Below, piece after piece: positions 1 through 64,000 of a stretch of DNA of 64,000 bases. The notes beneath the pieces were generated by a model. The model was not told the origin of the DNA. It did not search any database and saw only the letters and a list, made by a program, of their open reading frames with translations. The translations under genes were made by a program, and so were the position numbers. Position 1 is the stretch's first letter. Each line of letters begins with the position of its first letter. Origin of the DNA: Byssochlamys sp. IMV 00236 (taxonomy: Eukaryota; Ascomycota; Eurotiomycetes; Eurotiales; Thermoascaceae); the NCBI GenBank assembly GCA_001931875.2, contig MSJH02000809.1:310001-374000 (forward strand), in the 5' to 3' direction.

Positions 1-766
1 CGGTGAAGGTCGATCGATCTACCGTATCTTCCTTCTGCTGCAGCGAAGTTGGCATCCAGGCGGCATCTTCGAGAGCTTCCTCGGTAGCGGCCATGGCATA
101 TTGCGCGAACCGGGCCATTTTCCGCTCCTCCTAGAGTAATAGCGGTGATCAGTCCGAGCGTTAGGGTGTCTTGTGTTCATGGTCTATCCATTACTCACAT
201 CTCTGCTCAACCACTCGGAAGCGGTCCATCCTCCATCCTTCCTGGAGCCCTGCGGCACAGCGGCGGCGATCTGACATGGTATCTCCGCGAAGCGCGGATG
301 TCTGTCTTTGACGTTGACGATGCCACAATGGCCGTCGAGTAGGCGTTTCCACGTGCGACGGATTCCTAGAACGGATTGATTGACCAAGTCAGATATGATG
401 ATGATGATAGATATTCGTCACAAAAAAGGCTAGTTGCATGTTCCTAATATTTTTTTTTGTAATTCTTTTCTTTATTTTCATTTCTCCCGTCTCCTCCTGC
501 TCAGCTCTGGTATAGCTTCCCAAATAGGCAGTCCATTGGAGAAACAAAAAGAAAGAAAAAAAAGCTGTTAGGTCAGCCGGGCCCATCCTGGCGTAAAAGC
601 CGTGTGGAGACAGGATGAAAAGCCTCGGGATGGGGACTCATATACAGGAAATCACACCAGAACAGGACGAAGAACGCTCGAAAAAGAAGGAGAAGACGAT
701 GGCAAATGACTTACCCACGCCCAGAGGCGTCACCGCACCGAGACCCGTCACGACGACTCGACGCAT
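1..766 (-). CDS. cem1: Mitochondrial 3-oxoacyl-[ACP] synthase (beta-ketoacyl synthase), 5' part only
   Basis: Condensing enzyme of mitochondrial type II fatty acid synthesis, which elongates acyl-ACP and feeds lipoate production. Three exons join in frame: 766-715 (starting MRRVVVTGLGAVTPLG, the classic N-terminus of the family), 365-199 and 130-1, where the gene runs off the window. Donors read GTAAGT and GTGAGT and acceptors CTAG; the junctions give GVGIRRTW and SEWLSRD-EERKMARFAQ. Only about 116 of an expected 420-450 residues are present, so the catalytic Cys-His-His lies outside. The first intron is long (349 bp) for this genome. No obvious presequence precedes the synthase motif; targeting may rely on an upstream start or on the N-terminus itself. 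Identification is confident; the start is the first ATG fitting the conserved N-terminus. Confidence 0.88.
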
Positions 767-904
767 GGCATCCTGCTTTATGCGAGAATGTCCATTAAGT
801 CAGTTGGATAGTTAGCTACTGACTAAGAGGAGAAGAATAACTAATAAGAATAGTTAATAATAAGAACAAGAATAATAATATGAAGAATAGTGAAGAATCG
901 AGGA

Positions 905-957
905 ACAGGTAGATAGATAGATAGAATAGATAGAATAGATGAATAGATGAATAGACA
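905..957. repeat. GATA/GAATA short tandem repeat
   Basis: A run of TAGA/TAGAA/TGAATAGA units lies between the divergent cem1 and ureohydrolase genes. It is a simple microsatellite. Any GATA-factor binding there would be incidental. Confidence 0.7.
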
Positions 958-1195
958 GCTTGACCAGAAGGGAAAGTCTGCACGATGTTCCAACTTCGGC
1001 CTTCTCGGCGTTCGTCCCGAAGCCCTCTCTCAAGTCTCAACGTACTTATGCGTACTTCTAGACGAATAATATGGATCAAAAAGAAACGGAAGGGTACAGA
1101 AAAAAAAAGGGCCTCTTTTCCACACGACTGGACACGCTAAGACTAGCTTGACGGTTTTCCATTCCCTCTCCAGCGATTCGGCAGCTTTCTCGACT

Positions 1196-1380
1196 TTATC
1201 TAACCCAAGGTAGCTTTTTCTGATTCTCCTCCCCCTCTCCTCGGAGCTCTCCAAGCTCTAATCAAATCAATCAATCAATCAAATCCAACTACTGTCCTCC
1301 CCGAGGCCAGATTCCAGCGGGGCTGGAGGCTTGTGTCGCTTTAGGAAGTTCCAAGCAGAGAAGCAAGAAGTTATTTATCT
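1196..1380 (+). promoter_or_regulatory. Two HGATAR sites upstream of the ureohydrolase
   Basis: TTATCT (reverse of AGATAA) occurs at 1196-1201 and again at 1375-1380, about 325 and 145 bp before the ATG. A TATA-like TATATAG lies near 1441-1448. HGATAR pairs are the known binding form of the AreA nitrogen regulator, and guanidino-compound catabolism is usually under nitrogen control. Regulation is inferred from motif and function only. Confidence 0.35.
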
Positions 1381-1522
1381 AATAATATATTTCCAGCTGC
1401 TCATAGCTAAAACTACTACTACCATGCGCTCCACCCGCCGTTATATAGGCGTCTCTCGTCCGCCGTGATTTATTGTTAACTTTTGGAATAATTGAACTCA
1501 ACACATCAGACATACATCCAAT

Positions 1523-2976
1523 ATGCCTGGCTGGAAGACCGCCCTCGTGGGCTTTCTAGCTCTGGCTGGCCCCGCCTTCTCTCACTCCCACCACGATAAC
1601 GACGAGACTGAGACTGTTCCCGAAGATCGACGCGCCGAGCTGCTTCACAAATGGGAGCAGGAGGTAAGCTTCTCTCTCTCTCTCAATTCATCCATTCTCT
1701 CATCTCAATCAGACAGTCAACTCATGATAATAAATCACGCAGTGGCCCTTCTCCGGTGTTGCCAGCTTCGCTCACATGAAGCCCGTCAAGTGCTTGATAG
1801 AGCCGGATGAACGCTACGATATCGCTATTATCGGAGCTCCGTTTGATACGGCCGTCAGCTACAGACCTGGTATGTGGGGGGTTTATTTATTTAAAAACCC
1901 CATCAACCAGAAAATCATTATTCTTCAAGATGTCATACTGACTGAACTTTCCCCTCCCCAATTCAGGCGCCCGCTTCGGTCCCCGCGCCATCCGCGCAGC
2001 CAGCGCTCGTCAAATGCCCGGAACGAGCTACAATGCTCGCGCCGGTATCAATCCCTATCTCTCCTGGGCTACGCTGAAGGACTGCGGCGATATTCCCGTG
2101 ACGCCATTCGACAACGGCCTCGCTGAGCGTCAGATGTACGAAGCCTTCCTCGAACTGGGCAGTCGTCCCGCCCTCACGCCAGCCGACTCCAAGTACGGCA
2201 CCAAGGGCATCTCGGCCGGTAAGCCCAAGCTGCTGACGCTGGGCGGAGACCACAGCATTGCTCTACCGGCCCTGCGCGCCCTGTACCAGATCTACAAGAA
2301 ACCCATCACGGTGCTGCATTTCGACGCCCATCTCGATACTTGGAACCCCGTCCGCTACGCCTCGTACTGGCTCTCGGACCAATCGCGCTTCAACCATGGT
2401 AGTTTCTTCCACATCGCCAGCACCGAGGGTTTGATTTCCAACACTACCTCCGCTCACGGCGGGATCCGGACGCGTCTCACCGGCGCCGATGATAGCGACT
2501 ACACCAACCCTGGGCCCGAGCAGGGCTTCATGCGCGTCCACGCCGACGATATCGATGACCTGGGCCCGGCCGGCGTGGCTAAGAAGCTCGTTGACCGTAT
2601 CGGTCTCGACCCCGAGCAGCCTGTCTACCTCTCCGTGGACATCGACGTGCTCGACCCCGGCACCGCCCCTGGCACAGGCACTCCCGAACCCGGCGGCTGG
2701 ACCACGCGTGAATTCATCCGTATCCTGCGCGGCATCGAGAAGCTCAACATCGTCGGCGCCGATATCGTCGAAGTCAGCCCTAGCTACGATAACATGGGCG
2801 AGACCACCGCTCTCGCTGCGGCCCAGGTTGCCTTCGAGATCATCACCACCATGGTCAAGGCTGGTGTGGGTGAAGATCTCGGTGGATGGTACGGCAACAA
2901 GGACAGCGATATCGAGGTCGAAACGGAATCGAAGAAGCAGCAGAAGACGGAATCTTCCTCCAAGGATGAGCTCTAA
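1523..2976 (+). CDS. Secretory-pathway ureohydrolase (agmatinase / guanidinobutyrase type) with C-terminal KDEL
   Basis: Hydrolyses a guanidino compound to urea and an amine. Exons 1523-1663, 1743-1869 and 1967-2976 join in frame to 425 residues. The Mn-binding signatures of the arginase/agmatinase superfamily are complete: GGDHS, FDAHLD and [10 protein letters not shown], followed by [10 protein letters not shown], which is the agmatinase rather than arginase form, and VEVSPSYD. Residues 1-20 form a signal peptide (Lys5, hydrophobic core, cleavage near AFS-HS), followed by a His/Asp/Glu-rich stretch. The last four residues are KDEL, so the protein should be retained in the ER lumen. The substrate cannot be fixed from sequence; agmatine and 4-guanidinobutyrate are both possible. 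The acidic, Ser-rich tail of about 35 residues before KDEL is low complexity. Confidence 0.9.
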
Positions 2977-4285
2977 ATGAGCCATTTGCAGATCTCTCTG
3001 TGTCTGCATGGTTTCGTCTTTTTCTTTTCTTTCTTTTTTTCCCTTTCCGTTTTTGCGTTTTGTTTTGATTTCTTTTACTTGGTGCTCGGAATGAGTGAGA
3101 AGTGTGTACCATAGCATAGGACAGGATAGCATAGCATGAGTGCATGACCCCCTCTAGCGAATGAATGAAACGATCATATCTCACTGAAACTTCCCGCCAT
3201 CTGGTCGTATCCGTCATAGGACTAGATTAGGACTGCTCAGGACTTAGTTTTTTCTTTTCTATCAACTTCGGCATATCTGCAATACGCGAATATCATATCA
3301 TACTCCACCAGCTTGCAGTTGCTATCCACTTCATTGCAACGAGCAACATGAAACGAATTATCAGCAAGCATGCCTAGTTGGTCTAATGTAAAAGACGGCC
3401 ACAGGTTTCGGGAATATTCTTCATTCAATTCAATCAGCTGTACTGAAACGCTCTGTTGACATTGCAGGGTTCTGGTCCGTTCACAAAACCCCAAGAGGAA
3501 AGAGAAAGGGAGACAAATGAGAAAAGAGAAAAATTTGTGTATCCTTCTTTTTGCTGGCCCCTGCTCGTACCGCTCGTTTGCTTTGCCGCGAAGCAGTCAT
3601 CTGGGACTCTTGCGGCAAACTGGCTAGTTGGCCTGTAGATTCAACCGAGGCGAGACGAGGGAAGGGACCAAGTAAACTTGTCTGGGCGGATTTCGAGAAG
3701 ACTTGGGACGAAGAACACGGTTATCAGCCGGCCAAAAACATGCGCCACAATTTCCAACGCCGGGGGAAAAGAGGATGAAAGAAGCAGGGAATTCAGGTGA
3801 TAGTCCGCATCGCAAAACAGAGCAAGACTACACGGCGAACAAGCAAGGGAAAAGACGGACAATAGGCACAGGCTGGCACCAGGAGCAATACCATATTGTC
3901 TCGGGGATAAGGGTGTAGAGATGTGGAGAAAGGAGGATCCTGCGCGTATCGGGGAAGGGGAAAGGGTGGTATATGGAGGAAATTCCGGGAAGCTGGCAAT
4001 ACAGAACATATGCATCACGTCCTACCGATAGGGCACGAAATGACAAACACATGGGCGACATGAGCCTGTAAAAATAGGGACCAAGCGAGCTAGCGGTTCA
4101 AACAAGAAAAAAACTCCTCCCAGTCGTGAATCGGAAAAAAAAAATAGACCAAGGTACTTCTTTTAGGCCCACCAAATGAACCATCCTGGCATGTCTGAGT
4201 TCAGAAACCAGACAGAACTTCAATCATGAGCGGCCTTGGCCCTTCGTCTCAGGAAACGGCGTCCAATAATAATAATTCGTCAACC
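2977..4285. other. Intergenic region between ureohydrolase and CDC42
   Basis: The two genes converge here. The stretch holds both 3' untranslated regions, including a pyrimidine-rich run just after the ureohydrolase stop, and several short open frames without family resemblance or splice-site support. I see no further gene. Confidence 0.5.
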
Positions 4286-5292
<1,007 letters not shown>

Positions 5293-7992
5293 TTTGTGTT
5301 ACAGGAAATATTCTACAGCGGAGAAAAACCCGGGGTATATCAGAAAAGGAGTGATTGTGATATCAGATGCGACAGCACGCGTCAGATAGGATATGCGGTG
5401 AAAAAGGAGACCCAGTCGCGAAAAGGCGGTGCCGCCAGTCGATGGGGGTTTGAGGAGGCAGGAGAGCCTGACGGGAGGTAGTGCGTAGGTGAACAACGAC
5501 CACCACAATAGCCTTGACGACGAGGAATGAGGATGCGTGGTGATAGCGAGGAAAGTCACACCAGCAAGAAGCTCCCCTAACTGCAGGTGATCGTCTGCTG
5601 TGAAGGTTGAGGTTTAACGAGGGAGGGAAGAGGGCGGCAGGAGATAGTCAGTAGTAGCTGCAAATGGGGCAACCCGCACGTTAGCTCATTTTGGTCTACT
5701 CAGTTGTCTGGACCTTCGAGACCACAAGCGATCCAGAACTGGGGATGTCTCCATACCAGAACAAGCTGTTCCAAGAGAGACGGACCGTATCAAGATATAC
5801 GAGAAGATGGAGAAAAACAAGCCGTTCTCTGATGCTTCAACCCCGCGCGTGCTTCTCTCGAGATGAAGGCTTGTTGAAGGCGAAGAAACGAAGAGATGGA
5901 CTCCGGGTCCTCGAAGGGGGCGCGGTGTGGGACGGGTTGGAGATGACTGCAAGGACGACCGTTTGGCCACAAGACGGAATGTCAATGAAGGATCCTGCTG
6001 GAGATGATTCTTGACTCCTGCTGCAGGAGAACAAGCAACACAGCGAACAACAGAAAGCGTCCTGAGGAGAAACAAAGGTGATTTATTTAATCAACTAATC
6101 AATTAGATAGATCAGCCGTTGGTTTCGCTCCAGAGGATGGATGGCTCTTTCTTTGGGGGGAAGAAGAGCGCCCGATGGCGGGCGGTGGGCGGTGGACAGT
6201 GGACAGCGCCAAAACCACCGACTTCCTGCTTGTCCTCCGCCTCAGGTTGGACTATCTACGACCACTGCGACTCTGAGTCTCTCTAGTAATAGTTAGACCA
6301 CTACTTTCCTCTCACGCTGCCATCAAGTCTAGCCTAGCTTGTCTTTGCACTGTGCTTGTCGGGGTCTGTGAGCAAACCCGCTTGTTGTTAGCACCTCGTC
6401 ACCACCAAAAAGGGGTTTCTTTTGTCGGTCAAGCTTCGCGGGCCGAGGGATCTCCTTCGCACTGGAACTGAGAAAACGGTAGGATGAGAGATCCCAATAC
6501 CATATCGAGACTGGATGCTGTCTCTCAACTCTACCTAACTATCAGTGTTTCAGATAACACATATGAAGCGGGATCGCCACGTTTCGCACGGCGTTTCCCT
6601 CCCCGTAAATCCCTCTAGTTGATGATAATCCTACTGCTACTACTATCTAGTGGGCAGACAGTGAATATCCTTCCTGGTCAACCGTGCTCTCGAAACCACG
6701 ACTAGATGATACACCGGGGAAGAGCAAAGTACCGTGAACAGGGGAGTCAGTCCAAACGTGAAACGTGTATCAGATTCGGATTCTCATTTCTTCCATGTTC
6801 GCTCCCCGGCTCTCTTGCCCGATCTACTGGCTCCAATCCCAGTCGCGGTTAGCTACGATTGCACTACTGCACCTCATAATCCGTCACGCTGGACGGTGAT
6901 AGATAGTCTTCACGCTGGCTTCTCTCAGAAACATAATAGTTGAATTGGTAAGCGGGAGAGCCAGACCCAACAGGGGGCAGGCATTATAACATCTGCCGCC
7001 TCGAGGCTGGATGCCTTTTCAACTCATGCCATCCATAAAAAAAAACAATAATAAGCAATGATACGCCCACGAAGACAAAAGCAAAGAAACGGTCGCGGTA
7101 AGAGATAATGGGCAATAGTAACAGTGTGCGCGCTTTCCCAGCGTCTCCGCTGCGTCCTTTTGCGTGTCTCCCCGAGACGGGACCGTCGGGATCATTGGCC
7201 CCCTCACCTCCACCGTCAATGGCATGTTGAGACAACGCCAACAATATCAGAAACAGCTAAACGTTCTGGGCGTAGCATTATTCGTGACACATCATGATCT
7301 ATCCACAATTTGTTTCCTAGTTCTCTGATTCAGCAGTAAAGGAAAAAAGATAGAAAAGATAAAAGGGAAATGAGAAATGAGAAATAAAAACACTGTTGCC
7401 TGCTCAAATAAGTGCGAAGAACGCCGACCTCTCAGTCCTTTCCCTTGGTAGGACTGGACGTTTGAACAAATACTATCTATAATGCTTTCGTAGACTAGTC
7501 GTAACTGTTTGTTTTCCGGCCTTCCTGTCCACCATTCAATGGTGTGTCTGACTGCCTGACCCAGCAGGCGACAGCGCAATGACAAGTCGGCCTCTGAATC
7601 GGCTCGAGCTCTGTTGTCTTGTATGCCTCTTCTTTAGATTGACGCCAATATATAATATAAACATATATATGCATCTGATTATCTGCGCGTCTGTCCGCCT
7701 GAGACAACCTTGGAAGTTAACCCGCAGCCAAGCGCCCGGTTGATTAGACCGGCCGAGATTTCTGTGGTTGCCGTCCGAGCGCCGCCCACTCTGCCAACCT
7801 GAAGGGCAAATATCCAAAGACCAATACAAACAGGGAAGGCCGACGAAAGGTTGAGGCCCTAAGCGCGGCACCCCGCAGCATGTCAATGAACATTCGAACC
7901 GAGGAGATAGGGATGGCGACGGCGACGAAACGCCTTGTGATAAGGTCGCTATACACGTGCCAACGTATCGTTGGGGGGAAAGCCTGTATCAA
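5293..7992. other. Long intergenic region upstream of CDC42
   Basis: About 2.7 kb between the CDC42 start and the 3' end of the siderophore transporter. It has C/T-rich and homopolymer tracts and only short unrelated open frames. It probably contains the CDC42 promoter and 5' leader. I see no gene or RNA that I can support. Confidence 0.5.
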
Positions 7993-10130
7993 TCAAGACG
8001 CTTCTCCTTCGTCTCCTCCTCCTCCTCCTCCTCCTGAATGATTATTCGTATATTTCGAATCTTCATTCAGCGTGGAAGTGTCGTCGATCAGAGTCGATTC
8101 GCGTTCGCGTTCGTGTTCGTGAAGATGACCGATTACTTTTCCCTTCATCCCTTGACTCAGCTTCTTCAATTAGCGGGTTATGACGAGTAAAGGCTGCCGT
8201 ACTGTTGCTCACCTTGTCCAGGTTGTAGTTCTTCATCAGGAGACTCAGCGGTATCAATGGGATGACAGCAAGGATCGCCAACCCAAGCAGACTATTCATC
8301 GTCTCCTGGTAGGCTCTGTTGATGGCAAGCCGGGTCGGGGATCCCATTGGATAGGAAAGCGCTTTAGTTAATTTGCCATAGATCTCTGCAGCATCCTTCT
8401 GACTTTCGGGTGGCAGATACAGCCGCAGTTTTTTAGGGATGGAGTGTGTCCAGACGGCCCCAGAAATGGCCGCGCCTACAGCACCACCCATCTCTAGAGA
8501 TGTCAAGAACATGGCGGTAGCCGCCGCTACTTCTTGATGGTTAGCAGATGCTTGCACTCCAAGCTGGACAGGAACATTCAGCAATCCACCACCGGTTCCC
8601 ACGATGATCTGCGTTGCGAGAATCTGTGCCGGGGAGCTGCCCTCTGTGCGGTAGAGCAGCATCGACAGCAGGCCGCCAATGTATATGACACAGCCTGCCG
8701 TGACATAGGGGCGGTAGCGCCGGGTATACTTGATAAGGATGGAGGCGCAGAATGCTGCAATGGTCGATGTAAAGGCGAAAGTCTGCGTCACGCGCCCTGC
8801 GCTAGACACATCGAAATTCTGCACGACTTGCAGGTATGAGTAGAGATAAGGCTGGACGGAGAAGTAGAAGGCCATGAAGTAGAAGAAGGCGAGCGCACAT
8901 CCTGCAAGTACGGTCCGCTGCTTGAGAAGGTGTAGCGACAGAAGGGGCTTAGGGGCCAATTTCTTGGAAGTCTCCCACCCGGGCAGGAGGATGAGACAGA
9001 AAAGGCCCACAACAATCATCGCGATGATGTTGTTGTTCTTCCACCCGTCTTTCGCGTTAGCCGCCAAAGTGAGGGGGATCAGAATCAGAGCGACTGCAGA
9101 AGACAGTAGTATCAACCCGAACATGTCCAAGTCGTACCAAGTATTCCGCAAGGCGTCAACCCACCCCGTTCCTTTCCATGCCCTTGGTTTGATCAGATTG
9201 AGCCTCCTTGCCTTTCTCTGGTTGAGCAACAAGGTCAGGCCCAGTGGCAGGAAAGCAGCAGGAAGTATGATCGCCCACATCCCGTAACCCCATCGCCAGG
9301 AACTATGTCTGAGCACAGCATCGGCAATCATGGGACCTATCCAGACGGTTCCCAGGAACGGCAGCTCCGGGAGAAGGGCGAACATGGCTCGATTGAGCAG
9401 GTCACTGCTATCAGCGATGAAGACCTGCTGGAGGATCTGCAGACCGGTCGAACCGGCTGAGTAGAAGATCTGAGCAGACGCGTAGGTCTGCACGTTCGTG
9501 GAGGCGGCCATCTGGATGTAGCCAAGTATATAGATGATGATACTGACACAGAACGCTTCGAAACGGCCGAAGACGTCCGCCACCTTGGCCATTGGAGGCT
9601 TGATGACAGCTGACTATTGTTAGGAACCGACCACATCGGAAATGGAAATGACCCTCTTACCGTTCACCACATTCTGAACGACGAGTACAGTTGAGATCAA
9701 AGAATGTTTGCTGAACGAACTGGTGGCGTAAGCGGACAGTGAGGAGACGGTCTGTCCTTCCAGGGAAGTACAGAATGCCATGAGGAATATACTTGGAGAA
9801 CACAGTTAGCAGAGTAGATCCGCGGGTACTTGTCCGTCAAGTCACCAACCTGAGATATGCTACAACCAAGGCCCGCTGCGTCCACGTTCGGCTGATCGCC
9901 TCTATCTTTCGAACACCTTCCTGCACCTCACTCTCGGACGTCAAGTCATCATCCGTGTCATAGTGACGGTCTTCCTGCTCCCCGTCCGCAAAGGCACCAT
10001 AGAGCAGCCTCTGATCTTCGCGATCCATGATCTGCTCGTCTGTATCAAGTGCGCCGTAAGATGGACCGGAGTTGACGTTCAGGTAGCTCATCGTGGTGAA
10101 CGTCGTAGGTTGCGAAAGCGCCTCGTCCAC
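7993..10130 (-). CDS. Siderophore-iron transporter (SIT family, major facilitator superfamily)
   Basis: Proton symporter that takes up ferric siderophores at the plasma membrane. Exons 10130-9850, 9791-9661 and 9609-8213 join in frame. The SIT signature is clear: a long acidic cytosolic N-terminus, then TM1 with FLMAFCTSLEGQTVSSLSAY, ATSSFSKHS, KPPMAKVADVFGR, and fourteen predicted membrane segments. The end is ambiguous. Reading straight through gives a stop at 8063 (652 aa). A 52-bp GT-AG intron (8212-8161) would instead add an exon 8160-7993 whose frame begins LSQGMKGKVIG, resembling the C-termini of other SIT proteins, and ends after a glycine run coded by a GGA repeat (658 aa). I prefer the second model. 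An alternative start is at 10091 (MSYLNV). Closest in type to MirB/MirC/Sit1; the exact ligand is unknown. Confidence 0.88.
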
Positions 10131-12034
10131 CTGCCGTCAAGACGTTTCGACGTAGAAAGTGCCGTTATTGAAGCTGGTCCATGTATCCACGTCTGTCTGT
10201 AGTGGGAGATCCTAGATAGGTTCCGAGAAGGTCCGGTCGTTCGACTAGGCATCGATCGGTTGTGGGCAGCGAAGAGAAAGCCAGGTAGTAATAATAATAT
10301 GCCCCGGAGTCCTGCAACAGGGTATGATGATCCTCTTAAGGATGAGCCGAGCCAGTCAGGTCACCATGAAACGGGCAGCGTAAGCATAGACCACGGTATG
10401 TATCGGCGCACGTATTGGTATCTCTTGTAACGGCAGAGGGGCAGAAGAAGCAATGAGTGGGACGCGCAGCTGAGGAAAAAGCAAACAATAAGTAATTACA
10501 CAGTATCGAGAGTCGTAGTAGTGTATAGAGAGCAGCGGACGGGACACTAGCGGGGGGGTGGCAGTTTGGCGTCGAAGGCCAGGATCAGCCTCGCAAGGGG
10601 GGCGGAAGGAAAACCGGACAGGGTCAGTAGTCGTAGTGTTATCGTATCGTATCGTCGCGATCGGGCGTGGCTGCAGTCCAGTCGACGCAGGTCAACGTGG
10701 GATGCAGCTGGAACGAACCCTGCAGCGCCATATAAGGCCGGCGTGGCAGCGCAAGTGGGTTCGGGCTGGCACTGCCCTTTTTCCTTTCGGTCGGTATTTA
10801 ATTTGATTTGATTTTCGATCGCCAAGTGCGTGTAGACTACCGGGTGAAAGCGCCGCAGATGATCAGTCCCAGGATGGATGATTGCTGAAAGGGAAGGGAA
10901 GACAAGGGCTAGTTAATGACTGCGCGATTCGTTCGTTGGATGCTCTGGCGTTGGTCCGTCTCATGGACCTTTTTTGTTCATTCCCGCTCCAGAAAGAAAA
11001 AAAAAGAAAAAAACGATGCGGGCAGGCGGATGAGATGCGATCAGATAATAATGCTGATGATTTGATTCTCTAGATAAGATCGACTAGAGGAACACAGCAT
11101 GAACGAGCGAAGTTCCGTGTGACGCTGTCCGGTGCTAACTCACAGTTAGCATGTCATGTTGCAGTTGCTCGCCCAATAAACGGGGATTTCCGCGTGGAAC
11201 GATCGGGTTAGTCGGCAATTCCACCGATCTCGGGTGTAGCCGCAACGCGACGGGATGGAGTGGTGCCTTCAAGTTCGCAGTTCGAAAAGCACGATGCCTG
11301 CCAGGGTGAGTAATGCAACGGATGCTGTTCGACGCGATCTCTCTCTGCGCGATTGTGTTAATTGGGCTACCACTGTCTGCTTGCATTCTCCCCCTATATG
11401 GTATTATGGTATTTCATACCGGGTCGAAGGATGTTAAAATCTTTATTGGAACGCAGGCTGTAACAACATAACATTCCGCAGTCCTGTGGAGAATGCTACT
11501 AGAGTAGATAGAGGACTAGTAGCAAGGCTACCTCCACCATCTACGCCGGTGCTTTGTTTAGGATCATTATTTACTCTAGACGGCGGGTGGGAAGGAATAA
11601 AAAAAAAAAGAAAAAAGAAAAAAAAGGGAGCGGCCATGCCTTGCAATTCTTCGCAACGGGCTAATACGAGACAAATCTTGGATCATTTTCAGCTACGGTC
11701 GCAAGAGACTACAGACGAGATGTACTCACCCGAGAGAAAGAATATATGTCAGACCTAGGGAAGACCAAACCGGGATTTTAGTAGAGCCTGATATAATTTA
11801 TCCTGTCAGAAGTCACGAGTCTTCCTCCCAGCGTCGGCTTCCGACAGACACACAGACAACTAACAAACGATCCGGGCCGGCCCTTTGCTCACTAGAGTAT
11901 CTAGTTATCTCATGAGCATCGCAGCAGTAAGCAAATGGTGGAGTGGGGTCTTGTCTGCCACCATACTAAAGAGCTCCCTCGTCTTGGTGTTCACCACTAT
12001 ATCCTGGTTAACAATTAGCAGTCCGCATCACGTA
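10131..12034. other. Promoter-side intergenic region of the siderophore transporter
   Basis: Apart from the SreA-type motif, it contains homopurine runs near 10996-11013 and 11599-11627 and short open frames with no recognisable similarity. It probably carries the transporter promoter and 5' leader. Confidence 0.45.
11040..11048 (+). promoter_or_regulatory. ATCWGATAA (SreA-type iron GATA) motif
   Basis: ATCAGATAA lies about 910 bp upstream of the transporter ATG. This nine-base form is the extended consensus bound by the iron-responsive GATA repressor SreA in Aspergillus, which silences siderophore uptake genes when iron is plentiful. The motif is seen directly; binding is inferred. Confidence 0.55.
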
Positions 12035-12388
12035 CTACAGGAGGACATTGAGCCCAAGACCCCAAGTCCCTTCCGCGCTAGGAAACCATCGAAAGTAGGC
12101 ATATTCTCGGAGCGTAAATGAGCGCTGGCCACGGAGACTAGAAAATTTTTGGTATCTTGGAGAATCTGGAGCTGGCACAGTAGGCGTCGCTATTATTCCC
12201 GAAACCAACGTCGCTAATCTCAGGAGCCCAATTGCTATTGCAAGAATACCAGAGCCTATCTTCAATTCTTTGTATTTGTTTCCAAGAATAGCGATCGCCG
12301 ATGGGTGGTTCATGATGATTTCTAGAACAGTAACGGCTAACAAATCGTAAGTTTCCGCACCCACTATTGGTGAAGTTACCGCCGTCAA
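12035..12388 (-). CDS. Hypothetical membrane-protein exon or fragment
   Basis: An open frame of 117 codons with two hydrophobic stretches (around residues 13-35 and 45-66) separated by the polar segment GNKYKELKIG. The frame stays open upstream of its first ATG, reading SPCKVTSHNLTAVTSP, so this may be an internal exon or a relic of a larger gene. No family is recognised. It sits in an accessory stretch beside a lineage-specific gene and a tRNA. Confidence 0.28.
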   Translation of the reverse strand: MTAVTSPIVGAETYDLLAVTVLEIIMNHPSAIAILGNKYKELKIGSGILAIAIGLLRLATLVSGIIATPTVPAPDSPRYQKFSSLRGQRSFTLREYAYFRWFPSAEGTWGLGLNVLL

Positions 12389-12831
12389 GTTGTGGGAGGT
12401 GACTTTACACGGAGAGGTATTATTAGCAAGTCATCTAGCACTCCTGAAACACAAGAAGAAGCAGAGGGTCTTGTTGGAAAACCCCAACGAAAGTCAAGGC
12501 GTGGCGTTACCTACTTAGCGGGTGATCACTCTCAAGAAAACCGCCCTCGAATCTGGTGATTTACGAAACCTACAACGTCTGTTCGTTCCATCCATAGCCT
12601 TTCAAACGCCGTGCAAAAGTAGAATCCCCGGCGCCTTTCGTTTCGGGATTTCTGTGCCTGGACTGTCTGCTCGTCGAAAACGGGCAGAGCTCGCCAGCCT
12701 GCGAATTCGAACAGCTGCTCACCGCTGGAATCACGTGGATAAGAGCTGGACTCTCCCTCACTCCAATCGCCGCCGAACGAGACGGGCACCCGTTCGTGGA
12801 CATCTCCAACAAGGCCAACTTCGAGCACACA

Positions 12832-13634
12832 ATGGCTGATTTTTATTTCAATGGCCAGAAATTTGACCATGAGCTTGTAGCAGCAATTTCGAGTCGCCTT
12901 GACTCCGTTGGTGTTCCTAATATTCTCTGGGATAACTACCTACTCACCGTTTACGGCGTTCCTACTATTGTCGATGTGAGCACATTTCACAATATATGGT
13001 AAATAAACAATGGCTTACTAACGATCTCTTACAGAGTATTGCTTTTGTTATTCCCGATAAACTTTTAACTGTCGCCTACTCTGCTCTTCTTAACACTGGC
13101 TTTCTTCCATGCGCTTTGGGAACGCGTTGCATATACTCGTCTATGCGGTATCGCCCTACTCCGTCAAGTCACCTACATATCACTGAAGAACGAGTTGTAT
13201 CGCTATATCAAAAGTCTCAGACTCTATTGATATTCCCAGATTTCGATGAAATTCTCCACGATGCCGGAAATCCATATATAATGCATGCGTCAGACTCTCA
13301 ACTTCCATCCGCGTGTCCAGGTCGTGGTGCTGGGCGCTTTCCTTCTTCGCTCTATCCTGTCCGAATCCCAACAGCTATCAAATATTGTGAGGCTGTGATT
13401 CATTTACTCTGTCGCGACCGTGGAAGTGCTCATGAAAGTTATTGGATCGTGTTACTGACATATATAATGGAATATGTTGATGGAACGAGCATCTTCAACG
13501 AAGAGGCTCTTGCGCAGCCTTATCGGCGCTTCTACCATGCCATAAAACATGGTGATCTGAAAATGTATCTAGTATTGGATGAAATTCGCTATGACTTGAT
13601 GGGATTGATGAATAATCCTGCTGCAGAGAAATAG
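12832..13634 (+). CDS. Fungal lineage-specific hypothetical protein (possible nucleotidyltransferase-like fold)
   Basis: Exons 12832-12975 and 13035-13634, with donor GTGAGC, branch region TTACTAAC and acceptor CAG, give 247 residues. Recognisable blocks are ILWDNYLLTVYGVPTIVD, IAFVIPD, the FLPC region, HITEERVVSLYQKS, FPDFD and a C-terminal helix set with IMEYVDGTSIFNE. I associate this pattern with a multi-copy Aspergillus/Penicillium family of unknown function. The N-terminal block resembles the start of minimal nucleotidyltransferase domains, but this is only an impression and no catalytic Asp pair is certain. The reading frame is open and GC-rich for another 230 bp upstream (from 12598) without an ATG, so the true N-terminus may be longer or truncated. 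Confidence 0.6.
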
Positions 13635-13718
13635 ATCTACATGGAGCAATGAGAGATGCTCGTTACAGGGCCATGCAATAAACTCGTTCTTAGAAATGGA
13701 AGCCACTCAGCAGATCGG

Positions 13719-14525
13719 CTAGATTCGGACGACCATTTCACTGTTAAATCCTGCAGCTTGTGCGAAGTAATACCCTCTTTGGTTCGATACCACCCTTTTG
13801 CCGGTTTCAGCGTCTTGAAAGTCACAGTTAAAATGCGTGTGTCCAAAGGCCCACAGTTTGACATTGTTGCGTTGCCAGCATTGTTCCATCTTTAGATCGG
13901 TCATGAATCCGGAGGAAATGCGGCTGTTTCGATGCCGCGGGTCAATCACAGTCTCATGCGTGGAAGGACAATAATGGGTGAAGACAACGATCTTCCTCTG
14001 AGGTTCGAAGCGGGAGATCGAATCGATTTCTGTATTCAGCCACGTAAGATCGGCGACGTGTGCTTCCTGATGCTTCTCGACGGACCAGTCATCAATATGA
14101 TAGAAATCGTTGAGACCAAAATTAACGCTCTCGGCTTGGTCCGCGGTAACATGGGAGAATAAAGTGCAGCCGAGAATGGTGACAGTCGCCGAGATATCGA
14201 ATCGTGTCTGGTCGAGAAGAATGAACTTGCCAGTTATCTCTCCCTCCTGAAACATATGATCTGCATCGTGCTTGAAACGGAGCACTTTCGACTTCGTCTC
14301 GGTCCAGTTACTATGATACGGTTCATGGTTGCCAAGGACAAGGAAAACGACACGAAATCTTTGCAACTGCGTGCGAATGAAATCGAAGAATCCATCGTCC
14401 TTGACATAGCCAATGTCGCCCAGCAGTGCCAGGAATGGCGCTTTAGGGGTTATGGTAAAAATATCATAAGCGGAAGGCGTCTCCAGATGGAGATCTGATA
14501 GGAGTTGGATCTGTATCTCATCCAT
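13719..14525 (-). CDS. Calcineurin-like metallophosphoesterase
   Basis: Single-exon gene of 268 residues from the ATG at 14525, which directly precedes the first motif (MDEIQIQLLSDLHLE). An in-frame ATG at 14672 would add 49 residues of poor quality. Motifs in order: SDLHLE, LLGDIGY, VLGNHE, FTHYCPS and GHTH, the complete set of metal ligands of the phosphoesterase fold. The domain fills the protein and there is no signal peptide or membrane segment. The substrate is unknown; similar stand-alone fungal proteins are annotated only as Ser/Thr phosphatase or phosphodiesterase family. It converges with the hypothetical gene on the other strand, leaving 84 bp between stops. Confidence 0.85.
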   Translation of the reverse strand: MDEIQIQLLSDLHLETPSAYDIFTITPKAPFLALLGDIGYVKDDGFFDFIRTQLQRFRVVFLVLGNHEPYHSNWTETKSKVLRFKHDADHMFQEGEITGKFILLDQTRFDISATVTILGCTLFSHVTADQAESVNFGLNDFYHIDDWSVEKHQEAHVADLTWLNTEIDSISRFEPQRKIVVFTHYCPSTHETVIDPRHRNSRISSGFMTDLKMEQCWQRNNVKLWAFGHTHFNCDFQDAETGKRVVSNQRGYYFAQAAGFNSEMVVRI

Positions 14526-15092
14526 GAGTGGTTGGTTAGTTGGGAAGATTTTTATGCTTGTCGCCGAACGGGCGCTTCTGTGCCAAATATATCTGGTTAT
14601 CACCCTTCCATGTGACGACGCGGTTGGGGGGACTTTTGCTACTAGTAGATATGTTGGTTTCTCTTTGATCATTTGAAATAGTAGAAACTGCTACTGAGAA
14701 GAAACAGTTTTTGCCTCTTTAGATTCTCTTTTGTGCAGTAGTTGGCATTGTTTTGTACTACGATAATGAGACGTTGCATCTTGTAGTTAACTACCGGATA
14801 TCTATGATTTCCTCGATCGACTTTTTCAGTGGTCAAGGTGTATAATTGGAACCATAGTTAGCTCCAAGAGATTATTATATTCCGATATACTATAGTAAGT
14901 AGATTATTCCGTAAAGGCTCGGGAAAGTGAAACTACTTAATAGTACTACTCAGTATCACATCCTGTCGCTCAAGATATTCCTTTTTCAACTCTTTGCGGC
15001 CACTAATAAATATCGACTCGGCGTAATTAGCTGTGAAATTAATTATTTCCGTACATCAAGTTGCAAAATCCGAGGGGGCCAAAAAAAAGACC
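14526..15092. other. A+T-rich intergenic stretch
   Basis: Holds the metallophosphoesterase 5' leader and A+T-rich sequence up to the terminator of the first tRNA-Ser gene. No gene is visible. Confidence 0.5.
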
Positions 15093-15099
15093 AAAAAAA
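15093..15099 (-). terminator. Pol III terminator (T7) of tRNA-Ser copy 1
   Basis: Seven consecutive T on the minus strand, six bases beyond the discriminator base. This is a standard RNA polymerase III stop and supports the tRNA gene being a transcription unit. Confidence 0.75.
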
Positions 15100-15105
15100 G
15101 ATCAA

Positions 15106-15267
15106 CGTCAGCGACAGGATTCGAACCCTGATGAGTATGTTAGCATGTTGTTGTATTTTATAATACGATTCGTTTAGACTTACTGTGCGGGCGAACCCAT
15201 TCGATGTCTACTACCTATCAGAGATAGGGATTCGAGTCGAACGCCTTAACCACTCGGCCACACTGAC
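15106..15267 (-). tRNA. tRNA-Ser(CGA), copy 1, with an anticodon-loop intron and a second T-arm insertion
   Basis: Reads UCG codons. The acceptor strands GTCAGTG and CGCTGAC pair with one G-T wobble; the discriminator is G (15106). The anticodon stem is TTCGA/TCGAA with loop CTCGAAA and anticodon CGA at 15234-15232. A conventional 25-nt intron follows A37 (15230-15206). The long variable arm is GGG-TTCG-CCC. The gene is then broken in the T-stem by a 56-nt insertion (15183-15128). It starts GTAAGT, has GCTAAC with the branch-type A at 15140, and ends CAG. Removing it exactly from GT to AG gives the perfect T-stem ACAGG/CCTGT and an 81-nt mature tRNA. Box A is upstream and box B is intact after the insertion. 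Exons are identical to copy 2 at 21.3 kb. Confidence 0.88.
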
Positions 15268-16277
15268 TGCTTAATTACTTTTTTGAGTTTATGCGCTATA
15301 TCAGTCAGTCTCTCGAGGCGGATAGAGTAGACCCCACGAGCGTACTTGTTTGGACATCATAACATCATCATGAATTTGTTTTTAGTCTTTCTACACATAC
15401 GAATGAACATTAACCTCGAGCTATATCTCGCAGATTTTCGCTTCATCTGCATTTCTATCCGATGATCAACTTGTCAACCTCGCGTGTATTGTAATATACT
15501 GCTACATGGAACAACGAGCTGTGCGCCTTGATAAACAGTAAATCCCGGATATCAACGATGAGTTCCAGTGACTCACGCAGTCTCCTGGAAAATATCTAAT
15601 TTCGTTGACTCGCTCAGAACCTCTGCTTAGCGGACTGGCTTTGCTCCCGTCGAGGAAGAGTTCTCAATCTATACTGCGATTCACCCTATCATAGTTCCGT
15701 CATGGGGTACTTTTACCTTGATGGAATTAGAGTAGAATAAAGGTAGCCTAGATATGCCACTGGCGTGGGTGCACCGCCCATATAAAGCGAGAATGCCATC
15801 AATTGCCATGTATCTTTTGCAAGGAGGATGGGCATGTGATCACAAACTGCCCAAGAGTTTCATCTTGCGGCATGTGTAGTAAGGCAGGACGCAAAACAGA
15901 GCATTGTCGTAATAAGGCAAGGGGTACTCCAAGGCCGATTATCGACAGTTATCGTTAACCTACAATATCCTTTTTGGGTATAAGAGTAAAGTTAAATAGT
16001 ACTGTGTAACACGGCAGGCTAACGTTTACATTGCATTGCGTCTTGATTGAGCTAGCACCCAGTGGAAGGTCTGTCAATGGTATCATCTCAAGCTACACTG
16101 GTCTCTTCCCACTCATCATGACATGGTACGTAATAAGGTAGCCCACAAGTACTAAGTGACAGGCTGCAAAGTAAAGTTAAGGAGTCGAATATTTGGTCTG
16201 AAGTATGTACATAAGAAGGAATTATCTTACATATACAAAAAGCGAATCTCCAAGAATAAGCGTCGTCATAACGTATT
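15268..16277. other. Intergenic region with a zinc-knuckle coding relic
   Basis: Between tRNA-Ser copy 1 and the HEM4 stop. Apart from the cysteine-rich open frame at 15752-15958 and short open frames on both strands, I see nothing recognisable. Confidence 0.4.
15752..15958 (+). pseudogene. CCHC zinc-knuckle fragment
   Basis: A short open frame with no ATG between stops at 15749-15751 and 15956-15958. It encodes closely spaced Cys-rich units. One is a perfect retroviral-type knuckle, CIFCKEDGHVITNC (CX2CX3GHX4C). The next, CGMCSKAGRKTEHC, has Arg where the His should be. Upstream Cys residues suggest a further degenerate unit. Such tandem knuckles occur in fungal nucleic-acid-binding proteins and in retroelement Gag. 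No other part of either is visible nearby, so this is most likely an exon fragment or relic. Confidence 0.5.
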
Positions 16278-17337
16278 TCAATCCGCTCCCTTCCACTGCT
16301 CCATAAATGCCTCAATACCCCCTCCGACTCCTTCTGGACTAGGCTTCTCAGCACACACATCCGGATCGAAGCCATATTTCGAACGAAGATGATCCCTCGT
16401 CGTCGGCCCGATCGTTGTGATGAACTCCCTCCTTCCCTTATCCTCGGATGTTGAAGTCGACGAACCAGGCAAGAGATCCAGTACTTTCAACATGGCATCA
16501 CACCCCGTTGGGGAGAATACCACCGTCCACAATGCCCTCTTTTCCTCTCCACTTGATATATACTGTCTTCCACTCTTGACCGCCTGCGCGAAATCATTCT
16601 CGAATGAATCCATCACTCCCGTCTCATAGACTACGAGCTCGTCAACTTGGATCCGCTCTCGCGATGGTAAAGACTCATCCATTAGTGTACGTGGGATAAT
16701 ATCTCTGCGCTGTTCGCCGACGAGGAAAAGGAGGGACGGCTTCGGATTCGTAGTTTCGTTCTCGCTTTCTGGGTAGAGGCCATTGTAGTGCTCTAGGATC
16801 ATCCGCGCGAGGTTCTCGCCGTTCCCAGCTTCGGAGCCGTAGAGCTGCGCATGAGGCAAGTGTGTGGATTGGATCGAAGAGAGCGAGCGAGAAGTAGCGG
16901 GTCCGACAGTGTAGAGAATTAGGGATTTGGATGCACTTGTTGCTTTTAGGACTGTTGTTCCTCTGAGTCAGAAGTGATTCATAGCATAGAACTTCAAGTA
17001 AAGGTTCAGATTGAAAGAGAACGCATCAAGAAAATGCCAGACACGTACCTCCAATTTCTTCCATAATCCGCGCGAACGCCTCTACCGCCCTCTGACTCGT
17101 GAATATTAATCCGCCATACTTCCGCCCAGATCCTTCATCCAATTGCCCCGAGAGGAAAAGATCCTTCACTATCCTTAAATTTTCATCGTGGAATCGGTGC
17201 TCCAGCACAGGGACGAAGGTGGGGTTGTAGCCGCGCGATGAGAAGTATTCTTCGTAGCCGTCGTGCGGGGTAGATTTCGTTTTCAGGAGGAAGATGGGTG
17301 GCTTGGAAAAGGAAGGAGGTTGTGAAGATGTGGCCAT
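16278..17337 (-). CDS. hem4: Uroporphyrinogen-III synthase
   Basis: Closes and rearranges hydroxymethylbilane to uroporphyrinogen III in haem and sirohaem synthesis. Exons 17337-17049 and 16960-16278 (donor GTACGT, acceptor CAGAG) join in frame to 323 residues. An ATG five codons upstream (17352) is equally possible. Family features are IFLLKTKS near the N-terminus, the GLIFTSQRAVEAF block, a TVLKATSASKSLILYTVGPATSR segment after the intron, VVFSPTG in the second lobe, and FITTIGPTTRDHL near the end. Length is normal for fungal HEM4. There is no targeting peptide, as expected for a cytosolic enzyme. Confidence 0.93.
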
Positions 17338-17724
17338 TGTTTCACGCTCCACGGTATAGGAAGACAGCGGACTTGGTCGTTTGGACTGGTCTCAGCTGTC
17401 AGATATGCACTTGGCTAAGACTGCTGACGCCCAGCTAAGTTGCGGAGCTCGCGGAGACGTGTGGGGTATATATGAGGATCGGATGGCTTCGTAACCGCTC
17501 TACGCCACGCAAATACCGTTTATTATATGTTACAAGGGCATTTTCAGCACCAATACAGATTGGCCAATATCCCAATATTTGCTCTGTCAATCCAGGCATT
17601 ATGATCTACAGAACCGGTGGAAACTAACTACTCTCCACGAAAGCCACCCAGATAGAACACAAATGAAATCAACTAGGTCTAGTCGAGCTTATATACACAA
17701 GTTTCAGAAAGAAAACGCACGCAA

Positions 17725-19324
17725 CTACTGGTCGTCCAACACATGCAGGTACTTCTTCTCTTCCTGCTTCTCCCGCTCAGTGGCCGGGGGCAGGTCGGCG
17801 TACTGAGAACTCCGGTAGCCCAGCTGTAGCCTGGTTAGATATCTCATATATAGCTGACTGAGAGGAGAAAAGGCTTACCAGGTAGTGGAAGGTGAGGTTG
17901 CTGAGTTCAGCGGGCTCAATTCCTAGATCCTTAAAGGTCTTGGCTGTGGGGTCAATCTTCTGGTCGATGAATTCCCTCTCGACCTCATCGGCAGAGAGAG
18001 TGGGCCACCAGATGAGCTTGTTGAGCCAGTAAGCAGCCGGCTTCAGGATGGCCTTGGGGAGGTTGATGTGACGGCGGTGCTTGATGATCTCACGGTCAAC
18101 GAGCTCAGCGATTTCAGCGGTGGAGTAGTTTTTAGGACCGTAAAGCTCGAAAGTCTCCGAAGCGGTGGTGTCATCGTGCAGCATGCGTTCAAGAGCGGTG
18201 CCAACATCGATAACCTATAGTGGTTAGCCGTTGCACTGGTTGCCTTAGAGGTCCATCCACTTACGTGAACAGGCCAGTAGCGCTCCTGCATGTGGTTGGC
18301 CGTGAGGAGGTTGGTGACACCAGCGAGCTTGTGGAGCAGGTTGTCTTCGAAACCAAACATGGGCGCAGGACGGACGATGGTAGTCTCAGGGAAGATGTCA
18401 CGGGCGACCTTCTCACCCCATCCCTATCGATATAATTCAGTACGCGCCTGACGTCTCATTAACCGCAGGATGGACGAACCTTGGTACGGAAATAGTCGGA
18501 TGGCGAGTCCATGTCTGCGTTGAAGGAGGAGACGTGGATGAAACGGTCAACGTCGTACTTGGCGACTGCTTCCGCAATACGCTCGGTACCATCAACATGA
18601 ACATCCTCGTAGGAGAAGTTCCTATTAACTCTTCAGCATGACTTCCAACAAAATTTGAGGTAAATTAAAACCAACTTTGTAGGATACTGGCGACCAACAA
18701 GGTTGTAGACGACATCTGAGTGACGAACACTCTCCTCAATCGACTGGGTGTTGCGGAGGTCGTATTCCTGGACGCGCAAAGGATCAGTATGGCGCTCAGT
18801 CCTTCGTCGAATTGCCAAATCGTACCATGAAGACGACTCTTCCCAGATCACCAGTAACTTTGAGGTGACGCTTGGCCATTTCCTCACGGTAAGGAATGAC
18901 AACGGTGCATCCTTGGCGGGCTGTTGCGATATCAGTCACAAAGCATCCCTGGTGTTCAAGTCATGGCAGACATACCCAGTCTGTTCACAATGTAGCGGCC
19001 CAGGAATCCAGTAGCACCGAAGACGGTGGCAGTATGACCTGCGACTTCATTGAGCCAAAATTCGACGGAAGGAAGAATTAGTAGGGATGTGTACCTCCAA
19101 GGGACGACCTGCGGGAAGAAGACTGTCAGTTAGACCTCGGCACACAACGACAACCCAGCCTTCACTCACCGTCCACCCTGAACCTTGATGATGGGCTTTC
19201 CAGTCCTGGTGATCGACACATCTTGAATAGATCTACGCTGCTGCAATTGGAACTGCGCGCGAGCATTGATGGGTGCGGGGGCGAACGCCCTCGAGGCGCT
19301 GCTGATGGCCCGGGACTTCTGCAT
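17725..19324 (-). CDS. NADH:ubiquinone oxidoreductase 40 kDa subunit (NDUFA9 / NUO-40 type)
   Basis: Peripheral-arm subunit of mitochondrial complex I that binds NADPH and stabilises the junction with the membrane arm. At least six exons between the ATG at 19324 and the stop at 17725. The N-terminus is rich in Arg, Ala and Ser with no acidic residues, a good mitochondrial presequence. It is followed by the dinucleotide-binding GATGFLGRYIVNRL of the extended short-chain dehydrogenase fold, then VVYNLVGR, HVSSFNAD and the REIIKHRR region. The final exon ends KKYLHVLDDQ. Introns are 50-100 bp with GTGAGT, GTACAC and GTATGT donors. The divergent tract 19325-19789 holds its promoter. Confidence 0.92.
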
Positions 19325-19789
19325 GGTCGCTCTGCGGATGAATGACTGTTAGAAAAGAAGAGCCCACCAAGTTAAGGACCAATTGACGGTCCGGCAGCAG
19401 TGATCTTGGTGGACGAGACTCACTGCAGAGCTTGAAGCGTTCCTGTGCTTGGTGGTTGCTGGTCCCTCGTCTCCAGAAGTTGAGCAGAGCACGGGACTTG
19501 CAGCACTATGCGCTAACCCAAATCTGGACACAAATCGCACCTTAATCGTTGAGCCGCATCAAGCATGTACCAATGCCTTTGGAGATATTTCCAACCTTCA
19601 GCAATTGCTGTTCTACCGGAGATATTTACGAGGGATGTATTCCTACTTTTATATAGTTTCAACAATTAGTATTTAAAGAGCTAACAAACTATCATAGGAA
19701 ATGCACGTGCCCAGTGCTTTGGACTTCGACCCTCTCTCCAAGAATGACTTGGAAGCGGTACAGCTAGATCATAGAGGACAAACGTGCCA

Positions 19790-20620
19790 TCATGCACAAT
19801 CTGCCCTCGCAAAGAACAGCGTCCTTTGTTGGTCCTTGCCCTTCATGACGAATTTCATTGGCTTCTCCACGACCTGGTAGTCGAACGCCGCCTCTACTCC
19901 AGCATCTTCGCATAGCTTCCTCACCTCATCGCGTGTAAAGCCATGCTTCCCTATTGTCGCTGCAGCTTCTGGATGATCTTTGTGGAACTCGTGAGTGTGC
20001 TTGTCGGGAACGAAGTCTACGATGAGTAATGTGCCACCTTTCTTCAACCTGTCCGCGAGGCGTTTGAGAGCGAACTCCGGATCAGGGAAGTGGTGAAGTG
20101 CCAAACTGACGACAACTATGTCGAAATTAAAGAGATTTGGTTCACAAAGCTCATCTGCAATGGTTTCACAGAGCAGGTCGCCCTTAAGCCCAACCATCTT
20201 TTCTGCGACTCCGGCCTCCCTGGCATTCTTGTTGAACTCAGCAATCATGTTGTCGGAAACATCGATGCCTACTGCCTTTGTAACGAATGGAGCCAAAGTC
20301 TATGTGCGTTAGCTTCTTGTGTAGGTGTCTATCTGACAATATCCAATGCATACGCTTGAGACAGTACCCGGGCCACAGGCATAGTCCAAGAGCGTGATTT
20401 CTTGGTCTCTTCCACCCTCAGTGTCTGTCCATTTGGGACTAATCCAATGACGGCGAGACTCTATCTCGCTGATCAAGAGCTGTGTTGCCTCGGCGAAGTC
20501 AGTTTTGTAATGAGTTGCCTTTTCGCTGTGGCTGATTGTCAGATAATCGAGTCATGACCACACAACTTTCTGCCTGGCTTACTCGAAATAGTGCCGATTT
20601 GCTTCAGTAAAATGAGACAT
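19790..20620 (-). CDS. Class I SAM-dependent methyltransferase
   Basis: Three exons: 20620-20583 (MSHFTEANRHYF), a middle exon with the SAM-binding motif I LDYACGPGTVS, and 20296-19790. Later motifs are VGIDVSDNMI (acidic residue after strand 2), FDIVVVSLALHHFPDP (motif II/post II) and GGTLLIVDF (strand 5). The C-terminal part with KHGFTRDEVRKLCEDAG is common to small-molecule methyltransferases of the UbiE/COQ5-like type. Length is about 245 residues with no targeting or membrane segment. The substrate cannot be predicted; there are no biosynthetic neighbours. Confidence 0.85.
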
Positions 20621-21274
20621 CTTGATAGGCGATGAGGTAGCAAGTATCCTTTCTTCAACACAAGAAACACAAGAATATGTGAGTTTCTTTGGAATCGACG
20701 TCAAGTTAGAACTGCAGGGGGCGCGTTCAATGCAATTTGAATAAGTAGGAGCCTGCGCAGACGATATTAAAAGAATAATTGTAAGACCAAACTGGTTGGA
20801 TGTGAATCTGGGCTTTTATACCAGGTCCTGGCTCGGAGACATATCGGATACTTCTGATATCGTCCACGATGGGCCCCACTCCAGCTGCAGTAGTATCTGC
20901 TCTCCAGATGCAGATGGCCCTGGTAAATTATCCGTGTAGCCTAGTTTGGGCTCAAAATGTCTGCTGCGATGGCAGAAAAAAGCAATAAGGAGGGGCTTTT
21001 AACTTTTAGTTCGAGGATGTACCATATGTAGTTCCACCAAGGTAGCAAGGTGGCATAGTGTGCTCCCTTTCTGAGCAAGTAAAGGACGTCTTCGACTACC
21101 CTGTTTATTCACGTATTTGGTATCAATCACGAATTCATTGGCTCAGAAATGGGGAAGTAAGTTACTCCGTTTTGAGTCTGTTGCGGCTCGACAACATCGA
21201 CCATGTCAACCTACCTATGGGCAGCAGCAGTCTACTACTCGACTACTCCGGTGTTTGAGACACAAAAAAACAAG
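20621..21274. other. Intergenic region
   Basis: Promoter side of the methyltransferase and downstream flank of tRNA-Ser copy 2. No recognisable coding or RNA feature. Confidence 0.45.
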
Positions 21275-21284
21275 AAAAAAAAAA
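21275..21284 (-). terminator. Pol III terminator (T10) of tRNA-Ser copy 2
   Basis: Ten consecutive T on the minus strand, nine bases beyond the discriminator base of the second tRNA-Ser(CGA) gene. A T-run sits in the same position after copy 1. Confidence 0.75.
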
Positions 21285-21293
21285 GAAAGCAAC

Positions 21294-21457
21294 CGTCAGC
21301 GACAGGATTCGAACCCTGATTGGTACATGTTAGTTTACTTGTTTTTTTCTGTAATTCAGTTCGAAGTAGACTTACTGTGCGGGCGAACCCATTCGATGTC
21401 TACTCCTATCATAGATAGTATTCGAGTCGAACGCCTTAACCACTCGGCCACACTGAC
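21294..21457 (-). tRNA. tRNA-Ser(CGA), copy 2, with an anticodon-loop intron and a second T-arm insertion
   Basis: Same mature tRNA as copy 1, base for base (81 nt), anticodon CGA at 21424-21422, discriminator G at 21294. The conventional intron is 23 nt (21420-21398). The T-arm insertion is 60 nt (21375-21316): GTAAGT at the 5' end, ACTAAC with the branch-type A at 21330, and ATCAG at the 3' end. Exact GT-to-AG removal restores the T-stem ACAGG/CCTGT. The insertion interior is clearly diverged from copy 1, apart from the donor, branch and acceptor elements and scattered bases. The gene lies about 330 bp from the RPN9 start and is transcribed away from it. Confidence 0.88.
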
Positions 21458-21786
21458 ATAACTGGCGGAAATTTTTGCCAGCGGTAGTCTAATAATACTA
21501 CTGTACTCCGCGTGCCTTATCAAGATCGAGGCGATCCCTCCGCGCGGAGCTTGTAGCCTGAGTACGGCGCCGCAGAGACACCCGTTTAGCTCCACGTCGG
21601 CCTTCCTTCAGTGATCACGGCGGAGGGACAGCTTCGTCAGCATACACACCTTTATACCTCGACTTGCTGCCATCGTCCAGCTCTTTAGACCCTGAAATCA
21701 TCATCTTGCCCTCCTTACCTCCTCCTGGGGCCTCGCATTATTCTCTCCGCAGCCCGTTCTTGTTGACACCCGCCTCCTTCCCTACC

Positions 21787-23090
21787 ATGGAGGGTGACAA
21801 GATCGCCGACTTCCTCGCAGACCAGCGCGATCAAGCTCCTGCGGAGGCGCAGGCCTTTTTCTTGAGCTTCGAAGATTTCTGGGAGAGGAAGCTATGGCAT
21901 CAACTCACGAATTCCCTCATAGATTTCTTCTCTCTACCAGAGAGCGCACCGCAACGGCTACCTCTCTTCAAGTCGTTCATCCTCAGCTTCGCCGATAGGA
22001 TCAATCAGCTGAAGTTCGTGTCGCTGGGTTTGATGGCATCTACGCAATGCGCAGGTCAGTGGTTTCGATATATACAATCCCTTGCTCCATTGGGTGCTAC
22101 GTTGAAGCTCGTCCGATCTGAACAGAGGCTGACATCACTGGTGGTCCTTAGATGACAATGAACGATTTGCTTTCCTTACTTCCCTTGCAGACAAGGTCAA
22201 CAAGCCAGACTCGCAGGATGCATATGTCTACGCTTTGGCAGATGTGGCCAGCGTGAAGCTACGACTAAAGGACTTTGAGGGGGCGCGCAAGGACTTGGAT
22301 ACTTCTGAGAAGATCCTGGACCGATTCGACTCCGTTGAGACGGTTGTCCATGCTTCGTTCTACAAAGTAAACGCTGCTTACTACCAGGTATGTGGAATAC
22401 AGTTGATGCTTTTTAGATACTGCCATGGTTCTAATGTACGATCTCCAGGCCAAGCAAGAATTCGCCGCTTATTACAAGAACGCCCTCCTGTACCTCGCAT
22501 GCATCAACATTGAAGACTTGACTGAAGAAGAGCGTGTGTCGCGCGCATATGACCTCAGTGTCGCAGCCCTTGTTTCGGACTCAATCTATAACTTTGGTGA
22601 ACTGCTCCTGCACCCTATCCTGGACTCCCTCACCGAGACACCTCACGCCTGGCTGCGGGACCTTCTCTTCGCCTTCAACCGTGGCGATCTCACCGCCTAC
22701 GACGTCCTCGCCGGTAACATCACCAAGAACCAGCTCCTCGAGCAACACCGTATCTTCCTGTACCAGAAGATCTCTCTGTCGGCCCTAACAGAGACTGTCT
22801 TCCGTCGTCCCCCGCACGACCGCACCATGACCTTTGCCGCCATCTCCGCCGAGACGAAGGTCAAGCCCGATGAAATCGAACATCTCGTCATGAAGGCGCT
22901 ATCCCTCGGTCTGCTGAAGGGTAGCATCGACCAGGTCGCTCAGATCGCGCGCATCAACTGGGTCCAACCCAAGGTACTGGACATGAAGCAGATCGACGGC
23001 ATGCGGAGGAGACTGAAGGAATGGGACGCTGGCGTCAACCAGCTCGGACACTGGATCGAAGGTGTTGGAAAGGATGTCTGGGCTGCTTAG
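21787..23090 (+). CDS. rpn9: 26S proteasome regulatory subunit RPN9 (PSMD13)
   Basis: Non-ATPase PCI-domain subunit of the proteasome lid. Exons 21787-22054, 22152-22387 and 22449-23090 join in frame to 381 residues, the usual length. The N-terminal helical repeats contain FEDFWERKLWHQLT and DVASVKLRLKDFEGARKDL. The C-terminal PCI/winged-helix part contains TFAAISAETKVKPDEIEHLVMKALSLGLLKGSID, and the end VNQLGHWIEGVGKDVW is typical of RPN9. The start at 21787 (MEGDKIADFL) fits; an in-frame upstream ATG at 21664 would add 41 residues rich in Leu, Pro and Ser and is unlikely. It converges with GAA1. Confidence 0.93.
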
Positions 23091-23475
23091 ACAAAACGAA
23101 AGAACCCCGCGACCTTCTTCCGGCCGCGTTGTATCTTCTACCAAATCCGAGCTTAATTTTATTCGGGTCAAATATATGATCCCAATGTTTGCGGATTTCA
23201 GGAACCAAAATACGAAAGAACAAGACCTAGGGTAAGATAGGTTCTGCGGAAACCGAGTCTCTCGAAGTAGAAAGACCCGGTACGATATGATATTGATGAT
23301 ATCCATTAGTAACAAAACAAATAAGGAAGACAATGTCTTAACTTCCCGTCATTTATTCCCACTCGTAGTTATAATAGTACAAATACAATACATGTCTGAA
23401 AAAACAACATCACATGTGTGAAGTTCAATACAATTCCCTCAAAGGAGAAAGCAGGACCAAGCAGGTAGGTTGGAC

Positions 23476-25742
23476 CTAAATCACCGAAGATCCCAACAAC
23501 ACACACCCCGTCAACCAAGCAGGCCACCAAACACACCAGACAACGACCTGCGTCCACATTCCCCACACATCCCATCCGAAGGCTGCTTGCGTGAGAACAA
23601 CAGATACAGGAACGCCCGTATACCAGCACGTAGCTAGGAAAACTGCTGGGGGAGAGAGCAGGTTCATCACGAGAAAGCCTATCGTGGTGAGTGCGTATCT
23701 GATTGCTGGGGGCGTAGATTCCGGCTGGATACGGCCGATGAAGCTGAGCGGGGTGCAGAGGAGGCCGATCATGAATGATAGGGAGAAGTTGATGGTGGCG
23801 AGGGCAGAGAGGAAAAGGCCCAAGAGGAGGAGGGAGAATGATTTGATCAGGAGGTATTGCTGAGATGTAGGGGCAGAGCTGGGGGCGTATTTTAGAAGGG
23901 TTGATATGAGAATGGGCAGGACTGAGTTGAGTCCGGCGAATGCGTAGGTTGCTGTGGTGAAGTGCTATGCGTGGGGGAATTAGTTTAGATGGTCCCAAAG
24001 GGTTGTTGTATAAGGCGTTTGTTGGATAGACACTTACCTGGTGGGAGAGATTGTTGAATATGTAGAGAGGGATGACGCCGAGGAAATGGAGGCCGATGAC
24101 TGAAGTCAAAGGCAGCGCTAGCTGTCGCTCCAGGATTCCTTCTACTTCTCTTTCCCCTCCAGTAGCTCCTTTCGCGGACTCTGGCGACTCTTTCGACTCT
24201 TTCGAGTCGGACGTCTTGTCTGCAGGAGTGGCAGGTGATGCAGGTATATCTGTCCGATATCCACTGAGGTTCCACAGAGCGATGGCCATGACAGTGAAAT
24301 TGACTGCGATCAGCATCGCACTGGGAAGATACGTTCCAATACTGACGAAGCGATTTGCCTGCATGAGCAGGTAGAAGAAGAAACTCTGATGCAAGTGCTC
24401 CAGCAGGTTGTTCAGACTCCGACAGAGACTCTCGACCGTCCTGCCCAATGCCATCTCATCCTGCCAACCATGGCCTTTCGTCTGGAGAGTGATGGCATCG
24501 ATGTGGTATGGCATGAAGCTACTATGAGCTCCCGTAGCATAGCCAAGACCCTGTTTGACCATTCCTCTGAGAATCGTCTGCAGGCGCATCTTATAGCTGT
24601 CGTCATGATCCCACATCTCCTGCAGGTTGGCACCGATGCCCATCTGTCCGCTGGCGATTGAAACGGCGGTGTTGAAGAGATCCAGGTTTGGTAGTTGTCC
24701 ATTAACACCGTCATAAACAATATGAAGAGTTTCGAAGGTCCAATCGAATGGATATTCAATGACCAGTGCACCTTGCAGCGCACCACTCTTCAACGGCAAA
24801 GGCTGGACAGAGGACGGATGCGTATCATGGTATGCATCAACCCAGGCCTTGGTACCTGATTCACTATCTGGGGGAATCACGAATATGATATCCTTCGACC
24901 ACAGAGACCACCCTAGTCACGTTCTGTCAGCAAAGCCTAGCTCACAGAAGACCCGCGAGGCACCTCACTCTTAAAGTATCTCGCCAATGTCAAAGCAAGA
25001 GTAACTCCATTTAGATTCAATTCACCATCCACGGTCCTCCAAGGAGCTACGAGCACGATGGCTTCGGTAGCATCTCCGCGCGGAGCATGGATAATCGAAT
25101 AGATGTTCTGCCCCTTATGCACGATACCGGCGGACTTGTATTCGTAGTTCTGAGTCGCAACCTTCAGGCCAGAGGCGCGAAAGATGGACTGTAACTTCTC
25201 CGATACCCTGTATTCGATCATCACAACCATTAGCCAAAGCCCTTCTGGAGTTGTCACCCTACCAGTCTGAGCATGGGTTGAACGTACACGGGCGACGTCT
25301 CCCCTCCTTTTCCTCCTTCTGGTCCATTATCAACCAACAATCCCTCGAGCTCCTTCTTATATCCACGAAAGATATGCTGCTCGCTCCCAGCAAAATATGT
25401 ATGTACCTGTCCCGGGAGCAGCGCGTTCTCGGATATGTAGGTCTGTCGCGAATACTCGTCGAGCGGGAGGAGAAGGAGCCAAATGATTCCGACGACGATA
25501 CAGATCAGAGACACGAATGGAGTTAGGCGCGTGAAAATGAACTGAGGATTGCCCCGCAAATTGCGGAGAGCCGCTGGCGCTGTAATATTGTCAGCTTCTT
25601 TCTATCCAGAACAGAACCGTTATGGGGGTTGATTGCGGAGGGGACGACAAGTGGTCGTTGAAACGAAACAACAGCACTTATGCGGTAAATCCACAACATT
25701 GGCATGATGAACAAGGAATTAACACTTACATATGAGCGCCAT
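23476..25742 (-). CDS. gaa1: GPI transamidase component GAA1
   Basis: ER membrane subunit of the complex that transfers GPI anchors to proteins. The first exon is only 13 nt (25742-25730); the acceptor at 25580 joins it to SPAALRNLRGNPQFIF, followed by TM1 and the large luminal domain (APRGDATEAIVLVAPW, the DSESGTKAWVDAYH region, GALQGALVIEYP). After MPYHIDAITLQTKG come several transmembrane segments with a Ser/Glu/Lys-rich loop, ending near VVWCVWWPAWLTG. The luminal domain has the M28-peptidase-like fold known for GAA1. Seven or so exons. Lengths and motifs look normal. Confidence 0.9.
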
Positions 25743-26008
25743 TGCAGGGAAAGGCCTTGAGGATTTCCCAGGCGGCCTTGGAACAGGACCGTGGTGTTCG
25801 GAGCTAGAACCCCAGGTCCGCTCAAATGCATACTTAGTTACACCATGAAATTTACGGCTAACCGTACGGCCCACCTACGCACTCGATGCTATCGAGTCGT
25901 CCATCTTAGGTGTTTATCCTTTCTTTGTATTCGCTGGAACGGTGACTACAATATTTTATATCATCATAATATATACAAGAACGTGACTATACATTAAATC
26001 GTATCTTT

Positions 26009-27128
26009 TTACGGACCAAGTCTCTGGGTAGTCCCGTAATAGCCCATAGCCACCGAGTGCTCGGTAGTGACCGCAGTAGTTGGTAGAACGCCATATCGGC
26101 CATATGTTTTCTGGTCGACGGAGACGTAATGGGGCAGTCTTCCGAGGAGATTCAGTTTCATTTCAATCCACCTGAGGATCTTCTCAGGCGGCACAAAAAT
26201 CTTAAGATATCCAAGGCCAACTGACGGGTTATAACCATTAGCACTTGTCAAACAAGCCGGGGTGTACAAGTCACTTACGCAGATAACCCATAAGGATGGC
26301 GCAAAGGTGACCGAGGAAACTGGTGTTGCGAACTAGAATAGCAACGAATATGCAGGCGAACAGAGGCGACGTCCAAGTAGGGATTTTGTAAGTTCCAATG
26401 CTGACAGCTGTTAGCAACAACGTGTGACGAATTTGGTATTTTTATATACGAACGTGAAATACGGATTCGACTTGAATGTCCTTATGGCCTCTGATGCTAG
26501 AAGCAAGAAAACCCAGACACTAGATCCTCAAATTAGATCATTTTTGTCACCTTTGACAAAGGGAAGAGGCACTAACCTTGCACCAACAACTGGGGTAGCC
26601 TTATGCAGAATACCTCTCTCGAAAAGTATGTAGAGGCCTGCAGGGAAGGTTGAAAGTGCTAGCGATAGAAATCAGTACGAATGCATTTCAGCAAGCAAGA
26701 TAGCAATGGAACGTGGGTCTAGACATACGTCCAAGGAACAAAGCGACAGAAGTCAAGGTTCCATGCTCAGCCTCGAACCGTTCCAGTAGCGGCGTCAGCG
26801 CCAAGACGTTCAGGAGCATATGCACAAAGCCCGCGTGTATCAAAGGATACGTATTCAGTCGATACACTATGAAAGTCAATAACTATTCTGTATAGCATTG
26901 TCCCGCGACTTTGGGGGTCTGAGGTGCCTTACTTCCACTTGTAATACTGATCTCGTCGGGCTTGAGAGATCCCCATTGTATCACGCTCCAGACAGTCTGC
27001 AGCTCTAGTATCCATAGCGCAATGATAACCAACAATATCAATCGCGTGAAGAGCGGAAGTCGCAGAATGTACGAGCGTAGTCTGGCTGGATTGAATGGCA
27101 AAGGAGGCAGGGTCGCCGGGGGAGCCAT
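26009..27128 (-). CDS. rbd2: Rhomboid intramembrane serine protease (Rbd2 / RbdB type)
   Basis: Cleaves transmembrane substrates in Golgi or endosomal membranes; in aspergilli the orthologue acts on the sterol regulator SrbA and is needed for hypoxia adaptation (family knowledge). The N-terminus MAPPATLPPLPFNP is followed by TM1, the YRLNTYPLIHAGFVHMLLN block, the catalytic Ser in GAS(VWVFLL) created across a splice junction (AG + T), and the His-containing FLGHLCAILMGYL segment. The C-terminal tail LPHYVSVDQKTYGR is typical of this subfamily. At least five exons. Length is about 270 residues. Confidence 0.92.
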
Positions 27129-28153
27129 GGTTCCGTTGTGCCTCGGCTGCAATACGTTGGCTGACGAGCAAGGATAGATTCGACAGCCGCTTGACTATGG
27201 CACTGCAGAGAGCCTAGTAAAGCGATGTATCCAAGGCGTGGGCGCGCTGGCGGGCAATGATCGATGGACTTGATGAGACCGGTATCCGCGGACGCTTCGA
27301 CAGTAGCAGGGGGACGAGAGATACGCCCCTTGGTCTGTTTAGAAGATTGCGACGTTCATAAACGACGACAACCCGTCGAGACAGATGTCCTGATGCCGTG
27401 AATCCTCGATCTCAAAACGGAACACGCGGATAACAACGAATTTCGGACAATGTTCTCCGCATCCACGGCTGTAGGATGCGAAAGGAGGGTAAATGGACGA
27501 GTCAGCGATATCCTCAATCCTCCAGAGCCACTGCTGGGTATCCCGAACAGTGCTGTGAGGACGAGCGAGAATAATGTAAAGTGTTGGCAGATGGACACGG
27601 AAAAAAAAAATAATTAGGATCAGACAGGCCGTTGAAGGTAGCCGCGCGAGGAGTTTCGGCTTACCTGGTCTCCAGCGGTGGAGCCGTTGTTTTACTGCGA
27701 TGAATGCGGAGCTGCAAATGCCCGACTTCCGTCCCTGGCAGCGTTGGCATCACATGATTTGATGCCTTTGTTTGTCCTCCACGTTTCAACCTGGACTGAA
27801 CAATAATAATAAGATACAGATTTCCAATGGCCAGTCAAGTAATATGACCACTACTACACTGCAGCTGCATCATATGCAGAATTGATCCTACAATTGACTA
27901 CTAGTTACCAGGCACTGTGATATACATGACCATTACTCTTCAATGAGCATTCGTGACAATGACAGCGTAATAGTCGAGATATAGTACGAATACCCTCTTC
28001 ATTCACAGAGCCAAAACGCCGTTCGCTACGCTACATCATTGCCTAATCGTTCCAAGGTCGCACGTATGATGGAATATTAGATTCTAACCTAGTGGAATAT
28101 ATAATCGAAGGTAAATCGTCCAATCATATGCCTATTGAATAGACGCTGAGGCT
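27129..28153. other. Intergenic region
   Basis: Promoter of the rhomboid gene and 3' flank of the hydrolase. Short open frames on both strands lack recognisable similarity. Confidence 0.45.
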
Positions 28154-29173
28154 TTACAGGTGGTAAGCGAACCAAGCGATAGCCTGAACGAAGGCCTGCT
28201 CCTTGGCGAACTTGTTCTGGGGCTTGCTCAAATCGGCGCGGACGGCGAAACCGTGAACGACACCGCTGAACAGGTTGATTTGCCAAGGCTGGCCGGTCTT
28301 GATAAGGGTGCCCTCGGACTCGTGGCGCAGCTCCGTGGTGAAGATCTGGTCAGTTTCTGTGGGATCGAGGCTGTCAGTAAATGTCTACGCACACGCCATT
28401 GTTCGATGTAAGTCTCGCGGGGGAGGAATAAACGTACCGGCAGCAGCGATGGAGAGGGGTCCCTGGATGGCGCCAAGCTCCTCGTGGGTGACGAAAGACG
28501 GGTGGGCATTGAATCCAACGTCGATCTGGCCGTTCTTCAGGAAACGGGTCACATACTGCAAAGATTCAACGCGCGTTAGCTCGACAATGGTCGTGGACGG
28601 ACACAAATCTTCCTAAACAGGCAAGGAAATTACGCACCTTGGCACCGAAGCAGTATCCGACACCTCCGATCTTCTTGATACCCTGCTCGCGAAGGTTCTT
28701 GATGGCCGCCTCGACAATAGGGTCGACGTGGTTGGTCTGGTGGTTGGGGAGCCAGCTGGGCAAGTCAACCTTTCCGCCCTCCATAGCAGCGACGTCGATG
28801 GCGTCACCGGCGAAGAGGTCAGGGATGACAGCGAGGTAGCCATTCTCGGCAAACTGGTCAGCAATGAGCTGGCTGTTGGTGTAGATGCCGAAGATGTCGG
28901 TCAGGATCAGGATGGCCTTGTCGGTCTTCTCCTTGGGCTGGGCGAAGTAGGTCTTGACTGCAACGCAGAAGAAACGGTAAGTAAACGACCAACCAAGTCA
29001 AGAAATTATTTGTTGCAAACATTGGCAACGAGCCATGATCCTGAAGAACAGGACATCAAACGAACAAAAAACGCCTGAGACTTACCACCTCCGATGTCCT
29101 TGATCTCGCCGGTAGGGTTGCCCTCATGCTTGAAGCCGGTAGCGCAGCAAGCGCCAGGTGGGTTAGAAGCCAT
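28154..29173 (-). CDS. Dienelactone hydrolase family protein
   Basis: Alpha/beta hydrolase of the dienelactone hydrolase/AIM2 group. It begins MASNPPGACCATGFKHEGNP, a hallmark of the fungal family, followed by ILILTDIFGIYTNSQLIADQ, the nucleophile elbow GGVGYCFGAKYV with Cys as nucleophile, an acidic triad residue in the C-terminal half, and the HGF triad His (GVVHGFAVR). The last residues are AIAWFAYHL. Four to five exons, including long second and third exons, about 250 residues, cytosolic. The physiological substrate is unknown; bacterial relatives open chloroaromatic lactones. Confidence 0.9.
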
Positions 29174-31233
29174 CTTGCAGGTTACTAAGTATTGAGGAAA
29201 CGTATAATAAGGAAAAGAAAACTCCCAGAACGGATGGAAGAAGAATATCGGACCTCTAAGCGGGTTAATATACCGATGTCCTTCTCCTCTACACTAAAGT
29301 GATTCCACTGAGGGGTAGCTAGCTAAAGCAGAATTGCGGCAAACAGAAGGCAAGGCCCCCTTTGTTACAACTTACAGCCCCTCCTTCTGAAGCGCCTCCA
29401 CCCTGAAGATCTCCAATGACATCCATACGTTTCCGTTCTTTTCTCGATACAACGGACCTCCGAAATGGATATTTTCTGTTGCTTATTAATCTCCCTCCAT
29501 TGATGGTCAAGGCCAATAACTGACGTGTCGTGGGAAACTTCCCCGCGCTAACCATGGAACGGGGCCGATTTCGGCAATTAATTTTTAAATTTTTTAAGAA
29601 AAACATTGTTATCTACCAAGACTTCAACAACGTGGGCGGTCGATCAGGAACTCATGGGATTTATAATAGACTTGGCCACTCAATGCATATCTTTGCACAG
29701 TTAGTTTACTTTGAGCTGAAGTTGACCTTCTTAAGGGCTATCTACATACATAGCTTCTATCTATACGATGATAAATAAAGCGCAACCATCTCAACGGATC
29801 TACTCCGTAACTAAGCGCTCGGTATCTATATCACTAGTTAAATGCCGAGCCCATCTAGTCAGTAGTAGTTAGACGACCCGAACAGCCGAGACTCCGATAA
29901 GCATCAAGTAGAATAATAGGTATGTACTATCTAGTAGATTACGTAGACCGCCAAATACAGTAACTGTGTACTACATATACATATATCTCTCCAACGCAAC
30001 GACGAAAATAGTGTACTTATATATAAAGCGTAGAATTCTATCTAGACTACCTTTTACAGAAGGCCATGGAGAAAGGAAAAATAAACTGAACAATAGACAA
30101 ACTAGGTAACTAACGAACTATACTAGAGAGGAGAGGAGATCATGTACATTCTTTCCTCTAGATATAGCAATTGTAATAATAGCTCTCCTTTACCGTTCCC
30201 TTCTTACTCTGGAGAGAAAGCAGCAATAGCTGAAATAAAGCGTGTAGAAACTCCAATTCACAATACACCTTACTCTTTTTCCCTGTCAGACGTCAGACTA
30301 TGGTAATACAGAGGTCGCATATATAAACTTAACCTAAGATTTAATTCCTCTAGTATCTGCTATCTCTAATATATATACTATGAAAAAAATAAGCTAATCG
30401 TTCTTATTATTCACCGTCAGTTAACCTAAACTATCTAGGTACCTACCTAGATTCCGCGACTGCTTCCCTCGATAGATGATAGCATACATACTGGGTACAT
30501 ACACTGCACACGTTAAAGTTTGAACCTGAAACAGGGATATATACTACATAGTCTAGATTTGATATAGATAGATAGTACTACTATACTAGTTATACTATAC
30601 TCTGACGTCATAAGCGATAGGTGGCGATATTATCGGGTGAGCACTAGGATAACAATAACAAACTTGAGATCTAGATACAAGGGTACGATCTGGAAAAGAT
30701 CTTGGGAACTAATGCACTAGATCTGATCTTTACTTTAATACTGTGCCAAGAATAAGCCTTAAGTTAATCGTACCCTAACTCCCCAAGTACGACGTATTAG
30801 ACAGGAAAAGAAAACTTTTAAAAAAGAGTCGAGTTCTCACTTTATTTTTTTAAATACTTTTCTCGCATTTTTATTTTCATATCTTTGAAATGAATGCTCG
30901 TCTGTATAGATCCCGTGGTAAGACTTTCCCCACCAGATAACCAGTTCCCGACCATTCGACTACCACCGTATTAATGACGCTTCATCATCCGTTATAGATC
31001 GTGGCCATGAAGCGTTTAGACATTAGATCAGATCGAAAACAAAGCAGGGGGAAATAAGGGCATAAAATCCGTAAAAATATTCGAGGTCACATCAAGCACA
31101 TCACCGGCAATCCGAAGAGACGAACCGGGGGTATTGATCCGACGACAAAAAAAAAAAACAACCAGTTTAATCGGGGTATAAAGCGGGATTGAAATCGACA
31201 TCAACCGTCCTAGAAGATAAGAAAAGAAAAATA
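29174..31233. other. A+T-rich intergenic region
   Basis: About 2 kb of A+T-rich DNA with many TAGATA/CTAGAT and TATATA motifs and no recognisable protein. It separates the dienelactone hydrolase start from the 3' end of the Ytp1-like gene. The composition between 29,800 and 30,800 suggests old degraded repeat sequence. Confidence 0.45.
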
Positions 31234-33367
31234 TTAAGTTAAATCCAGGGTTGGCCCACCGGCGCGGGAGCAAGCAACCGTGCTCGCGGGATATCCAGAG
31301 CGCTGGTCAAGCTCATGCGGGGAAGCGGAAGCCGGGCGCCAATTTGGGCGGAGCCTCTCTGTTGACCGCCCACGCTTTGATGGCAATAGCGCAGATCTCC
31401 ATCGCCATGATGAAGGCGGTGAAGCCCATACCAACAGTGAACGTGAACATCGCATTAAGGTCATAGTAGACCATTACGTCGATAACGTCCTTGGTCTGGG
31501 ATCATTAAGTTAGCAAACCGTTATCACAGTTACGGAGAACTTCTCCCGACGGAATTCGAGACATACACTCAGCATGAAGATGAGACCGCCTGCCATGAGG
31601 CAGAATGCGCTAATCACTTCGGACGGCGGGCGGGATGGCAAGTATGACGTCGGAGGTTTGATGAATAAGAGAACATAGGTGACAGAGCGCGCGAGCGCAA
31701 ATCCAACCAGCAGAGTTCCCCACTGCTTGTGGACCATGGTAGAAACCATGGACGCCTGGTGATGCGAGCCCATCATCATTCCCAGCAGGAGAATGACCAG
31801 ACTAGGCATCGGATTGAGCGAGACTCCTTGGGTGTTGGGAACCTGCCATGCAGGATCGGGTTGTCCGTAGGCGTCGAGATGCGTAGACGGGCGCAAGACA
31901 GTGTTGTTGAGCCATCCCCGAATGCGCTTGGACTCGAAAAGCATACCAGCCTGTCCAGGTTCCATTGTCAGCGAGGCTCTTTCATTTCGGTCGCAGATCC
32001 GAGGAAGCTTACCAGTCCACCGCCAAAGAACATGACAGAGATCGACACGTGCTCCAAGTCCATAGCACTCCACGCGCCTCCCCAACCGGCCAGATGCTCA
32101 AGGAAAACGTTGCTTGCACCGTACAAGAAGATCACGAGAGATTCAGTGAACTCGCCAGTGGGAATGCGAGACTTCCACTTGCCAACGACGGAGCTTGGGG
32201 GCTTGACGTTCCAGGCCCATCCAAAGTCCGCCCAACAGCCCATCCATCGACCCAGTGTCAGAAGACCGTACCAGAAGAAAATTCCGCCCTTGATGAAGTG
32301 AGCAAGGCCGTTGAAGATGTTGTTACCTCTCTGAAGGCTAATGTTAGCGTAATGGCAGCACTGGTGGTGCGGGACATCCTTACAAAGATACCACCATAGA
32401 CCACACCGCCGGTCACCAACGCAACGAAACCGAACGGCAGGATAATCCGGTCAATTACAATGTATGTGACACCAAGGATTTTGAGCAAGCGATCGGAGAT
32501 GAAGTTAGGCACACGATTGGCCAGGAAGCGGTCCAGCACGGTGCTCTTGATCCAGCCACGGGGCGCGGTAGGCTCATCCTCCTCCAGGTCATCTTCCGGC
32601 TTTCCATAGATCTCGTACATTTCCGGGGAGGGGCAGCTGCTCGATGGGGACGAAGGTCTGCTATTGAGAGAGGACGAGTTCCTCTCGGTACCCTGACCGC
32701 TGTCACCCGACCACCGGTATTCGTGCACAGCACCGGTAGGGTAGGTATTCTGGTGTTGCGCCATCGTCTGAGAAGATACAGGCAGGAAAGAGGCACGTTC
32801 ATATGAAATACCCTGGGCGCTCTTTCCGCGACCAGAGTATGCGAAAATCAAGCCCATGATGACTTGCGCGCTCACCACCCAGGTCACGATCCAGCCGATC
32901 TTATGGTGAACATTGTTCTCATAGAGATCTGGGGTCTGACTGTTGTAGATGATTCCTACAAGGATACCAAAACCATTGACCAGCAGAAACAGGAATTGAG
33001 TTGGCAGCGCATATCTAGACTTCGCAACGCTGAACATGACTCCTGTAGAGACGGTCAGATCTGTCTGTCTTGCTACTTTCTGGGGAAAACCGGAGATCTT
33101 ACCAACGGGAAGAACAAAGCACCATGCCAGCACCATCAGGATTATATGGGCCAGAATTGTGCCCGTATGTTTCCCGTATGCGAAGTAGCTCATCATTGCG
33201 GGGTCAGTGGTTGGCGCCGCTGCTGTCTGATTATGGCCCATGCTGTCGTCCATCTTCATATCCATTGACATGTCCATAGACTCGTGATCTTCGTGAGGAA
33301 GAGCGCTAGCCAGTGCGGCCAGCAGCAAAGCTGCCGCCAGCACTGGTTGAACGGAAACCTGCCTCAT
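31234..33367 (-). CDS. Ytp1-like integral membrane protein
   Basis: Exon 1 (33367-32384) and three further exons give roughly 600 residues. Residues 1-24 are a signal peptide. A luminal segment very rich in His, Met and Asp follows (HEDHESMDMSMDMKMDDSMGHN), then membrane segments in two blocks: the N-terminal cytochrome-b561-like part (DUF2427) and the C-terminal Ytp1 domain (GNNIFNGLAHFIKGGIFFWYG, LGRWMGCWADFGWAW). A long Ser/Pro/Glu loop lies between the blocks. Conserved His residues in the membrane could carry haem. The family is known only as a putative electron-transport-like membrane protein of yeast and fungi. The Met/His/Asp tract suggests copper or another metal, which is inference. 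Confidence 0.85.
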
Positions 33368-33951
33368 GGGGCGCCGCAGCTAGTATAATTCCCCAGATGT
33401 AGTTTTTACGCGGCCGGAAACCGCGGAGACAGGTTTGTTTTATGCGCCTGGAGCTGCCCACCAACTGTTACGCTGGAGGATACAGTGGATTGTTCTGGAA
33501 CCAAGTCCGGTAGCTGTGAAGGTAGCAGATAGAGTGACAGTGAAGTAGCGTAGATGCGATCGCGAACCAAGCTAGGAAGCTCCGGAACGGCGCAAGACAG
33601 CGAGGAGTGAAGTAATAAAGCAGTCAGGGGTGTAGGAGAGGCGACGCAGCAAGCTCACGACGAGGCCAGGACCGGGGAACGTGGGAAAGAAAAATAAAAA
33701 ATAGAAAACGGGACAAGGCTTTTTGAAGATAGAAAAGCATCGAGGCCAGTGGAAGAGCCGGACCGGGATCGATCATGTCATTTTGGGACTTTTCGGACAG
33801 CGCGGGGATAAGCTGCAGCGCCGGAGGGCGTGGCAACAAGCAGCGCCCAAGCTCCCAGCTCCGTGGCCGAGAGCGGCTTGTTCCTTGGGACTTCTTGGTC
33901 GGTCTAACACTCCGGCTGAACGCGCGCGACTAACTACTTTTTCATTTTTTC

Positions 33952-33971
33952 NNNNNNNNNNNNNNNNNNNN
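33952..33971. other. Assembly gap (20 N)
   Basis: Twenty N in an otherwise T-rich tract (preceded by TTTTTTC and followed by nine T). The gap size is probably nominal. Confidence 0.99.
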
Positions 33972-36900
33972 TTTTTTTTTTGCCCATTAATACTTACTGG
34001 TACTCCTGCTCTCTTTTTGGTGTCTGCCTGGATGCGTAACTCTGGCGTAACGGGTGGTGCCATCTGGAGAAGAAGGGGAAAGACTGTGCCGGCTCCCGAG
34101 TACTTGGGATCAGCTTACTCTGTACTTACTACTTAGTTACTTACTCTACGCTGGATAGTTAATTAAATAGTTATTATTATTATGATACGAAAGCCAGGGA
34201 CCAACTCGAACTGCGAAAGTCATGGCTAGCAACTATCCGAGTCAGGCATCAGGATAGTTATGGTCCATTCGATTATGCTGTCCATAGAATCCATGAAATT
34301 ATTACCTAGTTAACTATGTATGTATTTAGTTACTGTTAGTTACTTACAGCCTTGGGCGCATTCGGCACACTTGGCGCCGGCCCTACGGTGCTGGCCGAAG
34401 TACCGACCGGCAGTCCCGGAACCTCGATCGAAGTCACTTGCTCCAGCGGTCTGTGTGTCTGGTGACTTCACCTGAAGTACCGGTACTCGTCCTTGTCTCT
34501 GACGTACTCTGAAGGTGTTGACTTGCTGTGGATATTCGTGCAACACACCATCAATCCAGACAAGACATTGCATATACTACTACTTAGCTTGCTGTTGGAA
34601 GGGTGAATAATCCTGTGACGGGGTCGACTCTCTTGGCTTTAATTTCCTAACTTGACACTAAGACACTAATGGGGCTGGTCAGAGAAACGCCCAGCCCTAA
34701 CTAAACTGTAAATTATCTACTCCGTACTGCTCTCTAACAAGCACGAACCAGGCGGTCACATTGGGCGTTGGGACCTCGTGCATAAAATAATTCATTCCAT
34801 GCACTAAGTCTTCAAGTGCGGAAATACGGAGCATCAGCAAACCGGAATCGAACAGTTTCTTGCTTTCTCTGGATCCTGATTAGTTAATAAGTAATACATA
34901 ATAATAACTACCAACTCGGGGAACAGCTAGACGGGATTCTCTATACTATAATAATAATAATAACCTCAGACTGTCAGCGACCCGACGCATCCTGAACACA
35001 AATCCCGCGGCCTCTGCAGCGTAACGGGATTATTGAATAGTGTGCCCATCTTGCGCATACGGCGATATGGAGAAATTCTCCAGCTCTTCTTATTGATCAT
35101 ATGCACCCCGCAGCGTCCTATCACCGCTTCTACGCCAAATCGGGCATATCGCAGGGGGACCGTGTTGTTGTACGGAGTGAGTCGCATGTGGTAAGCAGTC
35201 GTCTTGATCTGCGGACTGATTGTATACTTACCAACGTTGAGAGATGGCAGGCTCTATAGGAGATATCTCGTTATGCCCGACTAAGTACCTACCATACTCT
35301 ACAGTTGTCGCATTGTAAACCCGACCGCCATGTCACCTGTCGAACAACCGCTTGCGATGTATATCTCATGATAATTATACAGTACAATCAATCTATGAGT
35401 TTCGCCTCGGTTCACTCTCCGCCATTTCATGCAGCTGCGCTCCAGTGCTAGCGCGATAGTGGCCGCGGATCATCGGACCAGCCAAGGGCCCTTGCTGGCA
35501 CCAGCAGCCTGGAGGTCTGCCTTCTCGCGCCCAGTCAAGCAAGCCGATGCTTGCTTACTCTACTGAGTCTACTCTATCCAGCTGAAGATACCATCTCCTC
35601 CCGTGTGTGGTGTGAAGTGAACTATCCAGGGATATCAGACTTTATGAGACTATCGACCGGGCTTCGATCCAGGATAGGAGCTTCCGTCGACCGGCGGGGA
35701 ATATCGCAATACTTCGATTGCCTGCCTGCGCAAGGGTGTTGCAGTCAGGACGTGCGATCGTCTTCGTTGTCACGTCTCGGGGAGTACCATACTGTAATAA
35801 TTATGCGCCAGACCCCAGACGCCTCCAGGTGTACCTATGGTATGGTATGTATACCTCGCTCGCGCAGCAGCTTAATACCAAAAGAGCAAGTCTTGAGTCT
35901 GCAGCTCGCGACTTCGATACCCAAGGCCCACTTTCACCGTTGCAGCGTCTGGACGACGACGGCTGGAGTTGCTGTTATTTGACCGTAGGATAACACTCAT
36001 CCTCGCTTAGTGCTTGCGAACGGGGCAGCCTGCTGACTTTTTCCCTTCCTTGAAGCGGGATCCGGACTCTGGTCAGCCGCCAGGCCGATTGCTGATCCCG
36101 TTGTGCTTTGCTTGCTTTGCTTACGAGTAGAGTATGGTGGATGACCAACTAAGTTATTTACCTCATATCTAGTCCAGTCCCAAGACCAGGTCATTCCGTC
36201 TTGGTATTATTATTAGTCTATTGAGAGAAGAAAAAGAGCTCGGAGCTTCAGTGCCCACGCACCTTCCCATATCGCCACGGCCTCATTCTATCGCCGTCCA
36301 GGGACCAGCAAATAATAATAACACCAATCTTTCTCCACCATGCCCTTTTTCTTCTTGCTAACCAAGTTAGATAGATACTCTTAACTTACACAGACGTTCG
36401 TATGACTCATGGAATCCAGACTTGGAATGGTTCGGGCGTGGACTTCCCCGGCAGGTATTATTATTGCGGAACGACCGTTCGGACAACAAGGCTGACTGCC
36501 ACAGCATCATAACCTACAGATGAGCTTTCCAATCACAAGGGACAAGTTTCATATCCTGTCCGCAGGATCAAAAACGTCCCTGAATGCGATCCACCACTGA
36601 GGACTTCGCCCCTGTCCATCCATGACTTAACCAAGAGTAGGTATCTACGAGTATATCGCTCGAATCTGCTCGTCGTGTGCAAGTATACCATAAGTATATT
36701 GATTTTCTGCCACCAGACTGCTAACTAACCTTTAGACGATATTGACCATTTGAGGAGAATGTTCCCGTTTACCATCTAGCATCCGTCACATCTGTCTTAC
36801 TTTGGACAAGAAGCCCGCCAGATCCCGAGTGCCGTCTCCGAGCAGCGCAAAAAATTTTTTTTCTTCTTTCTTTTCTTTCTTCGGTAGATAATAGTAATAA

Positions 36901-37383
36901 TAATAATAATCAAATCCAACCCGCCAACTTCCAGAAGACGATCTTCGTTCCCGTTATAACGGGATCTGACAGGACACCGTGCCCACATTCCTCTGTAGGA
37001 GTTGAAACTAGAATCCGCCGTCCTGGGTCAACCATGGCTCGGGGCGCTCCAGCCGGGGCGACGCGGATATGATGTATTGCACTTTTTTTTCTGTCTCTCT
37101 CTCTGTGTCTCTTCTGTGACCACGACCACTGACGCATACTCTTTTGAAGGCTCAGCGTCTGCATCTGTTATTATTGCAGTGGCATGAGCGCGATAAGCAA
37201 TTGTAAATATGCTTAAATAACTATCCTACAAGGTCGCCTACACTGTTGCGTCGATCTGCCACGGGTAAATAATATGCGCTAGTTAGTTACCTACAGTAGA
37301 TACGGGCAATGACCGCATATCCTAACTTACTCTACCTAGATATAGTGTAATTCAACCACGCAGGGGAAAAGTCAGGATCATGC

Positions 37384-37449
37384 GCCAGCGACGGGGTTCG
37401 AATAATTCATACCATGTTCTTCGAGACCCAGTCGAATCCCGTCGCTGAC
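37384..37449. repeat. Hairpin built from two tRNA-Ser-like 3' ends, followed by a T15 run
   Basis: The left arm (37384-37402) and right arm (37432-37449) are near-perfect inverted repeats around a 29-nt loop. Each arm matches the T-loop to acceptor end of the tRNA-Ser genes of this window (TTCGAATCC-GTCGCTGAC type), with one mismatch on the right and about three on the left. Fifteen T follow at 37460-37474. No box A, anticodon arm or 5' acceptor strand is visible, so it is not a tRNA gene. Confidence 0.65.
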
Positions 37450-38123
37450 ATTCCTGATCTTTTTTTTTTTTTTTCAGGGATTTTGGATAACTACTTAACC
37501 CTGTCCGGATAAGCAAGTTACCTAAGCCGAAAGTTTCCCGCGCATACTTAACTTTGGCGGGCTAAAAGACACGATGCTTTCCGCATAGAGTAAGTGCAGT
37601 ACATACCTACCCGTGGACATAGTTAGACTACACTAGCACTTAATTACAACAGTGTTTCTTCTGCCCTTTGAAAGATTTACTCCTTCTATTTCGCTTGTTT
37701 TAATTTATAGTCGTGTTGTTCTGGGGGGCTTAATTTCTCTTATTCTTTGCTGTTTCTTCTCTTTCTGATCTTTTTATCATCTCCCTCTTTATACCTTGCC
37801 GACCGCACGGACATAAGTACTCTTCGCAGATCTAAACTGAAGATCTCGGAATTCGGCACCTTTTCAAACATTCGTCGTCTCTGCTAAGATTGGGAGAATA
37901 GTTAATATATACCACTACTACTAAGTAGTATTGTCCGTTTTTCTCTTTTTCTTTCGTTTAACTAAAAAGATCAATTAATTAATATTCTAATGTCTTTTCT
38001 CTCCCCGTTAACTATATTGCTAGCGCCCTAAGATCCCGTTAATCATTGAGCGCTAGCGAAATGTTTCAATATACTAGGTACAAAAATTTTTTGTTTTTTC
38101 TCCACTTTTTTCTAACCTCTCTG

Positions 38124-38196
38124 ATTGGTCAAATCATTTTCACCCGCACGTGACCTTTGATTTGATTGGTCCATTTCAAAAGCGACCGCATGTGAC
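38124..38196 (+). promoter_or_regulatory. Duplicated ATTGG + CAYGTGAC module
   Basis: ATTGG at 38124-38128 is followed 23 bp on by CACGTGAC (38147-38154). The same arrangement recurs with ATTGG at 38165-38169 and CATGTGAC at 38189-38196. ATTGG is the reverse of CCAAT, bound by the Hap/CBC complex in fungi, and CACGTG is an E-box for bHLH factors. The regular spacing suggests a real regulatory module or a local duplication, though no adjacent gene is identified. Confidence 0.35.
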
Positions 38197-40374
38197 TTTG
38201 AATTGCTGGGTGTTACCGCCTTCTTATTCAGGTAATTAAAACAACTCCTCTTAACCTCCTATACAGGTTCGCGTCTATATTAATTAATTTACACCCTTTA
38301 CAGTCCTTACCCCTGCTTTCTTTTGCCTATTAAAGCTCGCTTTTAAAGCATTTTCTTCTATCTAAATACTAGCTTCTTATTGGTCCATCTGAAATATCAA
38401 TTATATCAGCTAAATCCCTCCTATCTATCCCCCTTCTGCCTACCTACCTATCCTATATAGACTTTGGCTTCTTATACTATCTAGCAATTATTAGCTAGCT
38501 TCATCCATTAGGTAGTTCTTTATAATATTTATCATCCACAGTTACTACACTAAAAGAACCTAACAAATTACCTGATTAAGCAATCAACCTATCTGCCAGG
38601 CTTTACCAGCGCGCCAGCGCGTCAGCGCCAGCAGCCAGCTTAGTCAGAGCAGCCAGCTTGGTCACTACGCTCAATGATTATTTGCTACGGCCCCTCCTAG
38701 CCGTAGCGCTCCTAGTAGAGATTCAGGGAAGTAGAAATACTACCGTAACTGAATTACTAGATTCTTGAGTGAGTAAGTATTATAGATCAAAAGGTCATTG
38801 CCGGATAAATAATAAAGTAAGATAAATCGATTCAAACGTAGGATAAACGATTTCTGTAGCTGTTTAGCTCACCTAGTCTACAATATATAAGTATCCGGCA
38901 CTTCTAATAAATAACTTTCCTCAACGCTATTATTTCATCGTCTGAGGTAACTAATTATCAACTTAAGTAGTTCGTTATTTAAACTACTCCTCTTCCCAGG
39001 ACCTCAGAGTAATAGTATACTAGAACAAGCATCTATTTACCACAACGCACGTGAGAAAGAAGGGGTAAAGACTGTAGTTATTTAAAGGAGACTGAGAAAC
39101 ATTTGCTTTGAGGAAGTCAAGGCACACTCACTCACTCACTCATTCAGTTCAGTTCAGTTTATTCAGTTCTAGTATGGAGTAGTTAACGAAATCCACAACG
39201 TCCTTCAGCTATTGATCAGTAGTACATGTCAAATATGCCACGTTGCAGGCAAAGCCCTTTCCTCAATCGAGCTCGACCTTGAGCTCCGAAACCGAACGGT
39301 AAGTTACTTCTCGATATCTGCATGCTCTAAGTAGGACTCTATGCTGAGTCTCATGATAATATAATTTGACACAATTGATATTTATTATAATAGTTAGCTA
39401 TATATTATTGCAAATTATATAGGTAATACTTAACCAGCGGGAGCTATTATTCAAAATCCGATCACGGAAATTACCTATATTAAATTGACTCTAGTTAGGA
39501 CGGGGATGCTGCGCGATTATTCTGTGCGGAGTTAACTTCGGGATTAAGAAAAAAAAAAAAGGAGATATAAAGTTTCCTTCTGAGGAATAACCTGTGTTGC
39601 ATGAGCAGTAATAATCGCAGTGCGGGGTTCTTTCACTTTCCTGTCTTGATGGAGGAGCAAGAATTGAGGTTTGTGGTCTTCGAGGACGTTGGGCACTTCA
39701 AAAAGAAGGAGGAGGAGGGATGGCGAAGCAAAAGCGCGCATGAGAACGCTATACATTATCGTACTTAACCAAAGAAACGGTCGAGGCGAATGACGAGGTC
39801 TCAGTACGGTGTGGATCCAACCTACAGTATTTAATTACTGCTGATAAAATCATGTCTTTCGCAGTCGGACTTGACCTTGGCTATGTGTTTTGGTTCGAGT
39901 CTGTCATACTTCTTCGAGAGACCCCAACGCATCCAAGCGAACCTGTATGGAAAGTCTTAGGCGATTGTTCGTACTGCTCATTATCTCTCCAGGTGCAGAC
40001 GCACGTTGTACTGCTGCGTGTAGGTTCTATGTAGCACCGGGAAGGACCAATTCAGCAAGTTCTACCGTGATGGATAAATAGTCACATCTCTGATTTTCAA
40101 GTAGTTTTTCATTGACAATATGTAAAACCACTTGGGAACTCGATCCACTCGCATATCATGTCATACAAAGAAGTAATGTAACAATAAGAATTTCAAAGCT
40201 ACTGCCCCGAAATAAAATGGGTTCGTTCACTGGGTATTGTACCGGACAACGCCAACCAGCACCGAACCGAGATGCTCCATGATTTACATAGAATCTCAAC
40301 GCCTAACCATGTACCCGGCGCGAGCGAAAAAAGAAATGACTGCGTCGGAATTCACTAGCAACAGAATGGAGACC

Positions 40375-42200
40375 TCAGTGGCCCTGGCTCTTGCTCTGGT
40401 TATGGTCATCCACCTTGGCCGTGAGAGAGCGCAAGTTGTAGAAAAGAAGATACGCGTCTGCGTTCAGCACGTCTGCTTCCCCTGCGGGAGTTACCTGATC
40501 GTCGTTGAAAAGCATCCACTGAGACTAGTTAGGTAACTGAAACGAGGTACATATAGGCTACGGGTGATATCCTACCTGTTCGCCTTGTCGACAATATGCG
40601 TAGTAATGTCCCGTGTCGAGTTGGCCCTTGTGGATAACAGCGGTGGACAGGTCATACATGTATTTTGACTTGGGCACCTTTTGCGAGTTTGGCTTGGTCG
40701 TGTAAGGAAGCATGTTGATGGATAGCGGGAAGTTCACCCTGCCCTCAAGTTTCTCCGAAACAGCCTCTGAATGTCCAAAGCGCTGGTTTTTTATGTCAGT
40801 TAAAGCCACCCAAATCACCACTATAACAGAAGTCGACGAACCTTCAGCTGCATACACAAAATCGCTGGCAGCTTCTTGATCCTCAGCTGCTTAGTCGCTT
40901 TTTGACCTGCCCCACCACATTCACTGCAGTTGTACATTCCTGCCGATAGCCTCTCTGGAGAAGTAAATCTTTCCAGACAGCCGTGCAATGTTGGCGTAGA
41001 CGGAGTATCCTGCCCACCCAGTGCGTGCTTCTTCGCTCGCGTCTGCACATCAAGACTGAGGTCCATGATGGGGTCTTCAGTGCGAGTAACATTGCCGCAG
41101 TTGTCACAGGTGACGGTGCTCCGAAGTTTCCCATAGAAAGCTTTGTGGAAGAAGCATGGACAATCTTCATTCATGCCGTCGGCGTGTCCCTCAGCAGTAG
41201 CATGCAGCCTGTCGACGAGAAACTGATAGAACTCGTGGGCATCTTGTTGCCGGTAGCCTTGTAAAGACTGCCCATGGACATCGTCAACTCACTCGCTCAG
41301 ATATACCAATTGAAACAACGTGACTTACCACACTAGTGTTCCATAAGGCGTACATCAGCTGGACTGCCGTGAATGCCTCGTTCTTCTCGGTATTGTTAGC
41401 ATCGGCAAAAGCGTCAGCCAGCGGACATGCCATGCAACGAGGCCACAGGCATTCATGCCCTTGATGGCCATTGCCAAGGAAATACGTGTTTAGTATTGGG
41501 TCATGAAGAAGGGCCTGCAAGATGACGTTCATATAACACGATTGACCAAGGTTATATATACCCCTGGCGCCTTCCCTGCCACAGGGTCGTTTGTTCGCGT
41601 TAGCTCTAACGTAGACTTGATCGGCGGAACTGTCGCTGAATTTCCGCTTTTTCGAAGCTGTACGAAGTTAGATGTGTAAATAAAATAGCGCTCAACACAA
41701 CACGTACCTTTGAGAGGGCAACCCATCGCGAGCAAGCGTTCCAGGCCTCCGTCATAGACGAGATCATCGCATCCCTGACAGAAGAGATTGCAGTTTCTCG
41801 ATTCCAAATCTACCAACTGTCAGCAGTTATCGTGCAACGAGACACGATTCGACTTACAGAATTTATGACCTGTCTTCTCAGAGTGGGCGTGCCTGCCGCC
41901 GTTGTCACAGGTTTCCGAACAGGTCAGACAATGATATGTCGGTCTGAGAGAAAAAATAGTCTTGGGAGTAGATGCTTTGTGGGCAGAAGCACTCTTCTTT
42001 CGCCCTTCAATAGCAGCGTGAGACTTGGCGAATGATTCTCGGAACTGCGCAGCAGTGCTTTCATCCTTCCCAAGGACAGCCGCTAGATGTTCTGTTACGG
42101 AGTCAATAAAACTAGTCTAGTCTCCAGCCAAAGATGAATTGCACTTACCACAGCCATATTCCGCCTCTGACTTGACAAACACTCTAGTGGTAGTCGCCAT
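40375..42200 (-). CDS. ubp8: Ubiquitin carboxyl-terminal hydrolase of the SAGA module (Ubp8 type)
   Basis: Removes ubiquitin from histone H2B as part of the SAGA deubiquitinase module. The N-terminal ZnF-UBP domain spans the early exons (LRPTYHCLTCSETCDNGGRH, CNLFCQGCDDLVYD). The USP domain has the Cys box NLGQSCYMNVILQAL, the Cys-rich insertion HECLWPRCMACPLAD, the QQDAHEFYQFLVDRLH block, a CDNCG/CSECGG zinc ribbon and the His box LDTGHYYAYCR, then WMLFNDD near the end. The Cys box has Gln-Ser where most USPs have Asn-Thr; the nucleophile Cys is present. Start ATG at 42200, about eight exons, about 470 residues. Confidence 0.9.
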
Positions 42201-42666
42201 TTCGTATGAGTGTATAGGATGCAATTGCGTGTACACGAGAACAGAAAAAATTGTCCGCAACACCGACAGAGGAGAGCGATGGCTCAGAGACGAAACAGGA
42301 TATTAGATGATCCGATCGAGATGTTCTCGCACGCAATAGTACTAGGTAGATAGGCCTCAATCACCGCTAACCGAGTTCTTCTGAATCCGGTAAGAGAATG
42401 GGCTTGGGCAAAAAAGATAGGATGGATGAGGATATTAGAGCCACGGATTCCGCACAGCAGACTCAGGACTTCAGGACATGGAGATCAAGAACGAGAAACA
42501 CGGAGATGCTGAAGAACCAGATACCAACGGGCTTTGATATTGGCAGTTCTCCACCGGACGGACAATCAAGCGCTAGCGGCTTTCACTATCAATAGCGGAC
42601 AATAGGCACAGCTGAAGGACCAACACAGGACTAGGAGAAGACACGGTGACATGAGACAATGCAGAA

Positions 42667-42888
42667 TCAAGACAATGCCATGGGATTGGTCTTGAAGTGA
42701 ATGGACCTGGGTGTGCTGGCGGGCGATGCGTTGGAGGCAAAGACGAAGGAAGAATCTCTGTTCGGCTCAGGGTCTGGCGCGTGTGTCGGCTGAGGCGGTA
42801 AAGGCAGCCTGTCAGAATCCCGGAGGCGGCGTGGCAAGTCGACGAATCGCGACAACCCTGATCTTCGCGCCAGAGATGCTCGACACAT
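42667..42888 (-). CDS. Possible small Pro/Ser-rich protein
   Basis: A 73-codon open frame with composition that looks coding (PPQPTHAPDPEPNRDSS, then SNASPASTPRSIHFKTNPM). No family or splice support is recognised. It lies between UBP8 and DAM1 and could be a short gene, a C-terminal exon or chance. Confidence 0.25.
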   Translation of the reverse strand: MCRASLARRSGLSRFVDLPRRLRDSDRLPLPPQPTHAPDPEPNRDSSFVFASNASPASTPRSIHFKTNPMALS

Positions 42889-43459
42889 TTTAAGATCTAG
42901 TAGTTAAAGTACGCTTGGCTGCGTTTTACTGGTTTCTAGTGCATATCTAGCGCTTGCAAAATCTAACCTAGCAGGCGTGGAATTGACACTCCAGTTTGAG
43001 AGACCAAGGATGGATATGGGGTATCTACTTAGGTAGCTAGCTAGCTGCGCGTGAGGACTCCCTGCGAAACGGGGTCCCAGTCCACCATTAAATTTATGGG
43101 ATGTGTAGTATGGGAAATAATCACTACAGAGTCGCCGACTCAAAAAGTTCGCACAGTGAACAGGTTCTTATCAGGTCTGTTGTGGGCCGCTAGCCAGTTG
43201 ACGCCGCGTCCGGTAGTTAGTGGTAATGTTCCGGGTACTAGCAACGGGCATTGGGCCATCATTGGAACATTGCGCCTTTGCGTCCAGTAACTTGCGTGTC
43301 TCGTGGACTGGGGTCTACTCTAAAATCCCGAGTGAGGTCATCCATCGCGCCAATTTGAGATCTGGCGGCAGATTCCCGGGGAAGATTGGATGTCATAATC
43401 GTCGGCATCGCGTCGCCAGTGGAAGTCCATCAATGCCGGGTTCACGTGTAGACTAAGTC

Positions 43460-44271
43460 TCAACGCACTCCTCTGCCCCGAGGCAACGCGCTTGGGCGAG
43501 CTGCTCTTCCGCTACCCCTCCTTGTGCCTCTTGTCGAATAGCGGTCGCCAATTGAGCCTCGAGTGGAGGAACCCCGGGAGGAGGTCCGCGAAGGTTTGGG
43601 AGTGGCTTTCGAAGATATTGTGGGCGGTGGATTCTCAATGAAGGTCGTGTCGGTGGTCCTGGAGGGAATCGAGATCAGTCAATGGGACCGCTAGGAACAA
43701 TGTAGTTCGACGAAAACCAAGTTGGCCACTCACAAGAAGGTGGTCTCTTCATTTGCAGAGCGATATTGATCTGCTCCAAGGTCTGACACGAACCAGATTA
43801 GCTGGGAACAGAGAAACTACGGAACCACACAACACACCCTCCTGGGTTTCCGCCTGTTTGGCCCTGCGGAAGGACTCTGAAATAGGAGCCTATCTCATAT
43901 CAATACCGTGCTCATGGCTGTCTCCTCTCGTAGCCCTGCGATGGCAGCCATACCTCGGGAAAGTCGACACAGAAAGCATTCATGTTCAAGCCGTATAGGA
44001 AGCTGGCGAAACTCTCACTGAACCGGGTCAGACTCTCGTGCATTAGCTGCAGATGCATAAAGTTCGCCTCCAGATCGGCCATCGAGTCTGCCAATTCCGC
44101 GAATTGTGGCTCCAGGGCGTTGATTGCAGGCTGCGAATACCCCGCACTATTTATACTTGCGCCATAACCATGGGCGTCCCGAAAGGATGATCGCGAGCTC
44201 GGGCGCAAAGGCGTTACCGGGCGGGAGGGAGGCCTCGAGCGCGACGCAGATCTGGGGGCGGAGTCTTCCAT
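43460..44271 (-). CDS. dam1: DASH/Dam1 complex subunit DAM1
   Basis: Outer-kinetochore subunit that couples chromosomes to spindle microtubules. Exon 1 (from 44271) carries a Ser/Arg/Pro-rich N-terminus and the diagnostic core QFAELADSMADLEANFMHLQ, RFSESFASFLYGLNMNAFCVDFPE. A second exon continues APISESFRRAKQ and later exons give TTDTTFIENPPP and a basic, Gly/Arg/Ser-rich tail ending GRGVR. The frame that works through the middle exons is the one leading into ENPPP; a competing frame meets a stop. Start and core are secure; the small middle exon boundaries are less so. Confidence 0.88.
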
Positions 44272-44688
44272 GGTCGTGTGCGCTCAGTGGCGCGGGGAGG
44301 AGGAGAGGTGGGAGAGGAAAAGAGGAAGAGATAGAGAGGAAGAAGTTGATACTGTAGAAGGTGTAGATAGATATGGTAGAGTAGACGATCGTTTGTTGAC
44401 CCGCCACACGGGCTGTTGATGATCCGGGCCCAAGTGGGTGTGACGGAAGAGGCCGGCTTCCTCTACTACTGTACTTGCAACCGCCAACTTTCTCGATATA
44501 AACCCAGACATCTTTATCTTCATTCCTTATTATTCCTCCCCGCAATATCCCTCCCCCGCAATCTGGTGAGCGGCAGGGTCCTCGTGCAGATCGTTCTGAT
44601 AGCGGACAATATCAGGGTAAAACTAAACGACGTGACCGCGTTCATCCATCCTGGAGCAGCAGTCGGGCTGCTTCTCTCTCGGTAGCAC

Positions 44689-46697
<2,009 letters not shown>

Positions 46698-48074
46698 ACT
46701 GTTGGAATTGATCAGAGCATCAGCTAGGTCTGATATCGGCGGTTTCTGTTTCTCTGGAGTTCAAACATATTATCACTGGACTATGACATGTGTCTTTTTG
46801 GGTCTGGTTTGTATACGCGCTTCCTTGGCCGCTTGAATGAATTGTGTACGGTACACGGTTTCTGAACTTTTTTTGGTGTGGTGCTGAGGGTGCCATATTT
46901 GTGCTTGTTTTATTTGTACTATTGTCTCGCATTATTAGACGTCATATATATCCGTCTTCTATTTTTCCAGTTTTTTTCCACGCTTTCTTGCCTCGTTACT
47001 GTTTATCTCACTTTTCTATTTAGATGAATTGTTGAATGTAATGCCAGATAAAGATCCGCGAGGAAGAGATGTATGCACTACCTCGGCTAACTATATTCGG
47101 AAATAGTAAGATAAGATATACACAATTAAAAAATGAACGGATCCAACTTGTACAATATCTATAGGTCACTAGGGATATGACCTAAGGCAGATTCTTTATT
47201 CCTAGCTTAAGAAACGGCTCAATGAATATATGGAGAAAAAACGAATTTACTTCTGTTATCCTTCTCATTTCCTATGTTGATTGGCATGAATTTTAGAATT
47301 CTGTCTACATTGTTAATGTGGTAAGTACAGACCCATTGTCTTCCGATAAACTGAAGAGATGCTTCATCTCCTGCCTAACCATCGCTAGTGTCTTTCGGTT
47401 GACAGCTTTTAGGACTCCTCTCGCTTTATTGACTCCTGTTCCGTCTCTTACTTCAGTATATGAAGAAGAGGGTATGTCTCTGCAGAATTTCCGAACGCAA
47501 CACGGTTCCCGGTGAGCCTCATCTCGAGGAGATCGTTCATCGTGTACCCGCTCATTGCCATCGCCTCATCTTACCCCGATGGCTTTCGATAGCAAGCGTA
47601 CGTGAGGCTCACATATCGTTCTGACCTTCTTTGGCTCTAGCCAGTGCAAAACTTCCTCAACCCTTTTCTCTGTCATTCCCAGCTCACTGATCCAGGACCA
47701 TTTCTTCGAATACTTGTCTTTGCAAAGACAATTGTTGAGGTTTGCATCTATTCGAGTTCCATGCTCGAACCACCTCCAGTAACGGACGTGGCCTTCCGTC
47801 AAGAGTTCAGGAAACCGTTAAACTGAATCTGAAAAGAAGTAATAGGAGTGACAGGGAGAGAAGAATATATGGGCGAGAGTTTCGCTAGGAAATTGGACTT
47901 ATACTTGATAATAAACACCTTAACGCTTGACCTCAGCTTGAGAGGGGAAGGGGCGTTTGAGCCCGTCAAAGCGAAAAAAAAAACGTAACACTTCCTTTCT
48001 GGATTTGATCATCAGATCATATATAGAGAAAAACCCGAAGGTTTAATGATCCACTGATGATGATATTAGAATCC
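46698..48074. other. Intergenic region with one unassigned open frame
   Basis: The 3' flanks of the CRAL-TRIO and PD-(D/E)XK-like genes. A 78-codon minus-strand open frame at 47566-47802 is rich in Trp, Lys and Cys (RYWRWFEHGTR, KKWSWISELGM). It has the look of a protein fragment but no family I recognise. Confidence 0.4.
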
Positions 48075-49278
48075 TTATCCACTCATTATCTTATCTTCAT
48101 TACTGCTGCCAATACGCAGTCTCCAGTACTGTCGTCCAGTCGATGCGTTATCGACAGTTCTCTTGATCTTCTTTGCTGAATATATAGGTGATGAAAGTGC
48201 GCTTGCACTCTGTGTGATTAGTACCAAGTGCGTCCAGATTATATTGCTTGCCTTGCTACCCCAATTCCATCCATGGGTGCTTGACCACTTTGAGTACTAT
48301 GAACTGTCAGTATAGATAACTAGATCAGTAGAGATTCTTACCCTAGCTTCGTTGTCAATGCGCAGAAAGGTAAAATCATCACCATCAGAGACACAGCCAT
48401 AGACTACTGCGTTTATCCTGCCTTCTTGCTTCCGAATGTGATGCACCATGCCTGTGTAGTATAATTAGGACACTCGTCCAACTTGTAGAAACAAGAATTA
48501 AGAGAAAAAAGAAAAAAATCAGAAAGCAAAAGGAGAAAAGGCCAAAGGAGGAAGGCCCTGACTTACCCATATAGGCAAGACACTGAGGAACTCCACCGGA
48601 CACACCGGCCTCGTCCTTGGCCTCGCAAATAACAGTGTTCGTCGACATGCCCTTGTTGTCGTACCAAATGGAATAGTCGGATTTGCCGCTCGAAATACGG
48701 TCGTCGCCATTGTACTTCACCCTAAGCTCTAGGTGAGATTCCGCAATAAGGGTAACACATCTTTCTTTCTTCTGCTGTTGTTCCATCCGGATGCACGTCT
48801 GGAGGATAACATTCAAAATCCAACGGCACGTTGCCTCATTAATCGGATCTCCGCGTAGTACTTCTCTGATATCACGAAGACGATCACCTTGGAACATCAG
48901 CACATCTATACGGCATGACAACATGAAAGGTATAAACCTACGAACGATTGTAGGAACGGGAATGATGTCCTCTTCATTAAGAGACCAAATTTCTCGAGCA
49001 CGGTCATCCTGAGACAGCCCTAGCAAATCCCTAACCTCGTGCTCTTTCAGACTGCTGGCTTCAAGCGATGGCGGCACCTTGTTCGTCTGCTGTAATGCCT
49101 CTTCCACCTTTTCAGCTGCTTGTGATTTCTCAACGAGGATCTCTTTTAACAAGTGCAGGATGGTCCTGACCCGTTTAAGGCAAGGGGATGTGGGCATGAT
49201 GACGACCTTGATAAAGTACACAGAGTTTGATAAAGGAAGCAATGCCTTAATCAACTTGGATAGTCCGTGAACTTCCAA
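48075..49278 (-). CDS. Fungal hypothetical protein with a PD-(D/E)XK nuclease-like motif
   Basis: Exons 49278-48567, 48451-48342 and 48296-48075 join in frame to 347 residues. The central part reads AESHLELRVKYNG, SDYSIWYDNKG, VICEAKDEAG, i.e. Glu...Asp...Glu-X-Lys, the layout of the PD-(D/E)XK nuclease fold. It continues with PQCLAYMGMVHHIRKQEGRINAVVYGCVSDGDDFTFLRID. Similar orphan proteins are abundant in fungi and usually annotated as hypothetical. The N-terminal third is helical and charged. An ATG at 49197 (MPTSPCLKR) is an alternative start. Nuclease activity is inference from motif spacing only. Confidence 0.7.
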
Positions 49279-49360
49279 TGGTCCTAAGAAGCTGAATTCC
49301 TATCCTCTGGTCAGAGGAGTAACTAAATACACTAATTACTGAGGCGGTAAAGTGTTAAAC

Positions 49361-49404
49361 ACCTACCTAGGTACCTTGGGTAGGTAGGTAGGTAGGTACC
49401 TAGG
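49361..49404. repeat. CCTA/TAGG inverted tandem repeat
   Basis: ACCTACCTAGGTACC followed by five copies of TAGG and GTACCTAGG. The two strands are nearly self-complementary, so a hairpin could form. It lies just upstream of the PD-(D/E)XK-like gene. Confidence 0.7.
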
Positions 49405-50088
49405 CATGGGATCCTGTTGGAGCCTGCCTACAGGCAGACCTCCTGTCGGGTTTCTCCCACGCCTTCGAGCTCCACCCACAGAGATAAATGGGCTGAGCTA
49501 GTTGCTGGAGAATTAAAGCTCAGAAAAGGAAATTTAAGTAGTGGATCCTCTACCCAATTCCACGTTGCCTGATCTAAGCTTCACTATGATGTACGGTGAT
49601 GCCAAGAAGGTCTCGATGAATATAGAAAATACTAGGAGACCGGGATTCGAATCCATTCACCGACTCGAGATTGTATACCAATTTGACTTTTATTCACATA
49701 GCCCCCCTTATGGACCTTTCCTTCTCTTATCTAGCCTCCAGGCTCCCACCAGCACTAAGCTTAACCTATATATCGGAGCAGAGCTTAACCCAGACTTGCT
49801 TTCCAAGGTTGCATGCAGTCTATATACGTAATACCATAGCTTACCTCCCTATACCCCATGGGAGCTCGACCAGGGATTGGAATTCCTTGGATCAGGGATA
49901 TCTCAAGCATCGATGATGATACGAAGCGGTACGAACATTTTGAATATATTTACCAGTTGCTATTCCTCCCAAGTTAGTTTGATCCCTTTCATTGTCGATG
50001 GGGTATCTCCTGATAGTCATATACAGTGAGGAATATTCTTAGAAAGTTATTTATTCCCGAATCTCCCGTCCAGCTATATCAAGAATAG

Positions 50089-50882
50089 GCTGAGAAAATC
50101 GCCTCCGATCTATGTTCTCCCGCCAAGCGAGAACGGGAGACACGCGAGAATACACTGAAGAGAGACGGTAAACGATGTGTGATCACCAAGAGAATGCTAA
50201 GAAAGGACTGGAAAGATGCTGGTAAACCTAGCGGGGAAACGCCCTCGAATCTAGAAGTGGCCCATATCATTCCTTTTGTTTACGGGTCCCACAAAAATCA
50301 AAACGTATATATCTATTTTGGGATTTTGGATCAGTTTACTGTGCTGATATATCTTATAGCCTTCGGACAAGTATGCCACACGGCGATGGACCTGCCTATA
50401 TCATTACTTCCCAGTACTCCACGGGAAGATTTATGCCGAGAAAATAAACGACCCGTTGAACACTATCACCTTGGCAAGCTACATTCATAAGGAGTTCGGA
50501 GAATTCAACATCGCGCTGAGGCCTACGGTACGTATAAATATTAGAGATCCATATTTATTCGCCTACATATATAGATACTAATAAGATTCAGTTATTCCAG
50601 GGATTTCCAAATGAATATGAAGTGAATGTCTATGATGGCTTCGATGATGTCTTCTCACCTCTGTTGCCGAAGGATAGATTACTACGGCTCAGTGTCAGTC
50701 CAGGAAACGAGGATATCAAGCTTCCCGATCCCGACTTTCTGGACACGCACTACAGGCTTGCGGAGATATTCCATGCCAGTGGAATGGACGAAGAGATCGA
50801 TCGTCATATCCAAGATTTTAAAGATCTCATCTGCTTGGCTGAGGACGGGTCTACAAATATAAACCAGCTTCTTACCATCTGA
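50089..50882 (+). pseudogene. HNH endonuclease-domain gene with uncertain or broken 5' end
   Basis: Three coding blocks join in frame: 50089-50277, 50360-50527 and 50601-50882. The first carries LKRDGKRCVITKR and LEVAHIIPF, the Cys and His-Ile-Ile-Pro-Phe of the fungal HNH_2 family. The second carries DPLNTITLASYIHKEFGEFNIAL, the Asn and His of the finger. The third continues to a normal stop. Upstream, the same frame reads family-like PESPVQLYQE and then TAG at 50086-50088. Either this is a nonsense mutation or the TAG is a splice acceptor for an upstream exon that I cannot place. A further in-frame TAG lies about 85 bp upstream. Such genes are common orphans near fungal repeats. Confidence 0.6.
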
Positions 50883-50948
50883 CTTGCCACTACTATATCC
50901 TCCTGAACAGAAGTAAATTCACACGCCTTCATTTACAAAATAAATAAT

Positions 50949-52113
50949 CTAAATCTTCGCCTTGAGCTCCTCGTAGAGAGCCTTAAGCTTGTCCATATCA
51001 GTGGCCTGGGCGGGCCAGCCAATTCCAAGACCTTCGGTTTCGTTGGGCTTGGGGATCTGTGGAAACAAGAATCAGCGATTAGTATCTTCTTGCTTCATGT
51101 GCGCCCATATAGGGGGCCTTGGTCTGACGGGGATGCTGTAGCTGAGGTCGGGCAGTTTGCGAAAGGGGTGTCACGTTTAGGTCAGTGAGATTGGAAAGGA
51201 ATCAACGTACCACATGGAAGTGAACCTGTAGATTTTCAAATTAGAACCACCATTCTTCCTAAAAGATCGAGAGTTGGATAAAAAAAGGGAAAGACTCACA
51301 TGGTCAACGACCTGGTGCGCCGGGCGACCGTTGTTCTGCAGGACGTTGTAGTTCTCTGCACCGCTGGCAACGGCGATCTTCTTCGCGATCGGCTACATTC
51401 CAAAACAGGGTAGGTTATGCGTTAGCCCGAGCCATTCCCAAAGGTCCGGGTGGTCTTGTGTGTCGTCCTCAAGGTACGCGCCATATGCGGAGATGGGGTA
51501 TTTAGGGATCGGATGGTCCGGGGCTTAATCAATCGACTCAGAACGTACCAGAATCTCTCGCAGGTCGTCGTCAGGGATATCAGTCAACTTGGCGCCGTGG
51601 AACTTGGGGATGACGAGCTAAGAAGTTCTTTTGTTAGTCTCTTCTTCTTTGGACATTTATTGACCAGGATATTCGAGATTATTGATCCCGTCTCAGGGAA
51701 CAATTGTGGTTTTAACGAGAGAGAAGCATATCGGGCCAGGCGTCTTGTATTTGGACATCGGACGATAGAAGACAGGGTTCCGAACAAAGCAATGGGCTAT
51801 AAGGGGAGGCTTCAATGAGAAGAGAAACTTACCGCGTGACCGCGACTCAGAGGCTGGATATCCAAGAATGCAAAGACCTTGTCATTCTCGAAGAGTTTAA
51901 AGGACGGGATGTCGCCTGCAATTCTCCATATATCAGTCTCATGGCGTAACTACTATGATGTCTCACAACAAGAAGACCCGTGAGCTCGAACTGATGGTGA
52001 CATTGCATTGTCGGGGATGTTCAAAACAAAAGGGTAGAAACAATAAGAGATATGTAACAGGGATATCAATTACCCTTGATAATCTTGCAGAAAATGCACG
52101 CAGCAGCCGACAT
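50949..52113 (-). CDS. hnt1: HIT-family nucleotide hydrolase (HINT / Hnt1 type)
   Basis: Adenosine 5'-monophosphoramidase-type enzyme. About six small exons from the ATG at 52113 (MSAAACIFCKIIKG) to the stop at 50949. Features: CIFCKII N-terminus, DIPSFKLFENDKVFAFLDIQPLSRGHA, LVIPKFHGAKLTDIPDDDLREIL, the AENYNVLQNNGRPAHQVVDHVHFHVIPKP segment with the histidine triad HVHFHV, and a tail ending LKAKI. Length is about 135 residues, as in the family. Introns are comparatively long for such short exons. Confidence 0.9.
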
Positions 52114-53400
52114 GATGAATTTACAGTATAGGATGTTTTGGTATCTCACTTGGAGGAAAGGAATCAACCGGATGGCGGTGATGCGGGGTGGACTTAAAAG
52201 GCCGATGAGGGGAATGCGCGTCGGAGAAAGGGCAATGTGGATGGGAGATCGAAAAAAAGAATCCGACCGAGGCAGAGGGCGGAATCGAACTGGTGCCGCT
52301 GGCTGCTCGGGAAGGGTACTTAAGTCACTTTAGGGGTTTCATGTGTGAGGAGTGGGACGACCTAGCTCAGAATCCATTTCTTGCCTTTTACCAGAGATGG
52401 CCGTGGGTCGCCCACAAAACTCCTCTTCAGCAATCTTTGGAATCCTACTGTCGACACAGCAGTCGATAATTTTATTGTTTTTGTTTTTTATTCTTGTAGT
52501 CTGGTGTCTGGAGATATGCTTTCTTTTTTCTTGATTTTTAATTAGGCGTATTTGGACAGATATGCAACATTTTGTGTTCTCGGGTGCGTGTCGATAATTG
52601 AAAAAACTCCGTGTGATTATGACTCTATACTACATACAGTCCAACACAGAACAGAGACGACAATAGACTATATGACTGGACACTGTGCTAATATGAATCT
52701 ATTTTCTAAAACCTAGTGTTCCAATTTACGTGTTTTCTTCCTCCTCTAGCACCGGGACATAGATAAAAAGAGGTTCTTTAGCTTCTCAAAAGCTTCAACT
52801 GCAAGGACGCAAGCCGAGTCTGGATTATTAAACACTATATCTACTGCCGTTGCCTGATAGCTAGTAGCCCTCCTGTTACTATAACTTTAGGCTATGTTCT
52901 AAAATGATTTTTTTTTTCGTTCCAATACGTCCACAGACCGCATCTAGATTCTCGTATATCTAAACATCGCAAATCCAACTATTTCTCTCGAAAGCACTAA
53001 TCGATAGTCTAGGTATTGCATAAAGTACAATCGTCCACAGAGTAGATATTGTTCTCCTGCCTTTCCTCCATACGCGTGAGATCAATAATAGAGGGTCCTT
53101 GTAGATGTATCTGGCCTGGGGAGCTGGATAATACTATGATGTTCCGTATTTACTAAGAACATCACTATCTTCTATATACATTTAAATTGTCTGCCTTTCT
53201 ACAGTAGAGATATAGCGCCCAGTCTGTAACTTTTACCTGTTATTTTGCAGTTGCTATATGTTAATTTTCTCGAAATACTTCGCAAAAGTTTCGTAGGGAA
53301 CTGAATCACAGCTAAGTACTTTATTTCCCATGAATCGATATGTGCCCTAAAACATCAAGCCTTCGAGTACTGGCTCAGTTCTTGACGCCTTAAACGGTTA
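52114..53400. other. Transitional intergenic region
   Basis: From the HIT promoter into A+T-rich DNA. It contains a T-arm-like motif near 52280-52300 on the minus strand but no complete tRNA. No protein gene is visible. A+T content rises steadily to the right. Confidence 0.45.
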
Positions 53401-53429
53401 AGGATAGTTTCAAATCCTGCTATATTCGG

Positions 53430-53990
53430 GCAAAGCCCATTTCACCATCTATTCCGATTTAAGAACCTGCTGGGCAGTGGGTCGGTTCTCGGGCTGGAAT
53501 AAGAGTATGGATCTTAATATTGCAGAGACAGCATCTCTTTCCGCCGGATTAAAGGATGACAGCCTGCTTCCTCGCCATAGTTACTATATATAGTCCTTAA
53601 AATAATCCGCCTATAACTGATAAGGATTATAGTTTATTAAAATACTATCCTCTATAAACCTCTCTTATTACGGCTCCTACTTTAGCCACTATTTCAGTAG
53701 TAAAATACTAAAAGCATTAATATGCTCGCAGATTATATCGTCTTTTATTACCAGAAATCCTTTAAATAGTAGTCTTTAAGCAATAATAGCCCAGATAATA
53801 TAGGCGAGCGTCTAAATATCTGAAGAGAAAGACAGAGGCTTTGTTAGTTCAAATCGCGCCTCTAGGGGACGGGGCACGAGATTCATACTTCGGCTCCTTT
53901 AAAGGCCAAAATGCCTCGCCAAAATCTATAAGCAAGATCCTAGCTTCTAAGAGGGTAATTTTCTCGCTCGCTTCTTTAAGCTATAGGTAT
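53430..53990 (-). pseudogene. Protein kinase relic (SRPK-like), nonsense-mutated
   Basis: The minus strand still reads kinase blocks in order: RILLIDFGEAFW with the DFG motif (53926-53909), a PSPRGAI block where APE/PPE kinase residues belong, a DARLYYLGYY block where SDIWTLAC is usual, and finally LFQPENRPTAQQVLKSE followed by a stop at 53451-53449 and then MVKW. Fungal SRPK-like kinases have a Trp at that stop (E-W-M-x-K-W), so TGG has become TAG. Other stops interrupt the middle. The changes fit C:G to T:A decay at the edge of the RIP-affected block. Confidence 0.7.
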
Positions 53991-54359
53991 TAATATAATA
54001 CCATAGGGTAGGATACTTAGCAGCAGAAGAGGCTTATTATTAAAATAAGCCACCGGCTCTATCTCTAGTGCTCTATATTCCTTAAGTATAGAGTCTTTCT
54101 ACTGAGAGATAATTAAAGTCGGAGGGAGGGCAATTAGAGAAGAACGTTGCCAAGGTGAAGTTCTCTATAAGTAGGTATTTTTACTACCTGGAACTGTATT
54201 CTAAGTTCTATACTATTATTAACCGCTTTTAAGCCTTATTTAGGCGGCAAATTATCCGAACCCTGATATGCAATTATGTGGAGATAATTGTCTAGTACCG
54301 GGTATTAGCTCAGTAAAGGTAGAAAAAAGCTTAGCGAGGGTAGAGAAGTTTTTCTGAAG

Positions 54360-57300
54360 AAAGTCTTAGCATTTTTTTTATTCTTAATTAACTTTTACTT
54401 AATTAAAATAATAATAGAGCTAGTCTCTAATTAATTTTTATTATATATATAATAATAATACTAAAGCTAAAGCTATAGAGAACTATAATATATTCTATAT
54501 ATATACTAGATATACTCTTTACCTATTTAGATAAGATATAATAGCTAATTCTCCTAGGCAAGAAAGTATTAAACTAGAAGATAAAACTATTAATAATTAG
54601 ATTAATATAGGATTATTAGCAGTATATCTATAGTATATACTAGATATATAATACTAATATATCTATAAGATATATTTAAAGAGTTTAATATTATTATTTT
54701 ATTAAATAAATAGTTAAAGGTTTTTATAGCAGAGATATAAGACTATTTATATATATTTAGCTACCCCTATACTAATATAATAAGAATTATATACTTTATT
54801 TATAAAATAAAACTATATCTAGAAAGCTAAGTATATAAAATTAATTAAAAAATTATAAGGGAAATATTAAAGGTAGGTTCTATATATACTAGACTTATAT
54901 TATATTAAGGGCTAATATTACTAGATTTAATTTTTAGTCTATAATATTAATAGCTATAATACTATTTATCTAAAGCTATTATATAAAGATAATAAAGATA
55001 AAGAGAATATAAAGATATATTATTAAATTTACTAATATAATAGTATTTACTATTATAAATATATTTATCCAGATATCTTTTATATATGCAATATATATAA
55101 TTATATTACTCTTAACTATATTAATAACCTATAAAAGAAGTTAAGCTAATAGCTTTTAAATATCCTTATTTTAGAATAATTTTAAACTGTTACAGAAATA
55201 TAAATAAAATAAAACCTATATTTTATAAATATTAATATATAACTATTATAGGTAGTATAATACCTTTATAAGAATATAGGATTAAGATAATATTAGACTA
55301 TATTCTTATTATTAAACTAGAGAGTATAGCTATATAAGATAAAAATTAATAATCTTCTATAGAAGCAATATATATATATTATAAATATATATCTAGCATA
55401 TATTAATTATATATATAGATTTTATATTTTAAATACTCTCTCTTTATAAATATAGAATTATAATATAAAGCTATTTCTCTTATTTAATACTTATATAATA
55501 TTAATATACCTTATCTTAATATAATTACTTAATATAATATTTATATAATAAAACTATAGTATATATATATTAAGGCTATATATTCTAGGCATATATAATA
55601 TAGTTTTAATTATCCTTAAGATCTTAAAAAGATAATATAGTTTAAATATAATATTAAATTTAATATCTATATTTTAATCTATTAGAAATAATTTTAATTT
55701 TATCTTTTAATTGCTTATAGAAGATATTTATATTATTCTCTTTATCTTATAAAACTGCCTAAGAATATTATAGATAAAGTTACTATATTAATTTAATAAT
55801 AAAATATCCTAGACCTTATAGCGCGTAAGTATATACCTAGTATATATAAAGTATATACTAACCTTTAATTAGGGCGATTTATTATATTACTATAATTTAT
55901 AACTCTATATAGCTAATATAATAAGAATATATTATGTATAATTTATTAAAGCCTTAATATTAAGGATAAAGTTATAGTATTAATTGCTAAAAAAAAGTTA
56001 TTCTACTATTTAGCTAATAATAATATTATAAATATATATATAGTGCTATTTATATAAAGTATTAACTACTAATATTATATAGGAATATAATATAAATTTA
56101 CTCTAAATTATAACTGCAATAATAATAAATAATAGATTAAAGAGATCTATTTCTTTAATAATAAGCATTTCCTTATTATCTATTATATATATGCCCAGGT
56201 AAAGGCTTTTCTTAATATAGAATATATTAAAATAGACCTTTTATTTAAGATAGTTTAAAAAAAAACTAATCTTTTTATAATTATTAGATAAAATAATATA
56301 AATAAGAGTAAATATATCTACTATATATATATATAATCTATACTTATTTTATAAAGGGATTAATACTTATATTTATATTTTTATTAACTTAGAAATATAA
56401 GAGGCTTATATAACTATATTTATAAAAATATTTTAAATTCTAGAGAATATAATATATTCTCTAATTTAATTTGTTTATATCTATTAAAATAAGAAAGATA
56501 TATAAATAGTTATTATTAATATATATATAAAGTAAGTACCTGATAAGACTATAATTTATTTTATCCTTATTTTATATTTCTATAGTCTAATTCTAGTATA
56601 AGATTTAAAGACTTTCTCTATAATCTTAATCCTTTAAGAATATAGTTAAAATACTTATAGCATATAATTATCTTCTATTTAGTTTATATAATAAAGAACT
56701 TCTTAGTATAATTTTTAATATATCTATTTAAATATATAATCTATAGCTTATAAATAGCAGATTTAACTAATAAGCTTCTTTAGCTTATAGATAATATATA
56801 TAATATTAATATTAATCTCTACTCTTAAATTAATTCTAAGTAAAAACTATAAATACTTAATAGGCTTATTTATAAAATATTAAAGATCCCTATTAAATAT
56901 TAGAAATATATATATAAGTATATAAGGCTTAGTAAGAGTAGCTATTTTTAAGATAATTATATAACTAAAAAGGTATATTTATTACTTAAGGCTATTCTAT
57001 AGTAAATATATATTAAATATATATAAGATATAGACAGTAACTAATTAATATATAAGTATAAAGAAGCATATTTAAGAAATATATATAATACTAAATATCT
57101 ATAAGACTACTAGTATTAATATAATATAAAGGAATTATAGTAATATTATATAGCTTATAATTTAACTATAAAGAAAAGATAAATATATATAATCTATTAT
57201 TATACTAGATTATAAATTCTAATTATATAGATTAATATTATTAATATATAGTAGCTAAATAAGTTTAAAAGCTTATATTCCTATATAATCTACAGAATAT

Positions 57301-60300
57301 ATATAATATATTTAATATTACTATCTTAGCTTATAATTGCTAATAATTAGATTTTATTTCTATAATATAATTAATAAATATAGCCTCTATTATAGATCTA
57401 TAGTCTAACTTAAGATAGAGTATAACTAGTATAAGGCTTATATATATAGACTCTATATTACTACTACTACTATTTAATATAAAGTATAAAATATAGAGAC
57501 CTTATATTAAAAGTATACTAGAAGTAATAAAGAGAGAAACCTATTATTAATATATTAAGATTCTAAATTAAAATATTATTAGATTAAAGATAAGAGCTAA
57601 AGAACTTATAGAATAATAGCTTTATAAAAAAAAAAAAACTATTAGCTAGAATAGCTAGCTTAAAGAGAGAGAATTAAATAGTATATATTAAGCATAGATA
57701 TATTTTATTTCAAATTAAACTAGAGTATATATAGGCGCTTAAGTTATAGATTCTTAAAAATATCCTTTTTATTAAATACTTATTAAAAGTAAGTATCTAA
57801 ATATAAAAAGAATATATAAGGTATATACTTAAGCAGTATAAGAAATAACTAGACTATTTATAAGCTAAATATGCTAAATAATAATACCCTATACCTATAT
57901 TAATTATATATATACTAAATATATATAATATATACTATTATGCTTAAAGAAGGAATTTAATATACTTAAGAATCTATTAATAAAACATATACTAAATATA
58001 TACTTACTTACCCCTTAATTAGTTATTAGCATTATTAAACTACTCTTTAATATTATTATTATTAATAATTATAATACTAGATTTATTAACTATTTTACTA
58101 TCTATAGTAAGATTAATATAGATATATGCTAAAAATATATATACTTACTATTAGAGCTTTTCTTCTCTTTTTTCTTATCTTTATTTTTATTATTCTTATT
58201 CTTATTTTTCTTCTCTATTTAATATTAGTATATACTATATATATATAGAAGCTAGCTTATCTTTTAGCTTTAAAATAAGTAATAAAGGAGAGTAGAAATA
58301 TTTAAGCGAGCTTAAACTATATTATTAAAAGATATTAGTATAACTCTATATATATATAATATATATTTATCTTATAGCAGCAGCTAGAACTAAAAATAAT
58401 AAAAATATATCTCTATTTATATATTAGCTTTTAGTATTATTTCTTACTTTTCTCCTATATATATATTATATTTATTAGAGGGTTATTAAAAAGAATTTAG
58501 CCCTTATTATTAATAATAATATAATAATTATATAATTTTAAAGAAGAGAGATAAAGATTAAATTAGAGATTAAGCTAATATTAGCTAAGAATAAATATAA
58601 TAAGATATATTAAGGTGCGGGCTTAGAGAGCAGGTTAGAATAAATAGAATAAGGTAGTTAATACTAGGACTAGCTATAAGATCTCTATTTAGCTAATTTA
58701 GACTAAAATAGGCTATTATAAGTAGGCTTAATAAATAAGATATAGCTTAAGAAACTTAAATTTAGATTAAGCTATATGCTAAAGATATCTTTATAAGATT
58801 ATATAACTCTTTATATAATTTAAAAGAGTATAGACTTTATTCTTCTAGATTAAATAAGTATTAGCTAGTAGGTTAATTATTTTATCCCTTATATTAGTAT
58901 TATAATAATACTCCTCTCCTTAAGATTAAGCTTTATTAAGATTATCTTTAAGCTTTAGCTTATTTAAATAATAGTAATAAAAGTTTATAATAATCTCCTA
59001 AATATATTACAGATAGTATATAAGTTTTTTAATTAAATTATTATAACTTAATTACTTAATAATATATTATAATTAAGGGCTTTTATATTTATAATATTTT
59101 TATTAAGAGTCTAAAATATCTTTAATAATTTATTTCTTAAGGCTATTAACTTTAATAGGTAATAATAAAGATTATTTTTATCTAAGTATAAGATCTTTAA
59201 TAATAAGGCGAAGCAGGCTAATATTAAATATAGGATAGATATATATTAAAATAGGTAAGTTAAACTAATAAATATATAGGCTAATAATCTTAATAATATA
59301 AAATAGGCTAAGATTCTTCTAATTAAATTTCTTCTAAAGGCACTAAATATAAATATTCTAGGTATTTAATTAAATAAATTATCCTATATAATAGCAGTAA
59401 GCTAAGATTTAGTAATAATTAGTCTACTCTTTATAATAAGCTTAAATAATATAGATTTAAATATAGATATAATTTATAATATCTTATATTTTTTTAATAA
59501 AAGCTTTAATATCTTTAGCAGTAAGCTAATTTATAAGCTAAATAGGCTTAAATCTTATATATAGATAGAACCTATAATTAGTAAAAAAGGGTAATATTTT
59601 AATAGTCTTAGAATAATAAGAGTTTAATATAAATTTAGCTAAAGATAGCTAGTTAACTTAATTATCTTATAAATAGCTAATATAGGTATATAAATATTGT
59701 TTTAGGATAATATTTATCTTCTTAATCTAATTATTAATCTTAGGATAATAAGTAATAAATAATAAATTCATAATATTTAAATATTAAGTTAAGTATTTCT
59801 AGAAAATAGTAATAAACTAAGAGCTTTAATTAGATATTATAATCTTTAATAGCCTATAAAGCTTCTATATATAGTAGATATATAATTATACTACTCCTTT
59901 AATATTATAAATAGCCTAATAGAGAATAAAATACTTTATCTTTATAAGTTAATCTATAGTAACTAATATAGTATTATAACCTTAGTAAGATATAAGTCTA
60001 ATAATAAAATCTATTAAAATATCTTATTAAAAGTATTTAAAGATAAAAAGCTAGTATAAGACTCTTTAATAGCCTTTATTTAAGGATATAATATAGTAGT
60101 AGGTATAGTAATTCTAGGTCTAATAATTTATATATTAGTATATATTTAGCTAATAGTACTCTTATAAAATTAAATTATAAAGCTTATATTTTTTAAGGTA
60201 TTTAAATATATATTTATTATAGTATTCTTATAATAAACAGGCTCTTAGCTTATTATAATTAAGAATATATAGACAGTTTTTATAATATAGATATCTTTTT

Positions 60301-63300
60301 CTTTATTAGCAGTTAGCTAGTATAATCTTAAGATAATAATTAGCTTTATAATCTAAGGCTTATAGAATAAATTATATTAAGTTATTAAATAAATAAGCTA
60401 TATTTAGTAGGTCTTTAATACTTAATAAATACTTTAGTTTATTAAATATAGTAAAGAAACTTAACTAATTTTATTTAATAAATAGGGCTATTTTTTTAAT
60501 AGGCTAAATAGTCTCTTTAATAGACTAAATTATCTTCTTAGTAAATTAAATAATCTTAATAAATTAATTAGGCAGTAAGATAAACTAAATAGTTTCTTTA
60601 AGCTAAATAAATTAATTTTTTAAAATAAATTAGGCAAGTATTCTTATAAGTTTAATAAGATTTTTAACCTTTTAAGCTATTAAATTAGTAAAATAAATAT
60701 ACCTTATTATTTAACTCCTAATAATAGCTTTTAATTTTAGAGATCTCTAAATTTATAAATTAAAATTCTCCTTCTTTAAGACTATCTAGCTTTAATACTA
60801 TAGCTGTTTATCTCTCTCTTTAAAGAGATTCTCTAACCTCTTAGTTAGGGTATTAAGCTTTACTTCTTACTTTCTAGGATAATATATAATTTAAAAGTTA
60901 AACTAAGATAGAAATTTAGATTAATAGGCCTATTACTAGTTTAGCAGCTTAATTAATATAAAATATTCTAGGTTATAATAGTCTATAATAACTTTAATTA
61001 GTAATAGTATATCTTTAAGCTTAAGATACTACTTTTTAAAGCAGCGAATAATTGCTAGTAATTTCTTATTATAAATCTTATAATTATATTTTATAATAGA
61101 GAGTTTCTTTAAGAAAAATATAATAAAATATAGGATTTCTTTATTATTATATTAAGATATAACTCTAATTAATATATAATTAAATAAGTTAGTTTTAACT
61201 ATAATCTTATAAATCTAGTTAAATAGCTTTAAGATTAAGACTTAAATAAATATTTCTTTTAGGGCTTTAAAACCAGACTAATAAATAAATATCTAATTAA
61301 AGAGAACTCTTTTTTAATTAAGTTTATAAACAATATAATTATCTTAAAAAAGTTATAAATAAATTAATAATAAAAGTTGCTAAACTTAATAAAGGCTTAT
61401 ATATTAATTATATAAATTAGGGTCTTCTATTTAATAATTATTTTTACCTTATCTAAGTTTATCTTAATATAGTCTTAGCTAATAATAATACTTAAGAATT
61501 TAGTCTTAGAGATAATAAACTTATACTTCTAGATTTTTATATATAAGCCTACTTTATATAGCTTCTATAAAATAGTATAGATATATTAAATATATTTAAA
61601 ATAGATTATATTATATACTAGAATATTATTAAGATATGCAGTATAAAAGATATTAAGGTAATCTTATAAGATATTATTAATAAACTATTAAAATATTGCT
61701 AGTGCTTTTATTAAGCTAAATAGTATTACTAATAATTTAAATAGGCTAAATTAAGTATAGAAAATAATTAAGTATTCTTATCTTTTTTTAATATAAAAAT
61801 TATTAAATACAGAAATAATATTAATCTTTATAAAGTATTTTATTTCTTTTAAATTATTTAGGATTTCTTTAATTAAGAGTAAGAAGTATTAGTCTTTAAT
61901 AATTATTATATTTAGGGCTTAGTAATTTATGCAGATTTATATCCCTCTATTAGGCTTCTTAATAAATAGAATTAGAGATATAGCAGGCAATAAGCTTAGA
62001 TAAATAAATCTCTTTCTTAAGTTTTTTTTAATTTATTCTTTTAGAACCTTTAATTTATCTTAAGATATAATATATAGGGGTTTAAAAGGAAGTAACTTCT
62101 TCTTTAATAGCTTAATATTATAGTTATAAAAATAATATAATAATAGATGCTTAGCCTTCTTAAGAGAAAAGATATTAATATAATTCTTAAACTCCTTAGA
62201 TAGCAGGTAGATAAGGTCTTTTTTCTAGACTTATTTAATCCTTAGAGTAGTATTTAAATCCTTTAGAGTAATTATAAATATCTAAATATTTTTTTAAGTA
62301 TAGGTAGAATAAGCGGCTAGAGAAATAAAGGCTATATTCTTTTTTTCTAATTCTCTAAATCTTAAGAATAAGTATTAAGGCAAAGCCTTTAGGGGAATAT
62401 TATATAGGGTAAATATCTTAGTTAGTTTTAAAGGTATATTATAATTCTTTTAATAATAATTATTATTAAAAGTAATATTATAAGCAGTAAATTATAAATA
62501 TAGGTTATAGTACTTTAATTAGGGAAGTCTTAAAATAATAGGGTAATGCGCTAGTTAAATAATATAGAACTTAGTATCTTTCTTAAAATAATTCTTAATT
62601 CTTATATCTATCTAGATATAATATATAATTTTCCTATTCTCTAGTTCTCTTTTATTAAATATATATAAGGTAATTAGGCTCTTTAAAGAAATAAGCTCTA
62701 ATTCTTAGTCTTTAGCTTATCCTTAATCTATAAATCTTTATCTTTTAGCTCTAATATTAAGTAAGATATAAATTAATAAATAAATCTTCTCCTTTTTCTT
62801 TTCTAATATTATAGATAATATTATTAATTTTAATTATTATAAATATTTTTTAAGGTTAATTCTATAAATAGTAGCAGCAAAGATTTAGATAATATATAGT
62901 TTTTAAGCCTGGCTATAATTTACTCTAAGCTTACTCCTTTTATTAAAGACTAACTAAAGGATAAATTATATAAGTCTAAGAATTAAATTGCCTAAGAAGT
63001 CTAGAGATAGAGTTTATATATAGCTATAATTTAAATCTTCTAGCAGTTATTTAAATATAGGCAGTTTTTAATATAATATTTTAGGAAGCTATAATAAAAG
63101 CAGGCACTAGTTTTATAATATAATAGGCTATACTCTCTCTTATCTAAGTATCTAGAAGTACTTAAGTCTATTAAATTATATAGCTATACTAGGGCTAATT
63201 TACTTTTTTATATAGGGCTTTTTTAAGACTAATTATTATATCTTATAGCTAAGGCAGGATTTAGAATAAATAAGAGAGATTAAATATATTAAATAGGTTT

Positions 63301-64000
63301 TAAAATAATAATATAAGTCTTTATAATAGAGGGCTAGTTTATAATATATTAGCAGTAATAATTCTTAAGGTTTTATAAGAATTTAATAAATTAATAATAC
63401 TTATAATTTAGGGGCTAATTATATAATAATATTTCTTGAAATTCTTAATTAATAGCTTACTTAAGTAAGATAAATAATATTTTTTTAGGTATTTCTCTTT
63501 CTAGCGCTAAGTATTAAAATTTAATAAAAAAGATTTTAAATTCCTTATTAATTTAATAAAGATTAAACAGTTTATTATATATATTATTTATATAATTAAA
63601 ATTACTAAATATATATTCTAAGATATTTAAAATCTCTTAGTAGTTATTAAGAATATAAGTCCTATCTCTAATATATAGTAATATTTAAATATAGGGTATA
63701 CCTTTTAAGCAGTTAGTTATATAGGCTATATAACTCTAAAGAATTAAGAATTAGTCTTAGTTAATTATTATCTTCTCTTAGATCTAGGCTATAAAGCACT
63801 AAAGATCTTTTTAATTGCTTTTAAATTTATTTAGGTTAAAAAATCTCTTTAAAAATCTAGGGGCAAAAGAAAATATAATAATAAATATCTTAAATACTTC
63901 TATTAGAATAGCTATAGATCTCTTAATATTAGGCTTAGGTTTAAATATAAATATAGGTATATTTATAGTAAAAATAGCTATATAGTAAGCTTAATCTTTT
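54360..64000. repeat. Extremely A+T-rich, RIP-type degraded heterochromatin
   Basis: Almost 10 kb with roughly four-fifths A+T by eye, full of TATA, TTAA and AGATA-like words and with very few CA or TG dinucleotides, the expected product of repeat-induced point mutation (CpA to TpA on both strands). No open frame above about 60 codons survives. Ty3/gypsy reverse transcriptase and integrase can still be read at 59.9-61.9 kb on the minus strand. The segment 54.4-58.6 kb is too decayed for me to assign to an element. Confidence 0.85.
59900..61850 (-). mobile_element. Ty3/gypsy retrotransposon relic (RT and integrase)
   Basis: On the minus strand the block ending near 61750 follows the gypsy RT pattern for the YG-LFE-LVMPFGL-NAPATFQ region, with Gly to Ser, Glu to Lys, Met to Ile and Gln to stop changes. 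The catalytic box at 61636-61621 reads YLNNIL instead of YLDDIL. About 1.6 kb downstream (60023-59930) comes the integrase core pattern D-I-x-x-D-F-I with the later I-L-V-T-I-D block, again with stops where Trp or Arg/Gln codons are expected. RT before integrase is the Ty3/gypsy order. All substitutions are of the G:C to A:T type. Gag, protease and LTRs are not recognisable. Confidence 0.75.

What the first reader, a model, noticed from the sequence alone, without database searches (positions are those of the whole stretch)
15106..15267. tRNA-Ser(CGA) with a spliceosomal-type intron inside the T-stem
Besides the normal intron after position 37, the gene has a 56-nt insertion at 15183-15128 that splits the T-stem. 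The insertion begins GTAAGT, has GCTAAC 12 nt before its end, and ends CAG: the donor, branch and acceptor of the mRNA introns in this same genome. Exact GT-to-AG removal restores five perfect T-stem pairs, and a T7 terminator follows the gene. Eukaryotic tRNA introns known to me sit after position 37 and are cut by the tRNA endonuclease. A GT-AG intron in a Pol III tRNA body would be new to me, implying that the spliceosome, or an unusual endonuclease, acts on a tRNA precursor.
Basis: partly seen in the sequence, partly recalled or inferred. Interest (0 to 1): 0.92.

Follow-up and report, generated by a model that had tools for sequence, protein, structure and literature searches.

The report
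mRNA-type introns inside tRNA genes
In a Paecilomyces mould, serine tRNA genes are split by short stretches carrying the start, branch and end signals of the mould's mRNA introns, so the cell likely has to use its mRNA-splicing machine to finish tRNAs it probably cannot do without.

Summary
Both tRNA-Ser(CGA) genes of the window (15267-15106 and 21457-21294, minus strand) carry an ordinary 37/38 intron plus a 56- or 60-nt GTAAGT...CTAAC...CAG insertion between T-stem positions 51 and 52. Removing both gives an 81-nt cloverleaf that ARAGORN calls tRNA-Ser(cga). The same kind of insertion sits in the one tRNA-Ser(UGA) found (same T-stem site) and in the three tRNA-Ser(GCU) genes found in Paecilomyces contigs, between anticodon bases 35 and 36, where GT-AG removal restores the serine anticodon. 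All 6 have GTRNGT, CTAAC with its branch A 11-14 nt from the end, and AG. None forms a bulge-helix-bulge. Exons are 100% identical between copies of a family while introns and flanks diverge. Three tRNA-His genes have a related D-loop insertion (GTGAGT...CTAAC) ending in TG, an unsolved exception. The assembly mixes Paecilomyces cf. variotii and Rhizopus microsporus. The intact tRNA-Ser genes found lie on small contigs taken as Rhizopus: one by protein identity, the others by composition or tRNA type. Likely mechanism: spliceosomal introns in Pol III tRNA precursors, as in fission-yeast U6. No RNA evidence was available. Ten literature searches listed no such case.

The parts
15231..15267 (-). 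tRNA-Ser(CGA) copy 1, exon, positions 1-37 (A box 15260-15249)
15206..15230 (-). copy 1, ordinary 25-nt intron at 37/38
   Evidence: begins TC, ends AC
15184..15205 (-). copy 1, exon, position 38 to T-stem 51 (variable arm, ends CACA)
15128..15183 (-). copy 1, 56-nt GT-AG insertion in the T-stem (GTAAGT...GCTAAC...ATCAG)
15139..15143 (-). copy 1, branch-point-like CTAAC
15106..15127 (-). copy 1, last exon: T-stem 52 to position 73; begins exactly with the B box GGTTCGAATCC (15127-15117)
15093..15099 (-). copy 1, T7 Pol III terminator
21421..21457 (-). tRNA-Ser(CGA) copy 2, exon, positions 1-37
21398..21420 (-). copy 2, ordinary 23-nt intron at 37/38
21376..21397 (-). copy 2, exon, position 38 to T-stem 51
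21316..21375 (-). copy 2, 60-nt GT-AG insertion in the T-stem (GTAAGT...ACTAAC...ATCAG; CTAAC 21333-21329)
21294..21315 (-). copy 2, last exon with B box
21275..21284 (-). copy 2, T10 terminator
45835..45883 (+). mRNA intron of the CRAL/TRIO gene used for comparison (GTAAGT...CTGAC...CAG)
   Evidence: gap between tblastn pieces of P0002 and P0003
45926..45979 (+). mRNA intron for comparison (GTATGT...CTAAC...CAG); boundaries read from signals inside a low-identity tblastn piece
46080..46131 (+). mRNA intron for comparison (GTTGGT...CTAAC...CAG); boundaries read from signals at a tblastn gap

Best explanation
Both tRNA-Ser(CGA) genes of the window carry, besides the ordinary 37/38 intron, a 56- or 60-nt GT-AG insertion between T-stem positions 51 and 52 that is likely a spliceosomal intron, predicted to be removed from the tRNA precursor by the mRNA spliceosome. 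Shown by sequence: insertion, signals, exact restoration of the cloverleaf, the same kind of insertion in tRNA-Ser(UGA) and tRNA-Ser(GCU), identical exons with diverging introns, A box, B box and T-run terminator. Inferred: Pol III makes one precursor; U1 pairs with GTAAGT and U2 with CTAAC; the lariat is removed and CACA joins GGTTCG; the tRNA endonuclease and ligase separately remove the 37/38 intron. One precursor would thus need two different splicing machines. The proper T-stem cannot form until the insertion is gone, so end trimming, T-loop modification and export would have to wait for it (untested).
For: (1) 6 of 6 split tRNA-Ser genes (CGA x2, UGA x1, GCU x3) have GTAAGT or GTATGT, CTAAC with the branch A 11-14 nt from the end, AG, and length 55-60 nt. 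Four mRNA introns compared: GTAAGT/CTGAC/CAG, GTATGT/CTAAC/CAG and GTTGGT/CTAAC/CAG in the window's CRAL/TRIO gene and GTAGGT/CTAAC/CAG, 92 nt, on contig C478. (2) Spliced forms are 81-nt tRNA-Ser(cga), (tga) and (gct) by ARAGORN; with introns allowed, copy 1 is called Ser(cga) once the T-stem insertion is removed but not with it in place. (3) In tRNA-Ser(GCU) GT-AG removal gives anticodon GCU with purine 37; removal at 37/38 would give GCG, an arginine anticodon, on a serine tRNA body (letters). (4) Exons 100% identical within the CGA and GCU families, insertions 70-88% identical with both ends kept, flanks unrelated: the pattern of selection on exons and splice signals. (5) No intact gene with the CGA or GCU body found on Paecilomyces contigs. 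(6) Signals beyond chance. (7) Precedent for a spliceosomal intron in a Pol III RNA: S. pombe U6 (PMC8917221, passages).
Against: No RNA reads were available, so excision is not shown. The T-stem register is ambiguous by one base (TA...GG fits equally). One Ser(GCU) intron contains TTTT, a weak Pol III stop. The BHB control is weak: the 37/38 introns of the CGA genes also score only 2 of 4 central pairs and differ from the insertions mainly in the flanking anticodon helix, 6 pairs against 0-1. The three tRNA-His D-loop insertions, otherwise alike, end GT...TG in the register that keeps GT, and one of their four registers gives a BHB-like core, 4 of 4 pairs of which two are G-U. A decayed Ser(CGA)-like gene on C577 lacks the insertion. 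An intact Ser(CGA) on C829 is assigned to Rhizopus only by composition of 301 bases and by tRNA type. The search for intact copies cannot see strongly diverged genes, and no tRNA-Ser(AGA) was found on contigs taken as Paecilomyces, so the gene inventory is incomplete.
Confidence: 0.82

Rival explanations
1. The insertions are ectopic tRNA introns removed by the tRNA splicing endonuclease (Sen complex), as known from red-algal nuclei and nucleomorphs; the GT-AG look is incidental.
For: Ectopic tRNA introns exist in C. merolae and nucleomorphs, and many in Guillardia theta form no defined BHB motif (PMC3978253 passages; PMC4090602 section 5). The CGA and UGA genes carry 37/38 introns that Sen would remove. 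One register of the His insertion has a BHB-like core. BHB scores separate Sen introns poorly here: the CGA 37/38 introns score 2 of 4.
Against: Central BHB helix 1-2 of 4 pairs in 6 of 6 tRNA-Ser insertions, with 0-1 flanking pairs. Full spliceosomal signals at the structural boundaries in 6 of 6, which Sen is not known to need. By the ruler model (PMC4090602 section 5) Sen measures from the tRNA body to the anticodon loop, which fits neither T-stem 51/52 nor, exactly, 35/36 (inference).
Confidence: 0.08
2. The split genes are pseudogenes or silent copies and the cell uses intact genes that were not found.
For: Arm insertions in eukaryotic tRNA genes are mostly supposed to be pseudogenes (PMC4090602 section 5). 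No Ser(AGA) was found on contigs taken as Paecilomyces, so the search is not complete. A decayed Ser(CGA)-like copy exists (C577). An intact Ser(CGA) on C829 is assigned to Rhizopus only by composition and tRNA type.
Against: Exons identical across copies while introns diverge; terminators kept in 9 of 9 split genes; every Ser(GCU) and His gene found on contigs taken as Paecilomyces is split; splice signals kept.
Confidence: 0.07
3. The tRNA works unspliced, with the insertion bulging from the T arm, or the insertion is a self-splicing intron.
For: In the minimum-energy folds of both precursors the last exon pairs with the end of the insertion around an enlarged or shifted T loop.
Against: Counted by hand, the five bases before the T loop in the unspliced CGA genes give two Watson-Crick pairs and one G-U pair; unspliced Ser(GCU) has a broken anticodon; 55-60 nt is far too short for group I or II introns (size ranges recalled), and Rfam shows none in the window at gathering score or in 14000-22500 at E up to 10.
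Confidence: 0.02

Closest known systems
Spliceosomal intron in fission-yeast U6 snRNA (Pol III transcript with an mRNA-type intron)
   Same: An mRNA-type intron in a Pol III non-coding RNA gene, removed by the spliceosome (PMC8917221 passages; the original reports seen only in its reference list)
   Different: Here the host RNA is a tRNA with internal promoters and its own tRNA splicing route; several isoacceptors are affected; the intron interrupts the T-stem or the anticodon
Ectopic tRNA introns of Cyanidioschyzon merolae and nucleomorphs
   Same: Introns away from 37/38, including T-arm and D-arm sites, sometimes several in one gene (PMC3978253 passages, PMC4090602 section 5)
   Different: Those are attributed to the tRNA endonuclease and, in C. 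merolae, BHB motifs; 3-24 nt in Guillardia; here 55-60 nt with GT, CTAAC and AG and no BHB
U2-type introns of this fungus's mRNA genes
   Same: Donor, branch and acceptor; length 49-54 nt in the CRAL/TRIO gene, 92 nt in a gene on C478
   Different: Host gene is a tRNA, predicted Pol III transcript without cap or poly(A)

Membership tests
U2-type spliceosomal intron | GT donor matching the genome's mRNA donors | tested here: met
   GTAAGT x5, GTATGT x1 in 6 of 6 tRNA-Ser insertions; 4 mRNA introns compared have GTAAGT, GTATGT, GTTGGT, GTAGGT
U2-type spliceosomal intron | Branch sequence CTRAC shortly before the end | tested here: met
   CTAAC with A 11-14 nt from the end in 6 of 6
U2-type spliceosomal intron | AG acceptor | tested here: met
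   CAG, AAG or TAG in 6 of 6 tRNA-Ser insertions. Not met in the 3 tRNA-His insertions, which end TG in the register that keeps GT
U2-type spliceosomal intron | Exact GT-AG removal restores the functional product | tested here: met
   81-nt tRNA-Ser cloverleaves with the right anticodon; product function itself not tested
U2-type spliceosomal intron | Removal in vivo by the spliceosome through a lariat | not testable with these tools
   No RNA data
Canonical eukaryotic tRNA intron (Sen complex) | Position 37/38 | tested here: not met
   T-stem 51/52 or anticodon 35/36. The separate 37/38 introns of CGA and UGA do meet it
Ectopic BHB tRNA intron | Bulge-helix-bulge at the two junctions | tested here: not met
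   1-2 of 4 central pairs and 0-1 outer pairs in 6 of 6 tRNA-Ser insertions; the control is weak, since CGA 37/38 introns also score 2 of 4; His inconclusive, one register of four gives 4 of 4 with two G-U
Group I or II self-splicing intron | Recognisable ribozyme core | tested here: not met
   Rfam scan of the window: only U5 and tRNA at gathering score; length 55-60 nt
Pol III-transcribed tRNA gene | A box, B box, T-run terminator | tested here: met
   A box within 2 mismatches of the search word in the 6 tRNA-Ser genes, B box intact, a run of 5 or more T beginning within 13 nt of the 3' end in 9 of 9 split genes; transcription itself not tested

The most novel reading that the evidence does not exclude
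A third class of nuclear tRNA intron: in Paecilomyces the spliceosome is an obligatory tRNA-processing enzyme. It cuts U2-type introns out of the T-stem of tRNA-Ser(CGA) and (UGA), out of the anticodon itself in every Paecilomyces tRNA-Ser(GCU) found and, with a non-AG acceptor, out of the D-loop of every Paecilomyces tRNA-His found, so that decoding of AGC/AGU and CAC/CAU codons depends on mRNA splicing and some precursors need both splicing machines.
Probability: 0.7. Interest if true: 0.96.

Novelty: new variant of a known kind. Interest (0 to 1): 0.9.

Why it matters
Nuclear tRNA introns are taken to be the business of the tRNA endonuclease; [quoted passage not shown] If the spliceosome processes tRNA precursors, the two splicing systems are not separate, a Pol III transcript with internal promoters can be a spliceosome substrate, and translation of particular codons becomes tied to mRNA splicing. 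It would also explain missing or miscalled tRNA genes: ARAGORN calls the split Ser(GCU) genes Thr(agt). It gives a natural test of how spliceosomal introns invade structured RNAs, because several sites and isoacceptors can be compared in one genome.

Tried and rejected
BHB folding at the junctions: rejected for tRNA-Ser, with a weak control. Free folding of the precursors: z-scores -1.56 and -1.44, nothing notable. Looking for the same split genes elsewhere: exact-pattern scans of viral contigs gave 0; genome contigs gave 0 and then 1 hit in a Comamonadaceae MAG, which I read and rejected as chance: a tRNA-like 3' end but no tRNA 5' half seen in the 281 bases read. Intact Ser(GCU), Ser(AGA) and Ser(CGA) genes in the same assembly looked like a refutation until the Ser(GCU) contig C111 proved to be Rhizopus microsporus (99% identical protein). 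The others are assigned more weakly. C238, C429, C466 and C829 are small, AT-rich and lean to Rhizopus in 4-mer composition; the short C121 stretch leans the other way (+0.09) while its 10-kb stretch is neutral, but its tRNA is identical to that on C466, with the same upstream flank. If the Ser(AGA) genes were Paecilomyces, the claim for CGA, UGA and GCU would stand. C789, C481, C837, C663, C762 and C809 candidates were read and are not intact tRNA-Ser genes. A search for CTGAC-type branches did not complete, so split tRNAs with that branch may have been missed. Literature: 10 searches; I saw titles and starts of abstracts of what they listed (20 of 142) plus passages of five papers; none reports a spliceosomal intron in a tRNA gene. 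Most papers of subscription journals and all bioRxiv preprints are not held.

Full report
What was checked. The gene lies at 15267-15106 on the minus strand. Rfam's tRNA model covers it at 28.4 bits, below its cut-off of 29, and the second copy at 21457-21294 at 29.4 bits. The tool's ARAGORN, run with the bacterial code, finds neither. Reading from the 5' end, copy 1 is: exon 37 nt, a 25-nt intron at 37/38, exon 22 nt, a 56-nt insertion, exon 22 nt, and a T7 run that begins 6 nt after the end. Copy 2 is: 37, 23, 22, 60 and 22 nt, then T10. The last exon begins exactly with the B box GGTTCGAATCC.

Boundaries. Of the excisions that leave five T-stem pairs (27, 21 and 18 counted for CGA copy 1, CGA copy 2 and UGA), the one that removes the whole extra stretch with the most Watson-Crick pairs is GTAAGT...ATCAG in both CGA copies (five) and GTATGT...TTAAG in UGA (four and one wobble). 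One alternative register (TA...GG) gives the same product. In window 1-54000, both strands, the only 56-nt and the only 60-nt block with GTRNGT, CTRAC and AG are these two insertions; over lengths 45-75 there are 27 blocks from 20 donors, not sorted further. Of 300,000 shuffles each, 1 (CGA), 1 (UGA) and 0 (GCU) kept the signals.

Which organism. A CRAL/TRIO protein in the window is 81-95% identical to Paecilomyces proteins, P. variotii first. The assembly G000 (47.4 Mb, 840 contigs) is mixed: an ORF on contig C478 is 97% identical to P. variotii over 82% of its length and one on C111 is 99% identical to Rhizopus microsporus. Contigs C806, C478, C783, C812 and C613 are 115-659 kb with stretches of GC 0.44-0.51 and, where scored, Paecilomyces-like 4-mer composition. 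Contigs taken as Rhizopus are 12-63 kb with GC 0.30-0.48 in the stretches read. Only C806, C478 and C111 were assigned by protein identity. Of the tRNA-bearing stretches taken as Rhizopus, the C121 one (L015) scores Paecilomyces-like in 4-mers (+0.09), its 10-kb stretch neutral (-0.01).

More split genes. A search for the Ser-type A box, which ignores introns, with up to 3 mismatches gave 20 places (14 of them read with flanks). They are: the 6 split tRNA-Ser genes, 1 decayed Ser(CGA)-like gene (C577), 2 Leu (C543, C676), 5 intact Ser on contigs taken as Rhizopus (C111, C121, C238, C429, C466), 1 Arg-like (C654), 2 other tRNA matches on small contigs (C218, C410), 2 non-tRNA places (C762) and 1 not read (C802). 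The further split genes are tRNA-Ser(UGA) on C478, with a 15-nt 37/38 intron and a 55-nt GTATGT...ACTAAC...AAG insertion at the same T-stem site, and three tRNA-Ser(GCU) genes (C783 and two on C812) with 55-58-nt GTAAGT...CTAAC...TAG insertions between positions 35 and 36.

The anticodon case is the strongest. The loop reads CTGC[GTAAGT...AATAG]TAA. GT-AG removal gives CTGCTAA, anticodon GCU with A37. Removal at 37/38 would leave GCG with U37 on a serine tRNA body. With the introns removed the genes are called tRNA-Ser(cga), (tga) and (gct), all 81 nt.

A wider search for CTAAC upstream of a B box gave 33 places, against 37 for the reversed-pattern control, so the count itself means nothing and the letters were judged one by one. 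Six are the tRNA-Ser genes. Three are tRNA-His on C613. Nine have the letters of tRNA-Glu (5 of 9 fetched and read) and seven those of tRNA-Asp (none fetched), where CTAAC belongs to the tRNA itself. One is an intron-bearing tRNA gene on a small contig (C637). Seven were judged unrelated from the matched letters only.

tRNA-His. All three copies found carry a 53-54-nt insertion in the D-loop: TCTA[GTGAGT...AACTAACCCCCC(C/A)ATTG]GTGGTAGGAC. Removal gives a 71-nt RNA that ARAGORN calls tRNA-His(gtg), with one T-C mismatch in the anticodon stem. It has a strong donor, the branch sequence and a C tract, but the 3' boundary that the tRNA allows is TG, not AG; the four equivalent registers are GT-TG, TG-GG, GA-GT and AG-TG. 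Using the next AG instead would delete most of the D-loop, though ARAGORN still calls that 64-nt product a tRNA-His. One register (AG-TG) gives a 4-of-4 BHB core with two G-U pairs, the others 1-2 of 4. GT-TG introns are known in mRNA genes (recalled, not looked up). I count His as a likely relative that the GT-AG reading does not explain.

Selection. Between copies the mature exons are 100% identical (CGA 81 nt, GCU 81 nt, His 71 nt). The insertions are 70% (CGA), 79-88% (GCU) and 81-96% (His) identical, with both ends kept. The flanks are 43-54% upstream and 54-71% downstream, the latter T-rich and short. That is the pattern of working genes with introns rather than decaying copies.

Intact copies. 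BLAST of the mature Ser(CGA) against the assembly finds, over full length, only the Ser(AGA) genes on C121, C238, C429 and C466 (83%), and pieces of the split and decayed copies. The spliced T arm with up to 3 mismatches gives 34 places. Eight have a T-arm-like five-pair stem and loop: C111, C121, C238, C429, C466 and C829, which are intact tRNA-Ser on contigs taken as Rhizopus, C654 (Arg-like) and C789 (read, no tRNA). The other 26 were mostly judged from the 18 letters alone. The spliced Ser(GCU) anticodon arm with up to 3 mismatches gives one place, C809, not a tRNA. Mature His finds only the three split copies. These searches have limits: no Rhizopus His was found either, so a strongly diverged gene would be missed. 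No Ser(AGA) was found on contigs taken as Paecilomyces.

Machines. mRNA introns of the CRAL/TRIO gene are GTAAGT/CTGAC/CAG (49 nt), GTATGT/CTAAC/CAG (54 nt) and GTTGGT/CTAAC/CAG (52 nt), and one on C478 is GTAGGT/CTAAC/CAG (92 nt). The first and last are bounded by tblastn pieces; the other two boundaries were read from signals at or inside tblastn pieces. The tRNA-Ser insertions fit these. BHB central pairing is 1-2 of 4 in all six, with 0-1 outer pairs; the 37/38 introns of the same genes score 2, 2 and 4 of 4 with 6 outer pairs, so the central score alone does not separate the CGA introns and the control is weak. Best reading: spliceosome for the T-stem and anticodon insertions, tRNA endonuclease for the 37/38 introns.

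Known background. Eukaryotic tRNA introns are mostly at 37/38; arm insertions are usually supposed to be pseudogenes; exceptions are nucleomorphs and C. merolae, attributed to the endonuclease (PMC4090602, passages and section 5; PMC3978253, 12 passages). A 2026 review calls tRNA splicing spliceosome-independent (PMC13149111, passages). A 2025 paper on introns of all classes (PMC11782384, passages) mentions tRNA introns of the archaeal and group I kinds. A spliceosomal intron in a Pol III RNA is known in S. pombe U6 (PMC8917221, passages). Ten literature searches listed no report of a spliceosomal intron in a tRNA gene in the open-access library. Whether it is reported elsewhere I cannot say.

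Verdict. A real, repeated and very unusual gene structure; function inferred from sequence alone. Excision is very likely, since the Ser(GCU) genes found in Paecilomyces contigs could not decode serine otherwise; the spliceosome is the likely agent; RNA evidence is the missing piece.

Noticed in passing
L086 (G000:C613:52640-52830), L092, L093: Three tRNA-His(GUG) genes with a D-loop insertion GTGAGT...CTAACCCCCC(C/A)ATTG; the 3' boundary is TG, not AG, in the register that keeps GT.
   Followed up: partly
L009 (G000:C577:199528): Decayed Ser(CGA)-like gene with the 37/38 intron region but no T-stem insertion and a ruined B box.
   Followed up: partly
G000 assembly: The assembly mixes Paecilomyces cf. 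variotii and Rhizopus microsporus contigs.
   Followed up: partly
L084 (G000:C829:12660-12960): Intact tRNA-Ser(CGA) on a 22-kb contig, Rhizopus-like by 4-mer composition and tRNA type; the contig was not placed by protein identity.
   Followed up: partly
window 54000-64000: GC falls abruptly from about 0.41-0.46 to 0.16-0.20; an AT-rich block, possibly RIP-mutated or centromere-like.
   Followed up: no
window 52347-52463: U5 spliceosomal RNA gene, 75.5 bits, close to the AT-rich block.
   Followed up: no
G000: No tRNA-Ser(AGA) was found on contigs taken as Paecilomyces; it may be split or diverged in a way these searches miss.
   Followed up: partly
L074, L075 (C121, C238): Small contigs with a tRNA-Ser(AGA) gene near one end and long ORFs that look like parts of a LINE-type retroelement (judged by eye).
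   Followed up: no
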